Part shown: positions 1-64,000 of the stretch, piece after piece | How the letters are laid out: each line of letters starts with the position of its first letter | Numbering within the stretch: position 1 is the first letter of the stretch | From: Sinosporangium siamense | GTDB lineage: Bacteria; Actinomycetota; Actinomycetes; Streptosporangiales; Streptosporangiaceae | Length of the DNA: 64,000 nt | Assembly (NCBI RefSeq): GCF_016863435.1 | Contig: NZ_BOOW01000004.1 | Span: 1 to 64,000, forward strand | Reading direction: 5' to 3' | Translations under genes and position numbers: made by a program | The notes under the pieces: model-generated | Databases searched by the model: none | What the model saw: the letters and a program-made list of their open reading frames with translations, nothing else | Told to the model about the DNA's origin: nothing

Positions 1-10
1 CTGCGCTGGC

Positions 11-138
11 CAACCGGCCATTGCCGGTCCGACCAGCCGTGCCGTGCCGTCCGGCCGTGCCGCGCTGCCCAACCGGCCATTGCCGGTCCGACCGGCCGTG
101 CCGTGCCGTGCGGCCGTGCCGTGCCGTGCGGCCGTGCC
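11..138. repeat. 59-bp period direct repeat, GC-rich
   Basis: Two 51-bp copies (11-61 and 70-120) differ at only two positions and are followed by a further partial copy of the GTGCCGTGCGGCCGTGCC end. The short open frames across it are low-complexity Arg/Pro/Cys and have no gene character. The rest of the stretch up to the end of soxR shows nothing else. The array may extend left of the window. The core CGGCCGTG is also the core of the 18-bp minisatellite near 55.6 kb. Confidence 0.8.
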
Positions 139-288
139 ATGGCGTGTCGGCCGGCCTGCCGGTCCGGTCTGCAGGTGTGGGTCGGTCTGAGGGGGCTGGG
201 CGGGCTTGCAGGCCATAGTTCATGCGAAGTGGCGACTTGTGGGGGATTCCTGTCTGGCCTTCGCCCGCCCGGCCGCGTGGGGGGCTTG

Positions 289-765
289 TCAGGCGCAGTC
301 GTCGGTGCAGGCCTGGCGGCCGGCCTTGGTGAGGAGGCGGCGGGGGCCCGGGCCTTCGGCGGCGAGGACGTCGTGGGGGTTGGCGAGGGCGCAGCGGTCG
401 ATGGACAGGCAGCCGCAGCCGATGCACTCGGACAGGTCGTCGCGCAGCTTGAGGAGCTGATCGATGCGTTCGTCCAGTTCGGTGCGCCAGGAGGCTGACA
501 GGGCGGCCCAGTCCTTGCGGGTGGGGGTGCGGCCCTCCGGGAGGGTGGACAGGGCCTGTTCGATGGCCTTGAGGGGGATGCCCACACGCTGGGAGACGCG
601 GATGAAGGAGACCCGGCGCAGGGTGTCCCTGGCGTAGCGGCGCTGGTTGCCGGCGGTGCGGCGGCTGCTGATGAGCCCCTTGGACTCGTAGAAGTGCAGG
701 GCCGACACCGCGACGCCGCTACGGGCGGCGAGTTCGCCGACGGTCAGCTCGTTGGTATGTGGCAC
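289..765 (-). CDS. soxR: SoxR-type redox-sensing MerR regulator
   Basis: 158-residue MerR-family activator. An N-terminal winged helix-turn-helix (about residues 8-75) is followed by a dimerisation helix and the [2Fe-2S] ligand cluster [12 protein letters not shown] (C-x2-C-x-C-x5-C) near residue 115, which is diagnostic for SoxR. Known SoxR proteins switch on transcription when the cluster is oxidised by redox-cycling compounds; in Streptomyces and Pseudomonas these include phenazines and other pigments rather than superoxide itself. The start is a GTG; the gene is divergent from the LysR gene. No soxS is visible, as expected outside enterics. A phenazine operon ends about 7 kb away, so a role in sensing the cell's own product is plausible but inferred. 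Confidence 0.93.
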
Positions 766-841
766 AGCACGACTCTAGTGCGCACCTCTCTATGTGTGAG
801 GGGCCGACCGACTGCGCTTTGGGGTCGTATGCCCCCGCTTG

Positions 842-877
842 GGAACGTTCCGACACCATAAAGTCAAATTTCCTGAC
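842..877. promoter_or_regulatory. inverted repeats in soxR-LysR divergent region
   Basis: Two inverted repeats lie in the spacer upstream of the LysR gene: the perfect 10-bp palindrome GGAACGTTCC (842-851) and GTCA-N7-TGAC (863-877). LysR regulators usually bind imperfect dyads upstream of their own start, so these are candidate autoregulatory sites. No binding can be shown from sequence. Confidence 0.3.
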
Positions 878-922
878 TCATCTGGATTGCGGGCCATCCC
901 GACGGGGACTTACGGTCCCTTT

Positions 923-1882
923 ATGGATCTGGAGTTTCGCCACCTCAAGATCGTGCGCGCTGTCGCGGACGCCGGGAGCGTGAGCAAGGCGGCGACCCAC
1001 CTCGGTGTGGCGCAGCCCGCGCTGACCGCGCAGCTCAAGCGCATCGAACGCACCCTTGGCGGGAGCCTGTTCGAGCGCGACCGCAACGGCGCACGGCCCA
1101 CGCCCCTCGGAGAACTCGTGCTGACCCGCGCCCGGGTTCTGCTCCCCGCCGCCCGAGACCTCCAGGAGGAGGCGCTGCGTTTCGCCAACGCAGGAGGCGG
1201 CATCCCCACCTACAGGCTGGGGGCCACCAACGGGCCGATTCTCGGCGGCCTGGTCGACCGGCTCGCCGCGACGCATCCGGCCACGCCCGTGCGCACGCAG
1301 ACGTCCTGGTCGGCCGTGGAACTCACCACAATGGTGGTCACCGGCAGGCTCGACTTCGCCCTCGTCGGGTCGTGCGGCGATACCGGGCCGCCCGCCGGGG
1401 AGGCGATCATGTGGATCAACATCGCCGTGGACCCGGTCTTCGTCCTGCTGAGCGAGGAGCATCCGCTGGCGGAAAAGAAGGAAGTGGACCTGTCCGCGCT
1501 CGCCGAGGAGCGGTGGGCGGTCGCGCCAGGCGACGGATGCTTCGCCGACTGTTTCGCCGCCGCGTGCGCCCGCGCCGGGTTCACGCCGCAGACGATTTAC
1601 GAGACCGACGTGGCCACCGCCGTACATCTAGCTCAGGTGGGGCGGGCCGCCGTGCTCTGCCAGGCGGCCTTCGCGCTCACCCCCGGCCTGGTCATGCTGC
1701 CGCTGGTGGGTGCGCCGCTGCGCTGGCGGCATCTGCTCGGCTACCATCCCGACGGCTGCGCTGCCCGCGCGGCGGCGCTGGTCGCCGAGCACGCCAAGGC
1801 CGCCCATCACGACGCGGTCGAGCGCAGCCCGAGGTACGCGGATTGGCTCGTCCGAAATCCAGGCTTTGGGACAGCTCCATAA
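923..1882 (+). CDS. LysR-family transcriptional regulator
   Basis: 319 residues from the ATG that places the canonical LysR start (MDLEFRHLKIVRAVADAGS) at the N-terminus; the frame is open further upstream but that part lacks family character. Residues 1-60 form the winged HTH with the typical SVSKAATHLGVAQPALTAQ recognition segment. The remainder is the substrate-binding (periplasmic-binding-protein-like) co-inducer domain, which is of usual family length. The effector cannot be told. It lies divergent from soxR and about 85 bp ahead of the secreted protease gene on the same strand, so the protease is one possible target besides its own promoter. Confidence 0.88.
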   Translation: MDLEFRHLKIVRAVADAGSVSKAATHLGVAQPALTAQLKRIERTLGGSLFERDRNGARPTPLGELVLTRARVLLPAARDLQEEALRFANAGGGIPTYRLGATNGPILGGLVDRLAATHPATPVRTQTSWSAVELTTMVVTGRLDFALVGSCGDTGPPAGEAIMWINIAVDPVFVLLSEEHPLAEKKEVDLSALAEERWAVAPGDGCFADCFAAACARAGFTPQTIYETDVATAVHLAQVGRAAVLCQAAFALTPGLVMLPLVGAPLRWRHLLGYHPDGCAARAAALVAEHAKAAHHDAVERSPRYADWLVRNPGFGTAP

Positions 1883-1967
1883 CGTGGCGATAGGGGCGAA
1901 ATGATAGCTCCGCGCTTTGGGGTGCCGCCGTTACGGTGACGGCGACCCCCCAAAGCAAGGAGACACT

Positions 1968-3443
1968 ATGCTCCGCAGACGAGCCGTATTCGCGGGTATG
2001 ACAGTCGCGTTCACGGCCCTGGCCATGACGGCCACCCCTGCCGTCGCCGACCTGCGGACCCCCACCAACGGGTCCGCCCTCAAGCCGCCACCCGGCATGA
2101 TCGAGGCCATGGAGCGCGACCTGGGACTCACCGCCGACCAGGCGGCCACCAGGTTGGCCAACGAGGAGCGCGCGAGCCGCACCGAACCCGGCCTGCGCAA
2201 GAAGCTCAAGAAGGACTTCGCCGGAGCCTGGCTGACCGGCGCCACCGGCGCGCTTGTCGTCGCCACCGTCGACGCCGCCGACACCAAGGCGATCACATCG
2301 GCCGGAGCACAGGCCAAGGTCGTGCAGCGCAGCCTGCGGGACCTCAACGAGATCAAGGCCGGCCTCGACGCGGCCGTCGACCGCAAGCCGGGTTCCGTGC
2401 CCGTGTGGTATGTCGACGTGCAGAGCAACAGCGTCGTCGTCCTCGCGTCCGACACCGCCGCGGCCAAGGACTTCGTGACGACGGCCGGCGTCGACGCGAC
2501 AGCCGTACGCATCGAGAAGTCCGACGAGAAGCCCCAGCCGTTCTACGACGTGCGCGGCGGTGACGCCTACTACATCGGCAACGCCTCCCGCTGCTCCGTC
2601 GGCTTCTCCGTCACCAAGGGCGCGCAGGGCGGCTTCGTCACCGCCGGGCACTGCGGCGACGTCGGCAACACCACCAGCGGCTTCAACCGTGTCGCGCAGG
2701 GAACCTTCCAGGGCTCCTCCTTCCCCGGCGACGACCTCGCCTGGGTCGCGGTCAACTCGCAGTGGACACCGCGCGGCGTCGTCAGCGGCAGCGGGGAGGT
2801 GGCCGTCTCCGGATCGCAGGAGCAGGTCGAAGGCACCTCGGTTTGCCGCTCCGGCTCCACCACCGGGTGGCACTGCGGCACCATCCAGCAGCGCAACACC
2901 AGCGTGACCTACCCGGAGGGCACCATCTACGGCGTCACGCGCACCAGCGTCTGCGCCGAGCCCGGTGACTCGGGTGGCTCCTACATCTCCGGCAACCAGG
3001 CGCAAGGCGTGACCTCCGGTGGTTCCGGCAACTGCACCAGCGGTGGCACGACCTACTTCCAGCCGGTCAACGAGATCCTGAGCACCTACGGCCTGACCCT
3101 CGTCACCTCCGGCGGCGGCAACCCGCCCGGCGGCGCCTGCGCCGGCTACCAGCAGAGGCTCAGCGGCACGCTGGGCGCGGGCCAGAACGCCTACCCGGCG
3201 GACGGCTCCTACACCGTCGGCACCTCGGGCACCCACGCCGCCTGCCTCGACGGCCCCGACGGCACCGACTTCGACGTCTACCTCGAGAAGCGCAGCGGCA
3301 CCCGGTGGGTCGTGGTCGCCCAGGGCATCACCGCCAACCCCGACGAGACCATCACCTACAGCGGGACCGCGGGGACCTACCGTTACCGCGTCCATGCCTA
3401 CAGCGGCGCCGGCGCCTACACCCTCGGCATCAACCGGCCGTAG
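1968..3443 (+). CDS. secreted alpha-lytic/streptogrisin-type serine protease with C-terminal PPC-like domain
   Basis: 491 residues from the ATG 5 nt behind AAGGAG. A signal peptide ending near ATPAVA (residue 25) is followed by an alpha-lytic-protease pro-region to about residue 195, a folding chaperone that is cleaved off. The mature S1-family protease then shows His in TAGHC (about 228), Asp in GDDLAW (about 256) and the nucleophile in GDSGGS (Ser about 335), plus paired Cys residues for disulfides. After a Gly/Pro linker comes a domain of about 100 residues that looks like a pre-peptidase C-terminal or carbohydrate-binding module. It should act outside the cell on protein substrates. Confidence 0.92.
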   Translation: MLRRRAVFAGMTVAFTALAMTATPAVADLRTPTNGSALKPPPGMIEAMERDLGLTADQAATRLANEERASRTEPGLRKKLKKDFAGAWLTGATGALVVATVDAADTKAITSAGAQAKVVQRSLRDLNEIKAGLDAAVDRKPGSVPVWYVDVQSNSVVVLASDTAAAKDFVTTAGVDATAVRIEKSDEKPQPFYDVRGGDAYYIGNASRCSVGFSVTKGAQGGFVTAGHCGDVGNTTSGFNRVAQGTFQGSSFPGDDLAWVAVNSQWTPRGVVSGSGEVAVSGSQEQVEGTSVCRSGSTTGWHCGTIQQRNTSVTYPEGTIYGVTRTSVCAEPGDSGGSYISGNQAQGVTSGGSGNCTSGGTTYFQPVNEILSTYGLTLVTSGGGNPPGGACAGYQQRLSGTLGAGQNAYPADGSYTVGTSGTHAACLDGPDGTDFDVYLEKRSGTRWVVVAQGITANPDETITYSGTAGTYRYRVHAYSGAGAYTLGINRP

Positions 3444-3808
3444 CCCTCACCTCCCAGCGGCTAACCCCCCGGCCGTTTGGGTACATCGCGCCGCCGCCCT
3501 CCTGCCGGGGCGGCGGCGCTCCGCCGTCGTCGCCGGCGACAGGGGGCCGCGGGATCGGCATCGGCCTCCCGTGACCTTTTGGCATCCCGGCGTCCGGGCC
3601 ATTCTCCGCACGGACGGCGGGAGCTCGCGGATCACCGTGACTTTTGGGATGAAAGCGAATGGAATGACGCATGAGAGCGTCGATTTCATGGTCGAACTAG
3701 GCGGGCGGGTGCCGGTGATCTATCCTGTCGTCCAGGCGCGAAAACGCTTCACGGCGGCTATGCTCGCCTCTTGCAGCAGTTCCTTCGATGTGGCCTCACG
3801 GTGCCCCA
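3444..3808. other. intergenic, protease to tRNA
   Basis: Apart from the hairpin just after the protease this stretch has no convincing gene. It holds two similar segments, GTGACCTTTTGGCAT and GTGACTTTTGGGATG, about 70 bp apart, and an AT-richer patch before the tRNA that should contain its promoter. Confidence 0.5.
3488..3519 (+). terminator. strong GC hairpin after protease gene
   Basis: A perfect 12-bp stem, GCGCCGCCGCCC with GGGCGGCGGCGC, and an 8-nt loop lie 45 bp past the protease stop. It lacks a T-run, which is common for actinomycete terminators. Confidence 0.5.
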
Positions 3809-3885
3809 GGGGCGGTAGCTCAGCCGGTCAGAGCAGCGGACTCATAATCCGCCGGTCGTGGGTTCAAGTCCCACCCGCCCTACCA
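3809..3885 (+). tRNA. tRNA with CAT anticodon (elongator Met, or Ile2)
   Basis: A 77-nt cloverleaf reads out fully: acceptor GGGGCGG pairs with CCGCCCT (one G-U), D arm GCTC...GAGC, anticodon stem CGGAC/TCCG-type around CTCATAA, T arm GTGGG-TTCAAGT-CCCAC, and an encoded CCA end. The anticodon CAT fits elongator tRNA-Met, or tRNA-Ile2 if the first base is lysidinylated. The non-initiator type is shown by a paired 1-72 position. tRNA 3' ends are common integration sites, and a degenerate coding tail plus a lysin follow at once. Confidence 0.93.
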
Positions 3886-4001
3886 GTTCTGATCAGGGCG
3901 TCCCTTGATCACAATCAAGGTAGAACGTGGGCGATTTGCCCGATTAAACGGTCGTGGCAGACCATTGGCAGACCCCTCCGCAGACGCACGTTCTCCGCGT
4001 C

Positions 4002-4127
4002 TCACACGACCGCACGCCGGGAGCTGCCCGGCTTGATCCCGGCCTCGGCCTCAGCCTCCTCGTCCTCCAGGACGCTGATCGTCTTGGTGCCGTGCAGATC
4101 GGTGCCGGGCCACTCCAGCCCGCACAC
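4002..4127 (-). pseudogene. 41-codon coding tail next to tRNA, possible mobile-element remnant
   Basis: On the minus strand a 41-codon frame runs from a GTG (directly after a TAG) to TGA, with an acidic EDEEAEAEAG stretch and a basic end, PGSSRRAVV. The composition resembles the C-terminus of a larger soluble protein, and it points at the tRNA 3' end the way integrase genes do at att sites. No integrase catalytic motif is present, so the assignment as a remnant is inference. The other 490 bp between tRNA and lysin hold nothing else I can support. Confidence 0.25.
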
Positions 4128-4377
4128 CTACCCCCGCCTCAGGCCCCGCCTCGCCACCAGCCCGCGATGCCCTCGCGCCACGGGCAGACGGCGCTGAGCC
4201 GCTGTCCGCCGTACAACAGCCCTAGGTCGTCTGCCCGGCCATGCTGCGGATCGTGGTGCGTCACACCTCCGCGGCGTCCTCGACGCCGGCCAGGTGCTCG
4301 GATGAGCGTCTCCAAGTCAGCTTCAAGTCCACTCCAGGAGCACTGCGGCTTAGTAGTGGGAACGAAAGGAAGCACCA

Positions 4378-5361
4378 GTGGACAACTTCATCTCGCGCCG
4401 AGCTTGGGGAGCGCGAGCGCCCCGTGGCACCTACACGCCGGTCGCCTCCACCAAGGGGGTGAAGGTCCATTACACGGGCGGGCGTGTAGAGCCTGCCATC
4501 GTCGATGACCACGATCTTTGCGTGGCCGTGGTCAAGTCCATCCAGAAGCACCACATGGACGGCAACGGCTGGATGGACATCGCCTACAGCATGATCGCTT
4601 GCCCGCATCGGAAAGTGTTCGAGGGCAGAGGGCCTAAGAGGCTCACCGCGGCCAACGGTGAAGGGCGCAACCGGGATCACTACGCGGTGCTCGGCCTGGT
4701 CGGCAGCTCCGGGCTGGTCACGCCCAACGACGAGCTACTCCACGGCATCCTCGACGCGATCGCCTACCTCAGGCGCGAGGGCAGCGCGGGCAATGAGATC
4801 AAGGGGCATCGCAACGGCTTCTCCACCGAATGTCCGGGCGACGCGCTCGACGCATGGATCCGGCGCGGTGCCCCCCGGCCGCCCACTTCCACACCTACAC
4901 CACCGTCAAAGGGAGAACCCATGCCCGAGATCGTGTCATTGGGACTGTCCGCCGAGGTCACCGTGCCGTCGTCGGTGAACCATCAGCCATGGTGGACGAC
5001 CGAATGGCGGGACACCGCCGGTTGGCACCCGGCGGGTGCGCAGAGCATCGCCCCCGACGTGGACGTGTGGGCGGACGTCGCCGCTCATATCGCGCTCCGC
5101 GGCCTGGCCCCCGGCGAGACCGTCGAGCTCGGCCTGACCCGCCATGCCGCCGACGGCACCCTGCTTGACGTCGCGTGGCCTATCGGCCGGCTCATGTCCG
5201 TCCAGGCCGACCTGAACGGGCGGGTGCAGCACGACATCGGCGGCCACTTCAAGCTCAGCGCCACTCAGCGCGGCCGGGTGACGATCCGCCACACGAGCAC
5301 GGGCCCGGTGACCCTGGAGACGCCGAGCGCCTTCAAGGCCATCCTGCACCGCACGCGATAA
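4378..5361 (+). CDS. PGRP/amidase_2-type N-acetylmuramoyl-L-alanine amidase (lysin-like)
   Basis: 327 residues from a GTG 8 nt behind AAAGGAAG. The N-terminal ~165 residues match the zinc amidase/peptidoglycan-recognition fold: VHYTGG gives the first zinc His, DIAYSMIACPHRKVFEGRG is the family core, and GHRNGFSTECPG gives the second His and the Cys ligand. A Pro/Thr linker leads to a ~150-residue beta-rich C-terminal domain that I do not recognise, perhaps cell-wall or capsid-type. There is no signal peptide, as in phage endolysins. It would cleave the amide between muramic acid and the stem peptide. Its position just after a tRNA suggests a phage or element origin. Confidence 0.8.
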   Translation: MDNFISRRAWGARAPRGTYTPVASTKGVKVHYTGGRVEPAIVDDHDLCVAVVKSIQKHHMDGNGWMDIAYSMIACPHRKVFEGRGPKRLTAANGEGRNRDHYAVLGLVGSSGLVTPNDELLHGILDAIAYLRREGSAGNEIKGHRNGFSTECPGDALDAWIRRGAPRPPTSTPTPPSKGEPMPEIVSLGLSAEVTVPSSVNHQPWWTTEWRDTAGWHPAGAQSIAPDVDVWADVAAHIALRGLAPGETVELGLTRHAADGTLLDVAWPIGRLMSVQADLNGRVQHDIGGHFKLSATQRGRVTIRHTSTGPVTLETPSAFKAILHRTR

Positions 5362-5838
5362 GGCGCGCTCCGCTGCCCGATTTCACACCGGCGGATGTAC
5401 GACCAGCGCCTACGCGGGGGTTGGTTTCATTTTTTAGGGCCGGCCGAATCGGTTCCAAAGCTCTTCGCCGGCGCAGGTGATGCGGCGCGCCCAGCTGACC
5501 AGGGGCCCGAGTGGTGGGGGAATCAGATGCGGAAATGTCGGTTGGATCGCCTCACGCGCGGAGGGTGACCGTGTTCTGCCTGTGTTCCCATGATGGGAGA
5601 AGTTTCGGGCTGTATGTCGGACTGTGCGTTCCCGGTAATTCTGCACACATCCTGTGCTGCGCCGGACCGACCGGCAGCGAGGTGCAAATCAATGCCTCAA
5701 GGTCAAACCTGTAACCGAAATCGGGCAGCGCGTTAAGGAGCAGGGAGCATATTGTGAGATTCGGCGTCACCCGCGGGGTGGAATCCCACAATATGGTGCG
5801 TGATCGCTGCACGGTTCAGGTTTCTCTCGGAGGTACTG
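5362..5838. other. intergenic, lysin to amidase
   Basis: Lower in G+C than the neighbours, with a TTTCATTTTTT patch near 5425. Small frames here have no family or codon signal. The notable element is the palindrome listed separately. Confidence 0.5.
5748..5795. promoter_or_regulatory. large palindrome upstream of amidase gene
   Basis: Outer arms CATATTGTGAGATTC and GAATCCCACAATATG are inverted repeats with one mismatch (15 bp). Between them lies a second inverted repeat, CACCC-GCG-GGGTG. The core ATTGTG...CACAAT is an operator-like dyad. It sits 44 bp ahead of the amidase start, so it may be an operator for a TetR/GntR-like repressor or form a 5' hairpin in the mRNA. Confidence 0.5.
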
Positions 5839-7287
5839 ATGACCGATCTGGCATTTCGTTCCGCTGGTGAACTCGCTGCCGCGGTCGCGGCGAAGGAGGT
5901 GTCGAGCCTCGAACTGCTCGACCACTACCTGGCCCGCGGGGAGCAGTTCGATTCACAGGTGAACGCCATCGTCGCCCGGGACGTGGAAAGGGCGCGGGAC
6001 GCGGCGCGGGCGGCGGACCGCGCGGTCTCCCGCGGTGAGCCGCTCGGTCGCCTGCACGGCGTCCCGGTGAGTGTGAAGGACAGCCTGGAGGTCGCGGGCA
6101 TGCGGACCACCGGCGGCTCGGTCCGCTGGGGACATCACGTCTCGACGAGAGACGCCGAGGCCGTCGCGCGGCTCAGAGACGCAGGGGCGATCGTGTTCGG
6201 CAAGTCCAACCTGCCGGTCGACGCCCGGGACTGGCAGACCTACAACGAGATCTACGGGACCACGAACAACCCGTGGGACCTGGCCCGCGGGCCCGGCGGT
6301 TCGTCCGGCGGGTCCGCCGCCGCGATCGCCGCAGGGCTGACGGGTCTGGACCTCGGCGGCGACACGGCGGGCTCGATCCGGGTGCCCGCCCACTTCTGCG
6401 GCGTCTACGGACTGCGCACGTCGTACGGGATCGTGCCGAGGCACGGCAGCGTCTCCGGGCACGCTCCCGGGACGCTGGCGGAGTTCGACATGGCGGTGCT
6501 CGGCCCGTTCGGCAGGCACGCCGACGACCTCGACCTGGGTCTTGACGTCCTCGCCGGAGCGGACCGCGACCACGCTCCGGCATGGCGGCTGGAGCTGCCC
6601 GCCGCCCGGTCGAACACCCTGCGGGGGTTCCGGGTCGCGGCATGGCTCGACGACCCGTTCTGTCCCGTAGACGGCGAGCTGGTCGCGGTCATGCAGGCGG
6701 CGCTGGACGCGGTGCGCGCCGAGGGGGCCGTCGTGGTCGAGGGTGAAGGTCCGGTCGGGCTCGCCGAGACGTTGTCCCTCTTCCGGCCGTTGCTGATGGC
6801 GCAGAGCGGGCTGATCGAGCCGGCCGAGTCCTACGCCGTGCTGGTGGAACTCGCCGCGGCGGAAGGGGCCGACGGCGGGTTCGCTTCGGCCGCGACGGTC
6901 CGCTTCCGCGACTGGCACGCGCTCGACGATCGGCGGCAGCACTCCCGGCGCCGCTGGGCCGAGTTCTTCCAGGACGTCGACGTGCTCCTCTGCCCGGCGG
7001 CCCCCACCGCAGCCTTCCCCCACGACCACACACCCGACCCCGGCTGGTCCTCCCGGACTCTGCGGATCAACGACGCCGACCGTCCGTACCGCGACTTGCT
7101 CACCTGGACGGCGCCGGCGGCCCTCAACCACCTGCCCGCCGCGGTGGCGCCGATCGGGGCGACCCGGGACGGACTTCCGGTCGGCATCCAGGTGATCGCG
7201 CCCTACCTGCACGACCGCACCGCGGTCGGGTTCGTGCGGCTCCTCGCCGAAGTGATCGGCGGTTTCCGCCGCCCGCCGGGATTCTGA
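5839..7287 (+). CDS. amidase-signature family hydrolase
   Basis: 482 residues from the ATG 5 nt behind GGAGG; the frame is open 39 nt further up, without a better start. The Ser-cisSer-Lys triad is clear: Lys80 in VSVKDSLEVAG, the GGSSGGSAA loop with the cis-Ser at about 155-156, and the nucleophile Ser179 in GGDTAGSIRVPAHFCG. The usual GG before the nucleophile is AG here. The family hydrolyses amides of many kinds (acylamides, aryl amides, glutaminyl-tRNA), and the substrate cannot be told. It lacks GatA context, since no gatC or gatB is near. It is convergent with the phenazine operon. Confidence 0.9.
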   Translation: MTDLAFRSAGELAAAVAAKEVSSLELLDHYLARGEQFDSQVNAIVARDVERARDAARAADRAVSRGEPLGRLHGVPVSVKDSLEVAGMRTTGGSVRWGHHVSTRDAEAVARLRDAGAIVFGKSNLPVDARDWQTYNEIYGTTNNPWDLARGPGGSSGGSAAAIAAGLTGLDLGGDTAGSIRVPAHFCGVYGLRTSYGIVPRHGSVSGHAPGTLAEFDMAVLGPFGRHADDLDLGLDVLAGADRDHAPAWRLELPAARSNTLRGFRVAAWLDDPFCPVDGELVAVMQAALDAVRAEGAVVVEGEGPVGLAETLSLFRPLLMAQSGLIEPAESYAVLVELAAAEGADGGFASAATVRFRDWHALDDRRQHSRRRWAEFFQDVDVLLCPAAPTAAFPHDHTPDPGWSSRTLRINDADRPYRDLLTWTAPAALNHLPAAVAPIGATRDGLPVGIQVIAPYLHDRTAVGFVRLLAEVIGGFRRPPGF

Positions 7288-7579
7288 ACGCGCGCCACCG
7301 TCCCGCCTCGGGGCGACTCGGTCGCCGCCAGGCGGGCAGACGGGCCGTCACCACCACAGCCGGCGGATGCCACCGACTGGCGCTGTGGCCGTCTCGGCCG
7401 CGCACGCGCCACCGGGCCGGGTCTCCACTGGCCAGGCGATAGCCGAGTATCGGCTGGACGGGGATCTGGTCACGGGCACGGCGGTGCCGTACGGTCCGTC
7501 AGCCGCCTCGGTCAGGTTGGAGCGGAGCCTGCGGTGCGATCGGGACGGAGCCGGCCCAGATCTCCACTGCGGGTGTCGG
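7288..7579. other. intergenic between convergent genes
   Basis: 292 bp between the ends of the amidase and phzF genes. I see no gene and no clear terminator hairpin with a T-run. Confidence 0.4.
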
Positions 7580-8407
7580 CTAGACAAGCATCACCCCTCT
7601 GACCACAGGTACGGCGGAGCCGGAGACCAGGGTCCGGCCGCTCTCGTCCGCGCGGGCTCGCATCAGGGAGGGGCGGCCCATCTCGACCCCCTGGTGGATC
7701 TCGATCCACCTGCCGAAACCGGCGCGGCCGTGCCGTCCCAGGTGGAAGGCGAGCGGGCCGGCGGCGGAGCCGGTGGCCGCGTCCTCCTGCACGCCGTACG
7801 CCGGGGAGAACATACGGCTGCGCCAGGACGTTCCCGAGCCGGCGAAACAGTTGGTCGCCATGTCCTCGAAGGCCGCCAGTGCCCGGTGGTCGGGGTGAAG
7901 CGCGGCCAGCGCCTCGATGGTCGGCAGGGCGACAAAGACGTGGCGCGGTCCGTTGACGTAGATCTCGATGGGGAGGGGGGAGCTCTCCAGCCCCAGCGCC
8001 GCGAGCAGCTCTTCCGCCCGCTCGAACTTCGAGAAGGTGGGGGTCGGCTGCTCCATCGTCGCCGCGACCACAATGCCGCCCTCGCGTATCAGGTCGAAGG
8101 GGATGACGCCCATCTTGGTCTCCAGCCGCAGCCGGTCGCCTTCGAAGAACTCGCCGAGGGCGACCGCGGTGCCCAGCAGCGGATGGCCCGCGAAGGGCAG
8201 CTCGTTGACCGGGGTGAAGATGCGGATGTGGTAGTCGCCGTCCTCACGGGCGGGCAGGACGAAGGTTGTCTCAGAGAGGTTCATCTCCTTGGCGATGGCC
8301 TGCATGCGCTCGGCGGTCAGGTCTGCGGCGTCGAAGAAGACGGCGACCGGATTGCCGGACAGCGGGGTGTCGGTGAAGGAGTCGACGACCATATAGGAAC
8401 GCGTCAT
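7580..8407 (-). CDS. phzF: PhzF, trans-2,3-dihydro-3-hydroxyanthranilate isomerase
   Basis: 275 residues, matching the ~278 of known PhzF. It isomerises DHHA to a ketone that dimerises to the phenazine skeleton. The two-lobed diaminopimelate-epimerase fold shows GNPVAVFFDA at the N-terminus, the catalytic Glu in MNLSETTFV, PFAGHPLLGTA, and the second-lobe signature QEDAATGSAAGPLA with its acidic residue. The chosen ATG (GAGG 8 nt upstream) gives the conserved MTRSYMVVDSF start. An in-frame ATG 45 nt earlier overlaps the phzE stop as ATGA and would add 15 residues. It is the last gene of the phenazine operon. Confidence 0.93.
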   Translation of the reverse strand: MTRSYMVVDSFTDTPLSGNPVAVFFDAADLTAERMQAIAKEMNLSETTFVLPAREDGDYHIRIFTPVNELPFAGHPLLGTAVALGEFFEGDRLRLETKMGVIPFDLIREGGIVVAATMEQPTPTFSKFERAEELLAALGLESSPLPIEIYVNGPRHVFVALPTIEALAALHPDHRALAAFEDMATNCFAGSGTSWRSRMFSPAYGVQEDAATGSAAGPLAFHLGRHGRAGFGRWIEIHQGVEMGRPSLMRARADESGRTLVSGSAVPVVRGVMLV

Positions 8408-8448
8408 GAAACCGGCCTCATGACGAGGACGCGGTGTTCGCGGAGCGG

Positions 8449-10290
8449 TCATGAAGTCATAGCCCTTCTGATCAGGGAGGCGAGGATACGCGGGCCGTTG
8501 CGGGTGAGCACCGACTCGGCGTGGAACTGGATCGAGGCGAAGTGCGCACCGCGCAGGGCGTGGATCTCGCCGTTGTCCGGATCGAGGCAGAGCTCCACGT
8601 CTCCCCTGGCCGCGGCGTCGGAGCGGGCGGCGAAGGTGTTGTAGAAGCCGACACATTCGGTGGCTCCGAACAGGCCGATCGTGCGCGGGGCACCCTGGTT
8701 AGGTACGGCACGGCGGCACAGGGCGAAGCCGAGCACCCGGCAGAGCACCTGGTGGCTGAGGCACACGGCGAGGAAGGGGGTCTGGCCGCCCAGAAGCTCC
8801 CGGACCGCCCGGTCCAGATAGGCGATCTTGGGGTGGGTGAGGTCGCGGGGGTCGCCAGGGCCGGGGCCGAGCACGATGAAGTCGTGGCCGCTCAGGCGGG
8901 GGTCGTCGTCGTAGCGGCGTACGGTGACCGCCATGCCCAGGGCGCGGAGCTGGTGGTCGAGCATGGAGGTGAAGGTGTCCTCCGCGTCGACGATCAGGGC
9001 GCGCACTCCGACCAGGTCGCGGCCCTCCGCGCTGCCGTACCCAAGCCAGAAGCCGGAGATGTCGCTGTTGCGGCGGGCCAGCGCCGCGCGGACGTCGGGG
9101 TGGTGGCCGAGCCGCATCCCGGTGCCGGGGGCGAGGGCGGCGAGCAGCCCTGCCGCCTTGGCGCGGGTCTCGGCGACCTCCGACATCGGGTCGGAGTGGC
9201 GCACGAGGGTCGCGCCCACGCCGATCCTCGTCTCACCGCCGGCGTCGATCTCCGCGGTGCGGATGAGGATCGCCGAGTCGAGCGTCCGGCTGCCGGAGGC
9301 GTCGCGGCCGATCAGGGCCATGGCGCCGCTGTAGTAGCCCCGGCTGTGCGGCTCGTAGCGGTTGATGACGCGGCAGGCGTTCTCCAGCGGGCTGCCGGTG
9401 ACGGTCGGGGCGAACATGGATTCGCGCAGGATGTCGCGGACATCCCAGTCGCTTGTGCCCTCGATGTAGTACTCGGTGTGCGCCAGGCGCGACATCTCCT
9501 TCAGCCGCGGGCCCGCCACCCGCACGCCGGGCGCGCAGAAGCGGGTCATCATCTTCAGCTCCTCGTCGAGGACCATGTAAAGCTCCTCCGACTCCTTGCG
9601 GTCGGCCAGGAAGTCCATGAGGTCGCCGAGCACGGGGCCGGTGGGCGGATAGCGGTAGGTGCCGCTGATCGGGTTCATGGTCGCCGTGCCGTCGCGCAGC
9701 GTCAGATGCCGCTCGGGGGTGGCGCCGACGAAGGTGCGCTCTGCGGTGTGGACCAGGAAGGTCCAGTAGGCACCGGACTCCATCGCCAGCAGCCTGCTGA
9801 AGAAGGCCAGGGCGTGGGCGGGTGTGTAGTCGTCGATGGTGGTGACGAAGGAGCGCTTGATGACGAAGTTGGCCCCCTGGCCCTCACCTATCGCCTCCTT
9901 GAGCACCCGGTGGACGATCTCGGCGTACTGGTCGTCTGAGACGTCGAACTCGCCGCCCGTGGTGGAGATGAGCCGGTCGGGCAGGCGGGGGAGCGCCTGG
10001 GCGGCCGGGATGACCTCCTGGTCCGTCACCTTCATCGCCAGCAGGGGTACGCCGTCGTCGGCACAGGCGTAACCGCGCTCACGGATCTGCCGGAACGGGA
10101 TGATCGCCAGCACTTCGTGCCACGGCCGCCCTTGGGCGGGCGCCTGGTCATCCAGGGGCAGGTCGGCCAGGCGCGCCACCTCGGTCACCTCGCCCAGCAG
10201 CACGTCGAGCATGCCGGGCGCGCCGGACTCCGGCCGGTGCAGCAGGGCGAAGGCGGGGGACTCGTGCAGGCGGTCCAGCAGGTCCGTCAC
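8449..10290 (-). CDS. phzE: PhzE, 2-amino-2-deoxyisochorismate (ADIC) synthase
   Basis: 613 residues (known PhzE about 627). It makes ADIC from chorismate with ammonia from glutamine. The N-terminal ~400 residues are the anthranilate-synthase-I/MST domain, with motifs such as [26 protein letters not shown] and the GYYSGA segment. The C-terminal class-I glutamine amidotransferase has the Cys nucleophile in FLAVCLSHQ (about 510) and a His/Glu pair near IQFHAES. The start GTG overlaps the phzD stop as GTGA, so the two are translationally coupled. The first committed nitrogen insertion of the pathway happens here. Confidence 0.94.
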
Positions 10291-10910
10291 GGCCAGACCT
10301 CCTTCGCGGTCAGCACCACGGCGCAGCGCTCGGCGGCGTAGGTCAGGGCCAGCCGGTGGTAGCCGGGCGAGAAGTCCGCCACCGCGTCGGCGACGAGGAA
10401 GGTCTCCAGGTCGTGGGTGAAGGAGTCGACCGCCGTCATGAGCACGCCGACGTGGGCGTATACCCCGCAGACGATCAACTGGTCGCGCCCGGCGGCACGC
10501 AACCGCTCCAGCAGGCCGGTGCGGGCGAAGGCGCTGTAGCGGAACTTGGTGAACTCCCAGTCGCCCGGCGCCGGGGCGAGTTCGTCGGCCATGAGCCGGT
10601 CCTCCGGGGTACGGCGCATGCCAGGTCCCCAGAAGTCCTTGAGCAGGCCGCGTTCCTCGTCGGTCATCGAGCCCGGCTGGGCGGTGTAGGCGACGGGCAC
10701 GCCCAGCGCGGCGCTCTGCTTGCGGAGCCGGGCGACGGCGCCGACGAGTTCTTCGCGCATCGACGGTGGGAAGGGCTTGAGGAAATAGCGTTGCATGTCA
10801 TGGATGAGCAGGACCGCGCGTGCCGAGTCGGGAGTCCAGCGGGCGGTGTTCTCGGGCAGGTCTCCTGCCGCGGGCAGCGGGTAGGGGGTGATCGGGGGGA
10901 TCCCGGGCAT
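10287..10910 (-). CDS. phzD: PhzD, isochorismatase (ADIC to DHHA)
   Basis: 207 residues, exactly the length of characterised PhzD. It hydrolyses the vinyl ether of ADIC to give DHHA and pyruvate. Family residues are visible: catalytic Asp in [10 protein letters not shown], Lys in FTKFRYSAF, and [15 protein letters not shown], where PhzD proteins carry Gly in place of the Cys of other isochorismatase-like hydrolases. The ATG has GGAGG about 7 nt upstream; an in-frame extension upstream is rejected because it crosses that site. It overlaps phzE by 4 nt. Confidence 0.94.
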
Positions 10911-10924
10911 GATCGTCCTCCTTC

Positions 10925-11110
10925 GAGGATCCGGTGAGGGCCCGGGGCGTGGTCGCTCCAGGCGGAGATGAGCTGTACGGCCTGCCAGAGGGTGAGGCAG
11001 GGTTCGCACAGCGTGGTGTAGTGCTGCCCCACCTGGTCGAACTCGGCGAGCACGCCGCGCACGCCACGCGCCCGGACCGGCGCCGGGCGGTCGGCCGGCA
11101 CCTCGGTCAC
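10925..11110 (-). pseudogene. phzC: phzC remnant: C-terminal tail of class II DAHP synthase
   Basis: The 280-bp gap between phzA/B and phzD holds an open frame whose translation includes [20 protein letters not shown]. This fits the class II DAHP synthase C-terminus (pattern Y-x-T-x-C-[D/E]-P-x-L-x3-Q). In many phz operons phzC sits at exactly this place. Only about 55-60 codons remain of about 390, the usual start and catalytic part are gone, and the native stop is lost, because the frame runs into phzD. I infer an internal deletion. Without the synthase, the pathway must draw on chorismate from primary metabolism. The resemblance is short and needs an alignment. Confidence 0.5.
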
Positions 11111-11190
11111 CCGGCGGACCCGCGGGATCGTCTCGGACCGGCTGCTGTGGCGCGGCGCCGAGCCGGGGTCCGCCGACGTCCGAGCTCCCC

Positions 11191-11658
11191 TCAGGTCGGG
11201 ATGCCTTCGCGCCTGACCTGCGGCACAGGGATGCCGAGTGCGCGCAGCTGCTCGAAGGGGTTCATGAACTCGCGCTGCCGCCTGATCAGGCCGTCGGCGA
11301 GCTCGAACGAGTGAAGGAAGTGATTCTCATATTGGCCTTCCGGATAACCGGGGAATCGGATGGCCCCGACCCCGTCGCACTCCACCCAGAAGAAGTTCGG
11401 ATCGTCCGTCTCGAAGATCCGGATGTTGGTCCACACCCAGTCGGGAAAGCATTCCAGCGACCACACCGCGTGCGCCGCGAGCCGGTCTTTCCCGTGGATG
11501 GCTATGGGCTTTCCTGTGTCGTTCGTCCAGAGGCCGCCGATTCCGTCGTCGGTGAACAGCAGATGGCGCTTGAGCCGGTCCTGGCCGGTCGTGTTCATGT
11601 ATTTCTCGACCGTGGCCCGATTCTTCCTGCGCAGTTCAGTGTGGTCGTCGTTCCACAT
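11191..11658 (-). CDS. phzB: PhzA/PhzB, phenazine-forming condensation protein
   Basis: 155 residues, close to the 162-165 of known PhzA/B. This small dimeric protein of NTF2/ketosteroid-isomerase fold accelerates the condensation of two aminocyclohexenone units to the tricycle. Recognisable segments are [53 protein letters not shown] and [10 protein letters not shown]. The ATG has a purine-rich GGAAAGGAAA upstream. Only one copy is present, as in many actinomycetes, whereas pseudomonads carry phzA plus phzB. Confidence 0.94.
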
Positions 11659-11757
11659 GATTTTCCTTTCCCTGCCTATTGACGTGGGGGTACAGGAGCC
11701 ATATCCCGGCCTTTGTGGAGCAGGTTTGGGGCGGCTGCGATCGGCCGGTCCGATGTG

Positions 11758-13599
11758 TCAGAGCAGCCGGAGCTCGGGGCGGTAGATGTCCAGCCAGGTG
11801 CTCAGATCGAGCACTCGCTCGACGCCGTTGCGGACGTCGATGGGCATCGTGGCCGAGTCCTGCCGTGTGACACCGTCCAGCCAGCTGCGATCGACGAGCT
11901 CGAACACCGGATCGTCGGTCGTGAGCAGTTCCTTGGCCTGCTGCAGCAGGACGCTGGTGTAGAGCGGGTCACGAGTGGCGGGGTAGGGGGCTTTCGCTCG
12001 ATACAGCACCGACTCGGGTAGCAGGTCGGCGCTCGCGGCGCGGAGCAGACTCTTCTCCCTGCCGTCGAAGGACTTCATCGCCCACGGGATGTTGTAGACG
12101 TATTCCACAAGCCGGTGGTCGCAGAAGGGGACCCGGACCTCCAGGCCGACTGCCATGCTTATCCGGTCCTTGCGGTCCAAGAGCATGCGGACAAACCGGG
12201 TCAGATGCAGGTAGGAGATCACCCGCATGCGCCTCTCATGGTCGGTCTCACCGTCGGCCCGCTCGACCTCGGCGACCGCGTCGGCGTAATGGTCACGGAT
12301 GTAGCCGTGCAGGTCGAGGGCTGCGGTGATCTCAGCGTTGAACCGGTCGGACACCTGGGCTCGCGCGCCGGTCACAAAGACGGCCATCCACGGAAAGGTG
12401 TTCGCGGCCTGTACCTCGGGCTGGTGGAACCAGGTATACCCGCCGAAGACCTCGTCGGCGGACTCCCCGGACAGGGCGACTGTGGAGTGCTCGCGGATGG
12501 CCGCGAACAGCAAATAGAGTGAGGCGTCCATGTCGCCAAGGGTGAGCGGACTGTCCCGCGCGGTGATCACCGCGCGTCGCAGATCCGGATCGGCCATCGC
12601 CGAGTGCTTGAGCATGATGTTCTGATGCTGCGAGCCGACGTGCTTGGCCACTTCACGCGCATAGGGGGCGTCCGGCGTGCCGCGCAGGGCGTCGCCGACG
12701 AAGTTGTCCGTCTGCCCGACGAAATCCACCGCGAAGCTGCGCACCTGCTCGCCCTGCTCGGCGAGTTGGGCGGCGGCCAGCGCGGTGGTCACACTGGAGT
12801 CCAGTCCACCGGAAAGCAGCGTGCAGCGGGGTACGTCGGCGACCAGTTGACGGCGCACGATGTCCTCGAGCAACGAGCGCACGGTGTCGACGCTGGTCTG
12901 CCGGTCGTCGGTGTGCGCACGGGTCCGCAGGGTCCAATAACGGCGTTCACGCAGGCCGGCGCGGTCGACGATGACCACGCCACCCGGCAACACCTCGCGC
13001 ATTCCACACCACACCGCACCCCCGGGCGGCTGAGTGAAGCTGAACAGCGCGCGCAGGCCGTCGAGATCGACCGCACGGTCCGCCAGCGGGTTGGCGAAGA
13101 TCGCCTTCGGCTCGGAACCGAACAGCACTCCGTCGGCGGTGCTGGAGTAGTAGAGCGGCTTGATGCCCATCCGATCACGGATCATGACGAGCTTGCCGGC
13201 CCTGGCATCCCAGACGGCGAAGGCGTACATGCCGTTGAGTCGTTCGGCGACTGCTTCGCCCCACTCCAGATAGCCAAGCAGCACCACCTCGGTATCGCTG
13301 CGGGTCCGGAACCGGTGGCCACGGCGGATCAGCTCACTTCGGAGCTCGGTGAAGTTATAGGCCTCGCCGCTGTAGGTGATCACCACCTCACCGTCGCCGG
13401 TCCGCACCGACATGGGCTGGCTGCCACCTTCGATATCGATGACCGACAGTCTCCGGTGGCCCAGCACCGCATGCCGATCAAACCAGGTGCCTTCGGCATC
13501 CGGTCCCCGGCAGGCCATGGTCGCTGTCATCGCGTCCAGGTCCGCCTGGTGCCGAGTCAGATCCCGATCGAACGAGACCCAGCCGGCAATTCCACACAT
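11758..13599 (-). CDS. glutamine-hydrolysing asparagine synthetase (PhzH-like amidotransferase)
   Basis: 613 residues. Cys2 of MCGIAGWVSF is the N-terminal glutaminase nucleophile, followed by class-II amidotransferase motifs (RLSVIDIEGG, YSGEAYNF) to about residue 200. The synthetase half has the pyrophosphate loop SGGLDSSVTTA (about 263) and a late GLEVRVPFCDHRLVEY segment. Such enzymes make Asn from Asp, but PhzH of Pseudomonas chlororaphis (610 residues, same architecture) amidates phenazine-1-carboxylate. Its place inside the phenazine operon, between phzG and phzA/B, favours the latter role; sequence alone does not separate them. GGAGG precedes the ATG. Confidence 0.85.
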   Translation of the reverse strand: MCGIAGWVSFDRDLTRHQADLDAMTATMACRGPDAEGTWFDRHAVLGHRRLSVIDIEGGSQPMSVRTGDGEVVITYSGEAYNFTELRSELIRRGHRFRTRSDTEVVLLGYLEWGEAVAERLNGMYAFAVWDARAGKLVMIRDRMGIKPLYYSSTADGVLFGSEPKAIFANPLADRAVDLDGLRALFSFTQPPGGAVWCGMREVLPGGVVIVDRAGLRERRYWTLRTRAHTDDRQTSVDTVRSLLEDIVRRQLVADVPRCTLLSGGLDSSVTTALAAAQLAEQGEQVRSFAVDFVGQTDNFVGDALRGTPDAPYAREVAKHVGSQHQNIMLKHSAMADPDLRRAVITARDSPLTLGDMDASLYLLFAAIREHSTVALSGESADEVFGGYTWFHQPEVQAANTFPWMAVFVTGARAQVSDRFNAEITAALDLHGYIRDHYADAVAEVERADGETDHERRMRVISYLHLTRFVRMLLDRKDRISMAVGLEVRVPFCDHRLVEYVYNIPWAMKSFDGREKSLLRAASADLLPESVLYRAKAPYPATRDPLYTSVLLQQAKELLTTDDPVFELVDRSWLDGVTRQDSATMPIDVRNGVERVLDLSTWLDIYRPELRLL

Positions 13600-13643
13600 C
13601 GTTGTACCCTCCTACGTCTCATGCGCGCTGTGCAGGGCGTGGG

Positions 13644-14192
13644 TCAAGATTGGAGTCGATCGGCGCGCCAGCCGGAGCCGACGCGCTCGTAACGCAGTTT
13701 TTGCCGCAACCGGGTCGGGTCGGGCTGGGAGAACTCGACCGACTCGGGCTCAAGCAGGTAGCCCAGCCAGGCGGCCGGGCGCGACAGCGTCAAACCGGTG
13801 CGCCCCAGCCGCAGGGCCCGCGCCCGCCAGGCGGTCCACAGAACATCGGATTCCGCGTCGGGCAACGGGTGGGTCGGGCCGGTGACGATCACCTGCCGGC
13901 CGTCCTCGCGCCAATACAGCACGCCCGATGCCCAGCCCGTCTCGGCCATGTCGCGGCCCTTGCGACTGCCGGCGCGGCTGGCGAACACCAGCCCTGTGTC
14001 GCGGACCGCGAGCACCCGCACCATCCGGTTGGAGGCGTGGCCGCGGGCATCGGCGGTGGCCAGCGCCAGCGCGCCGGGCTCGCGGACGGCGAGCGCGACC
14101 GCGCTGTCGAACCAGGCCTGGACCAGGTCCATCGGTTCGGCGGGTGGGGTGGAGAACCCGGGTATCTCCGGGGCCGGCTTCGGTGCGCTCAC
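13644..14192 (-). CDS. phzG: PhzG, FMN-dependent phenazine oxidase
   Basis: 182 residues from the GTG that overlaps the preceding stop as GTGA; the frame is open further up but that would cover the upstream gene. It belongs to the pyridoxamine-5'-phosphate-oxidase split-barrel family: ALATADARGHASNRMVRVLA (FMN-binding strand), SRAGSRKGRDMAE, and LRQKLRYERVGSGW at the C-terminus. PhzG oxidises reduced tricyclic intermediates to phenazine-1-carboxylic or -1,6-dicarboxylic acid. The length is somewhat shorter than the ~220 of pseudomonad PhzG. It lies in the phenazine operon upstream of the Asn-synthetase-like gene. Confidence 0.9.
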   Translation of the reverse strand: MSAPKPAPEIPGFSTPPAEPMDLVQAWFDSAVALAVREPGALALATADARGHASNRMVRVLAVRDTGLVFASRAGSRKGRDMAETGWASGVLYWREDGRQVIVTGPTHPLPDAESDVLWTAWRARALRLGRTGLTLSRPAAWLGYLLEPESVEFSQPDPTRLRQKLRYERVGSGWRADRLQS

Positions 14193-14536
14193 GACGACTG
14201 CCCGTCCGGCTCGAAGGCCAGACCGAGATCGACCAATTGACCGGAGTGGACACCTTCGACGATGGCCTCGACATCGGTCGCCATTCGGTGGGTCGGCGGA
14301 TATCCGATGAGCTCGGTGGCCCGGTTCGGCGGCATCGGCACCGTGGGGTCTGCCGTGGACTCCCACAGCATCACCGCGCCCCAGCGGTTGCTCAGCCGAT
14401 CGGAGATCCAGAACTTCAACCGCAGCCCGTGAATCCGCGACCACGGCGCCACGCCCTCTTCTCGCAGGTGGGCGCGCAGGGAGTCGATGGTCTGGTCCGA
14501 CCCGGAGAGGTCCCACCAGGAGATGGTGGCTTTCAT
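14189..14536 (-). CDS. small barrel-like protein heading the phenazine operon
   Basis: 115 residues from the ATG with AAGGAGG 10 nt upstream. No catalytic motif is recognised. The beginning MKATISWWDLSGSDQTIDSL, and a later segment around LKFWISDRLSNRWGAVMLWE, read like a ferredoxin-like dimeric alpha-beta barrel (YdhR/ABM monooxygenase-like), but this is only a pattern impression. It is the first gene of the operon and is coupled to phzG by a GTGA overlap. That placement suggests a role in handling or modifying a phenazine intermediate, which I infer from context alone. Confidence 0.7.
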   Translation of the reverse strand: MKATISWWDLSGSDQTIDSLRAHLREEGVAPWSRIHGLRLKFWISDRLSNRWGAVMLWESTADPTVPMPPNRATELIGYPPTHRMATDVEAIVEGVHSGQLVDLGLAFEPDGQSS

Positions 14537-14614
14537 GCGCTCAATACCTCCTTGGTCACCCTCGGTGGCGTCAGGCGGGAAGAATGTACGGCCCGTCCTA
14601 GGTGGCACCGGTTC

Positions 14615-14625
14615 GAGGTAACCTC
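14615..14625. promoter_or_regulatory. dyad GAGGT-A-ACCTC upstream of phenazine operon
   Basis: A perfect 5+5 inverted repeat with a one-base centre lies about 80 bp upstream of the first gene of the phenazine operon. It could be an operator, but it is too short to be sure, and it does not match a SoxR box I know. Confidence 0.25.
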
Positions 14626-14664
14626 AGACATGTCGGCAACCCGCAATCTGCGCATTAATCGATG

Positions 14665-14684
14665 GCCGGCCATGAACGGCCGGC
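14665..14684 (-). terminator. hairpin after SnoaL-like gene
   Basis: A perfect 7-bp stem GCCGGCC/GGCCGGC with a 6-nt loop lies about 120 bp past the SnoaL-like stop and before the phenazine operon start. No clear T-run is present. It would separate the two transcription units. Confidence 0.4.
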
Positions 14685-14804
14685 GACGAGATCCAATAAG
14701 GTGGCAGGGGTTGCCGAGTAAGGCGGATCAAACTCCCGTTTGTGTTGCCGGCTCGCCGGCGGTAGGCCGAGCACAAAGAAGGCGGGGCTGCCTGGGTGTC
14801 CCGA

Positions 14805-15419
14805 TCAGTGGTGCGCGACGCCGTGGGGCGGGTAAGGGTTGTCCTGGACGTATAGCCAGGTGCCGTTCGGCTGCTCACGCACGATGTCGCAGAAATTCCC
14901 GGTGAAGCGGTCGCGGGTGCCGTCGGGCCGATTCTGCTCCAGGGTGTAGTCGCCCATTACCGACGCCGTGCGGCCACGTATTTTGCCGTCCCATCCGCGG
15001 CTCCCTCCCGCCTCCACAGTTTGGCGGGGGTTGACTGTGAGCACCGGATCCGACGTGAACCAGTCGACGTACATCGCCCGGATTCCCCTGTGACCTCTGG
15101 CGATCGATCCGTCGTAAAGGACGACCGCTGCTTCGGGCTCATGGAGAGCGATGATTCCGTCCAGGTCCTTGGCCAGGATCCTCTCGCTCAAAAGCCTCAG
15201 CAACTCGGCGGGGGTGCGGGCCGCGGGACGGGGGATGGACCGTGCCATGCTGCCGGCGCTCACCTGCGTCGTGACGTGAGCCGGCGAATTGTGGTTCTTC
15301 ACGACTGAGGGGTTGTCCATCGCCACGGATACGCGGGCGGCTGTGGGACTGACGGGGTTGCCGACCGCAAGCAGAAGGGCTGTGATGGCGACCGATAATA
15401 TGCAGGTGTTTCTCTTCAT
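14805..15419 (-). CDS. secreted SnoaL/NTF2-like protein
   Basis: 204 residues. Residues 1-28 are a signal peptide (KRNT start, hydrophobic ILSVAITALLLAV, then SPTAA). The mature part from about residue 70 is a SnoaL/DUF4440-like NTF2 fold: LLRLLSERILAKDLDGIIAL helix pair, HEPEAAVVLYDG, ARGHRGIRAMYVDWF, and a strand-rich end. Such proteins isomerise or cyclise polyketides, or simply bind ligands. It has the same strand as, and is upstream of, the phenazine operon, but 270 bp and a hairpin separate them. An extracytoplasmic NTF2 protein beside a phenazine pathway could bind the product; this is speculation. Confidence 0.78.
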   Translation of the reverse strand: MKRNTCILSVAITALLLAVGNPVSPTAARVSVAMDNPSVVKNHNSPAHVTTQVSAGSMARSIPRPAARTPAELLRLLSERILAKDLDGIIALHEPEAAVVLYDGSIARGHRGIRAMYVDWFTSDPVLTVNPRQTVEAGGSRGWDGKIRGRTASVMGDYTLEQNRPDGTRDRFTGNFCDIVREQPNGTWLYVQDNPYPPHGVAHH

Positions 15420-16213
15420 GGCAGCTTCCTAAGCCAGAGGTGGCGGCATGGGGAAATAAGATCGTTTGCTGCGATGCTTGGCCCCCGTTTTGCCGTACGG
15501 ATCGACGATGCCCGGGCCCCCGCCCGCTTTGCCGTCCGGCTCGACGTTAAGACCACATAACACTCTGGAGGTGGCGCGTGTCAACGGGGAAAAAGTGAGT
15601 GATCGCGAGCTCGCCGGGTGATTCGAAAAACATTAAATGGGAGCGTGACCACAGTGCCGGAGCCAAGGTAGCTCCGGTTTCCGGGCCAGTCGATTTCGGG
15701 TTTCCGGCCCCATCGGATTTCTTGTCGTGAGACGGTAAATGCCTGGCGCAGAAGCGTTCGGTGAACGACTGCGCGCCGTGCCCATGCCTGGAGAAAGGGA
15801 ATCCGCCGATAACCTGCCTCTCGAATTCTCAGCGCATCCGGGAGGTCACTCTTCACACGGCAGTGTGGTCGGCATGACCGGCGAAGCCCGCCTGAAGACG
15901 AAGAAGACCCGCGGCCCGGACACGCTGCGCCGACTCGGGATGTCACCGCGGAGGCCGCTCCGTAAAGCCTGCCGGCGGAATTCCGAGTCGGTTGGGCGCT
16001 GGAAGTCCGAGGATCACCGACGACCGCGTGATCCCGGTCGCGGCGGCGACGGTGCCCAGGTCCCGAGCACTGCGGATGCCGTAGGCGGCGAAGCAGGCCG
16101 ATATCGCGCCGCGCCGGGAATCGGGAAGATCCAGGAGTGATGCCGCCACGGTCTGGTCGCCGCGCGGTTCGGGCGCCGGCGCCCCGTGACGCGGTGAGAT
16201 CGTGCCGGTGGCT
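15420..16213. other. ~800-bp region with only weak, probably degenerate coding
   Basis: No supported gene. The best frame is minus 15943-16149 (68 codons, GTG start, no ribosome site), which contains GTVAAATGITRSSVILGLP, an HTH-like stretch that could be a gene fragment. The segment 15480-15560 is AT-balanced and carries the likely promoter for the SnoaL-like gene. Base composition is lower in G+C than neighbouring genes, which agrees with decayed or non-coding DNA. Confidence 0.4.
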
Positions 16214-17563
16214 CTAACCGCCGCGGACGGTACGGCGGAGCATTGCGAGGCGCTCGTGCAGGATGCGTTCCCCGCCGTGCTGCGTAGGGCGGTAGTAGTC
16301 CTTCCCCACCAGTGCGTCCGGCGGGTATTGCTGCTCTAGAACCGCATCCGGGGTGGCGTGGGGGTAGCGGTAGCCGACCGAGTTGCCGAGTTCCTTGGCG
16401 CCTGAGTAGCGGCCGTATCGCAGGTGGGCGGGCACCGCACCGACGGCGCCCGCGCGGACGTCGGCCATGGCCTCGTCGATCGCGACGATCATCGAGTTCG
16501 ACTTCGGCGCCGTGGCCAGGTGCACGGTGGCCTGCGCCAGGGCGAGGCGGGCCTCGGGCATCCCGATCAGCTCGACGGTCTGGGCCGCGGCGACGGCGGC
16601 CTGCAGGGCGGTGGGGTCGGCCAGCCCGACGTCCTCACTGGCGTGCACCACCAGCCGCCGCGCGATGAACCTCGGGTCCTCCCCGGCCACGAGCATGCGG
16701 GCCAGGTAATGCAGCGCGGCGTCGGGGTCTGAGCCGCGGATCGACTTGATGAACGCGCTGATGACGTCGTAGTGCTGGTCGCCCTGCCGGTCGTAGCGCA
16801 CGGTGGCCTCGGTGACGGCCCGCTCCACGGCCGGCACGTCGATCACCGAGCCGCCCGTGGCCGTCACTCCGTCGGCGCTCGCCTCCAGCGCGGTCAGCGC
16901 GCGGCGGGCATCGCCGGCGGCGAGGCGCACCAGGGCGTCTTCTGCCTCGGCCGACAGCGAGACCGAACCGTCGAGGCCGCGCGGATCCGACACCGCCCGG
17001 CGCAGCAACTCGCGGACCTCGTCCTCGGTCAGAGACCGGAGCTGCAACACCAAAGACCGCGACAGCAGCGGCGACACGACCGAGAACGACGGGTTCTCCG
17101 TGGTGGCCGCCACGAGCAGCACAAGCCGCTCCTCGACGGCCCCGAGCAGCGCGTCCTGCTGGGTCTTGGAGAAGCGGTGCATCTCATCGATGAACAGCAC
17201 GGTCTGCTGATCGTGACGGTCGCGGCGCCGCCGCGAGTCGTTGATCACATCGCGCAGTTCCTTGACGCCGCTGGACAGCGCCGAGAGGGCGACGAAGTGC
17301 CGGGTGTCGACGGTGCCGAGCAGGCGCGCGATCGTGGTCTTCCCGGTGCCGGGCGGGCCGTAGAGCAGCACCGACGCCGCCGCCCCACCCTCCACCAGCC
17401 GCCGCAGCGGCGCGCCGGGACGCAGCAGGTGCGCCTGGCCGACGACCTCGCCGAGTGTGCGCGGCCGCATCCGCGCCGCCAACGGCGCGGTGGCCCGCAC
17501 CCGCTCCGCGGGCGGGGCGCCGGACGCCGGCAAGTCGAACAGCCCCTCCGCCTCGGCGGTCAC
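16214..17563 (-). CDS. rarA: RarA/MgsA, replication-associated recombination AAA+ ATPase
   Basis: 449 residues, the usual length. N-terminal [14 protein letters not shown] is the family start; Walker A is [10 protein letters not shown], Walker [10 protein letters not shown], sensor 1 AATTENPSF, and an Arg finger region lies at [10 protein letters not shown]. The C-terminal tetramerisation part includes [20 protein letters not shown] and [13 protein letters not shown]. RarA acts at stalled replication forks with SSB and the clamp. GTG start overlaps the stop of the small upstream frame as GTGA. Confidence 0.95.
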
Positions 17564-17871
17564 CGCTCCACCCTGCGATCGACGCGAAGCGCACCTCGGC
17601 GCCGGGGGTGGCCGCCGGCGATGTGGCGGTGCAGCCCTGGCCGGACCACGCGCTCACCCTCGCCGGCCGGGAGGCGTTGCCCGGGGAACTCGCCGGACTT
17701 TAACGCTGCCTGAATGGTCGGTCGTGCCCAGGGGCGGGCGACGTCCTGGAGCACCCCGGCCAGATCACGGTCGCCGGTGAACGTGCCGTCGATGTCGGCA
17801 CGGATATGGTCGATGGGAGATATTCCGCAGGACACGCGCGTGTGACCTCCTTCTCTGGGTTCATGGCTCAT
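17560..17871 (-). CDS. hypothetical protein upstream of rarA
   Basis: 103-codon frame with an ATG start and a GTGA stop/start overlap with rarA. The first half ([20 protein letters not shown]) looks like ordinary protein; the second half is Arg/His-rich and poor in family signal. On the opposite strand over 17625-17703, a segment reading [18 protein letters not shown] resembles the N-terminus of Uma2 proteins, so the stretch may be a decayed gene. Whether either strand codes now is uncertain. Confidence 0.35.
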
Positions 17872-18253
17872 GACGGGACCCTAGTCTGTCGTCGTTTACA
17901 GTGTGGCCGGGACGCGACCGGCCGAGAACCTTCCAGTTCAAGGGTTTTTGTGTTTCGGGTGGAGGTGTTTCGGATGGACTTGAAGACGGTGCTCCAGGAC
18001 TGATTGACCAACTGCACACTGAAAAAACGGCTCAGCTGGTCACCGGCCCTTTTGTCGCCCACGGCCGGCATCGAACCACGGATCGAATGGCTGCTGAACA
18101 GGCCGTTCATCTCTTCCTGGCGCACCGGCCGGCCCGCAGGCGCGGCCTTCGGCAGCGGCGTGATGGGTGGCCGGAATCTTTTTCCATAAGGACGTCATCT
18201 TTTGGCGCCTGCATTTGATCGGTACAGTGAGGAACCTCTGTCGGGAGGTCGGG
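17872..18253. other. intergenic before methyltransferase
   Basis: 382 bp of reduced G+C, divergent promoter space between rarA and the methyltransferase. TTGACC near 18004 could serve as a -35 element. No gene is supported. Confidence 0.4.
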
Positions 18254-19276
18254 ATGACGGTCGACATACAGGCCACTCGGGACGTGGTTGACATGATCAC
18301 CGGGGGGTGGAGGGCACAGGCCCTTTACGCCGCGGTCAAACTCGGACTGCCGGACCACATTGAAGCCGGTCGCACCAGCTGCGGTGAACTCGCCGAATCG
18401 ACTGGGGCGAAAGAAGATGGTATTCACCGCCTTATGCGACTTCTGGTGGCTATGGGGGTATTCGAGGGCAACGAGCGGACCGGTTACCGGAATACCGCTG
18501 TGGGCGCGGCACTGCTCGACGGTCCTCAGTCCCTGCGCGATATGTGCCTGCTCTACGGCGAGGAGTTCTATACCGCCTGGGGTCACGCCCACCACGCCAT
18601 CAGCACGGCCAGCTCGGGTTTCGAAGTGGCCTACGGCCAGCCGCTTTATAACTATCTCAGTCAGGACAAGGACACCGCAAAGCGTTTCCAGCGCACCATG
18701 AACGCCGGAAACATGTTCTTCGACCAGGTGCCGGAGATCTTCGACTTCTCCGGCGGCAAGAGGATTGTGGACGTAGGCGCGGGGGGCGGGCACCTGCTCA
18801 CCGCGATCCTTGGCGCCACACCGGATGCCAGGGGCACGCTCTTCGACCGCGAACACATGATGCCCGCGGCGCGTGAGCACTTGGCCGCCACGGTCGGACT
18901 GGACCGCGTGCAATTGGTCGGGGGCGACATGTTCAAAGGCGTTCCGGTGGGTGGGGACGTCTACATCCTCTGCCGGGTGCTGGCGGGCTGGGACGACGAC
19001 GCGGTCGTCGAGGTCTTCAAGAACTGCCGGCGTGCCATGGCGGACTCTTCGTCGCGACTGCTGATCCTCGACCGTGTTGTCGTGGACGAGGACTCCACCG
19101 TGCTGCCCGCTCTGTGGGATCTGCACCTCCTGATGACAACCGGCGGCCGGCACCGCACTCTTGACGGTTTCACAGCGATGCTGGACCGGGCCGGACTGGA
19201 TGTCGAACGAGTCGCCGAGCTGCCCATGGAGACGATGGCCCTGATCGCGGCGCCACGTGCCTCGGCGCACCCCTGA
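18254..19276 (+). CDS. family-2 SAM-dependent O-/N-methyltransferase (PhzM-like)
   Basis: 340 residues from the ATG with GGAGG 5 nt upstream; the frame is open 29 codons further but those lack character. Residues 1-95 form the helical dimerisation domain (winged-helix segment around LAESTGAKEDGIHRLMRLLV). The Rossmann methyltransferase domain has motif I VDVGAGGGHLL and a later RVLAGWDDDAVVEVFKNCR helix typical of the plant-COMT-like family. PhzM of Pseudomonas and several actinomycete phenazine methyltransferases belong here. It lies 3.7 kb upstream of the phenazine operon on the other strand, with rarA between, so a tailoring role is possible but unproven. Confidence 0.85.
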   Translation: MTVDIQATRDVVDMITGGWRAQALYAAVKLGLPDHIEAGRTSCGELAESTGAKEDGIHRLMRLLVAMGVFEGNERTGYRNTAVGAALLDGPQSLRDMCLLYGEEFYTAWGHAHHAISTASSGFEVAYGQPLYNYLSQDKDTAKRFQRTMNAGNMFFDQVPEIFDFSGGKRIVDVGAGGGHLLTAILGATPDARGTLFDREHMMPAAREHLAATVGLDRVQLVGGDMFKGVPVGGDVYILCRVLAGWDDDAVVEVFKNCRRAMADSSSRLLILDRVVVDEDSTVLPALWDLHLLMTTGGRHRTLDGFTAMLDRAGLDVERVAELPMETMALIAAPRASAHP

Positions 19277-19672
19277 GGCCGTAGTTCTACGCCGGGCCCG
19301 CGGCGGACGATCGAGAAGCAGTGCCGACAGGCCCTTGACCCGAGTTCAGCGGGCCGGCAGGCAGATGATCGCCTCAGCTGGCTTGCGGGGCAGGCGGACG
19401 CGCCTGATTCGGCCGCAGGGCGCGCGCGCCCGCGTGCTTCCGGGCCGCTGCCGACGTGTGTCCGCCCCTGAGAACCCCGCCGGGTGCCGCCAGGCCCGCA
19501 CCGCGAAGCGGCTGCCGGTGATGGCGCCGGCAGCGGTGGCGATCACCGCTGCGCGGACGCCGGCGGCGGAGGACCCGGCCGCGGTGGGGGAGGCCCGTCG
19601 TGCCTGGCGGTGCCGTACGGCTGCGCCGCCTGGGGCGCCCGGGTGGATCGTCGCCTCCTGAGAACCCGCGCG
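19277..19672. other. intergenic, 396 bp
   Basis: Very GC-rich with open frames in all directions, but with Arg/Ala/Pro composition typical of non-coding GC sequence. Nothing supported. Confidence 0.4.
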
Positions 19673-20149
19673 TCACGAGGGGCACAGGTGCTCGATCACG
19701 ATGCCGTGCCGCTCGGTCAGCCGCTGGGCGATCAGCGAGCGGTGGCAGGCCTCGGCGTCGCGCTCGACGCAGAGCAGCGCCGCGGTCCCGCTGCCCGGCA
19801 GCGCCGACACGATCGGCGCGAGGTCCGCGAGATCGAGGATCTCGGTGGTGTAGCGGCGGGTGTACTCGGCCGCGAGTTCGCGGCGTGAGCGCTTGCCGAC
19901 GCCTTGGCGGTCGTCCTCGGCGTATTGGACGTGGCGCAGCTCGGTGGTGGGGGCGAGCTCACGGCGATGATCGTAGGCGATCCGGGCGTGGGCGAGGGCC
20001 GCCTGCAGCCGGAGTGAGTTGGCCCAGGCGTATTCGGGGCCGCGGACACCGCGGCGCTGCCGTACGTCCAGCAGCAGGCGGACGTCCGCGTGCCGCAGTC
20101 GCTGCAGGAAGGACTCGCCGTCGAAACCGTAGACGCCGATCGTCACCAT
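19673..20149 (-). CDS. DUF488 family protein
   Basis: 158 residues. The family start MVTIGVYGFDGESFLQRL fixes the ATG; a GTG three codons up is also possible. LLLDVRQRRGVRGPEYA carries the conserved D-R strand of DUF488, and ALLCVERDAEACHRSLIAQRL the C-x6-C-H-R motif (here with Cys at both ends), near the C-terminus. The biochemical function of the family is unknown. It is followed downstream by nothing on this strand and lies 77 bp after ridA, so the two may be co-transcribed. Confidence 0.88.
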   Translation of the reverse strand: MVTIGVYGFDGESFLQRLRHADVRLLLDVRQRRGVRGPEYAWANSLRLQAALAHARIAYDHRRELAPTTELRHVQYAEDDRQGVGKRSRRELAAEYTRRYTTEILDLADLAPIVSALPGSGTAALLCVERDAEACHRSLIAQRLTERHGIVIEHLCPS

Positions 20150-20226
20150 CTTCAACACTGGAAATCACTCGCCTGTCCACTACTTGTGCCGCCTCCGGCG
20201 GTTCTGCCGGAGGCGGCGGGGGCGCG

Positions 20227-20628
20227 TCACGCGACGGCGGTCGCCTCAAGTTCGACCAACAGGTTGGGGATCGCCAGCCGTGTCACCCCGAGCATCGTGG
20301 TGGACGGTGCCGCCCCGGCGGCGCCCAGCCGCGCCGCCAGCACGCCGTAGTGCTGGAAAAGCAGGTCGACGTCGGTGGTGTAGACGTTGAGCCGGACCAG
20401 GTTCGCCAGCGACATGCCGGCCTTGGCGAGCACGGCCTCCAGGTTGTCGAGGGTCAGCGCCAGCTGCGCGGCCATGTCGCCGTCGTGCTGGGGCTTGCCG
20501 TCGCCGTCCATCGCGGTCTGCCCGGCGCAATAAAGGGTGCGGGTGTGCCCGGTGACGATCTCACCCTGGTTGTAGCCCAGCTCCACCGACCACGGCCACG
20601 GGTTGACCGCGGTTCGCTCCAGCGCCAC
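20227..20628 (-). CDS. ridA: RidA/YjgF family protein
   Basis: 133 residues from the GTG 5 nt behind GGAG, which gives the usual start ALERTAVNPWPWSVELGYNQ; an ATG 11 codons earlier is in frame but lacks family sequence. RTLYCAGQTAMDGDGKPQH and LVRLNVYTTDVDLLFQHYG are family segments. Canonical RidA deaminases have a conserved Arg near residue 105 in the C-terminal motif; here that region reads GVTRLAIPNLLVELEATA, so the Arg is in a slightly different setting, typical of subgroups outside true RidA. It is divergent from the WYL regulator, which may control it. Confidence 0.9.
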   Translation of the reverse strand: MALERTAVNPWPWSVELGYNQGEIVTGHTRTLYCAGQTAMDGDGKPQHDGDMAAQLALTLDNLEAVLAKAGMSLANLVRLNVYTTDVDLLFQHYGVLAARLGAAGAAPSTTMLGVTRLAIPNLLVELEATAVA

Positions 20629-20759
20629 ATTAGCTCCATTCGATTCATCGATTTCATGCATCCGACCAGCTCGGCAGCCGCCGTTTTTCCTGGTCGTCTC
20701 AACGAGCCTCCCAACAAATCACGACATCCTCTGTCGTGTATTCCGGTTAAAGTTCACGT

Positions 20760-21734
20760 ATGCGCGCTGACCGGCTGGTCTCGCTGGTGCTGCTGCTCCG
20801 GCGGCACGGCCGCATGTCCGCAGCCGCGCTGGCCGCCGAGCTTGAGGTGTCCACCCGCACCGTGCTGCGCGACATCGAGGCGCTGTCGGCGGCCGGTGTC
20901 CCGGTCTATGCCGAACGCGGCAGGCACGGTGGTTTCGCGTTGCTGCCCGGTTTCCGGACCGAGCTCACCGGACTGACCCCGGACGAGGCCCTCGCCCTGC
21001 TGGTCGCAGGATCACGGCGCGGCGCGCAGGCGTTCGGCCTCGGCTCGGCGCTCGCCTCGGCGATGCTCAAGGTGGTCGACGCGCTCCCCGAAAGCTATCG
21101 GGACACCGCGGCGGGCGCGGCCGGGCGACTGCTCATCGACCCGGAGATCGATCTCCTCTCACGCCGGCTGGTCGCCGAGGAGGTGCCCGACGCCGTGGCG
21201 GCCGAGGTCCTGCGCGCGGTGTTCGCCGGACACAGGCTGCAGATCCGGTACGCGGCCGCCGACCAGCCCCCGAAGTGGCGCACGGTGGACCCGATCGGGC
21301 TGGTCACCGTACGCGACCGCGGCTACCTGCTGGCCACCAGGTCCGGCGCGGACCGCACCTACCGGCTGTCCCGGATCCTGGCCGCCAAGGAACTCTCCGA
21401 ACCCGCGCAGCGACCGGACCGGGTCGACCTGGACCGGGCCTGGCAGGAGCGCAGCACGCAGTTCCGGACCGGCGGCGACCAGGTCACCGTGGTGGTACGG
21501 ATGAACCCGGCGCGGCGGGAGGACCTGGTCGGCACCGCGCTGGCCGTCCTCGCCGAGGAAACCGACCCGGACGGCAGGCTGCGGCTGGAGGTGACGTTCC
21601 AGGATTCGAGGCACGCCGTATGGGCGCTGTGGCAGCTCGCCACGAGCGCGGAGGCCCTGTCTCCGCAATGGTTGCGCGAATCCCTGCGCGACCGCGCCAC
21701 CGCGGTCGCCACCCGCTACGGACTGTCGTCCTGA
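20760..21734 (+). CDS. HTH-WYL domain transcriptional regulator (YafY type)
   Basis: 324 residues. The N-terminal HTH_11 domain (MRADRLVSLVLLLRRHGRMS, then LEVSTRTVLRDIEALSAAG) is followed by a WYL domain from about residue 140. That domain shows the LQIRYAAADQPPKWRTVDPIGLVTVRDRGYLLA strand region, where W-x-L is degenerate, and by the WCX C-terminal extension. WYL proteins sense ligands, often nucleotides. It is divergent from ridA with a 130-bp shared promoter region. Confidence 0.9.
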   Translation: MRADRLVSLVLLLRRHGRMSAAALAAELEVSTRTVLRDIEALSAAGVPVYAERGRHGGFALLPGFRTELTGLTPDEALALLVAGSRRGAQAFGLGSALASAMLKVVDALPESYRDTAAGAAGRLLIDPEIDLLSRRLVAEEVPDAVAAEVLRAVFAGHRLQIRYAAADQPPKWRTVDPIGLVTVRDRGYLLATRSGADRTYRLSRILAAKELSEPAQRPDRVDLDRAWQERSTQFRTGGDQVTVVVRMNPARREDLVGTALAVLAEETDPDGRLRLEVTFQDSRHAVWALWQLATSAEALSPQWLRESLRDRATAVATRYGLSS

Positions 21735-21767
21735 GAGGCAGTCGCCTTCGGCGGCGCCCCGATCTTG

Positions 21768-22139
21768 TCAAGACGGCGGGGCATCAGGGGCGTATTGATT
21801 CGCGATCCACCGGCAGATCGCCTCCACGACGTAAGCGCGCTGGGCGTCGTCGAGCGCCTGCCCGGCCGGGATGTCGTGCCAGCGCGCCAGGCACGTGCGG
21901 CAGCATGTCGCGGTGGCGTGCTGGGCGACGAAGACGGGATGCCCGCGGTAGGGCGTCTGACGGCCGTCGTTGCGCGGCTCGGCCGGGGCCAGCCTGCGAC
22001 TGATCAGCTCCTCGGCGTGTTTACGGACGGTCGCGATGCCACGCAGGTCGACCACTGCGCGATCCCGGCCGCGCAGCCGAAACCTCGCGCGAAAAGGATG
22101 CTGCCCGATCCGCTGCAACCTGACGTCCAAGTCGTCCAT
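21768..22139 (-). CDS. DUF4186 family protein
   Basis: 123 residues, usual family length. The conserved core is nearly all present: RAVVDLRGIATVRKHAEEL, RRLAPAEPRNDGRQTPYRGH, PVFVAQHATATCCRTCLARW and a Trp-rich end. Paired His and Cys residues (QHATATCC-x2-C) look like a metal site. Function is unknown. It is convergent with the WYL regulator (33 bp between ends) and divergent from the next methyltransferase. Confidence 0.9.
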   Translation of the reverse strand: MDDLDVRLQRIGQHPFRARFRLRGRDRAVVDLRGIATVRKHAEELISRRLAPAEPRNDGRQTPYRGHPVFVAQHATATCCRTCLARWHDIPAGQALDDAQRAYVVEAICRWIANQYAPDAPPS

Positions 22140-22358
22140 CACTCGGAGTCTACGTCCGCGCCCGTTCTCCAGGGGGTCATCCAGGGATAGGACGGCGAAC
22201 TCGCCGTCGGCGAACCAGGGATCGGGCTGAGAGAACCTTGCGCACAGCTCATGTTGTACGGCAGGAGCCACCGTAACGAAGCGGCGGAGGTTTGGGCTGT
22301 CCCGGGGCCTGTTTGCTAACGTGATCTTGGATCTGTACGGACGCGCCGAGGAGATCGG

Positions 22359-23165
22359 ATGACGCTGGAAGACCACCCTCAAATCCCGCTCGGTGTGCCC
22401 ACTGCCGCGCGCATGTACGACGAGGCGCTGGGCGGCAAGGATCACTTTGAGGTCGACAGGCAGGCCAACGCCAGGTTGTACACCGCGATCGGGGAGGACC
22501 GGGTCCGGTCCACCGCCATGGAGAACAGGCGGTTCCTCGGGCGTGCGGTGCGTTACCTGTCCCAGGAGTGCGGCATTCGCCAGTTCCTGGATGTGGGGTC
22601 CGGTCTGCCGACCGCGCGTAACACCCACCAGATCGCCAAGGAGGTCGATCCCGGCTCGCGGGTGGTCTACGTCGACATCGACCCGATCGTGGCCGTGCAC
22701 GGCAGGGCGTTGCTCGCCGACGACAACACCAGGATCGTGACCGCGGACATGCGCCGTCCGGAGAGCATTCTGGACAACGACGAGGTCAACGGGTTTCTCG
22801 ATTTCGGCAGGCCGCTGGCGGTGCTGTTCGTCGCGGTGTTCCACTTCGTCACGCCGGAGGACGACCCGGGGCGCATCGTGGCGGCCTTCCGCGAGCGGCA
22901 GGTGCCGGGGTCCTATGTGGCGATCTCCCACCTGACGACCGACGGCATGTCCGAGCAGGAGCAGCAGGGGTGGTATGCCGGGTTCACCGGTGCGACCGTG
23001 CCGCTGGTGCTCAGAAGCGAGCCGGAGATCCGGCGGGTCTTCGAGGGCTACGACCTCGTCGAGCCTGGTTTGGTGCGCCCCTGCGACTGGCATCCCGACG
23101 AGGAGGACTGGCCCCGCACCACCTCTCTCTTCGGTGGTGTCGGCCGCCTGGGCCCCACCTCCTGA
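22359..23165 (+). CDS. SAM-dependent methyltransferase, PF04672 (DUF574) type
   Basis: 268 residues. The family signature opens the protein: PTAARMYDEALGGKDHFEVD, then NRRFLGRAVRYLSQECGIRQ, the SAM loop FLDVGSGLPTARNTHQIA, and VVYVDIDPIVAVHGRALLA. This family is expanded in actinomycetes, often near regulators or secondary-metabolism genes, and its substrate is unknown. The ATG start sits about 10 nt past GAGGAG. A strong terminator follows. Confidence 0.92.
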   Translation: MTLEDHPQIPLGVPTAARMYDEALGGKDHFEVDRQANARLYTAIGEDRVRSTAMENRRFLGRAVRYLSQECGIRQFLDVGSGLPTARNTHQIAKEVDPGSRVVYVDIDPIVAVHGRALLADDNTRIVTADMRRPESILDNDEVNGFLDFGRPLAVLFVAVFHFVTPEDDPGRIVAAFRERQVPGSYVAISHLTTDGMSEQEQQGWYAGFTGATVPLVLRSEPEIRRVFEGYDLVEPGLVRPCDWHPDEEDWPRTTSLFGGVGRLGPTS

Positions 23166-23182
23166 CCCCCGTAAAGCACGCG

Positions 23183-23214
23183 AAGGCTCCGGACACGTCC
23201 GGAGCCTTTCGTTT
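23183..23214 (+). terminator. rho-independent terminator
   Basis: A perfect 11-bp stem AAGGCTCCGGA/TCCGGAGCCTT with a CACG loop and a following TCGTTT lies just after the methyltransferase. It insulates the 23.4-36.6 kb locus. Confidence 0.92.
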
Positions 23215-23401
23215 GCGAGCCCCAGGCCGGGAAGTCCCCTGGGGGACAAGAAATGATCAACAGTAGATTCCCCCCTCCTGTCCTCCCCCCAACTATTGGG
23301 GATGTTCCACGCCAACCCCCCCTTCTCAGAATCGAGTCATGGGTGTCCGGTGGGGGCTTGACGGCACGGCGCCCAGGTGTCGATGGGATGGGCGGAATGG
23401 A

Positions 23402-25726
23402 ATGTCGCGGACATTGGAATCGATCAGGGGGGCGGTCGGCCGGGCGCTGATCCTGGTGGTCCTCCTGGCCCAGGGAGCACCCCCCGCCTGGGCGGAGGCG
23501 GCAACGGAGTCCGGCGGCGGGGTGCCGGGCCCCAGGGACGACCTGCCGGTGCAGATCGTGGTGCTGGTGGACCAGTCGGGCAGCCTGACCCCGGCGGCGG
23601 TGGAGGCCGAGCGTGAGGCCGCCTCCCGCATCGCGCAGAGCGCGATCCGGCCGGGCACGTCGGTCGCGGTGCTGGGGTTCGCCAGCGCGCCGGCCGAGGG
23701 GCAGACGAGTGTCGACCGCATCTGCCCGCTGCTGAAGACCGACGACGAGATCGGCAAGCAGCGGCTCAGCGAGTGCGTGCGCGATATCCGGGGACGCACC
23801 GAGCGGGAGGGCGACGACACCGACTTCGTGGAGGCCTTCCGCACCGCCCGCGACGTGTTCGCCTCGTCTCCGGACAGGGAGGCGCACCGCGCGGTTTTCC
23901 TCCTCACCGACGGCAGGCTGGACGTCGGGGATAACGCCGTCTACGGCGACGGCACCCGGGCGCAGCGCGACGCGCGGGCGGAGAAGGCGCTGTTCGAGGA
24001 GGTGCTGCCCGCCCTGAAGCAGGACGGGGTCCAGGTCTGGCCGCTCGGATTCGGCGAGGCCGACCGCGTGAAGCTGAAGGAATACGCGGCGGCGGGCGCC
24101 CAGGACACCTGCAACGCGAACGCGCCCGAGCCGCGGGCGATCGTCGTGGGCGGGCCGGGCGAGGTGCATGCGGCGGTGGACGAGGCCTACGAGTCGGTGC
24201 TCTGCCAGCGGGCGGGGCCGATCACCAAGGGGACTCCGCCTCCGGGCGGCCAGACCGACCTTTACGTGGACATCCCGCAGGTGGCGACGACCGGGTCGAT
24301 CGAGGTCGTCAAGAAGGAGCCCAAGATCAGGGTCTCCTACTTCGACCCCGACGGCCGCAAGGTGCCCGACGCAGGATCGCAGGACGAGTCGACGTTCCTG
24401 CGCAGCGGCGGCGACGGCCCGGTCGAGGCGCTGCGCATCACTGACCCGAAGCCCGGCAGGTGGCGCGTCAACCTGGTCGCGCCCGAGGGGGTGGCCGAGC
24501 GCGAGGTGACCGCCAGGATCGTCTGGCAGGGCAGACTCGACTCGATGATCTCGGCCGACCCGCCGGCGCCGGTGCCGGGCAGCCGGGTCACCGTGCAAGT
24601 GCAGTTGCGCACCCGGGTCGACGTCGTCGATCCGGCGGAGTTCGAGGGCATGGTGTTCGCGGCCGAGGTGAGCGGCCGGGACCTGCCGGCGACGCCGATC
24701 GCGCTGAACGACGAAGGCAAGAGCCCGGACCGCACGGCGGGCGACGGGAGGTTCACCGGCGGCTTCGCCGTACCCGCCACCGCCAAAGGCGCCTTCACGG
24801 TGGTCGGCTCGGTCGGCGGCCGGGGCCTGGTCGGCGACAGCAGCCCCTACCACGGGCAGATCTCGCCGACCCCGCCGCCGGTCACCGGGCGGTTCGGCGT
24901 CGACTCGGGAGAGGTCACACCGGGTGCGGCGCTCGCCGGGCGGCTCACACTCCGCAACGTGTCGGGCACGGCGCGGACCTACACGCTGAGGCTCGCCGAG
25001 GTCCGCGAGGACGCCGGGGCGTCGGTCGAGCCGGGGCGGGTGAAGGTGCCCGCCTCGAGCGATGTGACGGTCGACGTGACGCTCCGGTTCGACGAGCGGG
25101 CGGTGCTCGGCCCCGTGTCGGGCCGCATCCAGGCGGTCGCCGGGAAGCAGGACAAGCCGGTCGCCGAGGGGCTGTTCTCCGGCACCCTCGTCGAGCCGCC
25201 GTCACTGCTCGAACGTTTCTGGTGGCTCTTCGGCGCACTCCTCGCCCTGCTGGCGGCCGCGGTCTCCACGCTGGTCGTGCTCGTGCGCGGCAGGCGGCGC
25301 GAGCGCGACGCCCGCGGCCTGACCGCGGTGCTGAGCCGGAACGGCGCGACTCTGCACAGGCTCGACTGCGGCGGCGGGTGGGCCGCCACCTTCCGCTTCT
25401 CGGTGCGCACGGGTGACGGCCCGCCGCGACTCGACCGGTCGCACGGCGGAGCCGACGGCTATGTCGCGTGGCGCACGGACGGCGGCACGATCATGCTGCG
25501 CAAGCCGTACGGCTCTCCGGTGGAGCTCGTCCCTGGGCGCGGCGAGGACATCGGCGACGGCTACTCGCTCGCCGTCGAGGACCGCCGGATGAGCGGCGGG
25601 CCGGGGTACGGCACGAGCCCGGGCGGCCCGGGCGGCATTCACGGCGACGCGCCCCACCCGCCGCCCCCGGGCCCGCCCCCCTCCGGCGCCTCGCGACCTT
25701 GGGGCGGCGACCCCCTGCTCGACTGA
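23402..25726 (+). CDS. membrane-anchored VWA-domain protein of the tubulin-like locus
   Basis: 774 residues. A signal/anchor (about 12-31) leads to a von Willebrand A domain (about 50-230) with a full MIDAS: DQSGS (Asp57, Ser59, Ser61), a DDTDF loop (about 140) and LLTDG (Asp170). Several Ig-like beta domains follow, including APVPGSRVTVQVQ and a NEAT/CARDB-like RLTLRNVSGTARTYTLR. One membrane helix (WWLFGALLALLAAAVSTLVV, about 606-628) and a ~140-residue cytoplasmic tail rich in Gly/Pro end it. It is first of the co-oriented run. The domain should bind a protein partner through a metal ion, outside the membrane. The start is the ATG before SRTLESIRG; an upstream ATG 63 nt earlier is less likely. 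Confidence 0.88.
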   Translation: MSRTLESIRGAVGRALILVVLLAQGAPPAWAEAATESGGGVPGPRDDLPVQIVVLVDQSGSLTPAAVEAEREAASRIAQSAIRPGTSVAVLGFASAPAEGQTSVDRICPLLKTDDEIGKQRLSECVRDIRGRTEREGDDTDFVEAFRTARDVFASSPDREAHRAVFLLTDGRLDVGDNAVYGDGTRAQRDARAEKALFEEVLPALKQDGVQVWPLGFGEADRVKLKEYAAAGAQDTCNANAPEPRAIVVGGPGEVHAAVDEAYESVLCQRAGPITKGTPPPGGQTDLYVDIPQVATTGSIEVVKKEPKIRVSYFDPDGRKVPDAGSQDESTFLRSGGDGPVEALRITDPKPGRWRVNLVAPEGVAEREVTARIVWQGRLDSMISADPPAPVPGSRVTVQVQLRTRVDVVDPAEFEGMVFAAEVSGRDLPATPIALNDEGKSPDRTAGDGRFTGGFAVPATAKGAFTVVGSVGGRGLVGDSSPYHGQISPTPPPVTGRFGVDSGEVTPGAALAGRLTLRNVSGTARTYTLRLAEVREDAGASVEPGRVKVPASSDVTVDVTLRFDERAVLGPVSGRIQAVAGKQDKPVAEGLFSGTLVEPPSLLERFWWLFGALLALLAAAVSTLVVLVRGRRRERDARGLTAVLSRNGATLHRLDCGGGWAATFRFSVRTGDGPPRLDRSHGGADGYVAWRTDGGTIMLRKPYGSPVELVPGRGEDIGDGYSLAVEDRRMSGGPGYGTSPGGPGGIHGDAPHPPPPGPPPSGASRPWGGDPLLD

Positions 25727-25802
25727 CCGGCCCCCGGCCGCGACCGGCCGGGGGCCCGAGACCACGAGACCACATGCACGACCCGAGGGGGTTTCCACCG
25801 CG

Positions 25803-28800
25803 ATGAACATCTACCAGCCGATGCTGTTCGTCGGTCTTGGCGGCACCGGATGCAACATCGGCGCCGCCCTCGAACGGCGCCTGCGGGAGGAGCTGTGCGG
25901 CCCGGACGGCACCGACCTGATGGGCATGTTGCCCGGCCGGGACTATCTCCCGTTCCAGCTCCCCGCCTGCACCCAGTTCGTCTACGCCGACCTCAACGAC
26001 GCCGAACTGGCCCGCATGGAGGAGGCCGTGGTGCCGTCCGCCGAGCATCGTGCGGCGGGGCGGCGCACGACGCACCTGGTGACCGAGCTGGTGCCCCACC
26101 ACGACACCTATCCGGAGGTGGCGCGCAGCCTGCGGGTGAGGATGCCGGCCCTGGTGGGCGGCTGGCTCCCGGCACCCCGGCACGAACCCCGGGTCGCGCC
26201 CCTGCGCAGGGGCGCGGGGCAGCTGCCGACCGTGGCCAGGGCAGCGCTGTTCGAGACGTTCAGGAACGGCCTCGCCGCGGCCAGGGACCCGCTGCGCCGC
26301 GCGATCAGCGAACTGGCGAAGGCCAGAGGCGAGCTGGCCGCGCTGGGCAGCAACAAGGCGCGGCTCGACGCGATGGACATCTACGTCGCGTTCTCCGTCG
26401 CAGGGGGAACGGGCGCGGGCATCTTCTACGACTTCCTCCACCTGATCGGCGACGTCGTCCAGCAGGAGTTCCCCCCCGATTTCAAGGCGCAGATCTATCC
26501 GCTGGTCATCATGCCTTCGGCGTTCCCCGAGGGCAGGGGCGGCGGGCGCAAGGCGGTGCTGAACGCCGGGCGCGGGCTGCTCGACCTGTTCCGGCTGGTC
26601 GACGATCAGAACGGCCAAGCCGCGCTGACCGACCTCGACGGCATGGACGACGAGGTGCTCGGGTCGCTGTCGGTGCGCTACAGCGACGACCGCGACATCC
26701 GGCTGCGGGCCTCGACGATCCAGACGGCCTTCCTCTTCAGCAGCTCGCCGGGCATCGAGCGGGAGGACCTGCACCGCTCGGTCGTCTCGCTGATCCTGTC
26801 GCTGGTCGGCACCGAGATGACCGAGGAGGACCTGGCCGCCCCGGCGGGCGACCGGATGTACGCCTCGTTCGCCGACAGTTTCATCAACGGCAGCGTCGAG
26901 CGGGAGCCGATGGCCCCGACCGGGATCGGACGCCGGGGCGTGTCGACCGGGCTGGTCGCCTCGCTGACGGTGCCGGCCGAGGACCTGGCCGACATCGTCG
27001 CGTCGCGGATGCTGGCGGCGGCGGTGCACGAGCTTTCGGCCTCACCGGCGGCGGGAAGCGAGTCCAACCGCGCTCTGATCGAGCGTTTCCTGGCGGCCGC
27101 GAACCTCCAGCCGCTCACGAACAGAGAGGGGATCCCCTTCAGCGACCCCGCCGCGGACTCGCCCAAGGGCGCCGACGCCATCCAGCGGGCGCTCGGCGAA
27201 CGCCTGCGCCTCATGCAGGGCAACGTGGAGGCGATGAGCCGCCAGCTCCCGCAGCGGGTGCGCGAACTGGCCGGGCGGTTCGACCCGCAGCGGGCGGTGG
27301 AGGAACTGCTGAGCGACATCGACCTGTTCCGGCTGCACCGCGTCGTCGCCGGTGACCCCGCGGCGGCGGACGAGACCGACCGCCTCGGGGTGGACGGCCT
27401 GCTGCGCCGGCGCCGCGAGACGCCGCCCGCCCCACAGGGCCTCGGGATGACGGCGCCGGGGGCTACGCCGCTGCGCGGCCTGCGCCGGTGGCGCTGGAAC
27501 GACGCCGAGGTGCAGCGCCAGGTGTGGGCCCAGGACGCGTGGTATCTGTGGCGCACCCGCTGCCTGTGGAACGAGGCGTGGACGGCGCAGACGCCCTCGT
27601 GGCAGCCGAAGATCGAGCAGTTGCTGCGCCGGCTCGGTGAGTGTGTGGGCGCCTTCCGCAACCACGCCGACCAGGATCCGGTGAGGTTCCGCAGGCGCGT
27701 GGAGGAGCTGTACCGCCCCCGGGCGGGCGTCTGCTACCTGCTGCCCCCGCAGGGCAAGGATCTGCGGCTCTTCTACCAGAACACCGTGGGGAGGTTCGCC
27801 GAGCGGTTCGCGGGGGACGGCATGTCGCCAAACGCCTCCGAGGGTGTCGTCGTCGCGCGGCTGCTGCGGGACGACTGGTGGAAGGTGTTCGCCGGCGGCA
27901 GGGACCGCGGCCCCGCCGTGGCGCTGGAGGCGGCCCTCGACCAGATCAAGCCCGAGGTGACCAAGATCTTCCGGCGCCGGTCGGGGGACCAGCGCCCGCT
28001 GCTGCCCGAGATGGCCGACCTGCTCGCCCAGGCGGCGGGCAAGACCCACGGCAAGGTGTCGGCGGAGGACCTCGGGCAGTTCAGGCAGGACCTCGCGGCG
28101 CTGCTTCCCGGCGGCTTCTCCCCGCAGGGCACCGGCGCCCTGCGCGTGCTCATCACCTATCCCGCGGGCGCCGTGGACGCCGACCTCGAACGCTACATCG
28201 AGGGCCGGCTCAACCTGCCGCGCACCCGGGGCCTCACCCCCGAATACCGCCCGGTCGGCAGCGAGTCCATCACCGTCGTGCTGTTCAGGACCGCGATGGG
28301 CGTGACCGAGGTGCCCGAGCTGCGGGACGTGCTGCACCAGTGGGCGCTCGCGCTCAAGCACGAGCGGGCCGAGGACTACCTGCAGTGGCGTCAGCGCCTC
28401 GGCTTCGACTACGGCTATCTCGCCACCACCCCCGAACACCGCGAGGCGATCCTGCACCGCTTCCTCAGCGCCCTCTGGAACGGCCAGGTCGCCGTCAGGC
28501 CGGGGGACGACCCCTCGTCCCCGAGCCGCGTCACCGTCCGGCTGCGGGCGTCGGACACCACCACGATGACGCTGCCGCTCACCCCGTTCGAACGAGCCTC
28601 CTCCTGGGGCAGCGTCATCCGGGCCTACGAGGAATGGGTGATCAAGGACGACCAGCTCACCCGGCGGGAGTTCTGCGAGGAGCTGATGGAGATCACCCCG
28701 GAAGGGCTGGAGACCCGCCCGAGCCCGCCGCACGAGCTTTACAACCTCGTCGTCGGGATGGCCCCGAAGCAGCAGGAACTCCTGGAGGAGATGGTGGAGG

Positions 28801-28961
28801 ACCTGCCGCCTTCGGCCCGCGCCTGGGCCGAGATGCTCCTCGAGTTCTGGCGCACCACCCTTCCCCGGGCGCTGCGCCACGACTTCGTCCGGGTCGCCCG
28901 CCCCGTACGGCACAACCTCTACGAGCTGGAGCGGGAGGTGCGCGGACGTGGCGTCATCTAG
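25803..28961 (+). CDS. tubulin/FtsZ-like GTPase (Tubulin_2-type), 1052 residues
   Basis: The N-terminus (MNIYQPMLFVGLGGTGCN) has the nucleotide-binding loop GLGGTGCN (residues 11-18) and a tubulin signature GGTGAG at 201-206 within VAFSVAGGTGAGIFYDFLH, so it has the fold of tubulin/FtsZ GTPases. Only the first ~400 residues are tubulin-like; the other ~650 are unique, helical and charged. The protein is more than twice the length of FtsZ. It is soluble with no membrane segment. FtsZ-like proteins of this kind, with a VWA protein and a separate GTPase next door, were described as a putative membrane-remodelling system. It is expected to polymerise; I infer that from the family. It overlaps the next gene by 14 nt. 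Confidence 0.88.
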   Translation: MNIYQPMLFVGLGGTGCNIGAALERRLREELCGPDGTDLMGMLPGRDYLPFQLPACTQFVYADLNDAELARMEEAVVPSAEHRAAGRRTTHLVTELVPHHDTYPEVARSLRVRMPALVGGWLPAPRHEPRVAPLRRGAGQLPTVARAALFETFRNGLAAARDPLRRAISELAKARGELAALGSNKARLDAMDIYVAFSVAGGTGAGIFYDFLHLIGDVVQQEFPPDFKAQIYPLVIMPSAFPEGRGGGRKAVLNAGRGLLDLFRLVDDQNGQAALTDLDGMDDEVLGSLSVRYSDDRDIRLRASTIQTAFLFSSSPGIEREDLHRSVVSLILSLVGTEMTEEDLAAPAGDRMYASFADSFINGSVEREPMAPTGIGRRGVSTGLVASLTVPAEDLADIVASRMLAAAVHELSASPAAGSESNRALIERFLAAANLQPLTNREGIPFSDPAADSPKGADAIQRALGERLRLMQGNVEAMSRQLPQRVRELAGRFDPQRAVEELLSDIDLFRLHRVVAGDPAAADETDRLGVDGLLRRRRETPPAPQGLGMTAPGATPLRGLRRWRWNDAEVQRQVWAQDAWYLWRTRCLWNEAWTAQTPSWQPKIEQLLRRLGECVGAFRNHADQDPVRFRRRVEELYRPRAGVCYLLPPQGKDLRLFYQNTVGRFAERFAGDGMSPNASEGVVVARLLRDDWWKVFAGGRDRGPAVALEAALDQIKPEVTKIFRRRSGDQRPLLPEMADLLAQAAGKTHGKVSAEDLGQFRQDLAALLPGGFSPQGTGALRVLITYPAGAVDADLERYIEGRLNLPRTRGLTPEYRPVGSESITVVLFRTAMGVTEVPELRDVLHQWALALKHERAEDYLQWRQRLGFDYGYLATTPEHREAILHRFLSALWNGQVAVRPGDDPSSPSRVTVRLRASDTTTMTLPLTPFERASSWGSVIRAYEEWVIKDDQLTRREFCEELMEITPEGLETRPSPPHELYNLVVGMAPKQQELLEEMVEDLPPSARAWAEMLLEFWRTTLPRALRHDFVRVARPVRHNLYELEREVRGRGVI

Positions 28962-31233
28962 CGACGTGCAGGCGGTGCTCCTGCTCGACCTGCGCGGCAC
29001 GGACCCGGCCGGGGCCGTGACCCGGCTGGAGGAGGCGGTGGCCTGGCATCGCAGGCACGGCGAGGGGGCCGCGTCGGCTCTCGTCGTGGACGCCGTCGAC
29101 GGTCTGGACGAACGGCACGCGGTCTACGAGCAGGTGGTCCGCAACCGCTTTATCGAGAATATGTTGTGCCTGATCGTCGGCCCCGCCCTGGAACGCGACG
29201 CCGGGCTGGTGCTGCGACTGCCGTCGTCGATGAGCCCGCCGCGGGGGGCGGTGCTCTGGATCTCCGACCCCGAGGGCGTGGGGTGGCGGATGGAGCCGCC
29301 CGGCCCGGCTCTGCCGTACCACACCGCTGAACAGGGACTCGCGAGCCTCGTCGAGGTGCTGCGGGCGCCGGAGGTCTTCCTGCGGGTGTTCACGGCGGTC
29401 TGCGAGGTGCCCGACGGCGTGGCCAGCCCGGGGCTGCGCGTGGTCGCCGACGACGCCGGCGACCGGCTGCTCGCCGGGGCGCGGGCGGCGGCCGTCGCGC
29501 GGCTCACCGACGCCGTCGACGACACGCAGGCCGGAGGGGGGCCGCAGGACCACGGCGGGCTCACCGTCTACACCGGGGGGCGGGACGGCGGGTGGAGTGC
29601 CGAGAGGCTGCTGCGGCCCGGCGGGCGCCTGGCCGAGCAGGACGCGCTCTGCGCCCGCCGCTTCGCCGAGGCCCGGGACACCCTGGCCCGGCTGGGGGGT
29701 CCCCGGGGCGTGTTGTTCAGGGGCAGGGCGTCCCGGCGGGTGACGGGACGTCTGGCGGAGGTGCGTGACGGGCTCGCGGGATACCGCGCGGTGCTGGAGG
29801 ACACCTTCGACCGGATCGACGGCGGCTCGGGGCTCGACCGGGCGGCCCGGGAGGAGCTCAACCGGCTCGGCGTCGCCGCCGACCTGCCGGAGGCGGCCAC
29901 CTCGGGTGTGGTCGACCGGCTGAAAGGGGTGGTGACCGCGGCCCTGGCCGAGCGCACACCGCTTCCGGTGCTGGTCGAGCGGCTGCGGGAGTTCGCCCAC
30001 CGCGCCACGCCCGTCGGCAGCGCGGCCCAGGTGGGCCGCCTCGCCCCCGCGTGTCCCGCGCAACTGCTGAACCGGCTCGGCGAACCCCCGCCCTTCCCGC
30101 TGCGCCTCCACAACCCGGTGCTGCTCGCCGTCGCCCTGGCGGTGGGCTTCCTCACCGGACTCGGCGGGACGGCCGCCGCCGGCGCGGCGGTCGCCCTCTG
30201 GACGGTCCTCGTGTGGTGGTTGTGGAGCCGGGCACCGGAGCCGGGCGGCGAGCGGGGTTTCGGCGGGCGCGGCCGGCTCGTCGTGGCGGTGCACCCCCTC
30301 CTCGGGGCACTGGGCGCCGCGGGCGGCCGGGCACTCGCCGAGGCGGTGCGTCTGCCCGAGTTCGCCGTCTGGGCGGGGTACGGCGCAGCCGCGCTGGCCG
30401 CGCTCCTGGCCCTGCCGTACTGGTGGCGTGAGGCCGTCGCCAGGTGGTGCGACCTCGTCGTGGTCGCCGAGGCCGACATCGCCCGGTCGCGGCTCACCCA
30501 GGTCGCCGCCGAGGTGGCGGCGGCCGAGTGGGTGATCAGCGACGCGCGCAGGATCGCCTCGGACGCGGCGAGGACCGTGGCGGAGGTGCTGGAGCGGTGC
30601 GCCGGCGAGCTGGCCGCGCATGAGCCGCGGCCACTCCGCGACAACCATGCCGGGTACCACCAGGCCGGCTACCACCAGGCCGGACACAGCCAGTCGGGCG
30701 GCGTGCTTGACGCGGTCGCCGAGGACCTCGCCGCCGCTCTTGGCACGGTGCTCGCCGGAGTGTGGCCGAGACTCTCGGAACCGGCCTTCCACGGGCTCGC
30801 CGGGCGGTCCGCCGCGACCCTGGAGGGCCTCCTGGCGGACTACCAGGAGCACTTGGCCCGGTGGGGCGTGCAGCGCCGTCCCGCCTTCTCCCCTCAAGGG
30901 GGAACCGACCGTCACATCGCGCTCAGAGCCACCTGGCCGCGCTCGGCCGAGGCGGAGAACGCGCTGCGCATGGAGACCGGCGACCTGATGCTGCAACTGT
31001 GCCGCGCGGAGGACCTGGCACTGCTCCGGTCCTCCGCCGGAAGCGCGCGGCTCGTCAGGTTCGCCCCCGCCGGACTGCGCGGCGAGCAGGACGGCCTGCA
31101 CGGAGACAGCACAGACGAGACGAAGGACGCCGTCTGGACCAGATCCGGGCGGCACGCCGGTGTGCTGCGGCTCGTGCCGCCCCGGATCGGCACCGTGAAG
31201 GCCTCCGCGCCGGGAGGAGAGGACCGTGGCTGA
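28948..31233 (+). CDS. uncharacterised large membrane protein of the tubulin-like locus
   Basis: 761 residues from a GTG that overlaps the preceding gene by 14 nt. No known domain is recognised. The first ~370 residues are soluble alpha/beta sequence (MASSSDVQAVLLLDLRGTDP). Two to three hydrophobic segments lie at about 390-500 (LLAVALAVGFLTGLGGTAAA and the PEFAVWAGYGAAALAALLAL region). The rest is helical, with a QAGYHQAGYHQAG-type short repeat near residue 570. It would place a large soluble part on each side of the membrane or on the cytoplasmic side. It overlaps the pseudokinase gene by 8 nt. Its constant company with the tubulin-like gene suggests a structural partner. Confidence 0.8.
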   Translation: MASSSDVQAVLLLDLRGTDPAGAVTRLEEAVAWHRRHGEGAASALVVDAVDGLDERHAVYEQVVRNRFIENMLCLIVGPALERDAGLVLRLPSSMSPPRGAVLWISDPEGVGWRMEPPGPALPYHTAEQGLASLVEVLRAPEVFLRVFTAVCEVPDGVASPGLRVVADDAGDRLLAGARAAAVARLTDAVDDTQAGGGPQDHGGLTVYTGGRDGGWSAERLLRPGGRLAEQDALCARRFAEARDTLARLGGPRGVLFRGRASRRVTGRLAEVRDGLAGYRAVLEDTFDRIDGGSGLDRAAREELNRLGVAADLPEAATSGVVDRLKGVVTAALAERTPLPVLVERLREFAHRATPVGSAAQVGRLAPACPAQLLNRLGEPPPFPLRLHNPVLLAVALAVGFLTGLGGTAAAGAAVALWTVLVWWLWSRAPEPGGERGFGGRGRLVVAVHPLLGALGAAGGRALAEAVRLPEFAVWAGYGAAALAALLALPYWWREAVARWCDLVVVAEADIARSRLTQVAAEVAAAEWVISDARRIASDAARTVAEVLERCAGELAAHEPRPLRDNHAGYHQAGYHQAGHSQSGGVLDAVAEDLAAALGTVLAGVWPRLSEPAFHGLAGRSAATLEGLLADYQEHLARWGVQRRPAFSPQGGTDRHIALRATWPRSAEAENALRMETGDLMLQLCRAEDLALLRSSAGSARLVRFAPAGLRGEQDGLHGDSTDETKDAVWTRSGRHAGVLRLVPPRIGTVKASAPGGEDRG

Positions 31234-32236
31234 ACAACTCTGGTTTCTGTCGCCCGAGGGCGTGCCGCACACCTGGGAGATCGCCGAGGCCGACGTGGGC
31301 GCCGTGCCGGTGCCCGAGGGCTCGCTCACGGCGATACGGCGGGTCAAGCGCGCCGGCGACGGGATGACGCTGGTGCGGAAATACGTGCCGATCGGGGTCG
31401 GGGCCATGCGGCCCGAGGCGTACGAGCAGCTGGAGAACGAGATCCGCATCGCGCTGCGGCTGCTGCACCGGCTGGGCGACTCCGCCTATCCCCGGGAGCT
31501 CGTCCGCGTCGTGGGCTACGACGCCGACGCCGAGGAGCCGTTCATCCTCTATGAGGACTTCCCCGGCGAGCCCATCCTGAGCAGGGCCGGCAAACTCCAC
31601 TCGCGGGAGGAGCGGAAGGCCGTGATCGGCCTGTTCCGCGCCGCCGACGCGATGAGGGCGGCAGGCGTCGTCCACGGCGGCATCGAGCCCGCGACCGTCT
31701 ACTGGAGCGACTCCGGCGGGGTGCGGGTGGTCTCCTTCGAGGGCGCCGCCGTCGTAGACCAGGACCGCTGGAGCGTCCCCCGCGGCGCGCCCTGGGCGGC
31801 GCCCGAGCTGCGGGGCGAGGCACCGGCGCCGCCGCACCCCTCGGCCGATGTGTGGAGCGCCGCGATGCTGACGTATTACGTCGTCACCGCACGCAAGGTC
31901 GACGACAGGCAGGAGCCCGCCCTCCACACGATGGGGGAGGCACTCCAGCACTGGCTGGCCGGCACGTTCGTGCCGGCGGGGGACCGCGTCACCGCGAGGA
32001 CGGTGCTTGAGCGGTTGAAAGAGGGACGGGCCCTGCTGCCGAAGGGCGAGAACTTCGAGGCGCGGCTGCGCGAGGGAGGGGCACGCTTCGACGACGCGCT
32101 CGCCGCCAAACGCAGCCGGCACCGGCCGGTGACGACGGCGTCGCCACCGCGCCGGACCGGCCTGTGGATCGCCCTGCTCGTCACCCTGATCGCGGTCGTG
32201 GCCGGGGTGGCGGCCGTCGCCGTCCTCGTGAACTAG
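31226..32236 (+). CDS. membrane-anchored protein kinase-like protein, catalytically degenerate
   Basis: 336 residues, GTG start overlapping the previous stop. A kinase-like fold is visible: a candidate ATP-site Lys at about 52 (LVRKYVP), LRLLHRLGDSAYPRELVRVVG, the hinge FILYEDFPGEP, then HGGIEPATVYW at 150 in place of HRDLKPxN, SFEG at 170-173 in place of DFG, and APEL. Both catalytic Asp residues are missing, so it is most likely a pseudokinase that binds rather than phosphorylates. One C-terminal transmembrane helix (LWIALLVTLIAVVAGVAAV) tail-anchors it. Confidence 0.82.
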   Translation: MAEQLWFLSPEGVPHTWEIAEADVGAVPVPEGSLTAIRRVKRAGDGMTLVRKYVPIGVGAMRPEAYEQLENEIRIALRLLHRLGDSAYPRELVRVVGYDADAEEPFILYEDFPGEPILSRAGKLHSREERKAVIGLFRAADAMRAAGVVHGGIEPATVYWSDSGGVRVVSFEGAAVVDQDRWSVPRGAPWAAPELRGEAPAPPHPSADVWSAAMLTYYVVTARKVDDRQEPALHTMGEALQHWLAGTFVPAGDRVTARTVLERLKEGRALLPKGENFEARLREGGARFDDALAAKRSRHRPVTTASPPRRTGLWIALLVTLIAVVAGVAAVAVLVN

Positions 32237-32245
32237 GGAGGGACC

Positions 32246-33313
32246 ATGCCGAGAAACACCGAGCCTCCGGAGAGGCTCGTCTCCTGCCCCACCTGCCTGG
32301 ACGCGATCCCGTGGCGGGACGGCACGTTGTTCGAGCTCGTCGGCGGCGAGTACAAGCCGTTCGCCCCCGGCACGATCAAGGGCGCGGAGAAACTGCGGGA
32401 CAAGCTCAGAACCTCCTACAAGCTGTGCCCCAACCCGTCGGACGACACCACCGAGCACTACATTCCCGCCGCCTACGCGCAATATGACGACCCGCTGCTC
32501 ATCGGCCTCGTCGGCACCACCCGCGCGGGCAAGTCGCACCTGCTCGCCGCCATGCTCGCCGAGGTCGAGAGCCAGGCCCTCCAGCCCTTCGGGGTGAGCG
32601 CGGCGGCACTGGACATCGAGCGGCACAAGGCGTTCATGAACATCTATGTCCAGCAGTTCATCGGGCGGGGCAACCTGCTGTCGTGGACCGCGCACAACCT
32701 CATCGAGGCGGCGGACGCGCTGATCCTCACCGCGGGGGGCCGCACCCGGGTCATGTCGTTCTTCGACGTGTCGGGTGAGGACTTCACCCAGTCGGGCAGG
32801 CACGCCAGGTTCCTCGCCGCGGCGCACGGGCTGATCTTCGTCGCCGATCCCACACTCGCCGTGCCCGGCATGGTGCCGGGCACGACGCAGCCCGCGCACC
32901 GCCGCGACGAGGCGTTCGGCGCGGTGATGGACCGCCTGCGCCTTTCCGGCGCGCTCAGCGACGTGGCCACCACCATCGCCGTCGCCAAGTCCGACCTGCT
33001 GCGCTTCACTCCGCCGGCCGACCGATGGCTGCGTGAACCCGTGCCGCACGGAACGCTCGACCCCGCCGCGATCGAGGCCGAGAGCCGCGACGCCTACGCG
33101 TTCCTCGACGCCCACGGGGCCACCGCGTGGTTGCGGCCGTTCCACGACGTCAAACGGTCCACTCTGCACTTCGTCTCCGCCATGGGCGCCAACCCGCGGG
33201 GCGAGTCGTTGCCCCGGGGCGCGAGACCCAAGCGGGTGCTTATGCCGCTGCTCTCGCTCCTGGCCATGACCGGGGTGTTACCCGGGCCGGCCGCCGCGGA
33301 GGTGGGGTGGTGA
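32246..33313 (+). CDS. zinc-ribbon P-loop GTPase of the tubulin-like locus
   Basis: 355 residues. The N-terminus has CPTC (about 13) and a second Cys cluster (KLCPN, about 60), likely a zinc ribbon. The TRAFAC-like GTPase domain shows Walker A GTTRAGKS (90-97), Walker B/switch II DVSGED (174-179), and AKSD (247-250) as the base-specificity motif in place of NKxD. This fits the double-GTPase (DO-GTPase2-like) families predicted in bacterial conflict or regulatory systems. It has no membrane segment. The ATG follows the pseudokinase stop by 9 nt. The next gene starts within its stop codon (GTGA). Confidence 0.82.
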   Translation: MPRNTEPPERLVSCPTCLDAIPWRDGTLFELVGGEYKPFAPGTIKGAEKLRDKLRTSYKLCPNPSDDTTEHYIPAAYAQYDDPLLIGLVGTTRAGKSHLLAAMLAEVESQALQPFGVSAAALDIERHKAFMNIYVQQFIGRGNLLSWTAHNLIEAADALILTAGGRTRVMSFFDVSGEDFTQSGRHARFLAAAHGLIFVADPTLAVPGMVPGTTQPAHRRDEAFGAVMDRLRLSGALSDVATTIAVAKSDLLRFTPPADRWLREPVPHGTLDPAAIEAESRDAYAFLDAHGATAWLRPFHDVKRSTLHFVSAMGANPRGESLPRGARPKRVLMPLLSLLAMTGVLPGPAAAEVGW

Positions 33314-34887
33314 ACGACGAGGTCATCGACCAGATCGTCTTCTCGTGGAGTGAATACGGCCCGTACGGCAGAGGCCTCGGCGCCCAGGCCACCTCCCTGG
33401 CCAAGAGCGACCTCGACTACTGGAACGAGCACCTGCGCGGCTTCGCCGGCATGGTGAACGCCGGGTTCGTCACGCGGCCCGCGCACAGTCTCTGCTACGT
33501 GGTGATCGGCACCGAGGCCGCCCTGCTGCACCGCACCCGCGGCGCCGATCCGCTGTCCAGATCGGAGGTCGCCCACGCCCTCGTCGGCCCCGTGGCGGAG
33601 CTGACCGCCCGGCTCTCGCTCGGGTTGTCCCGCTGGCCGTGGGTGATGACGGCGGACCTCGCCGAAGGCGTCCCGCTGAGCATGCCCCCCGTCGGGCTGG
33701 CGGATCTGGCCGACGCCTGCGACCGGGCGATCGACCGGGTGGAGACGCGCGCCCGGCGGGCGGGCGACCAGTTGCGGCCGATGCTCGCCGCGGCCCTCGC
33801 CCAGCCGGGGGAGCCGCTGTCGGTCATCACCCAGGGCGACGACCCCGAGCCGCTCACCTGGGGCATGATCGAGATCCTGGACCCGCTCTACTCCGGCAGC
33901 GACCTGGACACCACCTGGCGGTGGACGTTCTCCACCTATGAGACCAGGCACGATCCGGGGCGGCTCTGGATGCCGAACCTGCTGTTCATGCCGGTACGGC
34001 CCGGCGGCGGGGTACGGCGGCGCATCGTCGACCTGGCCGACGGGGTCGTCCCCGGCGACCCGCTGCTGAACGCCGTGGACAGCCTCCTCGACGCCTACGG
34101 CCAGGGCGGCGGGCGGCGGGTACGCGAACTGCTGGATGAGTGCGGGGCGAGGACGCCCCACTCGGTGCGTGACCGGGTCGCGGCACTGGCGGCGGGCACC
34201 ATCCCCCGGGCCTCCCGGCCCCCGCAGGCCGAACTCGCCGAGTGGCCGGCCGCCGCGGTCTCAGGGGACCTCCTGGCCCCCGAGGGGATCGCGGCGTACC
34301 GGTGGCCCGTGTGGCCGGAGGTGCCGCCTTATGCGCCACCCGTGCAGCCGGAGCCGGTGCGGTTCGAGGACGCTCCGGAGGACGAGGGGCACGAACATTC
34401 CGAGGTGACTGAGGCGCCTGGGCCGCTTGAGCCGGAACCTGGCGGGGAGTCGCAAGAGCCGGCGGAGACAGAGCCGACAGCGACAGAGCCGCTGGAGACA
34501 CAGCCGGCGGAGAAGGCTGCGCCCCCCGGCGGCGAGGTCCTTAAACCGCACCTGACACCCCCGCCCGGCCCCCGGCTACAGGGTCGCCCTCGGCGCAAAG
34601 AAGGCTCCCGCCGTACGCACGACCGGGAGGACGATCTCCAGCGCATCGCCGACAAGCGCACCCCGGAGGAGGAGACCTACGAGCTGGCCCGCAGGCTCGC
34701 CGGAGACGGCTGGAACGCCGAGGTATACGCGGCGCTCGGCAAACGCTGGTGGGACGAGCACGAGCAGGACACGCTCGTGCGGGACAGGCTGCCGCTCGGC
34801 CTCTCCCAGGGGCACTACGTGATCCTGCTGGTCGTCGGCTCCGTGGTGCTGGTCGCCTTCGCGCTGCTGGGGGGACAGGTCCGGTGA
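33310..34887 (+). CDS. GTPase-associated protein (GAP1-like) with C-terminal anchor
   Basis: 525 residues from a GTG that overlaps the GTPase stop. The start DQIVFSWSEYGPYGRGLGAQ resembles the N-terminal domain of GTPase-associated protein 1 (GAP1-N), which always accompanies the TRAFAC-type GTPases; this is a pattern match from memory. Helical middle, then an acidic Pro/Glu-rich stretch (EPAETEPTATEPLETQPAEK) to a basic linker, and a C-terminal transmembrane helix (YVILLVVGSVVLVAFALLG). It is expected to be the GTPase's partner or regulator at the membrane. Its stop overlaps the next start. Confidence 0.72.
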   Translation: MNDEVIDQIVFSWSEYGPYGRGLGAQATSLAKSDLDYWNEHLRGFAGMVNAGFVTRPAHSLCYVVIGTEAALLHRTRGADPLSRSEVAHALVGPVAELTARLSLGLSRWPWVMTADLAEGVPLSMPPVGLADLADACDRAIDRVETRARRAGDQLRPMLAAALAQPGEPLSVITQGDDPEPLTWGMIEILDPLYSGSDLDTTWRWTFSTYETRHDPGRLWMPNLLFMPVRPGGGVRRRIVDLADGVVPGDPLLNAVDSLLDAYGQGGGRRVRELLDECGARTPHSVRDRVAALAAGTIPRASRPPQAELAEWPAAAVSGDLLAPEGIAAYRWPVWPEVPPYAPPVQPEPVRFEDAPEDEGHEHSEVTEAPGPLEPEPGGESQEPAETEPTATEPLETQPAEKAAPPGGEVLKPHLTPPPGPRLQGRPRRKEGSRRTHDREDDLQRIADKRTPEEETYELARRLAGDGWNAEVYAALGKRWWDEHEQDTLVRDRLPLGLSQGHYVILLVVGSVVLVAFALLGGQVR

Positions 34888-36626
34888 GCCGTCTCTGGTG
34901 GCCCGTCCCGCCCATGCTGCTGCTGGCGCTCTTCGCCCTCGTGTACGTCGACCGGCTCGCCGCGCATCGGCCGTGGCTGACTCTCCCCTCGGCGGCGCTT
35001 CTAGCGAGCCTGGTGGGGTTCATCCTCTTGGCGTTGTGCCTGGTGTGGAACCGTGACCGGCGCGTCCGGGGGCGTGCGCCCGCGCTGAGCGGCCCGGTCA
35101 CGGTGGCGGGTTCGTTCGTCCTGGTGGGGCCGCTGCTGGGGCTCGCGACGCTCGACACCGGTTATGCCACGCTCGCCCTCGTCCCTGTCGTGGGTGTTCT
35201 CGCGTTGTTCGCGGGGATCGAGTTCGCGGTCAGGCGCCCGAGTGCCCGTCTCCTGCGGCGGGTGTGCCTCGGGCTCGCCGCCGTCGCCCTGGCCGTGGAC
35301 CTCGGGCCCTACGAGGGGGCGGGCGCGGTCGCCGTGCTGTTCACGGCCCTGCTCGGCCTGGTCGCCGCGCGGCCGCACGTGCCGGTGCCCGCCCTGGACG
35401 CCGTGACCCGCGTCTGCTGGCCCGCCGTACCCGCCTGCTGCCTGCTTCTCTACACCCGGGACCCGGGCGTGGGGGTGATGTTCACGGCGGGCGCGTGCGC
35501 GGTGCTGACGGCGCGGGCATGCGCCCGGGGACGCCTGCGCGCCCTGGGGGAGACGTGCGCCGCGCTCGTGCTGATCGCCGCGACCGCGTGGTGGTTGTGG
35601 CCGCTCCCGGCAGCAGGTACGGCATGGGCCCCCGGGATGTTCGCCCGCGGACCCGGCCGCGCGGCCGGCCTCGGCACCTCTCTCGCGCAGATCGGGGGCG
35701 AGCTCGGCGCGGTGGGTCTGGCCGCTGTGCTGACGATGCTGCTGGTGCTGTTCGCGTGGGCCTTCGTGCGTCTGCGGCCGGCGCTGTCGCCGCCGGTCAC
35801 CGTGTTCGCGGCCGGCGGCCTCGCCGGTCTGGTGGCAGGGACGCTCTACTCCGCGGCCCTCCCCGGGCTGCCCTCGGCGCTGGCCCCGCTGCTCCCGGCG
35901 CGTGACCCGGCGGTGGCCGTCGCCGGGATGGCGCTGGTGGGGCTCGTGATCGGCGGTGCGGACCGTCCCACCGGTCGCGGGCGCGTGTTGTCCACACCGT
36001 TCCCGGCGATGGTGACGGCCACGTTGCTCGTCGTGTCGGTGGTGCTGCCCAGCGGATTCGCGACCGGGAAGGGCACGCTGCGGTACGCCGGAGGCCAGGT
36101 GGCCGGCGGCGGCGAAGCGTGGCACAAGGCGCTGAGCGAGACCGTCCGCCCATACCTCGACTGCGGGGGAGGCGACGCGGAGTGCCGTCCAGGTGAGGTG
36201 ACGTTGTCGCTGGACATCACGCTGCAGGAGGCGGCGGAGAAGGCACTCGGGCTCTTCAAGGGAGCCGTGGTGATCGCCGACGGGGAGAGCTTCACCCCGC
36301 TCGGGCGCGGCAGGCCGCTCGGGGTCGCGGCGCATCCGGAATTCCCGGTCGGCGCGCTGGTGCCCGACCTTTGCCGGTGGCTGGTGACCGGGGACCGGAA
36401 GGGGCGGGTCTGTGCGGTGTCGGCGGCTCCGGCCGTGCGGTCCGGGTTGTTCGAGGCCGCGCTGAGCGGTGGGGACTGCCGGTGTGAGGTGTTGTGGTTC
36501 AACAAGTTCGGCGACCGAATGCTGATCGGTTTCCTGGAGAAGCCGGACTTGGGCCCCTGGAAAAAGGAGTTGTGCGACAGCCGTGCATTCGATGTCGCGT
36601 TTTGCACGTCGAGTGATGGTGAGTGA
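34884..36626 (+). CDS. SEDS (FtsW/RodA)-like membrane protein fused to degenerate penicillin-binding domain
   Basis: 580 residues from the GTG overlapping the upstream stop. About ten hydrophobic segments fill residues 8-395. SEDS-like features are LLLYTRDPGVGVMF, matching the LQPDLGTA segment of FtsW, and a GLGTSLAQIGGELGAVGLAA stretch (Glu273), matching the IGEELG motif. The ~170-residue extracytoplasmic C-terminus opens with TLSLDITLQEAAEKALG (Asp444), the hallmark start of PBP transpeptidase domains. It then has GAVVIAD and a FPVGALVPD in the place of the PPGSxFK motif: the catalytic SxxK Ser and Lys are absent. It should be a dead PBP. A wall-synthesis-linked role is inferred. Confidence 0.78.
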   Translation: MSRLWWPVPPMLLLALFALVYVDRLAAHRPWLTLPSAALLASLVGFILLALCLVWNRDRRVRGRAPALSGPVTVAGSFVLVGPLLGLATLDTGYATLALVPVVGVLALFAGIEFAVRRPSARLLRRVCLGLAAVALAVDLGPYEGAGAVAVLFTALLGLVAARPHVPVPALDAVTRVCWPAVPACCLLLYTRDPGVGVMFTAGACAVLTARACARGRLRALGETCAALVLIAATAWWLWPLPAAGTAWAPGMFARGPGRAAGLGTSLAQIGGELGAVGLAAVLTMLLVLFAWAFVRLRPALSPPVTVFAAGGLAGLVAGTLYSAALPGLPSALAPLLPARDPAVAVAGMALVGLVIGGADRPTGRGRVLSTPFPAMVTATLLVVSVVLPSGFATGKGTLRYAGGQVAGGGEAWHKALSETVRPYLDCGGGDAECRPGEVTLSLDITLQEAAEKALGLFKGAVVIADGESFTPLGRGRPLGVAAHPEFPVGALVPDLCRWLVTGDRKGRVCAVSAAPAVRSGLFEAALSGGDCRCEVLWFNKFGDRMLIGFLEKPDLGPWKKELCDSRAFDVAFCTSSDGE

Positions 36627-36690
36627 GTCTTTTCGGGCTGTCGTGTAGCTTTGGTGGTCTCGGTGGGCCTAAAGCTAACTTTCAGCTTGC

Positions 36691-36716
36691 CCACCCGGGG
36701 GGCCCATGACGGGTGG
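36691..36716 (+). terminator. hairpin after SEDS-PBP-like gene
   Basis: 7-bp stem CCACCCG/CGGGTGG with a GC-rich loop follows the last gene of the run by 65 bp. No T-run; a possible terminator. Confidence 0.35.
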
Positions 36717-36843
36717 AATGGGGTTGGACAGACTTCGATAACCGACTTATCCCGATTCCTAGGTATTCTCTTGAGTGATCCGTGACGCTGTGGTACTTCC
36801 ATCTGGGGAGCTGCACAAATGGCTGCCCCGATGAGGAGGCGCT

Positions 36844-38019
36844 TTGGCACGGTGGTCGTTCTCGTCGTCCCGGCTGGGAAATGACCCTGAGGTAGGGCCG
36901 GGCGGAGTCGTGGCGGCCACGCAGTTACGCATGGTGCGCATGATCGCGTTCGTCCGCGCGGGCACCGCCGGGTTCGTCTACGTCCCCCTGATCAGCTGGA
37001 ACCGGCTCGACCGCCCCTGGCTGGCCCTCGCCCTGGCGATCGCCGCGACCGTGCACTCGGCCTGGTTCGTGTGGTGGGCCCTGCGCGTCAAGACCCCGGA
37101 CGACCCCGTGCTCGTCTGGACCGACGTCGCCGTCGCCATCGTGTTCATGCTCGTCGGCTCGCGCGCCGCCCCCGAGTTCGCGCGGAACCTGCTCATGACG
37201 CCGCTTGTGCCGTACAGCCTCGTGACCTCGGCGGTGCTCGGGTTCGGCCTGCGGTGGGGCAGGGCGCCGGCGTTCGCCGTCCTCGGCCTCATGGTCACCT
37301 GGGTCGTCTCCCTGCTGCCGGACATCGGGCAGAAACTCGGCTCCGATCTGCTCGGCTTTGTCATGTGGTATGTCATCGGGGCGCTGATCGGGCGCGAGAT
37401 GCTCAACCTCGCGCACCGCGCCGACGACGCCTCCGCCCGCGCGGAGGAGAGCCAGCGGCTGCTGGCGCAGCGCGCGATCCACGACGATCTCCTCCCCGTG
37501 ATCGAACGCGTCGCCCAAGGGGGCGACCTCGGCGAACCCCTGTCCAAGGCGGCACGCCGGGCCGCCTTCCTCGGGCGGGCCTATCTGGGCGACCGCAGAA
37601 AGGGCGGTGTCCCCGCCTTCGAAGGCAGGATCAGTGACATCGTGGACAACGCCGTGAACCTCGGAAGTCTCGTCGAGCACGAGTTGCGCGTGGCGGCCGA
37701 CCCTCCGCCGCGGATCGCCGAGGCGTGCGCCGCCGCCGTCGCCGAGGCGCTCAACAATGTGCGCAGGCACGCGGGGGAGGGGGTGATCGCCCGCCTCTAT
37801 GTGGAATCCGGCCCCGACTGGGTGCTCGCCACCGTCTGGGATGACGGCAGGGGTTTCGACCCCAAGAAGGTCGCCCCCGGCCTCGGCTTCACCGGCGCCT
37901 ACGCGGCGGTGCGCGCGCTCGGCGGCGAGTGCACCATCGCGGCCTACCCCGGCGAGGGCACCAAGGTCACCGTGCACTGGGAGGCCGCAGAGGACGGCGA
38001 GGCGGGAGCGGACGCGTGA
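36844..38019 (+). CDS. sensor histidine kinase, membrane
   Basis: 391 residues from a TTG with a strong GAGGAGG 6 nt upstream, which decides the start. Four or five transmembrane segments fill residues 40-190 (for example LALALAIAATVHSAWFVWWA). The DHp helix carries ARAEESQRLLAQRAIHDDLL with the His, in the class of NarX/DesK-type kinases, and the HATPase_c part has EALNNVRRHAGEG (N box) and WDDGRGFDP (G1), GLGF-type G2. There is no large extracellular sensor domain. It overlaps the response-regulator start by GTGA. It lies 217 bp after the tubulin-like run and could control it. Confidence 0.9.
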   Translation: MARWSFSSSRLGNDPEVGPGGVVAATQLRMVRMIAFVRAGTAGFVYVPLISWNRLDRPWLALALAIAATVHSAWFVWWALRVKTPDDPVLVWTDVAVAIVFMLVGSRAAPEFARNLLMTPLVPYSLVTSAVLGFGLRWGRAPAFAVLGLMVTWVVSLLPDIGQKLGSDLLGFVMWYVIGALIGREMLNLAHRADDASARAEESQRLLAQRAIHDDLLPVIERVAQGGDLGEPLSKAARRAAFLGRAYLGDRRKGGVPAFEGRISDIVDNAVNLGSLVEHELRVAADPPPRIAEACAAAVAEALNNVRRHAGEGVIARLYVESGPDWVLATVWDDGRGFDPKKVAPGLGFTGAYAAVRALGGECTIAAYPGEGTKVTVHWEAAEDGEAGADA

Positions 38020-38819
38020 ACGCCCGGGAGAACGGCCGCGTCGCCGTCGTGGACGACCAGCCGGTGGCGGCGGCCGGGCTCCGGCTCGGCATCGAGGCCG
38101 CGGGCTACGCCGTCGTGGCGGAGGTCCGGTCGGTGGAGGAGCTCGATCCCGAGCTTGAGGTGGACGTCGTCGTCTGCGACTACTGGATCAGGGGCGGCAG
38201 ATCGCGGGTCGAGGCGGTCGAGTTCCTCGTACGCCGAGGGCTCCTTGTCCTGTCCGTCTCCGCCGTCGCCACCGCCGAGGCGGTGCTCGACGTCATCGCG
38301 GCCGGCGCCTGCGGGTTCATCCATAAGGACGCGGAGATATTGGACTACCCTCGCGCGCTTGCCCATTCCCTCGCCGACGGGTGTTATCTATCGCCGCTGC
38401 TGGCGGGTTATCTGCTGGAGGACGCCAACCGCAGACCTCTCGACTCCGACGACATCGGGCGCCCCGAGCGCCTGCTGCTGCGCACCGTGGCCGACGGGAA
38501 GACGTCGCAGGACGCGGTCGCCGCGCTGGAGCTCACCCGCGACGTCTATCTCGCGCGGTTGCGGCTGATCTTCACCGCGGCGGGGCGGCGGAGGAAGAAG
38601 CACCGGCTCACCCCGAGGGAGATGCAGATCGTGCAGATGATCGTCCTGGAGGGGATGACCGCACGTCAGATCGCCCGCCGGCTCGACATCCGCCCCGACA
38701 CGGTCGCCGATCACCTGAACTCCATCAAGCGCAAGTATCAGGCCATGCATCCCGACAATCACCTTGCCCCACGCGCCATCGTGCTCCAATGGGCCAGGGA
38801 ACTCGGAATGTTGCACTAA
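38016..38819 (+). CDS. response regulator, REC plus LuxR-type HTH
   Basis: 267 residues. The receiver domain begins RVAVVDDQPVAAAGLRLGIE (acidic pocket) with the phospho-acceptor Asp in VVVCDYWIRGG and a later SVSA and HKD (Lys) triad. The C-terminal HTH is RLTPREMQIVQMIVLEGMT followed by RQIARRLDIRPDTVADHLN. A ~70-residue stretch between them (LLLRTVADGKTSQDAVAALELT) reads like a second, degenerate HTH. That layout is longer than ordinary NarL-type regulators (about 210). The two genes form a two-component pair with the kinase. Confidence 0.9.
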   Translation: MNARENGRVAVVDDQPVAAAGLRLGIEAAGYAVVAEVRSVEELDPELEVDVVVCDYWIRGGRSRVEAVEFLVRRGLLVLSVSAVATAEAVLDVIAAGACGFIHKDAEILDYPRALAHSLADGCYLSPLLAGYLLEDANRRPLDSDDIGRPERLLLRTVADGKTSQDAVAALELTRDVYLARLRLIFTAAGRRRKKHRLTPREMQIVQMIVLEGMTARQIARRLDIRPDTVADHLNSIKRKYQAMHPDNHLAPRAIVLQWARELGMLH

Positions 38820-39033
38820 ACCAGGAGCCGACCTCCCCGAAGCCGCATCCCTTTGCCGCATTATGACCCGGCTCGCCCAACCATGAGCCGGCCTCCCGGT
38901 GGGTGCACCCTCATGGTCGCACTGCCACATTCACCGCGCTCCCCCCATTCTTCGGGATAGACCGGCGAAAGCCACTAGTGAACAATGTCCCGGCGCGCCG
39001 CCGCGCCCCGCGCGGACGTGTCGTCAGAATGGG

Positions 39034-40845
39034 ATGGTGAACGTAGAGCAACCCGTGCCGCCTCCCTGGTGGAGACACCTTCTCGACGCCTTCGCGGAGC
39101 CCGGCGCGCTGATGGTCGAAGACCTCGCCAAGGAGCTCGGCCTCGACACCGAGCGGGTGGAGAGCGAGCTCGCCGCCTCGCCGCTTTTCCACGACACCGA
39201 GGACGGCTGGGTCCACCTGCCCCACCTGGCCGAGGGTGCGGTGTTCACCCACCAGGTCACGGCCGAGGAGGCCGCCTCGGGCACGCTCGACGCGGCCGGC
39301 GACCTTGCCCTGTGGACGCGGTTCGCCGCCGGTGCCGGCTGGCCGCTCGCCGGGGGAGGCATGATGACCGCCGACGCCTCCGGGCAGCTGTCAGGGCCGC
39401 CCGGCTGGCTGCCCGCCTGCGCGGAGAACGACGTGCTGGCCGTGCGCCTCACCGGCGGCGTCTTCGAGGTCACGCCACTGCGCCCCGGGGGCAGCGTCGC
39501 CAAACCCGCCGCCATGGCCAGGGTCGTCGAGGAGGCCGTCGGCCAGGCGATGCTGGCCGTGGCCGTCTATGCGCACTTCCGCGAGGAGGACCCGGCGGTG
39601 AGCCGGTCCGCGCCGCTCGACGTGGTGGCCGCCGAGATACTGCACAACTACCCCGGCACCTTCGACCACCCTCACCCGCCGCTCACCGAGCTGCTCCCGG
39701 AGGGCGGTCTGGTCGTCTCCGGTGGCCAGGTGCACATGCGCGGTGCGCCCGAGCACCCCGGCGAGGTGCGGGGCATGATCGAGGACGACGTCATCAGGCT
39801 GGTCAAGATCCGCCACGCGCTGTCCATCCTCGACGCCGACAGCGACCTGACCGGGACACTGCGCCACCTCGCCGTCTCCGACGCCGTGATCGGCCACCTC
39901 GCCGACGACATGGCGCGCGAGCCCCTGAGCGACGACATGCTGACGGCAATGGCCGCCGCCGCCGCGGGCCCGAGGCAGCAGGCCGCCGTCGCTCTCCTCG
40001 CCTCACGCCGGGCCTCGAGCGCGGCGGAGGCCGCCGCGCTCGTCGAGGAGGCGCTCGCCCTGGTGCCCGACCTCGTCCCGGCCCTGCTCGACGCCGGTTT
40101 CCACGCGGCCTGCCAGGGTGACTACGCCAAGGCCGACGACCTGCTGCGGCGCGGCGGCGTGCAGTCCGACGAGGGGCTGCGCGAGGCCCTGCGGCCCCTG
40201 TCCGCGGCCCCCTCGGGCGCGGTCGCGCGGAACCAGCCGTGCCCGTGCGGGTCCGGCCTCAAATACAAGGCCTGCCATCAGGCCGCCGAGATCCACCCGC
40301 TGACCGAGCGTGCCCCGCTCCTGCACCGGCTCGTCCTCGCCTACGCCTACGGACCGGCCAACCGCGACGCGGTCGCCGCCGTGGTGGCGGGCGGCCCCGA
40401 CGACACGGCGGGGTTCCTCGCCGAGACCGCCGCCTTCGAATACGCCATGGCCGCGGACTTCCTCGCCGAGCACCGCGAGTGGCTCAGGGCCGACGAGATC
40501 GCGCTCCTTGAGTCCTGGGTGTCTGAGCCGCTGCGGGTGTGGGAGGTGGCCGAGGCCGATCGTGCGCGGGGCACCGTAGGATTGCGGGATCTCGCCGGGG
40601 GATCCGCCGAGTCCTCGGTGCGGCGGCGGGCTCTGGCCCAGGCGGCCACGGTCGGCGACGTGGTGCTCGCCCGGCTGCTGGACGACGGCACCGGGCCCCG
40701 CCTGTTCGTCGATCCACCGGTCATGCGGCGCCTGCCGGGCCTGCCGCCGCTGGCCGACCCCGTCGATCCGATGGAGGTCGCCGACTTCGTCGCCAAGGCC
40801 GCGCGGCCTGAGCCGTTCGAGCCGGGCACTTTTCTGTTGCCTTGA
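39034..40845 (+). CDS. SEC-C motif protein with winged-helix start
   Basis: 603 residues from the ATG before VNVEQPVPPPW. The first ~60 residues read like a winged helix (LAKELGLDTERVESEL). The middle is helical, with Ala-rich repeats (about 330-420). A SEC-C zinc motif RNQPCPCGSGLKYKACH lies at about 410, the same ligand set as at the SecA tail, which binds zinc and SecB or ribosomes. The remaining ~190 residues are unassigned. The family is found in many actinomycetes with unknown function. There is no signal peptide, so it is cytosolic. Confidence 0.8.
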   Translation: MVNVEQPVPPPWWRHLLDAFAEPGALMVEDLAKELGLDTERVESELAASPLFHDTEDGWVHLPHLAEGAVFTHQVTAEEAASGTLDAAGDLALWTRFAAGAGWPLAGGGMMTADASGQLSGPPGWLPACAENDVLAVRLTGGVFEVTPLRPGGSVAKPAAMARVVEEAVGQAMLAVAVYAHFREEDPAVSRSAPLDVVAAEILHNYPGTFDHPHPPLTELLPEGGLVVSGGQVHMRGAPEHPGEVRGMIEDDVIRLVKIRHALSILDADSDLTGTLRHLAVSDAVIGHLADDMAREPLSDDMLTAMAAAAAGPRQQAAVALLASRRASSAAEAAALVEEALALVPDLVPALLDAGFHAACQGDYAKADDLLRRGGVQSDEGLREALRPLSAAPSGAVARNQPCPCGSGLKYKACHQAAEIHPLTERAPLLHRLVLAYAYGPANRDAVAAVVAGGPDDTAGFLAETAAFEYAMAADFLAEHREWLRADEIALLESWVSEPLRVWEVAEADRARGTVGLRDLAGGSAESSVRRRALAQAATVGDVVLARLLDDGTGPRLFVDPPVMRRLPGLPPLADPVDPMEVADFVAKAARPEPFEPGTFLLP

Positions 40846-40995
40846 GAAGGGCTTAGCGCCCTTGCGTGGGTCGCCGCCGCCATAAACGAAAGTGTGATAT
40901 GCCGATCCGATATACCGTCCGGTGTGCGGCTGTATTCGCTTTAGGCTTCCATGGTGATTTTTTCACCGAGCCATATTCATCTTGCGGAGCGGCCC

Positions 40996-42033
40996 GTGCA
41001 GCGAGGACGGATCCCATCACGTCGGGCGACCACCCGCACAGCCAGCCGGACGGCTGAGGGATGGGCGGCACTTTGTGTGCGTTTCGTGGCTGGTGCCGTC
41101 TCCCTCGCCGCGGTGCTCGCGGCGGCTCCCGCCGTCTCGGCGACGTCGGCGGTCACCGCCGACCCGGTGGAGATCAGCCTGCCCGGCACCGGGGTCACCC
41201 TTCGCGAGAACCCCTCAGACCGGCTTCATGTCACCTCCTACACCCTGAGCAAAAACAGGGCGTATCTCCGGGCACGCGGGCAGAACACCTTCGCCCGGCG
41301 CTCCGGATTCACCGAATACACCGCCTCGCCAGGCGGCGGCCGCGCAGCGGGCATCGCCACCACCTACACGGAGGCGGGATACGACTCCCTGGTCATCATG
41401 GACCGGCGCACGGGCAGGTCGGTGACGGTCAACACGGTGCGGCGGCCGCTCACCGCGTCCTACGCCTACTGGTCGCGGGACGGCTCCAAGGTCGTGCTCA
41501 CCGCCGAGCGCAAGGTCGAAGGAAAGTGGCGCACGGTGGGCTACGTGCTGGTGGACGTGGCAACCCGCACCAGCCGCTACATCCCGGTGACGGGCGTGCA
41601 CAAGGAGGGCACCTTCCGCTGGGCCGGCGACAACTCCCACCTGATCGTCGATCACGGCGAGGGTGTGCGATTCCACCGCGCCGCAGACGGCGCCGTCGTC
41701 CGCACCCTGTCCAAGGTGGGCCGGCCCGCCGGCGGCGAGGAGGCGGTGTCCCCCTCCGGGCGATTGATGAGCACCTGGTGCCCTGTCAGCGTGCGGGAGA
41801 AGGTCTGCGTGGTCGACCGGGCCACCGGAAAGATCAGAAGCTATGTGAACACCAAGGCCGAGGGCGTCTGGGGCTGGTGGGACGAGTCCCACATGATCGC
41901 GGTGGTGCCCAAGGACGGCGGCTACCAGGCCGCGCTCATCAACTTCAAGGGGCAGGTGAACGGCGTGCTCGCCGAGATCTCCGCCTCCGCCTACCGCACG
42001 GACAAGGTCTATCTCAGCTACACGCGCAAGTAG
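40996..42033 (+). CDS. secreted beta-propeller-like protein
   Basis: 345 residues from a GTG with GGAG 6 nt upstream; an in-frame ATG 15 codons earlier is an alternative. A long signal peptide is visible (ALCVRFVAGAVSLAAVLAAA, cleavage near AVSA). The mature part has repeated strand pairs such as LVIMDRRTGRSVTVNTV, YVLVDVATRTSRYIPVTG, VCVVDRATGKIRSYVNT, each about 45-50 residues, typical of WD40/TolB-like propeller blades. No enzymatic motif. Likely exported protein of unknown function. Confidence 0.75.
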   Translation: MQRGRIPSRRATTRTASRTAEGWAALCVRFVAGAVSLAAVLAAAPAVSATSAVTADPVEISLPGTGVTLRENPSDRLHVTSYTLSKNRAYLRARGQNTFARRSGFTEYTASPGGGRAAGIATTYTEAGYDSLVIMDRRTGRSVTVNTVRRPLTASYAYWSRDGSKVVLTAERKVEGKWRTVGYVLVDVATRTSRYIPVTGVHKEGTFRWAGDNSHLIVDHGEGVRFHRAADGAVVRTLSKVGRPAGGEEAVSPSGRLMSTWCPVSVREKVCVVDRATGKIRSYVNTKAEGVWGWWDESHMIAVVPKDGGYQAALINFKGQVNGVLAEISASAYRTDKVYLSYTRK

Positions 42034-42378
42034 CCGCCCTCCGGGCGGGCCCGCGCCTGCCGGGTGGCGTTGGTGACCACCTCCTGCGCCGCCCGATAGA
42101 GCCTTCGGGGACCGGTCGCGCCGTACGGCGCAGCCACCGACGTCGCCCGCGACCCGGTTTGGATCGCGGGCCCGGCCTGGGCCCGGTCTCGTGTCGCTTT
42201 TCCGGCGTGGCCGGTCCGCCGGTGTGGATCGCGGGCGCCTGGCCTTCGGCCGGGGGCCCGCTTTGCCGCCTGCGGCCGGTCACCGGCGGTCGTGGTGCCC
42301 GCTGCCGCGGTCCGCGGAGAGTGGCCCCGGTGTGCCCGGTGGGCGGAACATCTCTTTGATACGACCTAGACTGCCCAT
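42034..42378. other. intergenic, 345 bp
   Basis: Contains a duplicated TGGATCGCGGGC (near 42162 and 42225) and GC-rich inverted repeats such as GGGCCCGGCCTGGGCCCG, which can form a hairpin after the preceding gene. No gene supported. Confidence 0.45.
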
Positions 42379-42699
42379 GTGGCAGACGTGAAGTTCGAGA
42401 TCCAAATGCTGCACGACCGCGTGATGGTCCGGGCCGAGCAGGACTCCGAGGAGCGCCGGAGCACCGCGGGCATCGTCATTCCCGCGACGGTCAAGATGGC
42501 CAACCGGTTGGTGTGGGGCGAGGTCTGCGGCGTCGGCGCGAGCGCACGATCGGTCAAGGTCGGCGACAAGGTGCTGTTCAATCCCGAGGACCAATACGAG
42601 GTCGAAGTGCAGGGTCAGGTCTACGTCGTCATGCGCGAGCGCGACCTGCACGCGATCGCCACGACCCAGACCGATCACGGCACAGGCCTTTACCTCTGA
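42379..42699 (+). CDS. GroES-like co-chaperonin, stand-alone
   Basis: 106 residues from GTG. The cpn10 beta barrel shows MLHDRVMVRAEQDSEERRST (start) with the mobile-loop-like AGIVIPATVKMANRLVWG, then VGDKVLFNPEDQYEVEV and a C-terminal MRERDLHAIA. No groEL is near, so it is an orphan of the second GroES-like type that occurs in actinomycetes; canonical groES always sits next to groEL1. The mobile loop lacks the usual IVL-type hydrophobic tripeptide, so binding to GroEL is uncertain. Confidence 0.85.
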   Translation: MADVKFEIQMLHDRVMVRAEQDSEERRSTAGIVIPATVKMANRLVWGEVCGVGASARSVKVGDKVLFNPEDQYEVEVQGQVYVVMRERDLHAIATTQTDHGTGLYL

Positions 42700-43049
42700 T
42701 AGATCCCTCCCCGGCCGTCGTCCCGACCGCGGGGCGGCCCCTCGCCCGTTGGAAGATTCCCGGGGAAGAGCAACAACAGCCTCTTCCCTGATGCGGATGA
42801 TTCATGATTTAACTGTTTTTATGGGCGTTAGCCCATGTTTTGGGGCCCTCGCCGGTCATCGGGAAGACCTTACTGATCAGTAATGGTCGGATGGATTCTG
42901 TTAGGAAAAATGCACCTCGCCAATTCCGTCACACACGACCCAGTACCGACAAGGCCGCTGTATATTTTCGCGCAGGTTTCTCGGAATTCTGTCCTGTTTG
43001 GGACGCCGAGTCCCGGAAACGGATTATCCGGTTGCCAAGGGGGATGGGG
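42700..43049. other. intergenic, 350 bp
   Basis: A lower-G+C region with the small hairpin listed separately and AT-rich TATATTTTC (about 42960) that could be a promoter for the epimerase-like gene. No gene supported. Confidence 0.4.
42821..42842 (+). terminator. short hairpin with T-runs on both sides
   Basis: ATGGGC-GTTA-GCCCAT with TTTTT before and GTTTTG after; usable in either direction. Lies 120 bp past the GroES-like gene. Confidence 0.55.
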
Positions 43050-43928
43050 ATGAGCCGGTTTCTTCTCATCGGTGGCACGGGGTTCATCGGTGAACACGTG
43101 CGGGCGGGCCTGTCCGCCATTCGCGGCTCCGAAGTGTTCACCGTCTCCCGCGAACGGGCCGAAAGCCGCCTCGACCTCACCACGGCCGGACAACGCGAAC
43201 TGACCGACCTGCTCTACGAGACCGCGCCCACCGCCGTGATCAACTGCGTGGGCGTGATGCGGGGCACCCCGATCGAGATGACCCAGGCCAACGTCGTGGC
43301 CACCGCACGACTCCTGGCCGCCGTGGCCCGCGCGGCCCCCAAGGCCCGCGTCGTGCACGTCGGCTCGGCCGCGGAATATGGCGCGGTCCTCGAAGGCCGA
43401 CCCGTCACCGAGGACACCCCCTGCCGCCCCGTCGGCACCTACGGCATGACCAAACTCGGCGGCACCGAACTCATCCGCGCCGCCGCCGAGGACGGCGTCG
43501 ACGCGGTGTCGCTCCGCGTCTTCAACGCGGTCGGCCCCGGCGCCTCCGCCGACTCGCTCGCCGGCCGTGTCGTCGAGTGCCTCCGCGAGGGCCGCGAGGT
43601 CCAGGTGGCCGGCGCACACCATGTACGCGACTTCGTCGACGTACGAGACGTCGCCGACGCGATCGTGGCCGCCGCCACCGTCAGAGGCCCGCTGCCGCCC
43701 GTCCTCAACGTGGGCAGCGGCCGGGCGACCGCCGTCACCGACGTCGTCTCGACCCTGATCGACCTCGCCGCCCCCGGCACTCCGGTGGTGACGGACGGCC
43801 CCCTCGACGAGAAGTCCGGCGCCGTCGCCTGGCAATGCGCCGACGTCACCGCGGTCTCCGCCACCCTCGGCTGGAAACCGTCCTTCGACCTCGCCACATC
43901 CCTGACCGACCTGTGGACGTCCTGCTGA
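43050..43928 (+). CDS. NAD(P)-dependent sugar-nucleotide epimerase/dehydratase-like protein
   Basis: 292 residues; the start is either of two ATGs two codons apart, both behind AAGGGGG. The N-terminus FLLIGGTGFIGEHVRAGL is the GxxGxxG NAD(P) loop; SAAEYG with YGMTKLGG forms the S-Y-x3-K catalytic set of extended SDRs (Tyr-x3-Lys). RVFNAVGPG and HHVRDFVDVRDVADA are epimerase-family segments. The length, about 290, is short of most GalE-type enzymes (310-340). Substrate unknown. It is solitary, with no glycosyl-transferase neighbours, so its pathway is unclear. Confidence 0.88.
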   Translation: MSRFLLIGGTGFIGEHVRAGLSAIRGSEVFTVSRERAESRLDLTTAGQRELTDLLYETAPTAVINCVGVMRGTPIEMTQANVVATARLLAAVARAAPKARVVHVGSAAEYGAVLEGRPVTEDTPCRPVGTYGMTKLGGTELIRAAAEDGVDAVSLRVFNAVGPGASADSLAGRVVECLREGREVQVAGAHHVRDFVDVRDVADAIVAAATVRGPLPPVLNVGSGRATAVTDVVSTLIDLAAPGTPVVTDGPLDEKSGAVAWQCADVTAVSATLGWKPSFDLATSLTDLWTSC

Positions 43929-44169
43929 CGAGACACCCCGGCCGCCCGCCCATCCCTCGCACAAGACGAGGCCACCTAGGGCAGGGTGATCGCCCGCCCT
44001 TCTCGCGCGAACCGGTCGTCCGTGGCCGGGCAGGTGCATTCACGCGGGAAGCCGGCAGCGGACGACCAGATGCCATGCGAGGCTTCTCGCGCGGGGAGGG
44101 GGATCCCAGGGGCGGCGCTCTCGCCGGCGAGAGCCGCATGCAACAGAGCGTCCGCGGAGGGCGGCCGTC

Positions 44170-46569
44170 TCATGCGGGGGAGCCGCGGACCTCCACGATT
44201 TCGGCCAGCGGGAACTCAAGGTAATCACCCGCCTCCTCGCACCATGCGTCGAGCACCGCGCCGGCCAGCTCGCCGTGGCTCACGGTCGCGGTGACGCCGT
44301 CGGCCAGGGTGATGGCCGCGCGCACGCCGCGGTCCACCACGAAACCGAGGAGTGACTGCTGGGCCGTCGGCAGTCGTGTGGCCATGCGGCCGATGACCGC
44401 CCAGGTGCGGCCGGTGGTGCGTCCCCCCTCGCCTTCGCTCGCGGCGAGCCGGCGCGCGTGTTCGCGGGGGTCCGGTGCGGGCTCGGCCATCGAGTACGGC
44501 AGAGCCTCAAGCTCGGCCACGCGCCCGCCGGGCAGAAGGATCAGTTTGCCGCCGCCTCGGTCCTCCACCTGTGCCCGGTGGATCCTGATCTCCCCGGTGT
44601 CCTCCACCGGGACCGGCGCGTAGCCGTTGTCGCGCAGGACGGCGAGGGTGCGTGCGGCGGGGGCGGCGCTCGCCAGCACTGTGGGGGCGAGCAGCCGCAG
44701 GCCGAGCGCGGCCAGTCGGCGATGCGCGGCGATCTCGGCGAGCAGGGTGGAGTCGGCGGCCTGCACGATGCAGGCGACGCTGGTCACCGTCACCTCGCCG
44801 TGCCGCCGGGCGACGTCGCGCACGAGATATTCGAGCGGCTGCGGCAGTGTGCCCACCTCGGCCAGCTCGTCGAGCAGCTCGTCGGCGGTGTGGCCGCGGT
44901 CGAGCGCACGCCGCACGCTCACGCGCGAGAACCGCCACACCGACGCCGACCCCCGCGACTCCCGATCGGCCGCCCGGTCGAGCAGCTCGGCGAGCTCGGG
45001 AGCCGGTGGCCCGGTGACGACGGCGGTCAGGTCGGCGCCGAACAACGCGCTGCGCCGCGCCCCTGCCAGCGCCTGCGTGGAGCTCTCGACGAGCGCCGGG
45101 TTGTGCTCGACCTCCGGCACCGACTCGTCCTGCTCGTCGCCCGCCTGCTCGGCCAGGGAGGCGAGCGCGCGCCCGAGGTCGGTCAGGCTGTCCTGGGCGA
45201 GCAGGCCGAGCAGCCGGGCCTCCTCCAGCGCCGCGGGGGCGCAGTCCGCGAGCAGCGCGTGGTCGAGCAGGGGCGCGTGCCAGCGGGCGGCGCGCACGAG
45301 CGAGGTGCGGTCGGCGGCGCCGACGCCGGACGGCAGTCCGGCGAGCATCCCGAGCAGGGCGCGCCGCGCCCGTGCGAGCTCGGCGCCCTCCGGGTCGTCC
45401 CCGAGCACGGTGGCGAACCGCCCGTCGACGCGCCGCAGCGAGGACCGGTGCATGCGCCACCACGCGGCGAGCAGCACGCGCAACCTCGTCGGCGCATCGG
45501 AGAGCCGCCAGCGGTCGAACCGCTCGGTGGGCACGAGCCCGCCTGACTCCTCGTCGAAGGCAAGCAGCCTCGCCACGGCGCAGATCTCCAGCGACAGCCG
45601 CGTCTCGTCCTCGTCGCAGCCGGTCTCCTTGGCGACCCGGCGCACCTCGCGCACGCCGACGCCGCCCGTCTTCAGCAGCGGCAGCGGCGTCTTCGCGGTG
45701 TTGTCGAGCAGCGCCGAGGCGCGCTCGACGACCTGGGGGGCGGCGAGGGTCATCGAATGGTCGACCGACTCGGGGTCGACCGGAACCGTCGCCGGCTCGG
45801 GGGCCACCTGGGTGAAGGGCGCGCGGTAGCCGTCGCCGCGCAGCGCGAGCGTCACCTCGCGCGGCATCTCGGCCAGGTGCCAGTGCGGCCGGAACAGCAG
45901 GCCGTGGTCGGCCGCCCACTGCTCCGGCGTGCCGCTCGTGACGAACAGCCCGCCGTCCACGTCGAGCGCGGGCCCCTCCCAGGCGAAGCGCCGCATGAGG
46001 GACTCGGCGCCCCGCGGGCCCTCACGCACGAGCTCGGCCATGCGCACCGGATCGGACAACACCTCGACGATGCGCACCACCAGCTGCCGTTTGGCGCCCT
46101 GCGGCGGCAGGCCGAGCCGCCGGGCGAGCAGCCGCAGCGCGTCGCCGCTCATCGCCCACGACTTGAGGTAATCGGCGAGCGGCGTGCCGAGGCCGCACGG
46201 GGCGGGCCACTCCTTGGCCACCGCGTCGGCCAGGCGCACACGGCCCTCGCCGTCGGGCCAGGCGAGCGCGTGGTCGTAAAGGACGGTGAGCCAAGGCTGG
46301 ACCTCGGCTTCGGCGGCGCCGAGGAAGGCCGCGAGGTCGGCGAGTGTGGTGCGGTCGCCGAGGGCGGATCGGGCCTCGGCGATCTCCAGGCACGGCAGCG
46401 GGAGCTCTCGCAGGGCCGCGAGGGCCGCGGGGCCGCTGCCCAGCCGCTGGGCGAGGGTGTCGAGTCGTCTGGGCCAGGGAGGAGTGAGGGCGTCGGGCCG
46501 GTGGGTGAGGACGCGGGCGAGCCTCTCCTCGTCGAGTGTTCGCAGCCAGCCGAGCAGATGATCGTCCAT
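44170..46569 (-). CDS. helicase-associated (XPB/Helicase_C_3-type) domain protein
   Basis: 799 residues from the ATG before DDHLLGWLRTLDEE, which matches the family start. The protein has no Walker A or B motif. It comprises an N-terminal helical region (LARVLTHRPDALTPPWPRRL), a central helical part, and a C-terminal ~250-residue domain (with RGGGKLILLPGG; TVSHGELAGAVLDAWCEEAG) that resembles the helicase C-terminal/XPB-associated domain of actinomycetes. In these bacteria it usually lies next to a DEAD/DEAH XPB-like helicase; here no helicase is in view. Likely DNA repair related, by inference. Confidence 0.8.
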   Translation of the reverse strand: MDDHLLGWLRTLDEERLARVLTHRPDALTPPWPRRLDTLAQRLGSGPAALAALRELPLPCLEIAEARSALGDRTTLADLAAFLGAAEAEVQPWLTVLYDHALAWPDGEGRVRLADAVAKEWPAPCGLGTPLADYLKSWAMSGDALRLLARRLGLPPQGAKRQLVVRIVEVLSDPVRMAELVREGPRGAESLMRRFAWEGPALDVDGGLFVTSGTPEQWAADHGLLFRPHWHLAEMPREVTLALRGDGYRAPFTQVAPEPATVPVDPESVDHSMTLAAPQVVERASALLDNTAKTPLPLLKTGGVGVREVRRVAKETGCDEDETRLSLEICAVARLLAFDEESGGLVPTERFDRWRLSDAPTRLRVLLAAWWRMHRSSLRRVDGRFATVLGDDPEGAELARARRALLGMLAGLPSGVGAADRTSLVRAARWHAPLLDHALLADCAPAALEEARLLGLLAQDSLTDLGRALASLAEQAGDEQDESVPEVEHNPALVESSTQALAGARRSALFGADLTAVVTGPPAPELAELLDRAADRESRGSASVWRFSRVSVRRALDRGHTADELLDELAEVGTLPQPLEYLVRDVARRHGEVTVTSVACIVQAADSTLLAEIAAHRRLAALGLRLLAPTVLASAAPAARTLAVLRDNGYAPVPVEDTGEIRIHRAQVEDRGGGKLILLPGGRVAELEALPYSMAEPAPDPREHARRLAASEGEGGRTTGRTWAVIGRMATRLPTAQQSLLGFVVDRGVRAAITLADGVTATVSHGELAGAVLDAWCEEAGDYLEFPLAEIVEVRGSPA

Positions 46570-46963
46570 CTCAGCTCTCTTCAAGGGGTCGCGCGGGACT
46601 CGCGTGAGCATCCACGGTAATGCAGATCACTCCGCCTGGTCCGGGAGCTGTGACAAAAGACCGGACAGGACGAGCCGCAGGTGGTACAGGGGTGAAGCCC
46701 GATACTCGTGGGACGTGAGCGAAGCTACGCGGCGGCACGCGGCGACGGCTCGAAGGGCCGGTGGCCAGGCCGGGGCGGCTGAAGAGGGCGGCGGCTCAGG
46801 GGACGGTGGCTGGACAACGGCCCAAGCGGCAGTGCCACCGGAGGCGGCTAGGGCGGGCTCCCACCGGTGTCCGAGGGTGGACATCCGCGGGAGCCCGCCC
46901 GGGCGCCCCAGGGAGGGGTAAGGCGGCGCCCCTTAACAGGAAAGCCGATGCGGGTCTGACGCC
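46570..46963. other. intergenic between convergent/divergent genes, 394 bp
   Basis: Upstream region of the helicase-associated gene and the region downstream of the HATPase gene. GC-rich with no supported gene. A CGGCGGCTCA-like stretch repeats near 46785-46850. Confidence 0.4.
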
Positions 46964-47503
46964 TCAGGCGGCGAGCACAGCCCAGACGATCTTGCCGTAC
47001 GGCGTGAGCGGGGACCAACCCCAGCGCACGCTGAGCGAGTCGACGATGTGGAGCCCGAGGCCACCGGGCTCGAGGTCGTCGTCGGGGAAACGCAGCACCG
47101 GGGTGCCCGGCCCGGGGTCGACGAGGGCACACGTCACGAAGCCGCCTCGCCGTACCAGCGAGAGGCTGATGGAGGAAGGGACCCGGTGCTGCGGCCCGGC
47201 GTGGGGGCGGGGGGCCCTGCCGTCGCCGGGGTCGTGATTGAGCCCGTGGCGCAGGGCGTTGGTCGACAGCTCGGAGACGACGAGCTCCATGTTCTCCGCG
47301 ACCGCCGACATGCCCCACCCGGTGAGAGTGCTGATCGTCACATTGCGGGACGAGTGCACAGAATCGGCCTTGGGTGGCAGGACGAAGGTGGCGCTGGACG
47401 CGTGCGAGGCGGTCTCAAGCAGGTCGCGTGCCGGGTCGGGCCACCAGCCGGCGGGGGGCCACCAGTCGAGCGTGTTTTTCCGGACGTGCCTGGTCGCGGG
47501 CAT
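46964..47503 (-). CDS. HATPase_c anti-sigma-like ATP-binding protein
   Basis: 179 residues from the ATG at PATRHVRKNT. The frame is open up to 47773 but crosses the divergent XRE promoter, so the longer form is unlikely. The GHKL fold reads NMELVVSELSTNALRHG (N box), LVDPGPGTPVLRFPDDDLEPGGLGLHIVD (G1/G2), and an end GKIVWAV. Such RsbW/SpoIIAB-like ATPases in actinomycetes accompany XRE/DUF397 sets like whiJ/abaA of Streptomyces. They are thought to regulate development; the partner may be the adjacent XRE regulator. It is divergent from the XRE gene. Confidence 0.85.
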   Translation of the reverse strand: MPATRHVRKNTLDWWPPAGWWPDPARDLLETASHASSATFVLPPKADSVHSSRNVTISTLTGWGMSAVAENMELVVSELSTNALRHGLNHDPGDGRAPRPHAGPQHRVPSSISLSLVRRGGFVTCALVDPGPGTPVLRFPDDDLEPGGLGLHIVDSLSVRWGWSPLTPYGKIVWAVLAA

Positions 47504-47614
47504 GTTGTGGGCGCGCGTCGCGGGCCCTGCGCCATGGGCACGAGCTGAGGTGGTGCTGGGGGCAGGCTGCACTAGATCATGATGATGCAAACTCGCGTGC
47601 AGGTGCAAGGGCGA

Positions 47615-47626
47615 ATGCACGTGCAT
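47615..47626. promoter_or_regulatory. ATGCACGTGCAT palindrome between HATPase and XRE genes
   Basis: A perfect 12-bp palindrome in the divergent region is surrounded by further TGCA/GTGCA elements (GATGCAA, GTGCAGGTGCAA, GATGCAAC), most 12-18 bp apart. It is a candidate operator for the neighbouring XRE/DUF397 regulator. Confidence 0.4.
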
Positions 47627-47757
47627 ACGCGGGATGCAACCGCTACCGTTACCCCTCATCGGGGCAAACTTAGACGAAAGGGGATCTTGTCCGCGGCGAG
47701 GCATTTCGCGTCGCGGAATGACAGACTGTCGATCAGTCAACGACCAAGGAGCAGCAC

Positions 47758-48642
47758 GTGTCCATGGATCCACCGGGGACAGGTTCCACAGTTCGGCGCA
47801 TCATGCTCGGTGCCAGTCTGCGCCGATTGCGTGAGGAGAAGGGGCTCACCCGAGAGGTCGCGGGATTTCACATTCGCGCCTCCGAGTCCAAGATCAGTCG
47901 CATGGAACTGGGCCGGGTCGGGTTCAAGACGCGTGATGTCGAGGATCTGCTCACTCTCTATGGAGTGCACGACGACGTCGAACGTCGTGGCCTGCTGGAG
48001 ATGGTCAGGGAGGCCAACACCCCAGGTTGGTGGCATAAGTACGGAGACTTCCTGCCTACGTGGTTCACCACGTATGTGGGCCTTGAGGAGGCGGCCAGGA
48101 TGATTCGCACCTACGAGGTGCAGTTCATACCTGGGCTGCTGCAGACCGCGGCTTACGCGCGGACGGTCTTCCGGCTTGGCTATCCCGACGCCCCCAGTAA
48201 AGAGGTCGAGCGCCGCGTGCATATGCGCATGCAGCGTCAGGAGCGTTTCACCCGCAAGGACGGACCCCGATTGTGGGCGGTCATCGATGAGGCGGCGCTG
48301 CGCCGTCCCATCGGAGGGCGAGAGATCGTGCGCGAGCAGCTTGAGCATCTGCTGGAAGTTGCGACCCTCCCCAACATCACCATCCAGGTGATGCCATTCA
48401 GGTACGGCATGCATGCCGCCGAGGGAGGCGCGTTCAGCATCATGCGGTTTCCTGAGTCCGATTTGTCGGACGTCGTTTACGTCGAACAGCTCTGGGGAGC
48501 CCTCTACCTGGACAAACGTGAGGACATAGACCCGTACCTCACGGCCATGGAACAGCTATGTGTGGAGAGCACCACGCCAGGGGGCACAGCGGAGCTGATC
48601 GGCGCCCTTCTCAGAAAGAACTTAGATGGAGCACACCTATAA
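47758..48642 (+). CDS. XRE-family regulator with DUF5753 (WhiJ-like)
   Basis: 294 residues from a GTG 6 nt behind AAGGAG; an ATG two codons on is less well spaced. The HTH_31 domain (LGASLRRLREEKGLTREVAG and ESKISRMELGR) is followed by DUF5753 from about residue 95 (YEVQFIPGLLQTAAYARTVF; RLWAVIDEAALRRPIGG; LPNITIQVMPF). This is the standard architecture of WhiJ-like regulators. Overlaps the DUF397 gene by 17 nt, the typical pair. In Streptomyces such pairs repress developmental genes. Confidence 0.94.
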   Translation: MSMDPPGTGSTVRRIMLGASLRRLREEKGLTREVAGFHIRASESKISRMELGRVGFKTRDVEDLLTLYGVHDDVERRGLLEMVREANTPGWWHKYGDFLPTWFTTYVGLEEAARMIRTYEVQFIPGLLQTAAYARTVFRLGYPDAPSKEVERRVHMRMQRQERFTRKDGPRLWAVIDEAALRRPIGGREIVREQLEHLLEVATLPNITIQVMPFRYGMHAAEGGAFSIMRFPESDLSDVVYVEQLWGALYLDKREDIDPYLTAMEQLCVESTTPGGTAELIGALLRKNLDGAHL

Positions 48643-48862
48643 CGGCATGCCCGCCAGCGACCTCACCAATGTGGCGTGGCGCAAGAGCAGGCGCAGCAAC
48701 TCGCAGGGCAACTGTGTCGAGGTTGCCGAGCTTGCCGACGGAAGCGTCGCCGTGCGGAATTCCCGGTTCCCGGACGGTCCCGCTCTGATCTACACCCGCG
48801 CCGAGATGCGGGCGCTGGTCCTCGGCGTCAAGGACGGCGACTTCGACGGGCTGCTCAACTAG
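48626..48862 (+). CDS. DUF397 domain protein
   Basis: 78 residues. The DUF397 pattern is complete: NVAWRKSRRSNSQGNCVEVA, then VAVRNSRFPDGPALIYT and a short acidic end. These small proteins are proposed antitoxin-like or anti-regulator partners of the upstream XRE/DUF5753 protein. The start ATG lies inside the preceding gene. It ends the operon. Confidence 0.94.
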   Translation: MEHTYNGMPASDLTNVAWRKSRRSNSQGNCVEVAELADGSVAVRNSRFPDGPALIYTRAEMRALVLGVKDGDFDGLLN

Positions 48863-49115
48863 CCCTCTCACATCCGGCGCACCGCCTGGCAAGGGTGCGC
48901 CGGACACCCTCGCGGGACATCCGCAAGATTTTTTACGGCTACCGCGAAAACGCGGAGACCTCTTGCGGACTCAAAGATGAGCCCTGCCCGCGTGTAACAC
49001 TGTTTTTACGGACAGCAGCCCTCTTTAACCAGGAGGGGCTCGCTACGTAATCGAGCGCGTCATGCGGCTGATGCACAGTCATGTCGACGACGACAGACGC
49101 GAGGGGGCTCCCGTG

Positions 49116-49358
49116 ATGACCGTGATGGACCAGATGACCCTCTATCCCGTGGCCGACGACGTGCTGCTCGCCCCCGGCGGCCGGGTGGTGATCCGCACAT
49201 ACGGCGTGGCCCTGGAAACCGGCGTCTCCTATCGCACCTGGGTGACCGGTGTGCGCGACCATCCGCGTTACTGGCGGTGGGCGAAATACGAGGACGCCCG
49301 CCGTGGCCACGACCAGGTCCTGGAGTGGCTCACCGGCCGCGGCCCGCAGCCCGGCTGA
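49116..49358 (+). CDS. small hypothetical protein
   Basis: 80 residues from ATG behind GAGGGGG; the frame runs 18 codons further up but the ribosome site favours this start. The sequence (DQMTLYPVADDVLLAPGGRV) has no family I recognise. It reads as one soluble alpha/beta unit with several Trp near the C-terminus (YRTWVTGVRDHPRYWRWAKY). Stand-alone; it lies between DUF397 and the SDR gene. Confidence 0.55.
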   Translation: MTVMDQMTLYPVADDVLLAPGGRVVIRTYGVALETGVSYRTWVTGVRDHPRYWRWAKYEDARRGHDQVLEWLTGRGPQPG

Positions 49359-49483
49359 CCTCCCGACCACCCCCGGGAAAGCCTGGGCCCCGGCCGACCC
49401 GCTGAAGGCCGTGGAACGGGCCACAACCCCGCCGGTGGACCGATTAGGCATGCCGGGCCGGTCATGGTCGCTAGGGTTGCTCC

Positions 49484-50167
49484 ATGCACGTGCGCCCCAC
49501 CGCGTTGATCACCGGAGCCTCCAAAGGTGTGGGCGAGGCCGTGGCCCACGCCCTCGCGCCGACCCACGACCTGATCCTCGGCGGACGCGACCTCGGCGCC
49601 CTGGAGGCGCTCCGCGCCAAGCTGCCCGGGTCACGCCCCTGGCCGGTCGAGCTCACCGAGGTGAGGGCCGAGCACGTCGAGGGCGTCGACCGGCTGGACG
49701 TGCTCGTGCACAGCGCCGGCATCGCCAGGATCGGCACCGTCGACTCCGTCCCCGCCTCGGTGTGGCGCGAGGTCTACGAGGTCAACGTCGTGGCCGTGGC
49801 CGAGCTGACCCGCCTGCTCCTGCCCGCGCTGCGCGCCGCCGGCGGCCACGTCGTCCTGATCAACTCCGGCGCGGGACTACGCGCCAACCCCACGTGGGCG
49901 CCCTATGCCGCGAGCAAGTTCGCCCTGCGCGCCTTCGCCGACGCCCTCCGCGAGGAGGAGGCCCCCCGCGGCCTCCGGGTGACGACCGTCTTCCCCGGCC
50001 GCATCGACACACCCATGCAGCGCACCGTCCGCACCCAGGAAGGCGCCGGCTACGAGCCGGAGCGCTACCTCAACGCGGCCTCCGTGGCCGAGGCGGTCCG
50101 CACGGCGGTCACCGCCGGTCCTGACGCGCACTACACCGACATCACCCTCCGCCCGGCCCGCCGCTGA
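49484..50167 (+). CDS. short-chain dehydrogenase/reductase
   Basis: 227 residues, classical SDR size. TALITGASKGVGEAVAHALA has the TGxxxGxG cofactor loop; LDVLVHSAGIAR corresponds to NAG; LINSGAGL and YAASKFALRAF give the Ser-Tyr-x3-Lys catalytic residues. The residue after the first strand is not Asp, which hints at NADP(H) use. Substrate unknown. The only neighbour is the divergent phosphatase, so no operon hint. Confidence 0.9.
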   Translation: MHVRPTALITGASKGVGEAVAHALAPTHDLILGGRDLGALEALRAKLPGSRPWPVELTEVRAEHVEGVDRLDVLVHSAGIARIGTVDSVPASVWREVYEVNVVAVAELTRLLLPALRAAGGHVVLINSGAGLRANPTWAPYAASKFALRAFADALREEEAPRGLRVTTVFPGRIDTPMQRTVRTQEGAGYEPERYLNAASVAEAVRTAVTAGPDAHYTDITLRPARR

Positions 50168-50221
50168 CGCCGGGCCGGGGGAGGCGGGCACACCCGGCCC
50201 GCCGATGCTCGCGGATGAACA

Positions 50222-50803
50222 TCAGACCGGGGCGTTCCAGCGGAGGATCACTGGTTTGCCGTGTTCGTAGCCGAGGGTGCTGTAGGTCCCGGTGTTGAGG
50301 CGGAACAGGCGTCCGTCCGCCGGAGGCAGGCCGAGCCATCGGGCGGCGAGCACACGCAGCACGTGGCCGTGGGCCACCAGCGCGACCTCACCGCTCTCGG
50401 CGCGTGCACGTTCGATGACGCGGTCGACGCGCATGCCCACCTCCTCCACCGTCTCGCCCGGGTGGTCGGCGTCCCCGGGCGGCACACCGTCGCTCCAGAG
50501 ATACCAGCCGGGCCGCATCTCACGGATCTTGGCGGTGGTGATGCCCTCATAGGCGCCGTAATCCCACTCCCACAGGTCCGGCGTGGTCTCGAAGCCGGCG
50601 AGGCCCGCGAGCTCCGCCGTACGGCGGGCCCGGACGGCCGGGCTCACCAGGACAAGGGACAGGTCGCGCTTTTTGAGCAGAGGCGCGAGAGCGAGGGCCT
50701 CCTCCTCTCCGCGTTCGGTGAGGGCCAGGTCGGTGCGTCCGGTGTGACGCCCCGCGCGGCTCCACTCGGTCTCGCCGTGGCGAAGCAGAATCAACTCGTC
50801 CAT
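50222..50803 (-). CDS. histidine phosphatase family protein (phosphoglycerate-mutase-like)
   Basis: 193 residues from the ATG at DELILLRHGETEWSRAGR; an upstream ATG 4 codons earlier is possible. The RHG motif with the phospho-acceptor His is at residue 8, the second His in VALVAHGHVLRVLA near 155, plus PAVRARRTAELAGL and WDYGAYEG. Could be a broad-specificity phosphatase, or CobC-like alpha-ribazole phosphatase; the cobalamin operon next door makes the latter worth testing. It is divergent from that operon, separated by a repeat array. Confidence 0.9.
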   Translation of the reverse strand: MDELILLRHGETEWSRAGRHTGRTDLALTERGEEEALALAPLLKKRDLSLVLVSPAVRARRTAELAGLAGFETTPDLWEWDYGAYEGITTAKIREMRPGWYLWSDGVPPGDADHPGETVEEVGMRVDRVIERARAESGEVALVAHGHVLRVLAARWLGLPPADGRLFRLNTGTYSTLGYEHGKPVILRWNAPV

Positions 50804-50842
50804 GCCCCGCATCATGCCCGCGCCTGTGCCGCCCACTCGATG

Positions 50843-50924
50843 TCATGCGGCACAGTGCACAACGTCATGCGGCACAGTGCCCGACATCATGCGGCACAGT
50901 GCCCGACATCATGCGGCACAGTGC
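50843..50924. repeat. four 22-bp iterated repeats (16-bp identical core)
   Basis: TCATGCGGCACAGTGC occurs four times without mismatch at 50843, 50865, 50887 and 50909, exactly 22 bp apart (about two helical turns). The six-base gaps read ACAACG, CCGACA and CCGACA. It lies between the divergent phosphatase start and the cobalamin riboswitch. The periodic phased layout suits a cooperative DNA-binding site. No CRISPR features. Confidence 0.9.
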
Positions 50925-50954
50925 ACGGCAGGGCGTGGAGACCCTGGCTGTGGG

Positions 50955-51110
50955 CACTTGGTGATGATTGATACCTTCTTCCAGGAGCGCGGCGCGCAAG
51001 CGAAGTCCGGTGTGAATCCGGCGCTGTCCCGCAACTGTGACGGTCCAATCGGGCCGAAGCCAGGTCGACTGCCGTCGTGCGACGCTTCAACCCTCGTGGA
51101 AAAGGGTGAT
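50955..51110 (+). promoter_or_regulatory. cobalamin (AdoCbl) riboswitch
   Basis: Conserved elements of the B12 class appear in order: GAAGTCCGGTGTGAATCCGG (P3-P5 core), CGCTGTCCCGCAACTGTGA (the J-element and pyrimidine/purine core), and the B12 box AGCCAGGTCGACTGCCG. The btuF start codon follows about 85 bp past the B12 box, so cobalamin is expected to reduce expression of the transport genes. Ends are approximate. Confidence 0.95.
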
Positions 51111-51158
51111 CTGTCAACGGGTCTCTCGGTTCCCGGCACGCCCCCCGAAAGGACATAA

Positions 51159-52121
51159 GTGAGACCCCTACCCACGGCCTTCGCAGGTGTGCTGTTCAGC
51201 GCGCTGACCCTCGCCGGGTGCGGCACCGGCGGCGACACCGCCGCCGTCGCCTCCCCGACGCCGACTGCGGCGCCGAGTACGGCGGAAGCCGGCTTCCCCG
51301 CCACCGTGAACGCCGGCAACGGCGACGTGACGATCTCGAAGCGGCCCCAGCGCATCGTCTCGTTGTCGCCGACCGCCACCGAGACCCTTTTCGCCATCGG
51401 CGCCGGATCGCAGGTCGTCGCGGTCGACGACCTGTCGAACCACCCCCCGCAGGCCCCCAAGTCCAGCCTGTCGGGCTTCAAGCCCAACGCCGAGGCGATC
51501 ATCGCCCAGCGTCCCGACCTGGTGGTGCTCTCCAACGACACCGAAAACATCGTCGCCGAACTGACGAAGGTCAAGGTGCCGGTTCTGCTGGAGCCCGCGG
51601 CGGTCAAGCTCGACGAGGCCTACGACCAGATCGAGGACCTCGGCGCCGCCACCGGCAACCAGGCCGCCGCCGAGAAACTCGCCGGCGACATCAAGGCCGA
51701 GATCGAGCGGCTCGCCGCCGCCGCCCCCAAGGACAAGCAGCTCAGCTTCTACCATGAGCTCGACAACACCGGCTTTTCCGCGAACTCCGGCACCTTCGTC
51801 GGCCAGATCTACGACCTGTTCGGCCTCATCAACATCGCCGACAAGGCCCCGGCCGCCGCGGGCAGCTATCCCAAACTGTCGACCGAGTTCATCGCCAAGG
51901 CCGACCCCGACCTGATCTTCCTGGCCGACACCAAGTGCTGCGGCCAGTCCCGGGACACGCTGGCCAAGCGGCCCGGCTGGAGCAAGCTGTCCGCCGTCAC
52001 CGGCGACAAGGTGATCCCCCTCGACGACGACGTCGCCTCCCGCTGGGGCCCGCGCATCGCCGAGCTCGCCAAGGCCATCTCCACCGCCGCCCGCGGCGCC
52101 ACGGCGAAGGCCACGGGCTGA
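51159..52121 (+). CDS. btuF: BtuF-type corrinoid ABC transporter substrate-binding lipoprotein
   Basis: 320 residues from GTG. Signal peptide with lipobox LAGCGTGG (Cys about 21) anchors it outside the membrane. A class III binding-protein fold is seen: QRIVSLSPTATETLFAIGAG and AIIAQRPDLVVLSNDTENIV, long connecting helix, then LSTEFIAKADPDLIFLADT. Similar to siderophore and B12 binders; the riboswitch in front identifies corrinoid as cargo. First gene of the operon. Confidence 0.93.
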   Translation: MRPLPTAFAGVLFSALTLAGCGTGGDTAAVASPTPTAAPSTAEAGFPATVNAGNGDVTISKRPQRIVSLSPTATETLFAIGAGSQVVAVDDLSNHPPQAPKSSLSGFKPNAEAIIAQRPDLVVLSNDTENIVAELTKVKVPVLLEPAAVKLDEAYDQIEDLGAATGNQAAAEKLAGDIKAEIERLAAAAPKDKQLSFYHELDNTGFSANSGTFVGQIYDLFGLINIADKAPAAAGSYPKLSTEFIAKADPDLIFLADTKCCGQSRDTLAKRPGWSKLSAVTGDKVIPLDDDVASRWGPRIAELAKAISTAARGATAKATG

Positions 52122-52144
52122 ACACCGTCGCAAAAGCCGGAGCC

Positions 52145-53191
52145 GTGCCGGGCGGGCGGCGCGGTCACCGGGCCGGGCTCCGTCCCGTGCCCCTGCTCCT
52201 CGCGCTGATCCTGCTCGCCGCAAGCATGATCGTCGCTCTGCTCGCCGGTGCGGTGGGCATGCCCGTGTCCGCGGTCGTGCGGGAGCTGGCCGACCAGCTC
52301 CCGTTCGTGACCGTGGACTCCGGGCTCGCCCCCGTCGAACAGGGACTCCTGCTGGAGCTCCGGCTGCCGCGCGTCCTGCTCGCGGCGGTCGTCGGCGGGC
52401 TGCTGGCCGTGGCCGGCGCGGGCTACCAGGGAGTGTTCCGCAATCCGCTTGCCGACCCCTTCCTGCTGGGGGCGGCGGCCGGCGCCGGGCTCGGCGCGAC
52501 CGTCGTCATCGCCCTCTTCGGCGGCGAGAGCGACGCCGTCACCGTCCCGCTCGCGGCCTTCGCGGGTGCCGTCGCCGGGGTGGGGCTCGCCTACACCCTC
52601 GGCACCATGGCGGGCCGGGCCGGCGGCATCGCGCCGCTCGTGCTCGCCGGGGTCGCGGTCTCGTCGTTCCTGTCGGCGGTCCAGACCTTCGTCCAGCAGC
52701 TCAACGTCGAGGAACTGCGCCGGATCTACGGCTGGATCCTCGGCGACGTCGGCGGCGGCTGGGACAAACTCCTGCTCATCGCTCCTTACGCCGCCGTGTC
52801 CACCGTTCTCCTGCTCCTCCACGGCAGGCTGCTCGACGTGCTCGCCGTCGGCGACGACGAGGCCACGAGCCTCGGGGTGTCGGCGCGCCGGGTGCGCTTC
52901 ACCGTGCTGCTCGCCGCCTCCCTCGCCACGGCCGCCGCCGTCGCGGTCAGCGGGCTCATCGGGTTCGTCGGCATCGTGGTTCCGCACATCGTGCGCCGCC
53001 TGGCGGGCGGGTCGTACCGCTCCGTCCTGCCCCTGTCGCTGATCTGCGGCGGCGTCTTCCTCGTCCTCGGCGACCTCGTCGCCCGCACCGTCATGTCCCC
53101 CGCCGAGCTGCCCATCGGCGTGGTCACCGCTTTCGTCGGGGCACCGTTCTTCATCATGGTGCTGCGGCTCACCCGCCGGGCCGAGACATGA
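52145..53191 (+). CDS. btuC: BtuC-type (FecCD family) transporter permease
   Basis: 348 residues from GTG, the first good start after btuF; another GTG at PLLLALILLA is possible. About 9-10 transmembrane segments, with the FecCD motifs RLPRVLLAAVVGGLLAVAGA, YQGVFRNPLADPFLLG, GIVVPHIVRRLAGG and PIGVVTAFVGAPFF. It forms the membrane channel of the corrinoid importer. Its end overlaps btuD by ATGA. Confidence 0.93.
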   Translation: MPGGRRGHRAGLRPVPLLLALILLAASMIVALLAGAVGMPVSAVVRELADQLPFVTVDSGLAPVEQGLLLELRLPRVLLAAVVGGLLAVAGAGYQGVFRNPLADPFLLGAAAGAGLGATVVIALFGGESDAVTVPLAAFAGAVAGVGLAYTLGTMAGRAGGIAPLVLAGVAVSSFLSAVQTFVQQLNVEELRRIYGWILGDVGGGWDKLLLIAPYAAVSTVLLLLHGRLLDVLAVGDDEATSLGVSARRVRFTVLLAASLATAAAVAVSGLIGFVGIVVPHIVRRLAGGSYRSVLPLSLICGGVFLVLGDLVARTVMSPAELPIGVVTAFVGAPFFIMVLRLTRRAET

Positions 53192-53973
53192 CCGCCGTCA
53201 GTGCCGCCGGGCTCGCCGTCGCCCTCGACGGCCGCGCCGTACTCACCGGGGTCGACCTCACCGCCGCGAGCGGCGAGTGGCTCGCGGTCGTCGGGCCCAA
53301 CGGAGCGGGCAAGTCCACCCTGCTCAAGGCGCTCGCCGGCCTGCTCCGCTCCAGCGGCGAGGTCACGGTGCACGGGGCGGAGGTACGGCGGACGCCTCCC
53401 CGGCGCCGCGCCCGGCTCGTGGCCTACGCCCCGCAGAGCCCCGCCCTGCCGGCCGAGATGAGCGTGTTCGACTACGCGTTGCTCGGGCGCACGCCGTACA
53501 TCTCCTATCTCGGGCGCGAAGGCCGGGAGGACCGGGAGATCACCGCCTCGGTGCTGGAGCGGCTCGACCTGGAACAGCTCGCCTCCCGCCCGCTCGGGCG
53601 ACTCTCCGGCGGCGAACGGCAGCGGGTCGTGCTCGCGCGGGCACTCGCGCAGCGGGCCAGGGTGCTGCTGCTCGACGAGCCCACCACCGCCCTCGACCTC
53701 GGCCACCAGCAGCAGGTGCTCGAACTCGTCGACCGGCTGCGCCTGGCCGACGGTCTCACCGTCGTCTCCACGCTGCACGACCTCGGCGTCGCGGCGAGCT
53801 ACGCCGACAACCTGCTGGTGCTGGCCCAGGGCCGCGCCGTCGCCGCCGGGACGCCCGCCGAGGTGCTCACAGAGGAGCTGGTGGACACCCACTTCCACGC
53901 TCGTGTCGCCGTCGCGGTCGGAGACGACGGCAGGCCGGTCGTGACCTTGGTGCGGCCCACTGGAGGTGGATGA
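53188..53973 (+). CDS. btuD: BtuD-type ABC transporter ATPase
   Basis: 261 residues. Walker A GPNGAGKST, signature LSGGERQRV, Walker B LLLDEPTTALD and the H-loop LHD are all present, so it is an active ABC ATPase of the FepC/BtuD/HemV type. It powers corrinoid uptake with btuC. The last codons overlap the ribosome site of the following cbiZ gene. Confidence 0.95.
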   Translation: MTAVSAAGLAVALDGRAVLTGVDLTAASGEWLAVVGPNGAGKSTLLKALAGLLRSSGEVTVHGAEVRRTPPRRRARLVAYAPQSPALPAEMSVFDYALLGRTPYISYLGREGREDREITASVLERLDLEQLASRPLGRLSGGERQRVVLARALAQRARVLLLDEPTTALDLGHQQQVLELVDRLRLADGLTVVSTLHDLGVAASYADNLLVLAQGRAVAAGTPAEVLTEELVDTHFHARVAVAVGDDGRPVVTLVRPTGGG

Positions 53974-53974
53974 G

Positions 53975-54679
53975 GTGGATGTGCGGCTGAGTCACCGTTT
54001 CGAGGACGGTGCCGACATGGCGTCCCTGCTGTGGAGGTTCGGTCCCGGGTGGCGGATGATCTCCTCGGCCATGGTGGGCGGCGGCATCGGGCCGCGGGAG
54101 TGGGTGCTCAACGCGCAGGTGGCCGCGGGTTACTCACGCATGGATCCCGTCGACCACCTTGAGGAGCTCGCCGCGGGGCTCGGTGCGGCGGGGCCAGGGG
54201 TCGGCATGCTCACGGCGGCGTCCGTCGCCTATTACACGGCCGCAGAGGACGGCGGGGCCAGGGCGGTCGCCACGGTCGGTTTACGCGTCCCCACATGGGC
54301 CGCCGCGCCTGAGGGGCGGCCCGACCCGGAGCTGGCGCCGATGCGGCAGTCCGCCGTCCCTGAGGGGCGGGCGGAGCCTGTGGGCCGGATCGTTCCCGGG
54401 ACCGTCAACATCGTCGCCGCCGTTCCCGTCGCGCTGTCCGACGCGGCCCTCGTCAACGCCGTCATGACGGTCACCGAGGCCAAGACGCAGGCTCTGCTCG
54501 AAGCCGGGTTCCCCTGCACCGGCACGGCTTCCGACGCCGTGTGCGTCGCGGCCCGCGCCGAGGGGGCGGAGGAGCTCTTCGGCGGCCCGCGTTCCACCTG
54601 GGGCGCCCGGCTGGCGCGGGCCGTTCACGCCGCAGTGCACGAGGGGGCGCAGGGGTGGGCGGGGCGCGACCGAAGGTGA
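53975..54679 (+). CDS. cbiZ: CbiZ, adenosylcobinamide amidohydrolase
   Basis: 234 residues from a GTG 8 nt behind GGAGG; a GTG 9 nt earlier overlaps that site and is rejected. The family core is visible: LNAQVAAGYSRMDPVDHLEE, GMLTAASVAYYT, GTVNIVAAVPVAL, TVTEAKTQALLEAG and CTGTASDAVCVA. CbiZ cleaves the aminopropanol side chain so that foreign corrinoids can be re-used by the cobinamide salvage pathway. It lies directly behind btuD, agreeing with riboswitch control. Actinomycete copies are less common than archaeal. Confidence 0.92.
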   Translation: MDVRLSHRFEDGADMASLLWRFGPGWRMISSAMVGGGIGPREWVLNAQVAAGYSRMDPVDHLEELAAGLGAAGPGVGMLTAASVAYYTAAEDGGARAVATVGLRVPTWAAAPEGRPDPELAPMRQSAVPEGRAEPVGRIVPGTVNIVAAVPVALSDAALVNAVMTVTEAKTQALLEAGFPCTGTASDAVCVAARAEGAEELFGGPRSTWGARLARAVHAAVHEGAQGWAGRDRR

Positions 54680-54686
54680 TCTCCGT

Positions 54687-54717
54687 GGTGCCCACGTTCA
54701 AGACGGGCGCCTTTTTC
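54687..54717 (+). terminator. rho-independent terminator after cbiZ
   Basis: Stem GGTGCCC/GGGCGCC (7 bp, one G-T) followed by TTTTTCT closes the B12 operon. Confidence 0.8.
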
Positions 54718-54848
54718 TGCCGAATGACCGCTAAGTCTGGTTTGTGGGCTAAGTGGGGGTAGTGGGGGCTGATGACCGCTGGGGCCACGGTGAAAATAAT
54801 GGAATCATGGGAATCCACGTGTGAGGCGCGGTCCCTCTTCGGATACTA

Positions 54849-55433
54849 ATGACCGTGACATCCATCTCCGGACCCATCATGCTCCCCGGCCGGCCCTCCT
54901 TCACCGTGGCCGACCTGTTCCGCTTCCCCGATGACGGGTGCCGCTACGAGCTGTTCGACGGCAGCCTCTTCATCAGCCCCGCGCCCTCGTCGAACCACCA
55001 GATCACCCTGGCGAGCCTGATGCGTGAGGTGTCGGACGCGTTGACGAGCGGTTACGAGGTGCTGCCCCCGGTCAACATCATGGCCGGTGGCACCGACTTC
55101 TTCGTCCCCGACCTGGCGGTGGTCAGGAGCGCCGTGGCGGAGACGGTCGAGCTTATGTACGAGCCGGCGGACATCCTGCTCGCCGTCGAGGTCGTGAGCC
55201 CCCATACGCGCATGCGCGACCGTGTCCTCAAGCCCGCGGCATACGCGGCGGCGGGCATTCCGTCTTACTGGCGCATCGAGCCCGGGCCCGCGCCGGTGAT
55301 CCACACTCACGACCATCCGGGGGAGAACGGCTACCAGGTGGTCGCCCAACACGCCGCGGGCAAGGTGGCCAAGCTTGAGACGCCGTTCTCGATCGCCTTC
55401 GACCCGGCCGTCCTGGCGACGGTCGGCGACTGA
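54849..55433 (+). CDS. Uma2 family (DUF820) putative endonuclease
   Basis: 194 residues. The family core reads PSFTVADLFRFPDDGCRYEL (start), GSLFISPAPSSNHQITLASL, FFVPDLAVVRS with the PD part, VEVVSPHTRMRDRVLKPAAY with the E...K part, then GIPSYWRIEPG. This is a PD-(D/E)xK nuclease fold, common in multicellular actinomycetes and cyanobacteria, with no known role. It is solitary. Confidence 0.93.
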   Translation: MTVTSISGPIMLPGRPSFTVADLFRFPDDGCRYELFDGSLFISPAPSSNHQITLASLMREVSDALTSGYEVLPPVNIMAGGTDFFVPDLAVVRSAVAETVELMYEPADILLAVEVVSPHTRMRDRVLKPAAYAAAGIPSYWRIEPGPAPVIHTHDHPGENGYQVVAQHAAGKVAKLETPFSIAFDPAVLATVGD

Positions 55434-55540
55434 TTCCGCGGCCCCCTTCCCGGCCAACCGAGACCCCTCGGCGGCACGGCAGGGCCGGCTGCCGCCGCCG
55501 CGGGCATCACCGGGCGCCGCCTGTGAGCCGCCCAGCCGCG

Positions 55541-55719
55541 CCATAACGCCCGGTCGTGCCATACGCCCGGCCGTGCTATAACGCCCGGTCGTGCCATAAC
55601 GCCCGGCCGTGCTATAACGCCCGGCCGTGCTATAACGCCCGGCCGTGCTATAACGCCCGGCCGTGCTATAACGCCCGGCCGTGCCGTGACATCCGGTCGC
55701 GCCATAACGTCCGGCTCTG
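55541..55719. repeat. 18-bp tandem minisatellite, ten units
   Basis: Units of the form CTATAACGCCCGGCCGTG follow each other ten times: five are identical or differ at one base, two ends are decayed, and one unit has lost a base (17 bp). The period of 18 keeps three-base phase but the stop-free frames it makes are low-complexity. The flanks 55434-55540 and 55720-55994 show no gene. Confidence 0.95.
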
Positions 55720-55994
55720 GCAGGCATTGACCTGGCCGCCGGTGTGCGCCGATATGGGGGCGTGTGCACCCCGCCACCCCGCCACGGCGCCGCCGGCGGC
55801 GGGCGAGCACCTCCGGAACCCTTCTCCAGCAGGGCGAGTAAGTCGTCGACGCAGTCCGCGCTCGCCCCGGGGCCGGTCCCCCCGAACCGGGGGCGCCACT
55901 GCCGTCTGTCTCACCACCTGGCTTGGTGTTGCCGTGCACGCAGGTCATATGTGAATATTTTCCTGGATTCAGTGCTTGAGACAGGAGATCTTTC

Positions 55995-58064
55995 GTGCGG
56001 GCATTCCCTCGGGTCCTGTTCGATGAGGCCCACAGTGAGTCGTGGAGCATTCGGCGGGAGGTCGCCGAGTCGATGAACCCCGCTCACCCCGACGACAACA
56101 GCTACGCCCGCGCCGCCGGGCTGCTGCGCGGGCTCGGCCACACGGTCACCGCGCACGTGGAGGGGCCGGTCACCCCGGCCCTCCTGCACGGCCACGACGT
56201 CTTCGTGGTCGCCCACCCCTCCGCCGAGCGGTGGGAGCGCACCACCGGCCTCGGCAGCCCGGTCTTCCCCGTCGAGGAGCTCGACGCGATCGAGGCATAT
56301 GTCGCTGAGGGCGGCGGTCTCATCGTGCTGGCCGAGTGCGAGCAGGAAAAATACGGTAACAACCTCGCCGACCTGCTCGCCCGCTTCGGCGTCGGGGTCG
56401 AGCACACGACGGTGCAGGACCCGCGCTACGCCTACCGCGGCGTCGCCACCTGGGTGCTGGGGGAGCCGGTCGCCGGTGACGAGCTGCTTGTGGGCGCCCG
56501 GCGGGCCTGCTTCTACCGCAGCGGCGTGCTCACCGGCCCCGAGGGGGCGTCGGTCTTGTTCGCCACGTCCCCGGCCGCCGATCCGGCGGGCCGTCCGCTG
56601 GCTCTCGCCGTACGGCACGGCCTCGGGCGTGTCGTCGTCTTCGCCGACTCGGACCTGTTCGGGGACGACTCCATCGGCGACCTCGACCACGAGCGGCTCT
56701 GGGGCAATGTCGTCACCTGGGCGGCCCGCCTGCCGCGGGGCGAGTCGCGGGACAGCGGGCGTGAGCCCGCGGTGCGCGAGCTGTTCGAGGGCCTGAAGGC
56801 GGCGGTGGAGGGGCTGCGCCCGCTGCAGGCCAAGGACGGTTCCGTGGCCGGCGACCGGGACCTCGCCGTGGGGTTCGTCTCCGGCATCGTCGACCACCTC
56901 GTGCGGCTCTCGCCGTACTTCCCGCAGGACGCGGACTACCACGCCGCCGTCCTCGCCGACCTGCGCAAGTGGGTGGAGCAGGGCCTTGGGGTGCCCGACT
57001 TCCTGGACTCGCTCAACGCCTTCCACCCGGACGAGCAGCGTGAGGACGGCTTGGAGCACCTGGTGGTGTTCCCGATGTACACCCAGAACGGCAACCTCAA
57101 CCGCAACATCGAAGCGGTGTGGATCCGGGTGATCTGGCCTGACTGGCTGGCCGAGTTGGAACGTTCCCGCTACGACAACCCGCTGTTCGTGCCGATCGCG
57201 TTCGAGGACTTCACCGCGGGTTACGACACGAACTCCGCTGTGTTGTTCCCCGAGACCGTCGCGGTCCGTGAGACGCCGGCCCGCTTCACCTGGGGCGGGA
57301 TCTTCGCCGACCGGGAGGCGGCCAGGTTCCGCGCGGTCAGCCGCGCCGCGGCCGACACCCTCAAGCTGGAGCTGCCGCCGGACGCGGCCCGCCTGCTCGC
57401 GAGCCAGGAACTCGCCCAGGACACCTTCGTGTTGTGGGACCTCATCCACGACCGCACCCACAGCCACGGCGACCTGCCCTTCGACCCGTTCATGATCAAG
57501 CAGCGCATGCCGTATTGGCTGTACTCCCTGGAGGAGCTGCGCTGCGACCTGACGGCGTTCGGCGAGGCGGTCAAACTTGAGGCCGAGGGCGTGCCGCACG
57601 CGCGTTATGTGCAGATCGCCGTGCTCTTCGATCGGATGTTCCGCTTCCCGATCACCGGTGCCCGGGTGCGCAACTACGACGGGCTCGGCGGGCAGCTCAT
57701 GTTCGCCTACCTCCACAAGGTCGACATCGTGCGCTGGACCGACAACCGGCTCACCGTCGACTGGTCCCGGCTCGCCGACGGCGTCGCCGACCTGCGCGCC
57801 GAGGTCGAGAAGCTCTACCGCGACGGCATCGACCGGTCCAAACTGGCCCACTGGCTCGCCGCCTACGAGCTCGTGTCCGCTTATGTCGAGCCGCACCCGG
57901 CCTCGGTGTGGAACAAGGGCGTCGAGGCCCTGCCGGTCGAGGGCTTCCCCAAGGCCGTGGTGGACGCCGTGCTGTCCGATGAGTTCCCCCTGAGCATGTT
58001 CTTCGAGGCGCTGCGTCGTAAGCTCACCGACGTGATCGACTCGACGAAGGGGATTCGCGCATGA
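55995..58064 (+). CDS. DUF6421 family protein
   Basis: 689 residues from GTG with AGGAG upstream. The N-terminal ~260 residues resemble a class-I glutamine-amidotransferase/ThuA-like fold (FVVAHPSAERW; LDAIEAYVAEGGGLIVLAEC; ALAVRHGLGRVVVFADSDLF). The rest is the DUF6421 core. It contains WDLIHDRTHSHGDLPFDPF (about 495), which has an H-x3-H-x-H set like a metal site. Function is unknown. It heads an operon with an SDR and a threonine aldolase-type enzyme, joined by ATGA/GTGA overlaps; this trio recurs in actinomycetes. Confidence 0.85.
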   Translation: MRAFPRVLFDEAHSESWSIRREVAESMNPAHPDDNSYARAAGLLRGLGHTVTAHVEGPVTPALLHGHDVFVVAHPSAERWERTTGLGSPVFPVEELDAIEAYVAEGGGLIVLAECEQEKYGNNLADLLARFGVGVEHTTVQDPRYAYRGVATWVLGEPVAGDELLVGARRACFYRSGVLTGPEGASVLFATSPAADPAGRPLALAVRHGLGRVVVFADSDLFGDDSIGDLDHERLWGNVVTWAARLPRGESRDSGREPAVRELFEGLKAAVEGLRPLQAKDGSVAGDRDLAVGFVSGIVDHLVRLSPYFPQDADYHAAVLADLRKWVEQGLGVPDFLDSLNAFHPDEQREDGLEHLVVFPMYTQNGNLNRNIEAVWIRVIWPDWLAELERSRYDNPLFVPIAFEDFTAGYDTNSAVLFPETVAVRETPARFTWGGIFADREAARFRAVSRAAADTLKLELPPDAARLLASQELAQDTFVLWDLIHDRTHSHGDLPFDPFMIKQRMPYWLYSLEELRCDLTAFGEAVKLEAEGVPHARYVQIAVLFDRMFRFPITGARVRNYDGLGGQLMFAYLHKVDIVRWTDNRLTVDWSRLADGVADLRAEVEKLYRDGIDRSKLAHWLAAYELVSAYVEPHPASVWNKGVEALPVEGFPKAVVDAVLSDEFPLSMFFEALRRKLTDVIDSTKGIRA

Positions 58065-58708
58065 TCATCGTCGTTGCCGGGGCCGGTGGCCCCGCGGGAC
58101 AGGCCGCCGTGGAGCACTTCAGCAAGCGCGGGGACACCGTCATCGCGCTGGACGCCCGTCCCGTGCCCGGCGGGCGCGTCATCGACCTGCTCGACGAGGC
58201 CGCCGTCCGCGCCCTCGCGGCCGAGATCCAGGCCGAGCACGGCAAGGTCGACGGCGTCTTCCACGTCGTCGGCGGGTGGCGCGGCGGCAAGACCTTCGCC
58301 GAGACCAGGCTGCCGGACTGGTCGCTCCTGTGCGACCTGCTGATCCACACCCTGCAGAACGTCACGCTGGCCTTCGAGCCGCTCCTGCGGGCCGCGGACC
58401 ACGGGCGGTTCGCCATCGTCTCCGCCAAGGCCGCGGAAGCCCCCACTCAGGGCAACGCGGCGTACGGCGCGGCCAAGGCGGCCTCCGAGGCATGGACGCT
58501 GGCCTTCGCCGACGCGCTCAAGGAGACGAACGCGGCGGCGACGATCCTCGTGGTCAAGGCACTGGTGCACGAGGCCATGCGGGCCGAGAAGCCGGAGGCG
58601 AAGTTCGCCGGCTTCACCGACGTGCATAGGTTGGCAGAAGCGTATGCGAGTCTGTTCGACCGGCCCGCCGGCGAGATCAACGGAAAGAGATGGGACCTCA
58701 CCCAGTGA
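58061..58708 (+). CDS. SDR-family oxidoreductase
   Basis: 215 residues. The N-terminus IIVVAGAGGPAGQAAVEHF has a Gly-rich nucleotide loop (GxGxxG). YGAAKAASEAWTLAFADAL gives the Tyr-x3-Lys pair, and SAKAAEAP replaces the usual Ser strand (Ser at the start of it). NAG is replaced by GG in VVGGWRG. It lies in the middle of the operon, overlapping both neighbours. Substrate unknown. Confidence 0.88.
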   Translation: MIIVVAGAGGPAGQAAVEHFSKRGDTVIALDARPVPGGRVIDLLDEAAVRALAAEIQAEHGKVDGVFHVVGGWRGGKTFAETRLPDWSLLCDLLIHTLQNVTLAFEPLLRAADHGRFAIVSAKAAEAPTQGNAAYGAAKAASEAWTLAFADALKETNAAATILVVKALVHEAMRAEKPEAKFAGFTDVHRLAEAYASLFDRPAGEINGKRWDLTQ

Positions 58709-59766
58709 CCGACGCCATGCGCAGGCACGACCCCGCCACCAAGGGGTTCGCCAGCGACAACTACGCCGGAGTCCATCCGGAGATCCTTGAGGCGATCACC
58801 CTCGCCAACGGGGGGCACCAGGTGTCCTACGGCGACGACGTCTACACCGAGGCGCTGCGCGAGATCTTCGCGCGGCACTTCGGCCCGTCGGCCCAGGTAT
58901 GGCCGGTGTTCAACGGCACCGGCGCCAACGTCGTCTCGCTGCGCGCCATGTGCGCGCCGTGGGAGTCGGTGATCTGTGCGGAGTCCGCGCACATCAACGT
59001 CGACGAGGGCGGCGCGCCCGAGGTCGTGGGCGGCATGAAGCTCCACACCGTGCCCACCCCCGACGGCAAGCTCACCCCCGGCCTGATCGACCGGCAGGCG
59101 TGGGGCTTCGGCGACCCCCACCGGGCGCAGCCCCGGGTGGTGTCGATCTCCAACACCACCGAGCTTGGAACGCTCTACAGTCCAGGCGAGGTGGCCGCGA
59201 TCTGCGCCCACGCGCACGACCTCGGCATGCTCGTCCACGTGGACGGCGCACGTGTCACCAACGCCGCCGCCGCCCTCGGCGTGCCTCTCGCCGCGATCAC
59301 CACCGACGCCGGGGTCGACGTGTTGTCCTTCGGCGGCACCAAGGCCGGCCTGCTCTACGGCGAAGCCGTCGTGGCCCTCAACCCGGCCGCGGTGCGCGGG
59401 GTCGACTACATCCGCAAGACGTCCATGCAGCTCTCGTCCAAGATGAGGTTCGTCTCGGCGCAGTTCGAGGCGCTGCTCGCCGGGGACCTGTGGTTGCGGA
59501 ACGCCCGGCAGGCCAACCGGATGGCCGCCCTCCTGGCCGAGCGGGTCGGCACCGTGCCCGGGGTGGAGATCCCGCGGCCGGTCCAGGCCAACGCGGTCTT
59601 CGCGGTGCTTCCGGCGGGGGTCACCGAGCGGTTGCAGAAGCGGTTCCGGTTCTACACCTGGGACCAGGCGACCGGTGAGGTGCGCTGGATGTGCGCCTTC
59701 GACACCACCGAGGCGGATGTGGAGGAGTTCGCCGCCGCCGTGGCCGAGGAGATGGCTGCGGGCTGA
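58705..59766 (+). CDS. low-specificity threonine aldolase-type PLP enzyme
   Basis: 353 residues from the GTG overlapping the SDR stop; an ATG 5 codons earlier behind GGAAAG is also possible. The fold-type I core is clear: GFASDNYAGVHPEILEAI, GGHQVSYGDDVYTEALREIF, and LSFGGTKAGLLYGEAVV with the PLP Lys in GGTKAG. Other segments are HVDGARVTNAAAALG and WMCAFDTTEADVEEF. Such enzymes split L-threonine or beta-hydroxy amino acids. Probably works with the SDR and DUF6421 proteins; the pathway is not known. Confidence 0.9.
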   Translation: MTDAMRRHDPATKGFASDNYAGVHPEILEAITLANGGHQVSYGDDVYTEALREIFARHFGPSAQVWPVFNGTGANVVSLRAMCAPWESVICAESAHINVDEGGAPEVVGGMKLHTVPTPDGKLTPGLIDRQAWGFGDPHRAQPRVVSISNTTELGTLYSPGEVAAICAHAHDLGMLVHVDGARVTNAAAALGVPLAAITTDAGVDVLSFGGTKAGLLYGEAVVALNPAAVRGVDYIRKTSMQLSSKMRFVSAQFEALLAGDLWLRNARQANRMAALLAERVGTVPGVEIPRPVQANAVFAVLPAGVTERLQKRFRFYTWDQATGEVRWMCAFDTTEADVEEFAAAVAEEMAAG

Positions 59767-59930
59767 CCACATACGTTGGTCATGTTTACTCTGTTGCGCG
59801 CCTTATGTGTGCTTTGCCGTACTGTCGGGTGGATCGGCTGATTTACCCGATTAGCGGTCGGGGGAAATCTCGGTGAAACATGTGTTCACTACCGTTCGGG
59901 TTGTTGGTCATGACTTGAGCGGAGTGCACG

Positions 59931-60572
59931 GTGGACACGGCGGCGGCGCAGGAGATCCTCTGGCTTGGTGTGCTGCTCGGCGGCGGGGCCGCGCTCGCCG
60001 TCGGGCCGATCTTCGTGACGGTGCTGCAGGAGGCCGCCACCCGCGGCTTCGGGGCGAGCCTGCGGGTGATCCTGGGCTCGGCCACCGCCGATCTGGTCGT
60101 GCTGCTGCCCGCTCTGGCCTTCGCGTGGCTCATCACCGCGATGACGCAGGCGGCCTTCTGGGTGGGGCTGGCCGGCGCGGCCTTCCTCTTCTACCTGGCG
60201 TTTGAGGCCGCCCGCGACGCCAGACGGCTGTGGGTGACGCGGGCGCCCGTCACGGCCGCGGCCGGCTGGGCCTTCCTGAAAGGTGTGCTCAGCAACCTCG
60301 CCAACCCGCTGACCTGGACGTTCTGGCTGGCGACCGGCACACCTGCCATGGTGCGCGCCCTTCAGATCGGAGGAGCCGCCGGGCTGCTGCTCTTCACAGT
60401 CACGTGGTTCGTGGTGGCCTCCGGGCTGGAGGCGCTGATCGCGTACGGCGTGGCCAGGTCGGGCCGGCGGGTGGGGGCCAAGGGGCAGGCCGCGCTCACC
60501 GGGCTCTCCGCCGTACTCTTCACCGGGCTTGCGGGGTTCCTCTTGGTGCAGAACGTGTTGCCCGCGTTGTGA
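59931..60572 (+). CDS. LysE-family translocator
   Basis: 213 residues from GTG. Six transmembrane segments; the family start LGVLLGGGAALAVGPIFVTV and the later FLKGVLSNLANPLTWTFWLA (the NP-x-T/W loop typical of LysE/RhtB) are present. Exporters of amino acids or related solutes. It is separated from the aldolase operon by a 160-bp AT-richer spacer; export of an amino-acid product of that operon is a guess. Confidence 0.9.
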   Translation: MDTAAAQEILWLGVLLGGGAALAVGPIFVTVLQEAATRGFGASLRVILGSATADLVVLLPALAFAWLITAMTQAAFWVGLAGAAFLFYLAFEAARDARRLWVTRAPVTAAAGWAFLKGVLSNLANPLTWTFWLATGTPAMVRALQIGGAAGLLLFTVTWFVVASGLEALIAYGVARSGRRVGAKGQAALTGLSAVLFTGLAGFLLVQNVLPAL

Positions 60573-60666
60573 GGCGGGTCAAGAACGTGAGTCTGGCCTT
60601 GCGGGCAGGGATCTGCGGGGCGGGAAGCGGCGTACGGTCGAGGCATCGGTGGATTTGGAGGGCGCG

Positions 60667-60741
60667 ATGCTTCCAGGTTGTGGCCAATGTGACTGCTATC
60701 TCGACGACCGGGTGCTGATCCGGCCGCCCGTCGAGAGCTGA
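60667..60741 (+). CDS. 24-residue Cys-rich small ORF
   Basis: ATG with GGAGG 5 nt upstream starts a 24-codon frame ending TGA. The peptide has three close Cys (PGCGQCDCYLDD) and a VLIRPPVES end. A GTG 6 codons earlier is an alternative start. Too short for a firm gene call, but the ribosome site and Cys cluster are unusual for chance. Confidence 0.35.
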   Translation: MLPGCGQCDCYLDDRVLIRPPVES

Positions 60742-60757
60742 GACGCGAGGTCGACGC

Positions 60758-60782
60758 GGAAAGCCCGGCGGACAGGCCGGGC
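60758..60782 (-). terminator. terminator after DUF3467 gene
   Basis: Minus strand: GCCCGGC-CTGTCC-GCCGGGC followed by TTTCC, 35 bp past the stop. Confidence 0.65.
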
Positions 60783-60817
60783 CTTCCGCCGGACCGCGTT
60801 TCACGCCGGCCGGCCGG

Positions 60818-61147
60818 TCAGACCTTGCGGCCCGTCTCCTTCTCGTAGGCGGTGAGCTGCTGCTCCAGCGCCTTCATCAACTCGAACACCTGGTTGGGAG
60901 GGAGCCGGATGCGGCTGACGATGCGTGTGGGCACACTGACGAAGTGCTGGCCCGACGACGGGTCGTTGGCCAGTTGCGGTGGGCGGGTGATCACCGCGAA
61001 GTCCAGGACGAACCCATCCTCGGTGTGCCAAACGGAGGCGAAGTTCGCATATAGCCCGGCTTCCACCTGTTCGGAGATGCTCAGCTCAAGCCGGCTCTCC
61101 GGCGAGTCGTTCACGGTTTCCCCCTCAGGCCAGGCTTCTTCATCCAT
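60818..61147 (-). CDS. DUF3467 family protein
   Basis: 109 residues. ISEQVEAGLYANFASVWHTE, VLDFAVITRPPQL, PTRIVSRIRLPPNQVFELMK and a helical end are the family pattern. Small soluble protein of unknown function, widespread in bacteria. Lies behind a DUF305 gene on the same strand (48 bp) and may be co-transcribed with it. Confidence 0.9.
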   Translation of the reverse strand: MDEEAWPEGETVNDSPESRLELSISEQVEAGLYANFASVWHTEDGFVLDFAVITRPPQLANDPSSGQHFVSVPTRIVSRIRLPPNQVFELMKALEQQLTAYEKETGRKV

Positions 61148-61195
61148 GCTCCCGCTCGGCCGAGCGGGGGTCCACGCCTGGCGCGTATCAATCGG

Positions 61196-61870
61196 TCAGA
61201 GGCTGGACGGGAGCGGCTGCGCGCCGCGTTCCTTGAGCATGGTGGTCATCAGATTGATCTCGCCGGTCTGTCCGTTGACGATGTGCTTGGCGAGCGTGGT
61301 GACCGTTTCGTCGTCGCTGAGGCGCATGAGCGCCTCGGCCATCTCCACGCCGCCCTCGTGGTGGCGGATCATGAGCTGAAGATAGAGGATCTCCGCGTCC
61401 TTGCCCTTGGCCTCGCGGAGCCGCTTCATCTCTTCGGCGGTGAGCAGGCCCGGCATGAGCGGCTCGCCGCCCACCGCGGTCCCGGCCGGTGCCGAGGAGG
61501 GCTTCCCTCCGTGGCCGTGGCCCGCCATCCAGGCCATCCGGGGCTGGACGGAGCCCTGGTTGAGCCCCCACTCCTGGAGCCACCCCATGAACATCCCGCG
61601 CTGGGTGGCCTGCGAGACGATGATGTCGTCGGCAAGCCCTCTGATGGCCGCGGCCGACGTGGCGTCACGTACAACGAACGACATTTCCACCGCTTGCGCA
61701 TGATGCGTGGCCATGTCCCGGGCGAAGCCCGCCTCTGCCGACGAGTCACTCGGAGCGCTCGATCTCCCCATGAACCACACGGCTGCGACGGCGATGGCCA
61801 CAGCGGCGAACAGCACAATCGGGGCGAGTCGGCGAAAAGAGTTTCGTGCGCCAGTTGCGGGTGTTTCCAT
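61196..61870 (-). CDS. DUF305 membrane-anchored protein
   Basis: 224 residues. One N-terminal membrane helix (APIVLFAAVAIAVAAVWFM). Two tandem ferritin-like half-units each carry an HH motif: FARDMATHHAQAVEM (about 55) and LQLMIRHHEGGVEM (about 165), likely metal binding, with Met/His-rich linker (GHGHGG). Families of this type associate with copper/metal handling or DUF3105. The divergent neighbour is in fact DUF3105, a common pair. Confidence 0.92.
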   Translation of the reverse strand: METPATGARNSFRRLAPIVLFAAVAIAVAAVWFMGRSSAPSDSSAEAGFARDMATHHAQAVEMSFVVRDATSAAAIRGLADDIIVSQATQRGMFMGWLQEWGLNQGSVQPRMAWMAGHGHGGKPSSAPAGTAVGGEPLMPGLLTAEEMKRLREAKGKDAEILYLQLMIRHHEGGVEMAEALMRLSDDETVTTLAKHIVNGQTGEINLMTTMLKERGAQPLPSSL

Positions 61871-61992
61871 CGTTCGTCCAGAGTACCCGTGATCGTCATG
61901 CTCAAAGACATCCTGTGTGGTCTCCTCCTTATTCTCGGCATAGGGGGGGAGGGCATAGGGTTAGCCAAGGTTGATGCGCTGATGGAGGAAAG

Positions 61993-62613
61993 ATGACGAA
62001 GGAGAAGACCCAGGCGAGGCGTGAGCAGCTCGCCCGGCTACGGGCCGAGCAAAAACGCAAAGAACGCCGGGGCGCACTTCTCATGTGGGGCGTCGGTGGT
62101 CTCGTCATCGTCCTGGTTGTCGGCCTGGTGGGGTGGTACCTCATCGCCGAGCGCTCCGCGACTTCCCTAGATGCGGTGAAGACCTTCAAATACATCGGAA
62201 ACGAGCACACTTCCGAGAAGGTCACCTATAAGGAGAACCCCCCTGTCGGTGGCCCCCACCGCCCGGCGCCCGAGTGGCAGAACTGCGGCATCTACGACAA
62301 GCCTGTGGCCAACGAGAACGCGGTGCACTCGCTTGAGCACGGCACCATCTGGATCACCTACCAGCCCAACCTCCCCGCCGACCAGGTGGAGAAGCTGCGC
62401 TCGGTGGCGAAAAGCTCCGGCGACTACATGCTGCTGAGCCCCTACGAGGGCCTGCCCGCCAAGATCGTGGCCACGGCCTGGGGCAACCAGCTCACGCTGG
62501 ACAAGGCCGACGACCCGCGTCTGCCGCGCTTCATCGCGAAGTACAAGAACGGGTCGGACGCCCCCGAGCCCGGCGCTCTCTGCACCGGCGGCGTGGGCAC
62601 CCCCATCTCGTAA
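61993..62613 (+). CDS. DUF3105 membrane-anchored protein
   Basis: 206 residues. A charged N-terminus (QARREQLARLRAEQKRKERR) precedes one membrane helix (LLMWGVGGLVIVLVVGLVGW). The outer domain shows ENPPVGGPHRPAPEWQNCGIYD, EHGTIWITYQP and YMLLSPYEGLPAKIVATAWG, which is the DUF3105 core with invariant His and Cys. Function unknown; paired with DUF305. Confidence 0.93.
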   Translation: MTKEKTQARREQLARLRAEQKRKERRGALLMWGVGGLVIVLVVGLVGWYLIAERSATSLDAVKTFKYIGNEHTSEKVTYKENPPVGGPHRPAPEWQNCGIYDKPVANENAVHSLEHGTIWITYQPNLPADQVEKLRSVAKSSGDYMLLSPYEGLPAKIVATAWGNQLTLDKADDPRLPRFIAKYKNGSDAPEPGALCTGGVGTPIS

Positions 62614-62659
62614 GATCCGCCTTCCGGGCACCCATCCGCTTCGGCGGCACATCGGCGGA

Positions 62660-62698
62660 CCCGGCCGGTACGGAGGAATCCGACCGGCCGGGTTTCTC
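62660..62698 (+). terminator. rho-independent terminator between convergent genes
   Basis: A 10-bp stem CCCGGCCGGT/ACCGGCCGGG with a 13-nt loop and a TTTCT tail. Between DUF3105 and ald; the remaining 180 bp carry no gene. Confidence 0.9.
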
Positions 62699-62876
62699 GT
62701 TCATCAGACACCTCCGAGGAGATCCCGGCCGTCAGGCGGGGGAGGAATCGGACCCCTGCCGAGCAGGACAGGGGCAGCCGTGCGGCGCGGGGGGAGGGGA
62801 GCCGTCCTTCATGACCGGGACCGCCCGTGCGTCGGCGGGCGGTCTGCCGCTTCCGATGTGGGGGGATCCGGGCGCT

Positions 62877-63995
62877 TTAACCGAGGAGCACACGCTCGAT
62901 GGGGACCGCGGTCAGATCGTGGGCCTCGGCCACTCCCTGGTTCGTCACATAGCCCTCGTGAACGTTCAACCCCAGGGCCAGCGCCGGGTCGTCCTTCAGC
63001 GCCGCCCGCCACCCCTGCCCGGCGATCGCCGTCACATAGGGCAAGGTGACGTTGGTGAGGGCGTAGGTCGAGGTGTGCGGCACCGCGCCGGGCATGTTGG
63101 CCACGCAGTAGAACAGCGAGTCGTGCACCTCGTAGGTCGGATCGGCGTGCGTCGTCGGCCGTGAGTCCTCAAAGCAGCCGCCTTGGTCGATCGAGATGTC
63201 CACAAGCACCGACCCCGGCTTCATGCGCGCCACCAACTCGTTGCTCACCAGCCTTGGCGCCTTGGCGCCCGGCACCAGCACCGCGCCGATGACCAGGTCG
63301 GCCTGGAGGACGGCGGCCTCGATCTCAAAGGCGTTGGACGCGATCGTCTGGCAGTGCCCTTGGTAGATCACGTCGGCCTGCCGCAGCCGGTCGATGTTCT
63401 TGTCGAGCAGCAGCACCTCGGCCTGCATGCCCAAGGCGATCACCGCGGCGTTCATGCCGGAGACGCCCGCCCCGATCACCACGACCCGGGCGGCGTGCAC
63501 GCCGGACACCCCGCCCATCAAGACGCCCCTGCCGCCGCCCTGGCGCATGAGATGGTAGGCGCCGACCTGCGGGGCGAGCCGCCCGGCCACCTCCGACATG
63601 GGGGCGAGCAGCGGCAGTGCGCCGCCGGCCGTCTGCACGGTCTCATAGGCGATGCCGGTGATGCCCGAGTCGAGCATCGCGCGTGTGCAGGCGGCGGAGG
63701 CGGCCAGATGCAGATAGGTGAAGAGCACCTGCCCCTTGCGCATGCGGTGGTATTCCTCGGTGACGGGCTCCTTGACCTTGAGGATCAGGTCGGCCTCGGT
63801 CCAGACGTCGTCGGCCGAGGGGAGGATGGCCGCGCCCGCTGCCTGGAAGTAGGAGTCGGGGATCGCCGAACCTATCCCGGCTCCACGTTCGACCACGACA
63901 TGGTGGCCCTGCCGTACCAACTCGTGGGCGCCGGCGGGGGTAAGGGCGACGCGATATTCGTGATTCTTGACCTCTCGGGGCACTCCGATTCTCAT
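62877..63995 (-). CDS. ald: alanine dehydrogenase
   Basis: 372 residues, full family length. [20 protein letters not shown] (start), [11 protein letters not shown] (catalytic Lys near 75), LTYLHLAA-type segment with His near 96, [19 protein letters not shown] (Rossmann loop), and [20 protein letters not shown] (Asp near 270) all match. It interconverts L-alanine and pyruvate with NAD. The ATG lies a few bases before the window end, so its promoter is not seen. Confidence 0.95.
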
Positions 63996-64000
63996 TGCTC

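What the first reader, a model, noticed from the sequence alone, without database searches (positions are those of the whole stretch)
23402..36626. Tubulin/FtsZ-like GTPase in a seven-gene membrane locus with VWA, GTPase, pseudokinase and wall-synthase-like fusion
Seen: seven genes on one strand, six of them overlapping or under 10 nt apart. They encode a MIDAS-bearing VWA protein with one membrane helix, a 1052-residue protein with GLGGTGCN and GGTGAG loops, a large membrane protein, a tail-anchored pseudokinase, a zinc-ribbon P-loop GTPase, a tail-anchored partner, and an SEDS/PBP-like fusion. Known (from memory): a FtsZ-tubulin family in operons with a VWA protein, a distinct GTPase and OmpA-like proteins was proposed as a membrane-remodelling system (Makarova and Koonin). 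Here there is no OmpA-type protein, as expected for a monoderm; instead a SEDS/PBP-like fusion is present. Inference: an alternative divisome or a cell-envelope/defence machine specific to actinomycetes.
Basis: partly seen in the sequence, partly recalled or inferred. Interest (0 to 1): 0.88.

Follow-up and report, generated by a model that had tools for sequence, protein, structure and literature searches.

The report
Tubulin-like operon with wall-synthase mimic
A filamentous soil bacterium carries a compact set of genes for a membrane-linked, tubulin-like protein machine that looks like an accessory stress or defence system; one of its parts appears to be a wall-building enzyme whose active sites have been lost.

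Summary
Seven same-strand genes (23402-36626) encode VWA, Tubulin_2, protein C, pseudokinase, GTPase, tail-anchored F and polytopic G. A-F recur in order in 19 further loci long enough to show them and in Nonomuraea gerenzanensis, kept out of the profiles. The kind is published: FtsZl1+VWA+kinase+GTPase operons (Makarova and Koonin 2010) and tubulin/DO-GTPase/GAP1-N2/VWA systems (Kaur 2020). New here: E is a DO-GTPase2; F resembles a diverged GAP1 (hhalign 92%, but 9.8% without one bridging sequence); D lacks a complete catalytic triad in 19 of 19; optional G (8 of 20 complete loci) belongs to a SEDS-class B PBP fusion family without the aligned catalytic Asp and SxxK. The genome keeps canonical ftsZ and three SEDS genes, and orthologs are patchy (10 of 149 relatives, own included), so 'alternative divisome' is unlikely. 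Best reading: an accessory, GTP-switched, membrane-attached tubulin-like assembly for envelope surveillance or conflict, in which G jams, baits or senses the wall machinery. The tubulin fold was not confirmed by my models; function is untested. New variant of a known kind.

The parts
23402..25726 (+). A: leader segment, VWA with MIDAS loop, further region, one TM helix, C-terminal part with Pro-rich tail (alternative start 23339)
   Evidence: PF00092 40.3 bits, PF13519 36.7 bits; NCBIfam choice_anch_X 30.4 bits over cut-off 25; ortholog family
25803..28961 (+). B: Tubulin_2 (FtsZl1-type) protein, N-terminal domain 8-408 plus long C-terminal part
   Evidence: PF13809 E 2.2e-57 over 8-408; 24 of 24 members of A3 match PF13809 and 15 of 24 weakly match PF00091 (E up to 1, best 0.0058)
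28948..31233 (+). C: unknown protein with hydrophobic middle segment, conserved at this position
   Evidence: orthologs by blast/HMM; no Pfam family; no convincing PDB match, best 0.0035
31226..32236 (+). D: pseudokinase with C-terminal helix
   Evidence: Pkinase 26.5 bits, below cut-off 31.7; profile of 17 orthologs finds kinases in PDB, best 1.6e-16; complete catalytic triad in 0 of 19
32246..33313 (+). E: DO-GTPase2-type GTPase with CPTC, Walker A GTTRAGKS, DVSGED, AKSD
   Evidence: PF19993 28.9 bits over cut-off 27; 17 of 18 aligned orthologs match PF19993 at E <= 0.1; motifs
33310..34887 (+). F: GAP1-like protein (diverged GAP1-N2/M-like region) with C-terminal helix
   Evidence: hhalign to GAP1 proteins 92% over 214 columns with a bridging sequence, 9.8% without; controls at most 0.2% for the F profile; Pfam GAP1 not seen for 18 members (first 25 of 31 families shown)
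34884..36626 (+). G: optional member of a SEDS-class B PBP fusion family, active sites apparently lost; PBP part truncated
   Evidence: window G alone vs the other G proteins 97.3% over 476 columns; family profile vs RodA 8tj3_B 1.2e-6 and PBP 4mnr 7.9e-7; residues

Best explanation
An accessory branch, so far seen in actinomycetes, of the tubulin-containing DO-GTPase/GAP1 systems. Shown by sequence: conserved six-gene core (VWA, Tubulin_2, C, pseudokinase, DO-GTPase2, GAP1-like protein) plus an optional SEDS-PBP fusion that appears catalytically dead. Inferred mechanism: the anchored VWA protein and C read a state of the envelope; the DO-GTPase, held near the membrane by its GAP1-like partner and tied to the pseudokinase, acts as a GTP switch; the tubulin-like protein then assembles as a scaffold; where present, G acts on the wall synthases as a non-catalytic mimic (jamming, baiting or sensing them). 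The outcome would be local or whole-cell arrest or remodelling of the envelope under attack or stress. My estimates: identity as a variant of this known kind 0.85; accessory rather than divisome 0.85; defence/conflict role 0.4; envelope-stress role without defence 0.35.
For: PF13809 and VWA matches; DO-GTPase2 in 17 of 18 and match of the E profile to GTPase genes beside GAP1 genes in 4 of 4 GAP1 loci read, best 5.8e-25; F to GAP1 92% with the bridge and negative controls; a bona fide GAP1-N2 tubulin operon (L108: PF13809 157.5 bits, PF20013 73.4 bits, PF20014 37.2 bits, DO-GTPase2 23.9 bits just below cut-off, VWA_2 21.4 bits below cut-off), its VWA and tubulin proteins, pooled with those of similar loci, being profile-related to A and B (98% each); D and E in one open frame in 2 of 20 complete loci, L044 and L059; G homology and residues; canonical ftsZ and SEDS genes elsewhere in the genome; patchy orthologs, own genome included: 10 of 149 relatives and 21 of 394 class genomes, 19 of them close; variable interval in a same-genus relative. 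Kaur et al. 2020 (PMC7159879; sections 27 and 29, part 1 of 2 of section 35, and passages) predict such systems to be conflict systems and note inactive enzyme versions in several of them.
Against: No experiment on a member appeared in the listed rows of my literature searches. PADLOC shows nothing for A, B, C, F, G; D matches kinase models (MkoA 5.8e-9, PD-T4-6 3.7e-8) and E mad8 weakly (0.0028), which I take as general kinase and GTPase likeness. The B tree follows families fairly well, more like vertical inheritance with losses than the mobility expected of a defence system; no phage record matches B and the only plasmid-collection hit is an 11.85-Mb record. F misses Pfam's GAP1 in the 18 members shown and the GAP1 link depends on one bridge. 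C and the C-like protein of the other type are not detectably related (0.7%). Structure models of B and G are low confidence; B finds no tubulin in PDB. The window pair of G (with L015) matches SEDS at only 1.2% directly, and near the SEDS catalytic column L016 and L017 carry Glu and L051 and L052 an Asp one residue away.
Confidence: 0.55

Rival explanations
1. Membrane-remodelling or vesicle machine in the sense of Makarova and Koonin: the tubulin-like protein bends or divides membrane as a housekeeping or developmental function (for example sporangium or spore formation), unrelated to invaders.
For: VWA, kinase-like and GTPase neighbours as described for FtsZl1 (PMC2875224, parts 1 and 2 of 5 read); carriers with a name are Streptosporangiaceae, Frankiaceae and Streptomycetaceae, which I recall as mycelial sporulating groups; tree largely follows families.
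Against: Patchy: 10 of 149 relatives have it and the one same-genus genome listed (G001) lacks it; loss of catalytic residues in D and apparently in G fits scaffold or mimic roles.
Confidence: 0.3
2. Alternative divisome or wall-synthesis complex: B makes a second Z-ring-like polymer that drives a dedicated SEDS-PBP synthase G.
For: G belongs to a SEDS-PBP fusion family by profile beside a tubulin-like gene.
Against: G lacks Asp at the aligned SEDS catalytic column in 8 of 8 and the SxxK in 7 of 7 aligned PBP parts (Glu in two and a neighbouring Asp in two others at the SEDS site), is absent from 12 of 20 complete loci, and the genome keeps ftsZ, three SEDS and twelve transpeptidase matches.
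Confidence: 0.05
3. The stronger form of the best explanation: a phage or conflict defence system proper, in which infection is sensed at the envelope and triggers tubulin-like assembly and abortive arrest (overlaps with the best explanation, so the odds do not add up to one).
For: Family resemblance to the Kaur 2020 systems; inactive enzyme versions D and G; variable chromosomal interval next to tRNA-Met.
Against: No defence-library match that I take as specific; no mobile carriage found; no experimental test of such a system in the rows listed.
Confidence: 0.4

Closest known systems
FtsZl1 (Tubulin_2, PF13809) operons, Makarova and Koonin 2010 (PMC2875224)
   Same: Tubulin_2 protein of about 1050 aa with VWA, protein-kinase-like and diverged GTPase neighbours and membrane-bound companions; GTPases sometimes with a cysteine-rich domain.
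   Different: No OmpA-type protein; kinase-like protein lacks the triad; SEDS-PBP mimic in some loci; that paper proposes membrane remodelling and does not describe these extras in the parts I read (parts 1 and 2 of 5; its additional files were not read).
GAP1-N2-type DO-GTPase systems, tubulin theme, Kaur et al. 2020 eLife (PMC7159879)
   Same: Single tubulin-domain protein with a long C-terminal part, membrane-bound VWA protein, DO-GTPase with cysteine ribbon followed by a GAP1-like protein with a C-terminal helix.
   Different: GAP1 too diverged for Pfam; a pseudokinase stands between C and the GTPase, where the GAP1-type operon L108 has a 681-aa protein after its C-like gene; SEDS-PBP fusion not mentioned in the parts read (sections 27, 29, part 1 of 35, passages); B forms a deep separate branch.
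FtsW/RodA with class B PBP (SEDS-bPBP wall synthases)
   Same: The G family has a SEDS-like bundle followed by a transpeptidase-like domain, in that order (on one chain, except two neighbouring frames in L052 and no PBP part in the L016 frame).
   Different: Aligned catalytic Asp and SxxK are gone; in the window protein most of the transpeptidase domain is gone too.
HSP70/GrpE-type GAP1-N2 system in the same genome (L078, G000:C49)
   Same: DO-GTPase-like genes next to GAP1.
   Different: HSP70- and GrpE-like genes instead of tubulin and VWA; two DO-GTPase-like genes (HSP70/GrpE named by eye from the sequence).

Membership tests
FtsZl1 / Tubulin_2 (PF13809) | Match to PF13809 over its full length | tested here: met
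   195.4 bits, cut-off 27, profile 1-355 of 356; 24 of 24 members of A3
FtsZl1 / Tubulin_2 (PF13809) | GTP-binding loops T1 and T4 of the tubulin superfamily | tested here: met
   G11, G13, G14, G16 and A200, G201, G202, G204 invariant in 24 aligned sequences; the Thr of each loop varies in the distant type
FtsZl1 / Tubulin_2 (PF13809) | Tubulin/FtsZ fold | tested here: inconclusive
   AF2 with 5 sequences pLDDT 53, N-terminal domain mostly under 50; PDB profile search finds no tubulin; hhalign to actinobacterial FtsZ 1.5-2.5% (0.2% for the distant type), in the run shown aligning the GAG..P.VGR and GGTG.G motifs; PF00091 weak in 15 of 24
FtsZl1 / Tubulin_2 (PF13809) | Operon with VWA, kinase-like and GTPase genes | tested here: met
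FtsZl1 / Tubulin_2 (PF13809) | OmpA-type partner (in several genomes only, not defining for all) | tested here: not met
   no Pfam OmpA match in the seven proteins
GAP1-N2-type DO-GTPase system (Kaur 2020) | DO-GTPase with zinc ribbon and Walker B glutamate | tested here: met
   PF19993 28.9 bits over cut-off 27, 17 of 18 aligned members; DVSGE, CPTC; second cysteine pair incomplete
GAP1-N2-type DO-GTPase system (Kaur 2020) | GAP1-N2/GAP1-M protein next to the GTPase | tested here: inconclusive
   Pfam GAP1 not among the 25 of 31 families shown for 18 members; hhalign 92% E 6e-7 with bridge L084, 9.8% E 0.003 without; controls at most 0.2%
GAP1-N2-type DO-GTPase system (Kaur 2020) | Membrane-bound VWA protein and single tubulin protein (actinobacterial theme) | tested here: met
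   profile 98% to the pooled VWA and tubulin proteins of the other type; one PF13809 match in the genome
GAP1-N2-type DO-GTPase system (Kaur 2020) | FNIII-repeat/HRDC protein | tested here: not met
   no such Pfam match in the seven proteins
SEDS-class B PBP wall synthase | SEDS and transpeptidase homology in order | tested here: met
   family level: L054 PF01098 32.0 bits over 26.4; profile of seven G proteins to RodA 1.2e-6 and PBP 7.9e-7; window G joins this family at 97.3%. Against: window G with L015 finds SEDS at 1.2% and PBP at 89.9% over 41 columns, alone 0.5% and 10.1%, and nothing in PDB
SEDS-class B PBP wall synthase | Catalytic Asp (FtsW D297 equivalent) | tested here: not met
   no Asp at the aligned column in 8 of 8 G proteins (gap in the window protein and L015, Glu in L016 and L017, other residues in L051-L054, with an Asp one residue away in L051 and L052); present in 3 of 3 SEDS of this genome. 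Alignment approximate. D297 as putative catalytic residue from PMC8765783 passages
SEDS-class B PBP wall synthase | SxxK active-site serine | tested here: not met
   absent at the aligned place in 7 of 7 G proteins with a PBP part, present in 6 of 6 PBPs of this genome; S..K strings occur elsewhere in L016, L052, L053, L054 and KTG/KSG strings in L053, none in the window protein
Active protein kinase | beta3 Lys, HRD Asp, DFG Asp together | tested here: not met
   0 of 19 aligned D proteins; the two D-E fusions L044 and L059 were not in this alignment

The most novel reading that the evidence does not exclude
G is a natural dominant-negative wall synthase: a SEDS-PBP mimic that still binds lipid II or divisome/elongasome partners but cannot polymerise, released or positioned by the tubulin-like GTPase assembly to stop septal or polar wall growth in an infected or damaged hyphal compartment. 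This would be a programmed arrest system that works by poisoning the cell's own wall machine with a dead copy. Support by analogy: E. coli FtsW D297A is dominant-negative and scored positive for substrate and FtsI binding (PMC8765783 passages).
Probability: 0.2. Interest if true: 0.85.

Novelty: new variant of a known kind. Interest (0 to 1): 0.6.

Why it matters
Tubulin_2 proteins occur in diverse bacteria and archaea (Makarova and Koonin), and no functional study appeared among the rows listed by my searches of the open-access library (listings were capped). This locus ties the 2010 membrane-remodelling idea and the 2020 conflict-system idea to one gene set with a defined, small, conserved core, and adds a SEDS-PBP fusion that looks dead, which makes the function testable: does it stop wall synthesis, and when?

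Tried and rejected
Alternative divisome: rejected as main reading because canonical division genes are present and G appears catalytically dead. Known defence system by library: no match that I take as specific. Structure prediction of B and G: low confidence, so no fold search was run. B profile against PDB: five hits up to E 10, none a tubulin. B against FtsZ by hhalign: not significant. C against PDB and against the C-like protein: nothing convincing. First G test failed: a profile of the other G proteins built by hmmbuild found no window protein up to E 10; profile-profile comparison did. A PBP alignment with a wrong-strand frame for L065 was used and replaced; the L016/L017 group gave SEDS 25.3% and PBP 0.2-0.7%, not rerun. 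Integrative element: no second copy of 12 or more bases of the tRNA-Met in the window. Mobile carriage: none found.

Rows dropped: L037 equals L015. L045 and L046 (two diverged copies in G032, about 34% identity, A-C only) and L060/L061 (distant) were left out of the family alignments, as were the D-E fusions L044 and L059 (from D and E), a second VWA gene in L048, and from the later alignments some orthologs with poor gene calls (for example L039, L047, L058 from F; L040 from E).

Full report
What is there. Seven genes on the + strand fill 23402-36626. Spacing is that of a coupled operon: after a 76-nt gap between A and B, every junction overlaps or is 9 nt, with the starts I chose. The scan of 22900-37200 found no sigma-70-type promoter and one terminator-like site, on the - strand (2.5 expected by chance), which says little for this GC-rich organism. 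The start of G that I prefer is 34884, in a GTGA overlap with the stop of F, so G is 580 aa rather than 625.

Protein by protein. A: VWA with intact MIDAS loop, one membrane helix. B: Tubulin_2, E 2.2e-57. C: no family. D: kinase-like below Pfam's cut-off (26.5 bits against 31.7); a profile of 17 orthologs finds kinases in PDB, best 1.6e-16. E: DO-GTPase2, 28.9 bits over the cut-off of 27. F: no plausible family in Pfam. G: FTSW_RODA_SPOVE 10.5 bits, below cut-off; PBP2 13.9 bits in NCBIfam, far below its cut-off of 455.

Conservation. B orthologs were sought in relatives (10 of 149 genomes, own included) and in the class (21 of 394, own included, 19 close and 2 distant; some genomes are in both sets). 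The Tubulin_2 family as such is in 20 of 296 class genomes, 15 of the window's type and 5 of another. One named-genome scan gave four loci: Acrocarpospora phusangensis, Parafrankia soli, Parafrankia colletiae, Streptomyces rimosus. One search covered 28 loci plus the window with profiles of all seven families: A to F are all present on one strand in 20 of 29 (19 loci and the window); one (L039) lacks A because its contig ends; four (L018, L050, L055, L056) are cut by contig ends; L045 and L046, two diverged copies in one genome, show A-C only; L060 and L061 are the distant type. The independent check is Nonomuraea gerenzanensis (L165), in no profile: A, B, C, D, E, F in order, E-values 1.1e-56 or lower, no G. 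G is present in 8 of the 20 complete loci (window, L015, L016, L017, L051-L054).

E and F are a DO-GTPase/GAP1-type pair. 17 of 18 aligned E orthologs match DO-GTPase2 at E 0.1 or better. The E profile finds GTPase genes that flank GAP1 genes in all four GAP1 loci read, best 5.8e-25. F follows E directly and carries a predicted helix in 17 of 18 aligned orthologs (in L017 a small next frame has one). Its N-terminal region has the pattern DQ..FRW..GFGPVA.S, then R..AHVLIG, then WTFST.E, which lines up with GAP1-N2/M: hhalign 92%, E 6e-7 over 214 columns. That figure depends on a bridging GAP1 (L084, PF20013 30 bits); without it the probability is 9.8% and E 0.003. Comparisons of the F profile with A, B, C, D, E and G give at most 0.2%. 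I therefore call F GAP1-like, not GAP1.

A published relative. L108 (G264) is a bona fide GAP1-N2 tubulin operon: a VWA-like protein (21.4 bits, below cut-off), PF13809 157.5 bits, a C-like protein, a 681-aa protein without Pfam match, GAP1-N2 73.4 and GAP1-M 37.2 bits, DO-GTPase2 23.9 bits, below the cut-off of 27. Its A and B equivalents, pooled with those of L109, L060, L061 and, for B, L110, compare with the window families at 98% each (535 and 180 columns), but C and its positional equivalent do not (0.7%). This fits the actinobacterial tubulin theme of Kaur et al. 2020 (sections 27 and 29 read whole, part 1 of 2 of section 35, and passages). In the tree of B the window type forms one deep branch apart from the five proteins of the other type (100/100, long branches).

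Dead enzymes. D: none of 19 aligned orthologs keeps beta3 Lys, HRD Asp and DFG Asp together; 2 of 19 keep the HRD Asp and 8 of 19 the DFG Asp. G: the group L051-L054 matches SEDS at 86% and PBPs at 96% by hhalign; one member, L054, passes Pfam's cut-off for FTSW_RODA_SPOVE (32.0 bits), the other eight proteins of that call do not; a profile of seven G proteins finds RodA across the bundle (8tj3_B, 1.2e-6) and PBPs after it (4mnr, 7.9e-7) among solved structures. The window's G alone joins the other G proteins at 97.3% over 476 columns, while five unrelated polytopic proteins, as single sequences, give at most 0.4% to the G profile and 0.6% to SEDS. Directly, the window protein with L015 finds PBPs at 89.9% over 41 columns but SEDS at only 1.2%, and alone neither (10.1% and 0.5%) nor anything in PDB, so its identity rests on the family. 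No Asp stands at the column of FtsW D297 in 8 of 8: the window protein and L015 have a gap, L016 and L017 Glu, L051-L054 other residues, with an Asp one residue away in L051 and L052. SxxK is missing at the aligned place in 7 of 7 (the L016 frame has no PBP part). The genome's own enzymes keep them in 3 of 3 and 6 of 6. The alignment in these low-identity stretches is approximate, so loss of the PBP site is firmer than loss of the SEDS site outside the window pair.

Is it the cell's division machine? No sign. The genome has canonical ftsZ (G000:C6:157112), three SEDS genes over Pfam's cut-off, one of them about 4 kb from ftsZ, and twelve transpeptidase matches. The one same-genus genome listed, G001, lacks the operon. 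In G001 the DNA on both sides is conserved (window 1784-3974 with tRNA-Met, and from 36735 on), but the 32.8 kb between them in the window is replaced by 11.3 kb without detectable similarity. The replaced stretch also holds other genes, some of which have relatives elsewhere in G001, so this shows a variable interval, not a precise insertion.

How it may work. Shown: composition, order, loss of catalytic residues, one open frame joining D and E in two loci (L044, L059), which suggests that pseudokinase and GTPase touch. Inferred: A and C read the envelope, E is switched by GTP with F and D at the membrane, B assembles, G acts as a mimic. Kaur et al. point to inactive versions of enzymes in several of these systems and compare them with decoys for viral proteins. 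For G, jamming is an alternative: E. coli FtsW D297A is dominant-negative while scored positive for FtsI and substrate binding (passages of PMC8765783). I cannot tell decoy, jammer or sensor apart.

Against the reading. No structure confirms the tubulin fold here; family membership and the published HHpred link (PMC2875224) carry it. A 2023 paper treats Tubulin_2 proteins as a group with an evolutionary history apart from FtsZ/tubulin proper (PMC9871819, passages). The tree groups mostly by bacterial family (four label changes, the fewest possible for five groups, though the families are not each one clean clade), there is no phage match, and the one plasmid-collection match is an 11.85-Mb Nonomuraea record, so rapid horizontal spread is not shown. 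The defence library gives no match that I take as specific.

Novelty. VWA+Tubulin_2+kinase-like+GTPase and tubulin+DO-GTPase+GAP1 are in print. In what I read, and in the rows listed by searches of the open-access library (listings capped), I found no description of the pseudokinase/GAP1-like branch as such or of a dead SEDS-PBP fusion; supplements were not read and most subscription papers are not held.

Noticed in passing
L078 (G000:C49:82000-100500), 6760-16705: The same genome holds a second GTPase-centred system: GAP1-N2 protein between two DO-GTPase-like genes, with HSP70- and GrpE-like genes (the last two named by eye).
   Followed up: partly
window 3974-36735 against L131 (G001) 2045-13385: Variable interval after tRNA-Met: the same-genus relative has instead, among others, a 2000-aa protein with a weak AAA_22 match and a 675-aa metallo-beta-lactamase/beta-CASP protein.
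   Followed up: partly
L044 11936-14086 and L059 11445-13616 (coordinates in the orientation of the operon): Pseudokinase D and GTPase E lie in one open reading frame.
   Followed up: partly
L052 19324-20000 and L053 19484-20000 (coordinates in the orientation of the operon): A further P-loop-like protein with a GKT motif begins after G; it may be a second GTPase, but the E profile did not match it at 1e-4.
   Followed up: no
window 19673-20158: DUF488 protein that matches PADLOC candidate models PDC-M45C and PDC-M19A.
   Followed up: no
NZ_LT559118.1: An 11.85-Mb circular Nonomuraea record is filed as a plasmid; it looks like the chromosome.
   Followed up: no
L045 and L046 (G032): One genome carries two strongly diverged A-B-C sets (about 34% identity in B) without recognisable D, E, F in the DNA held.
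   Followed up: no
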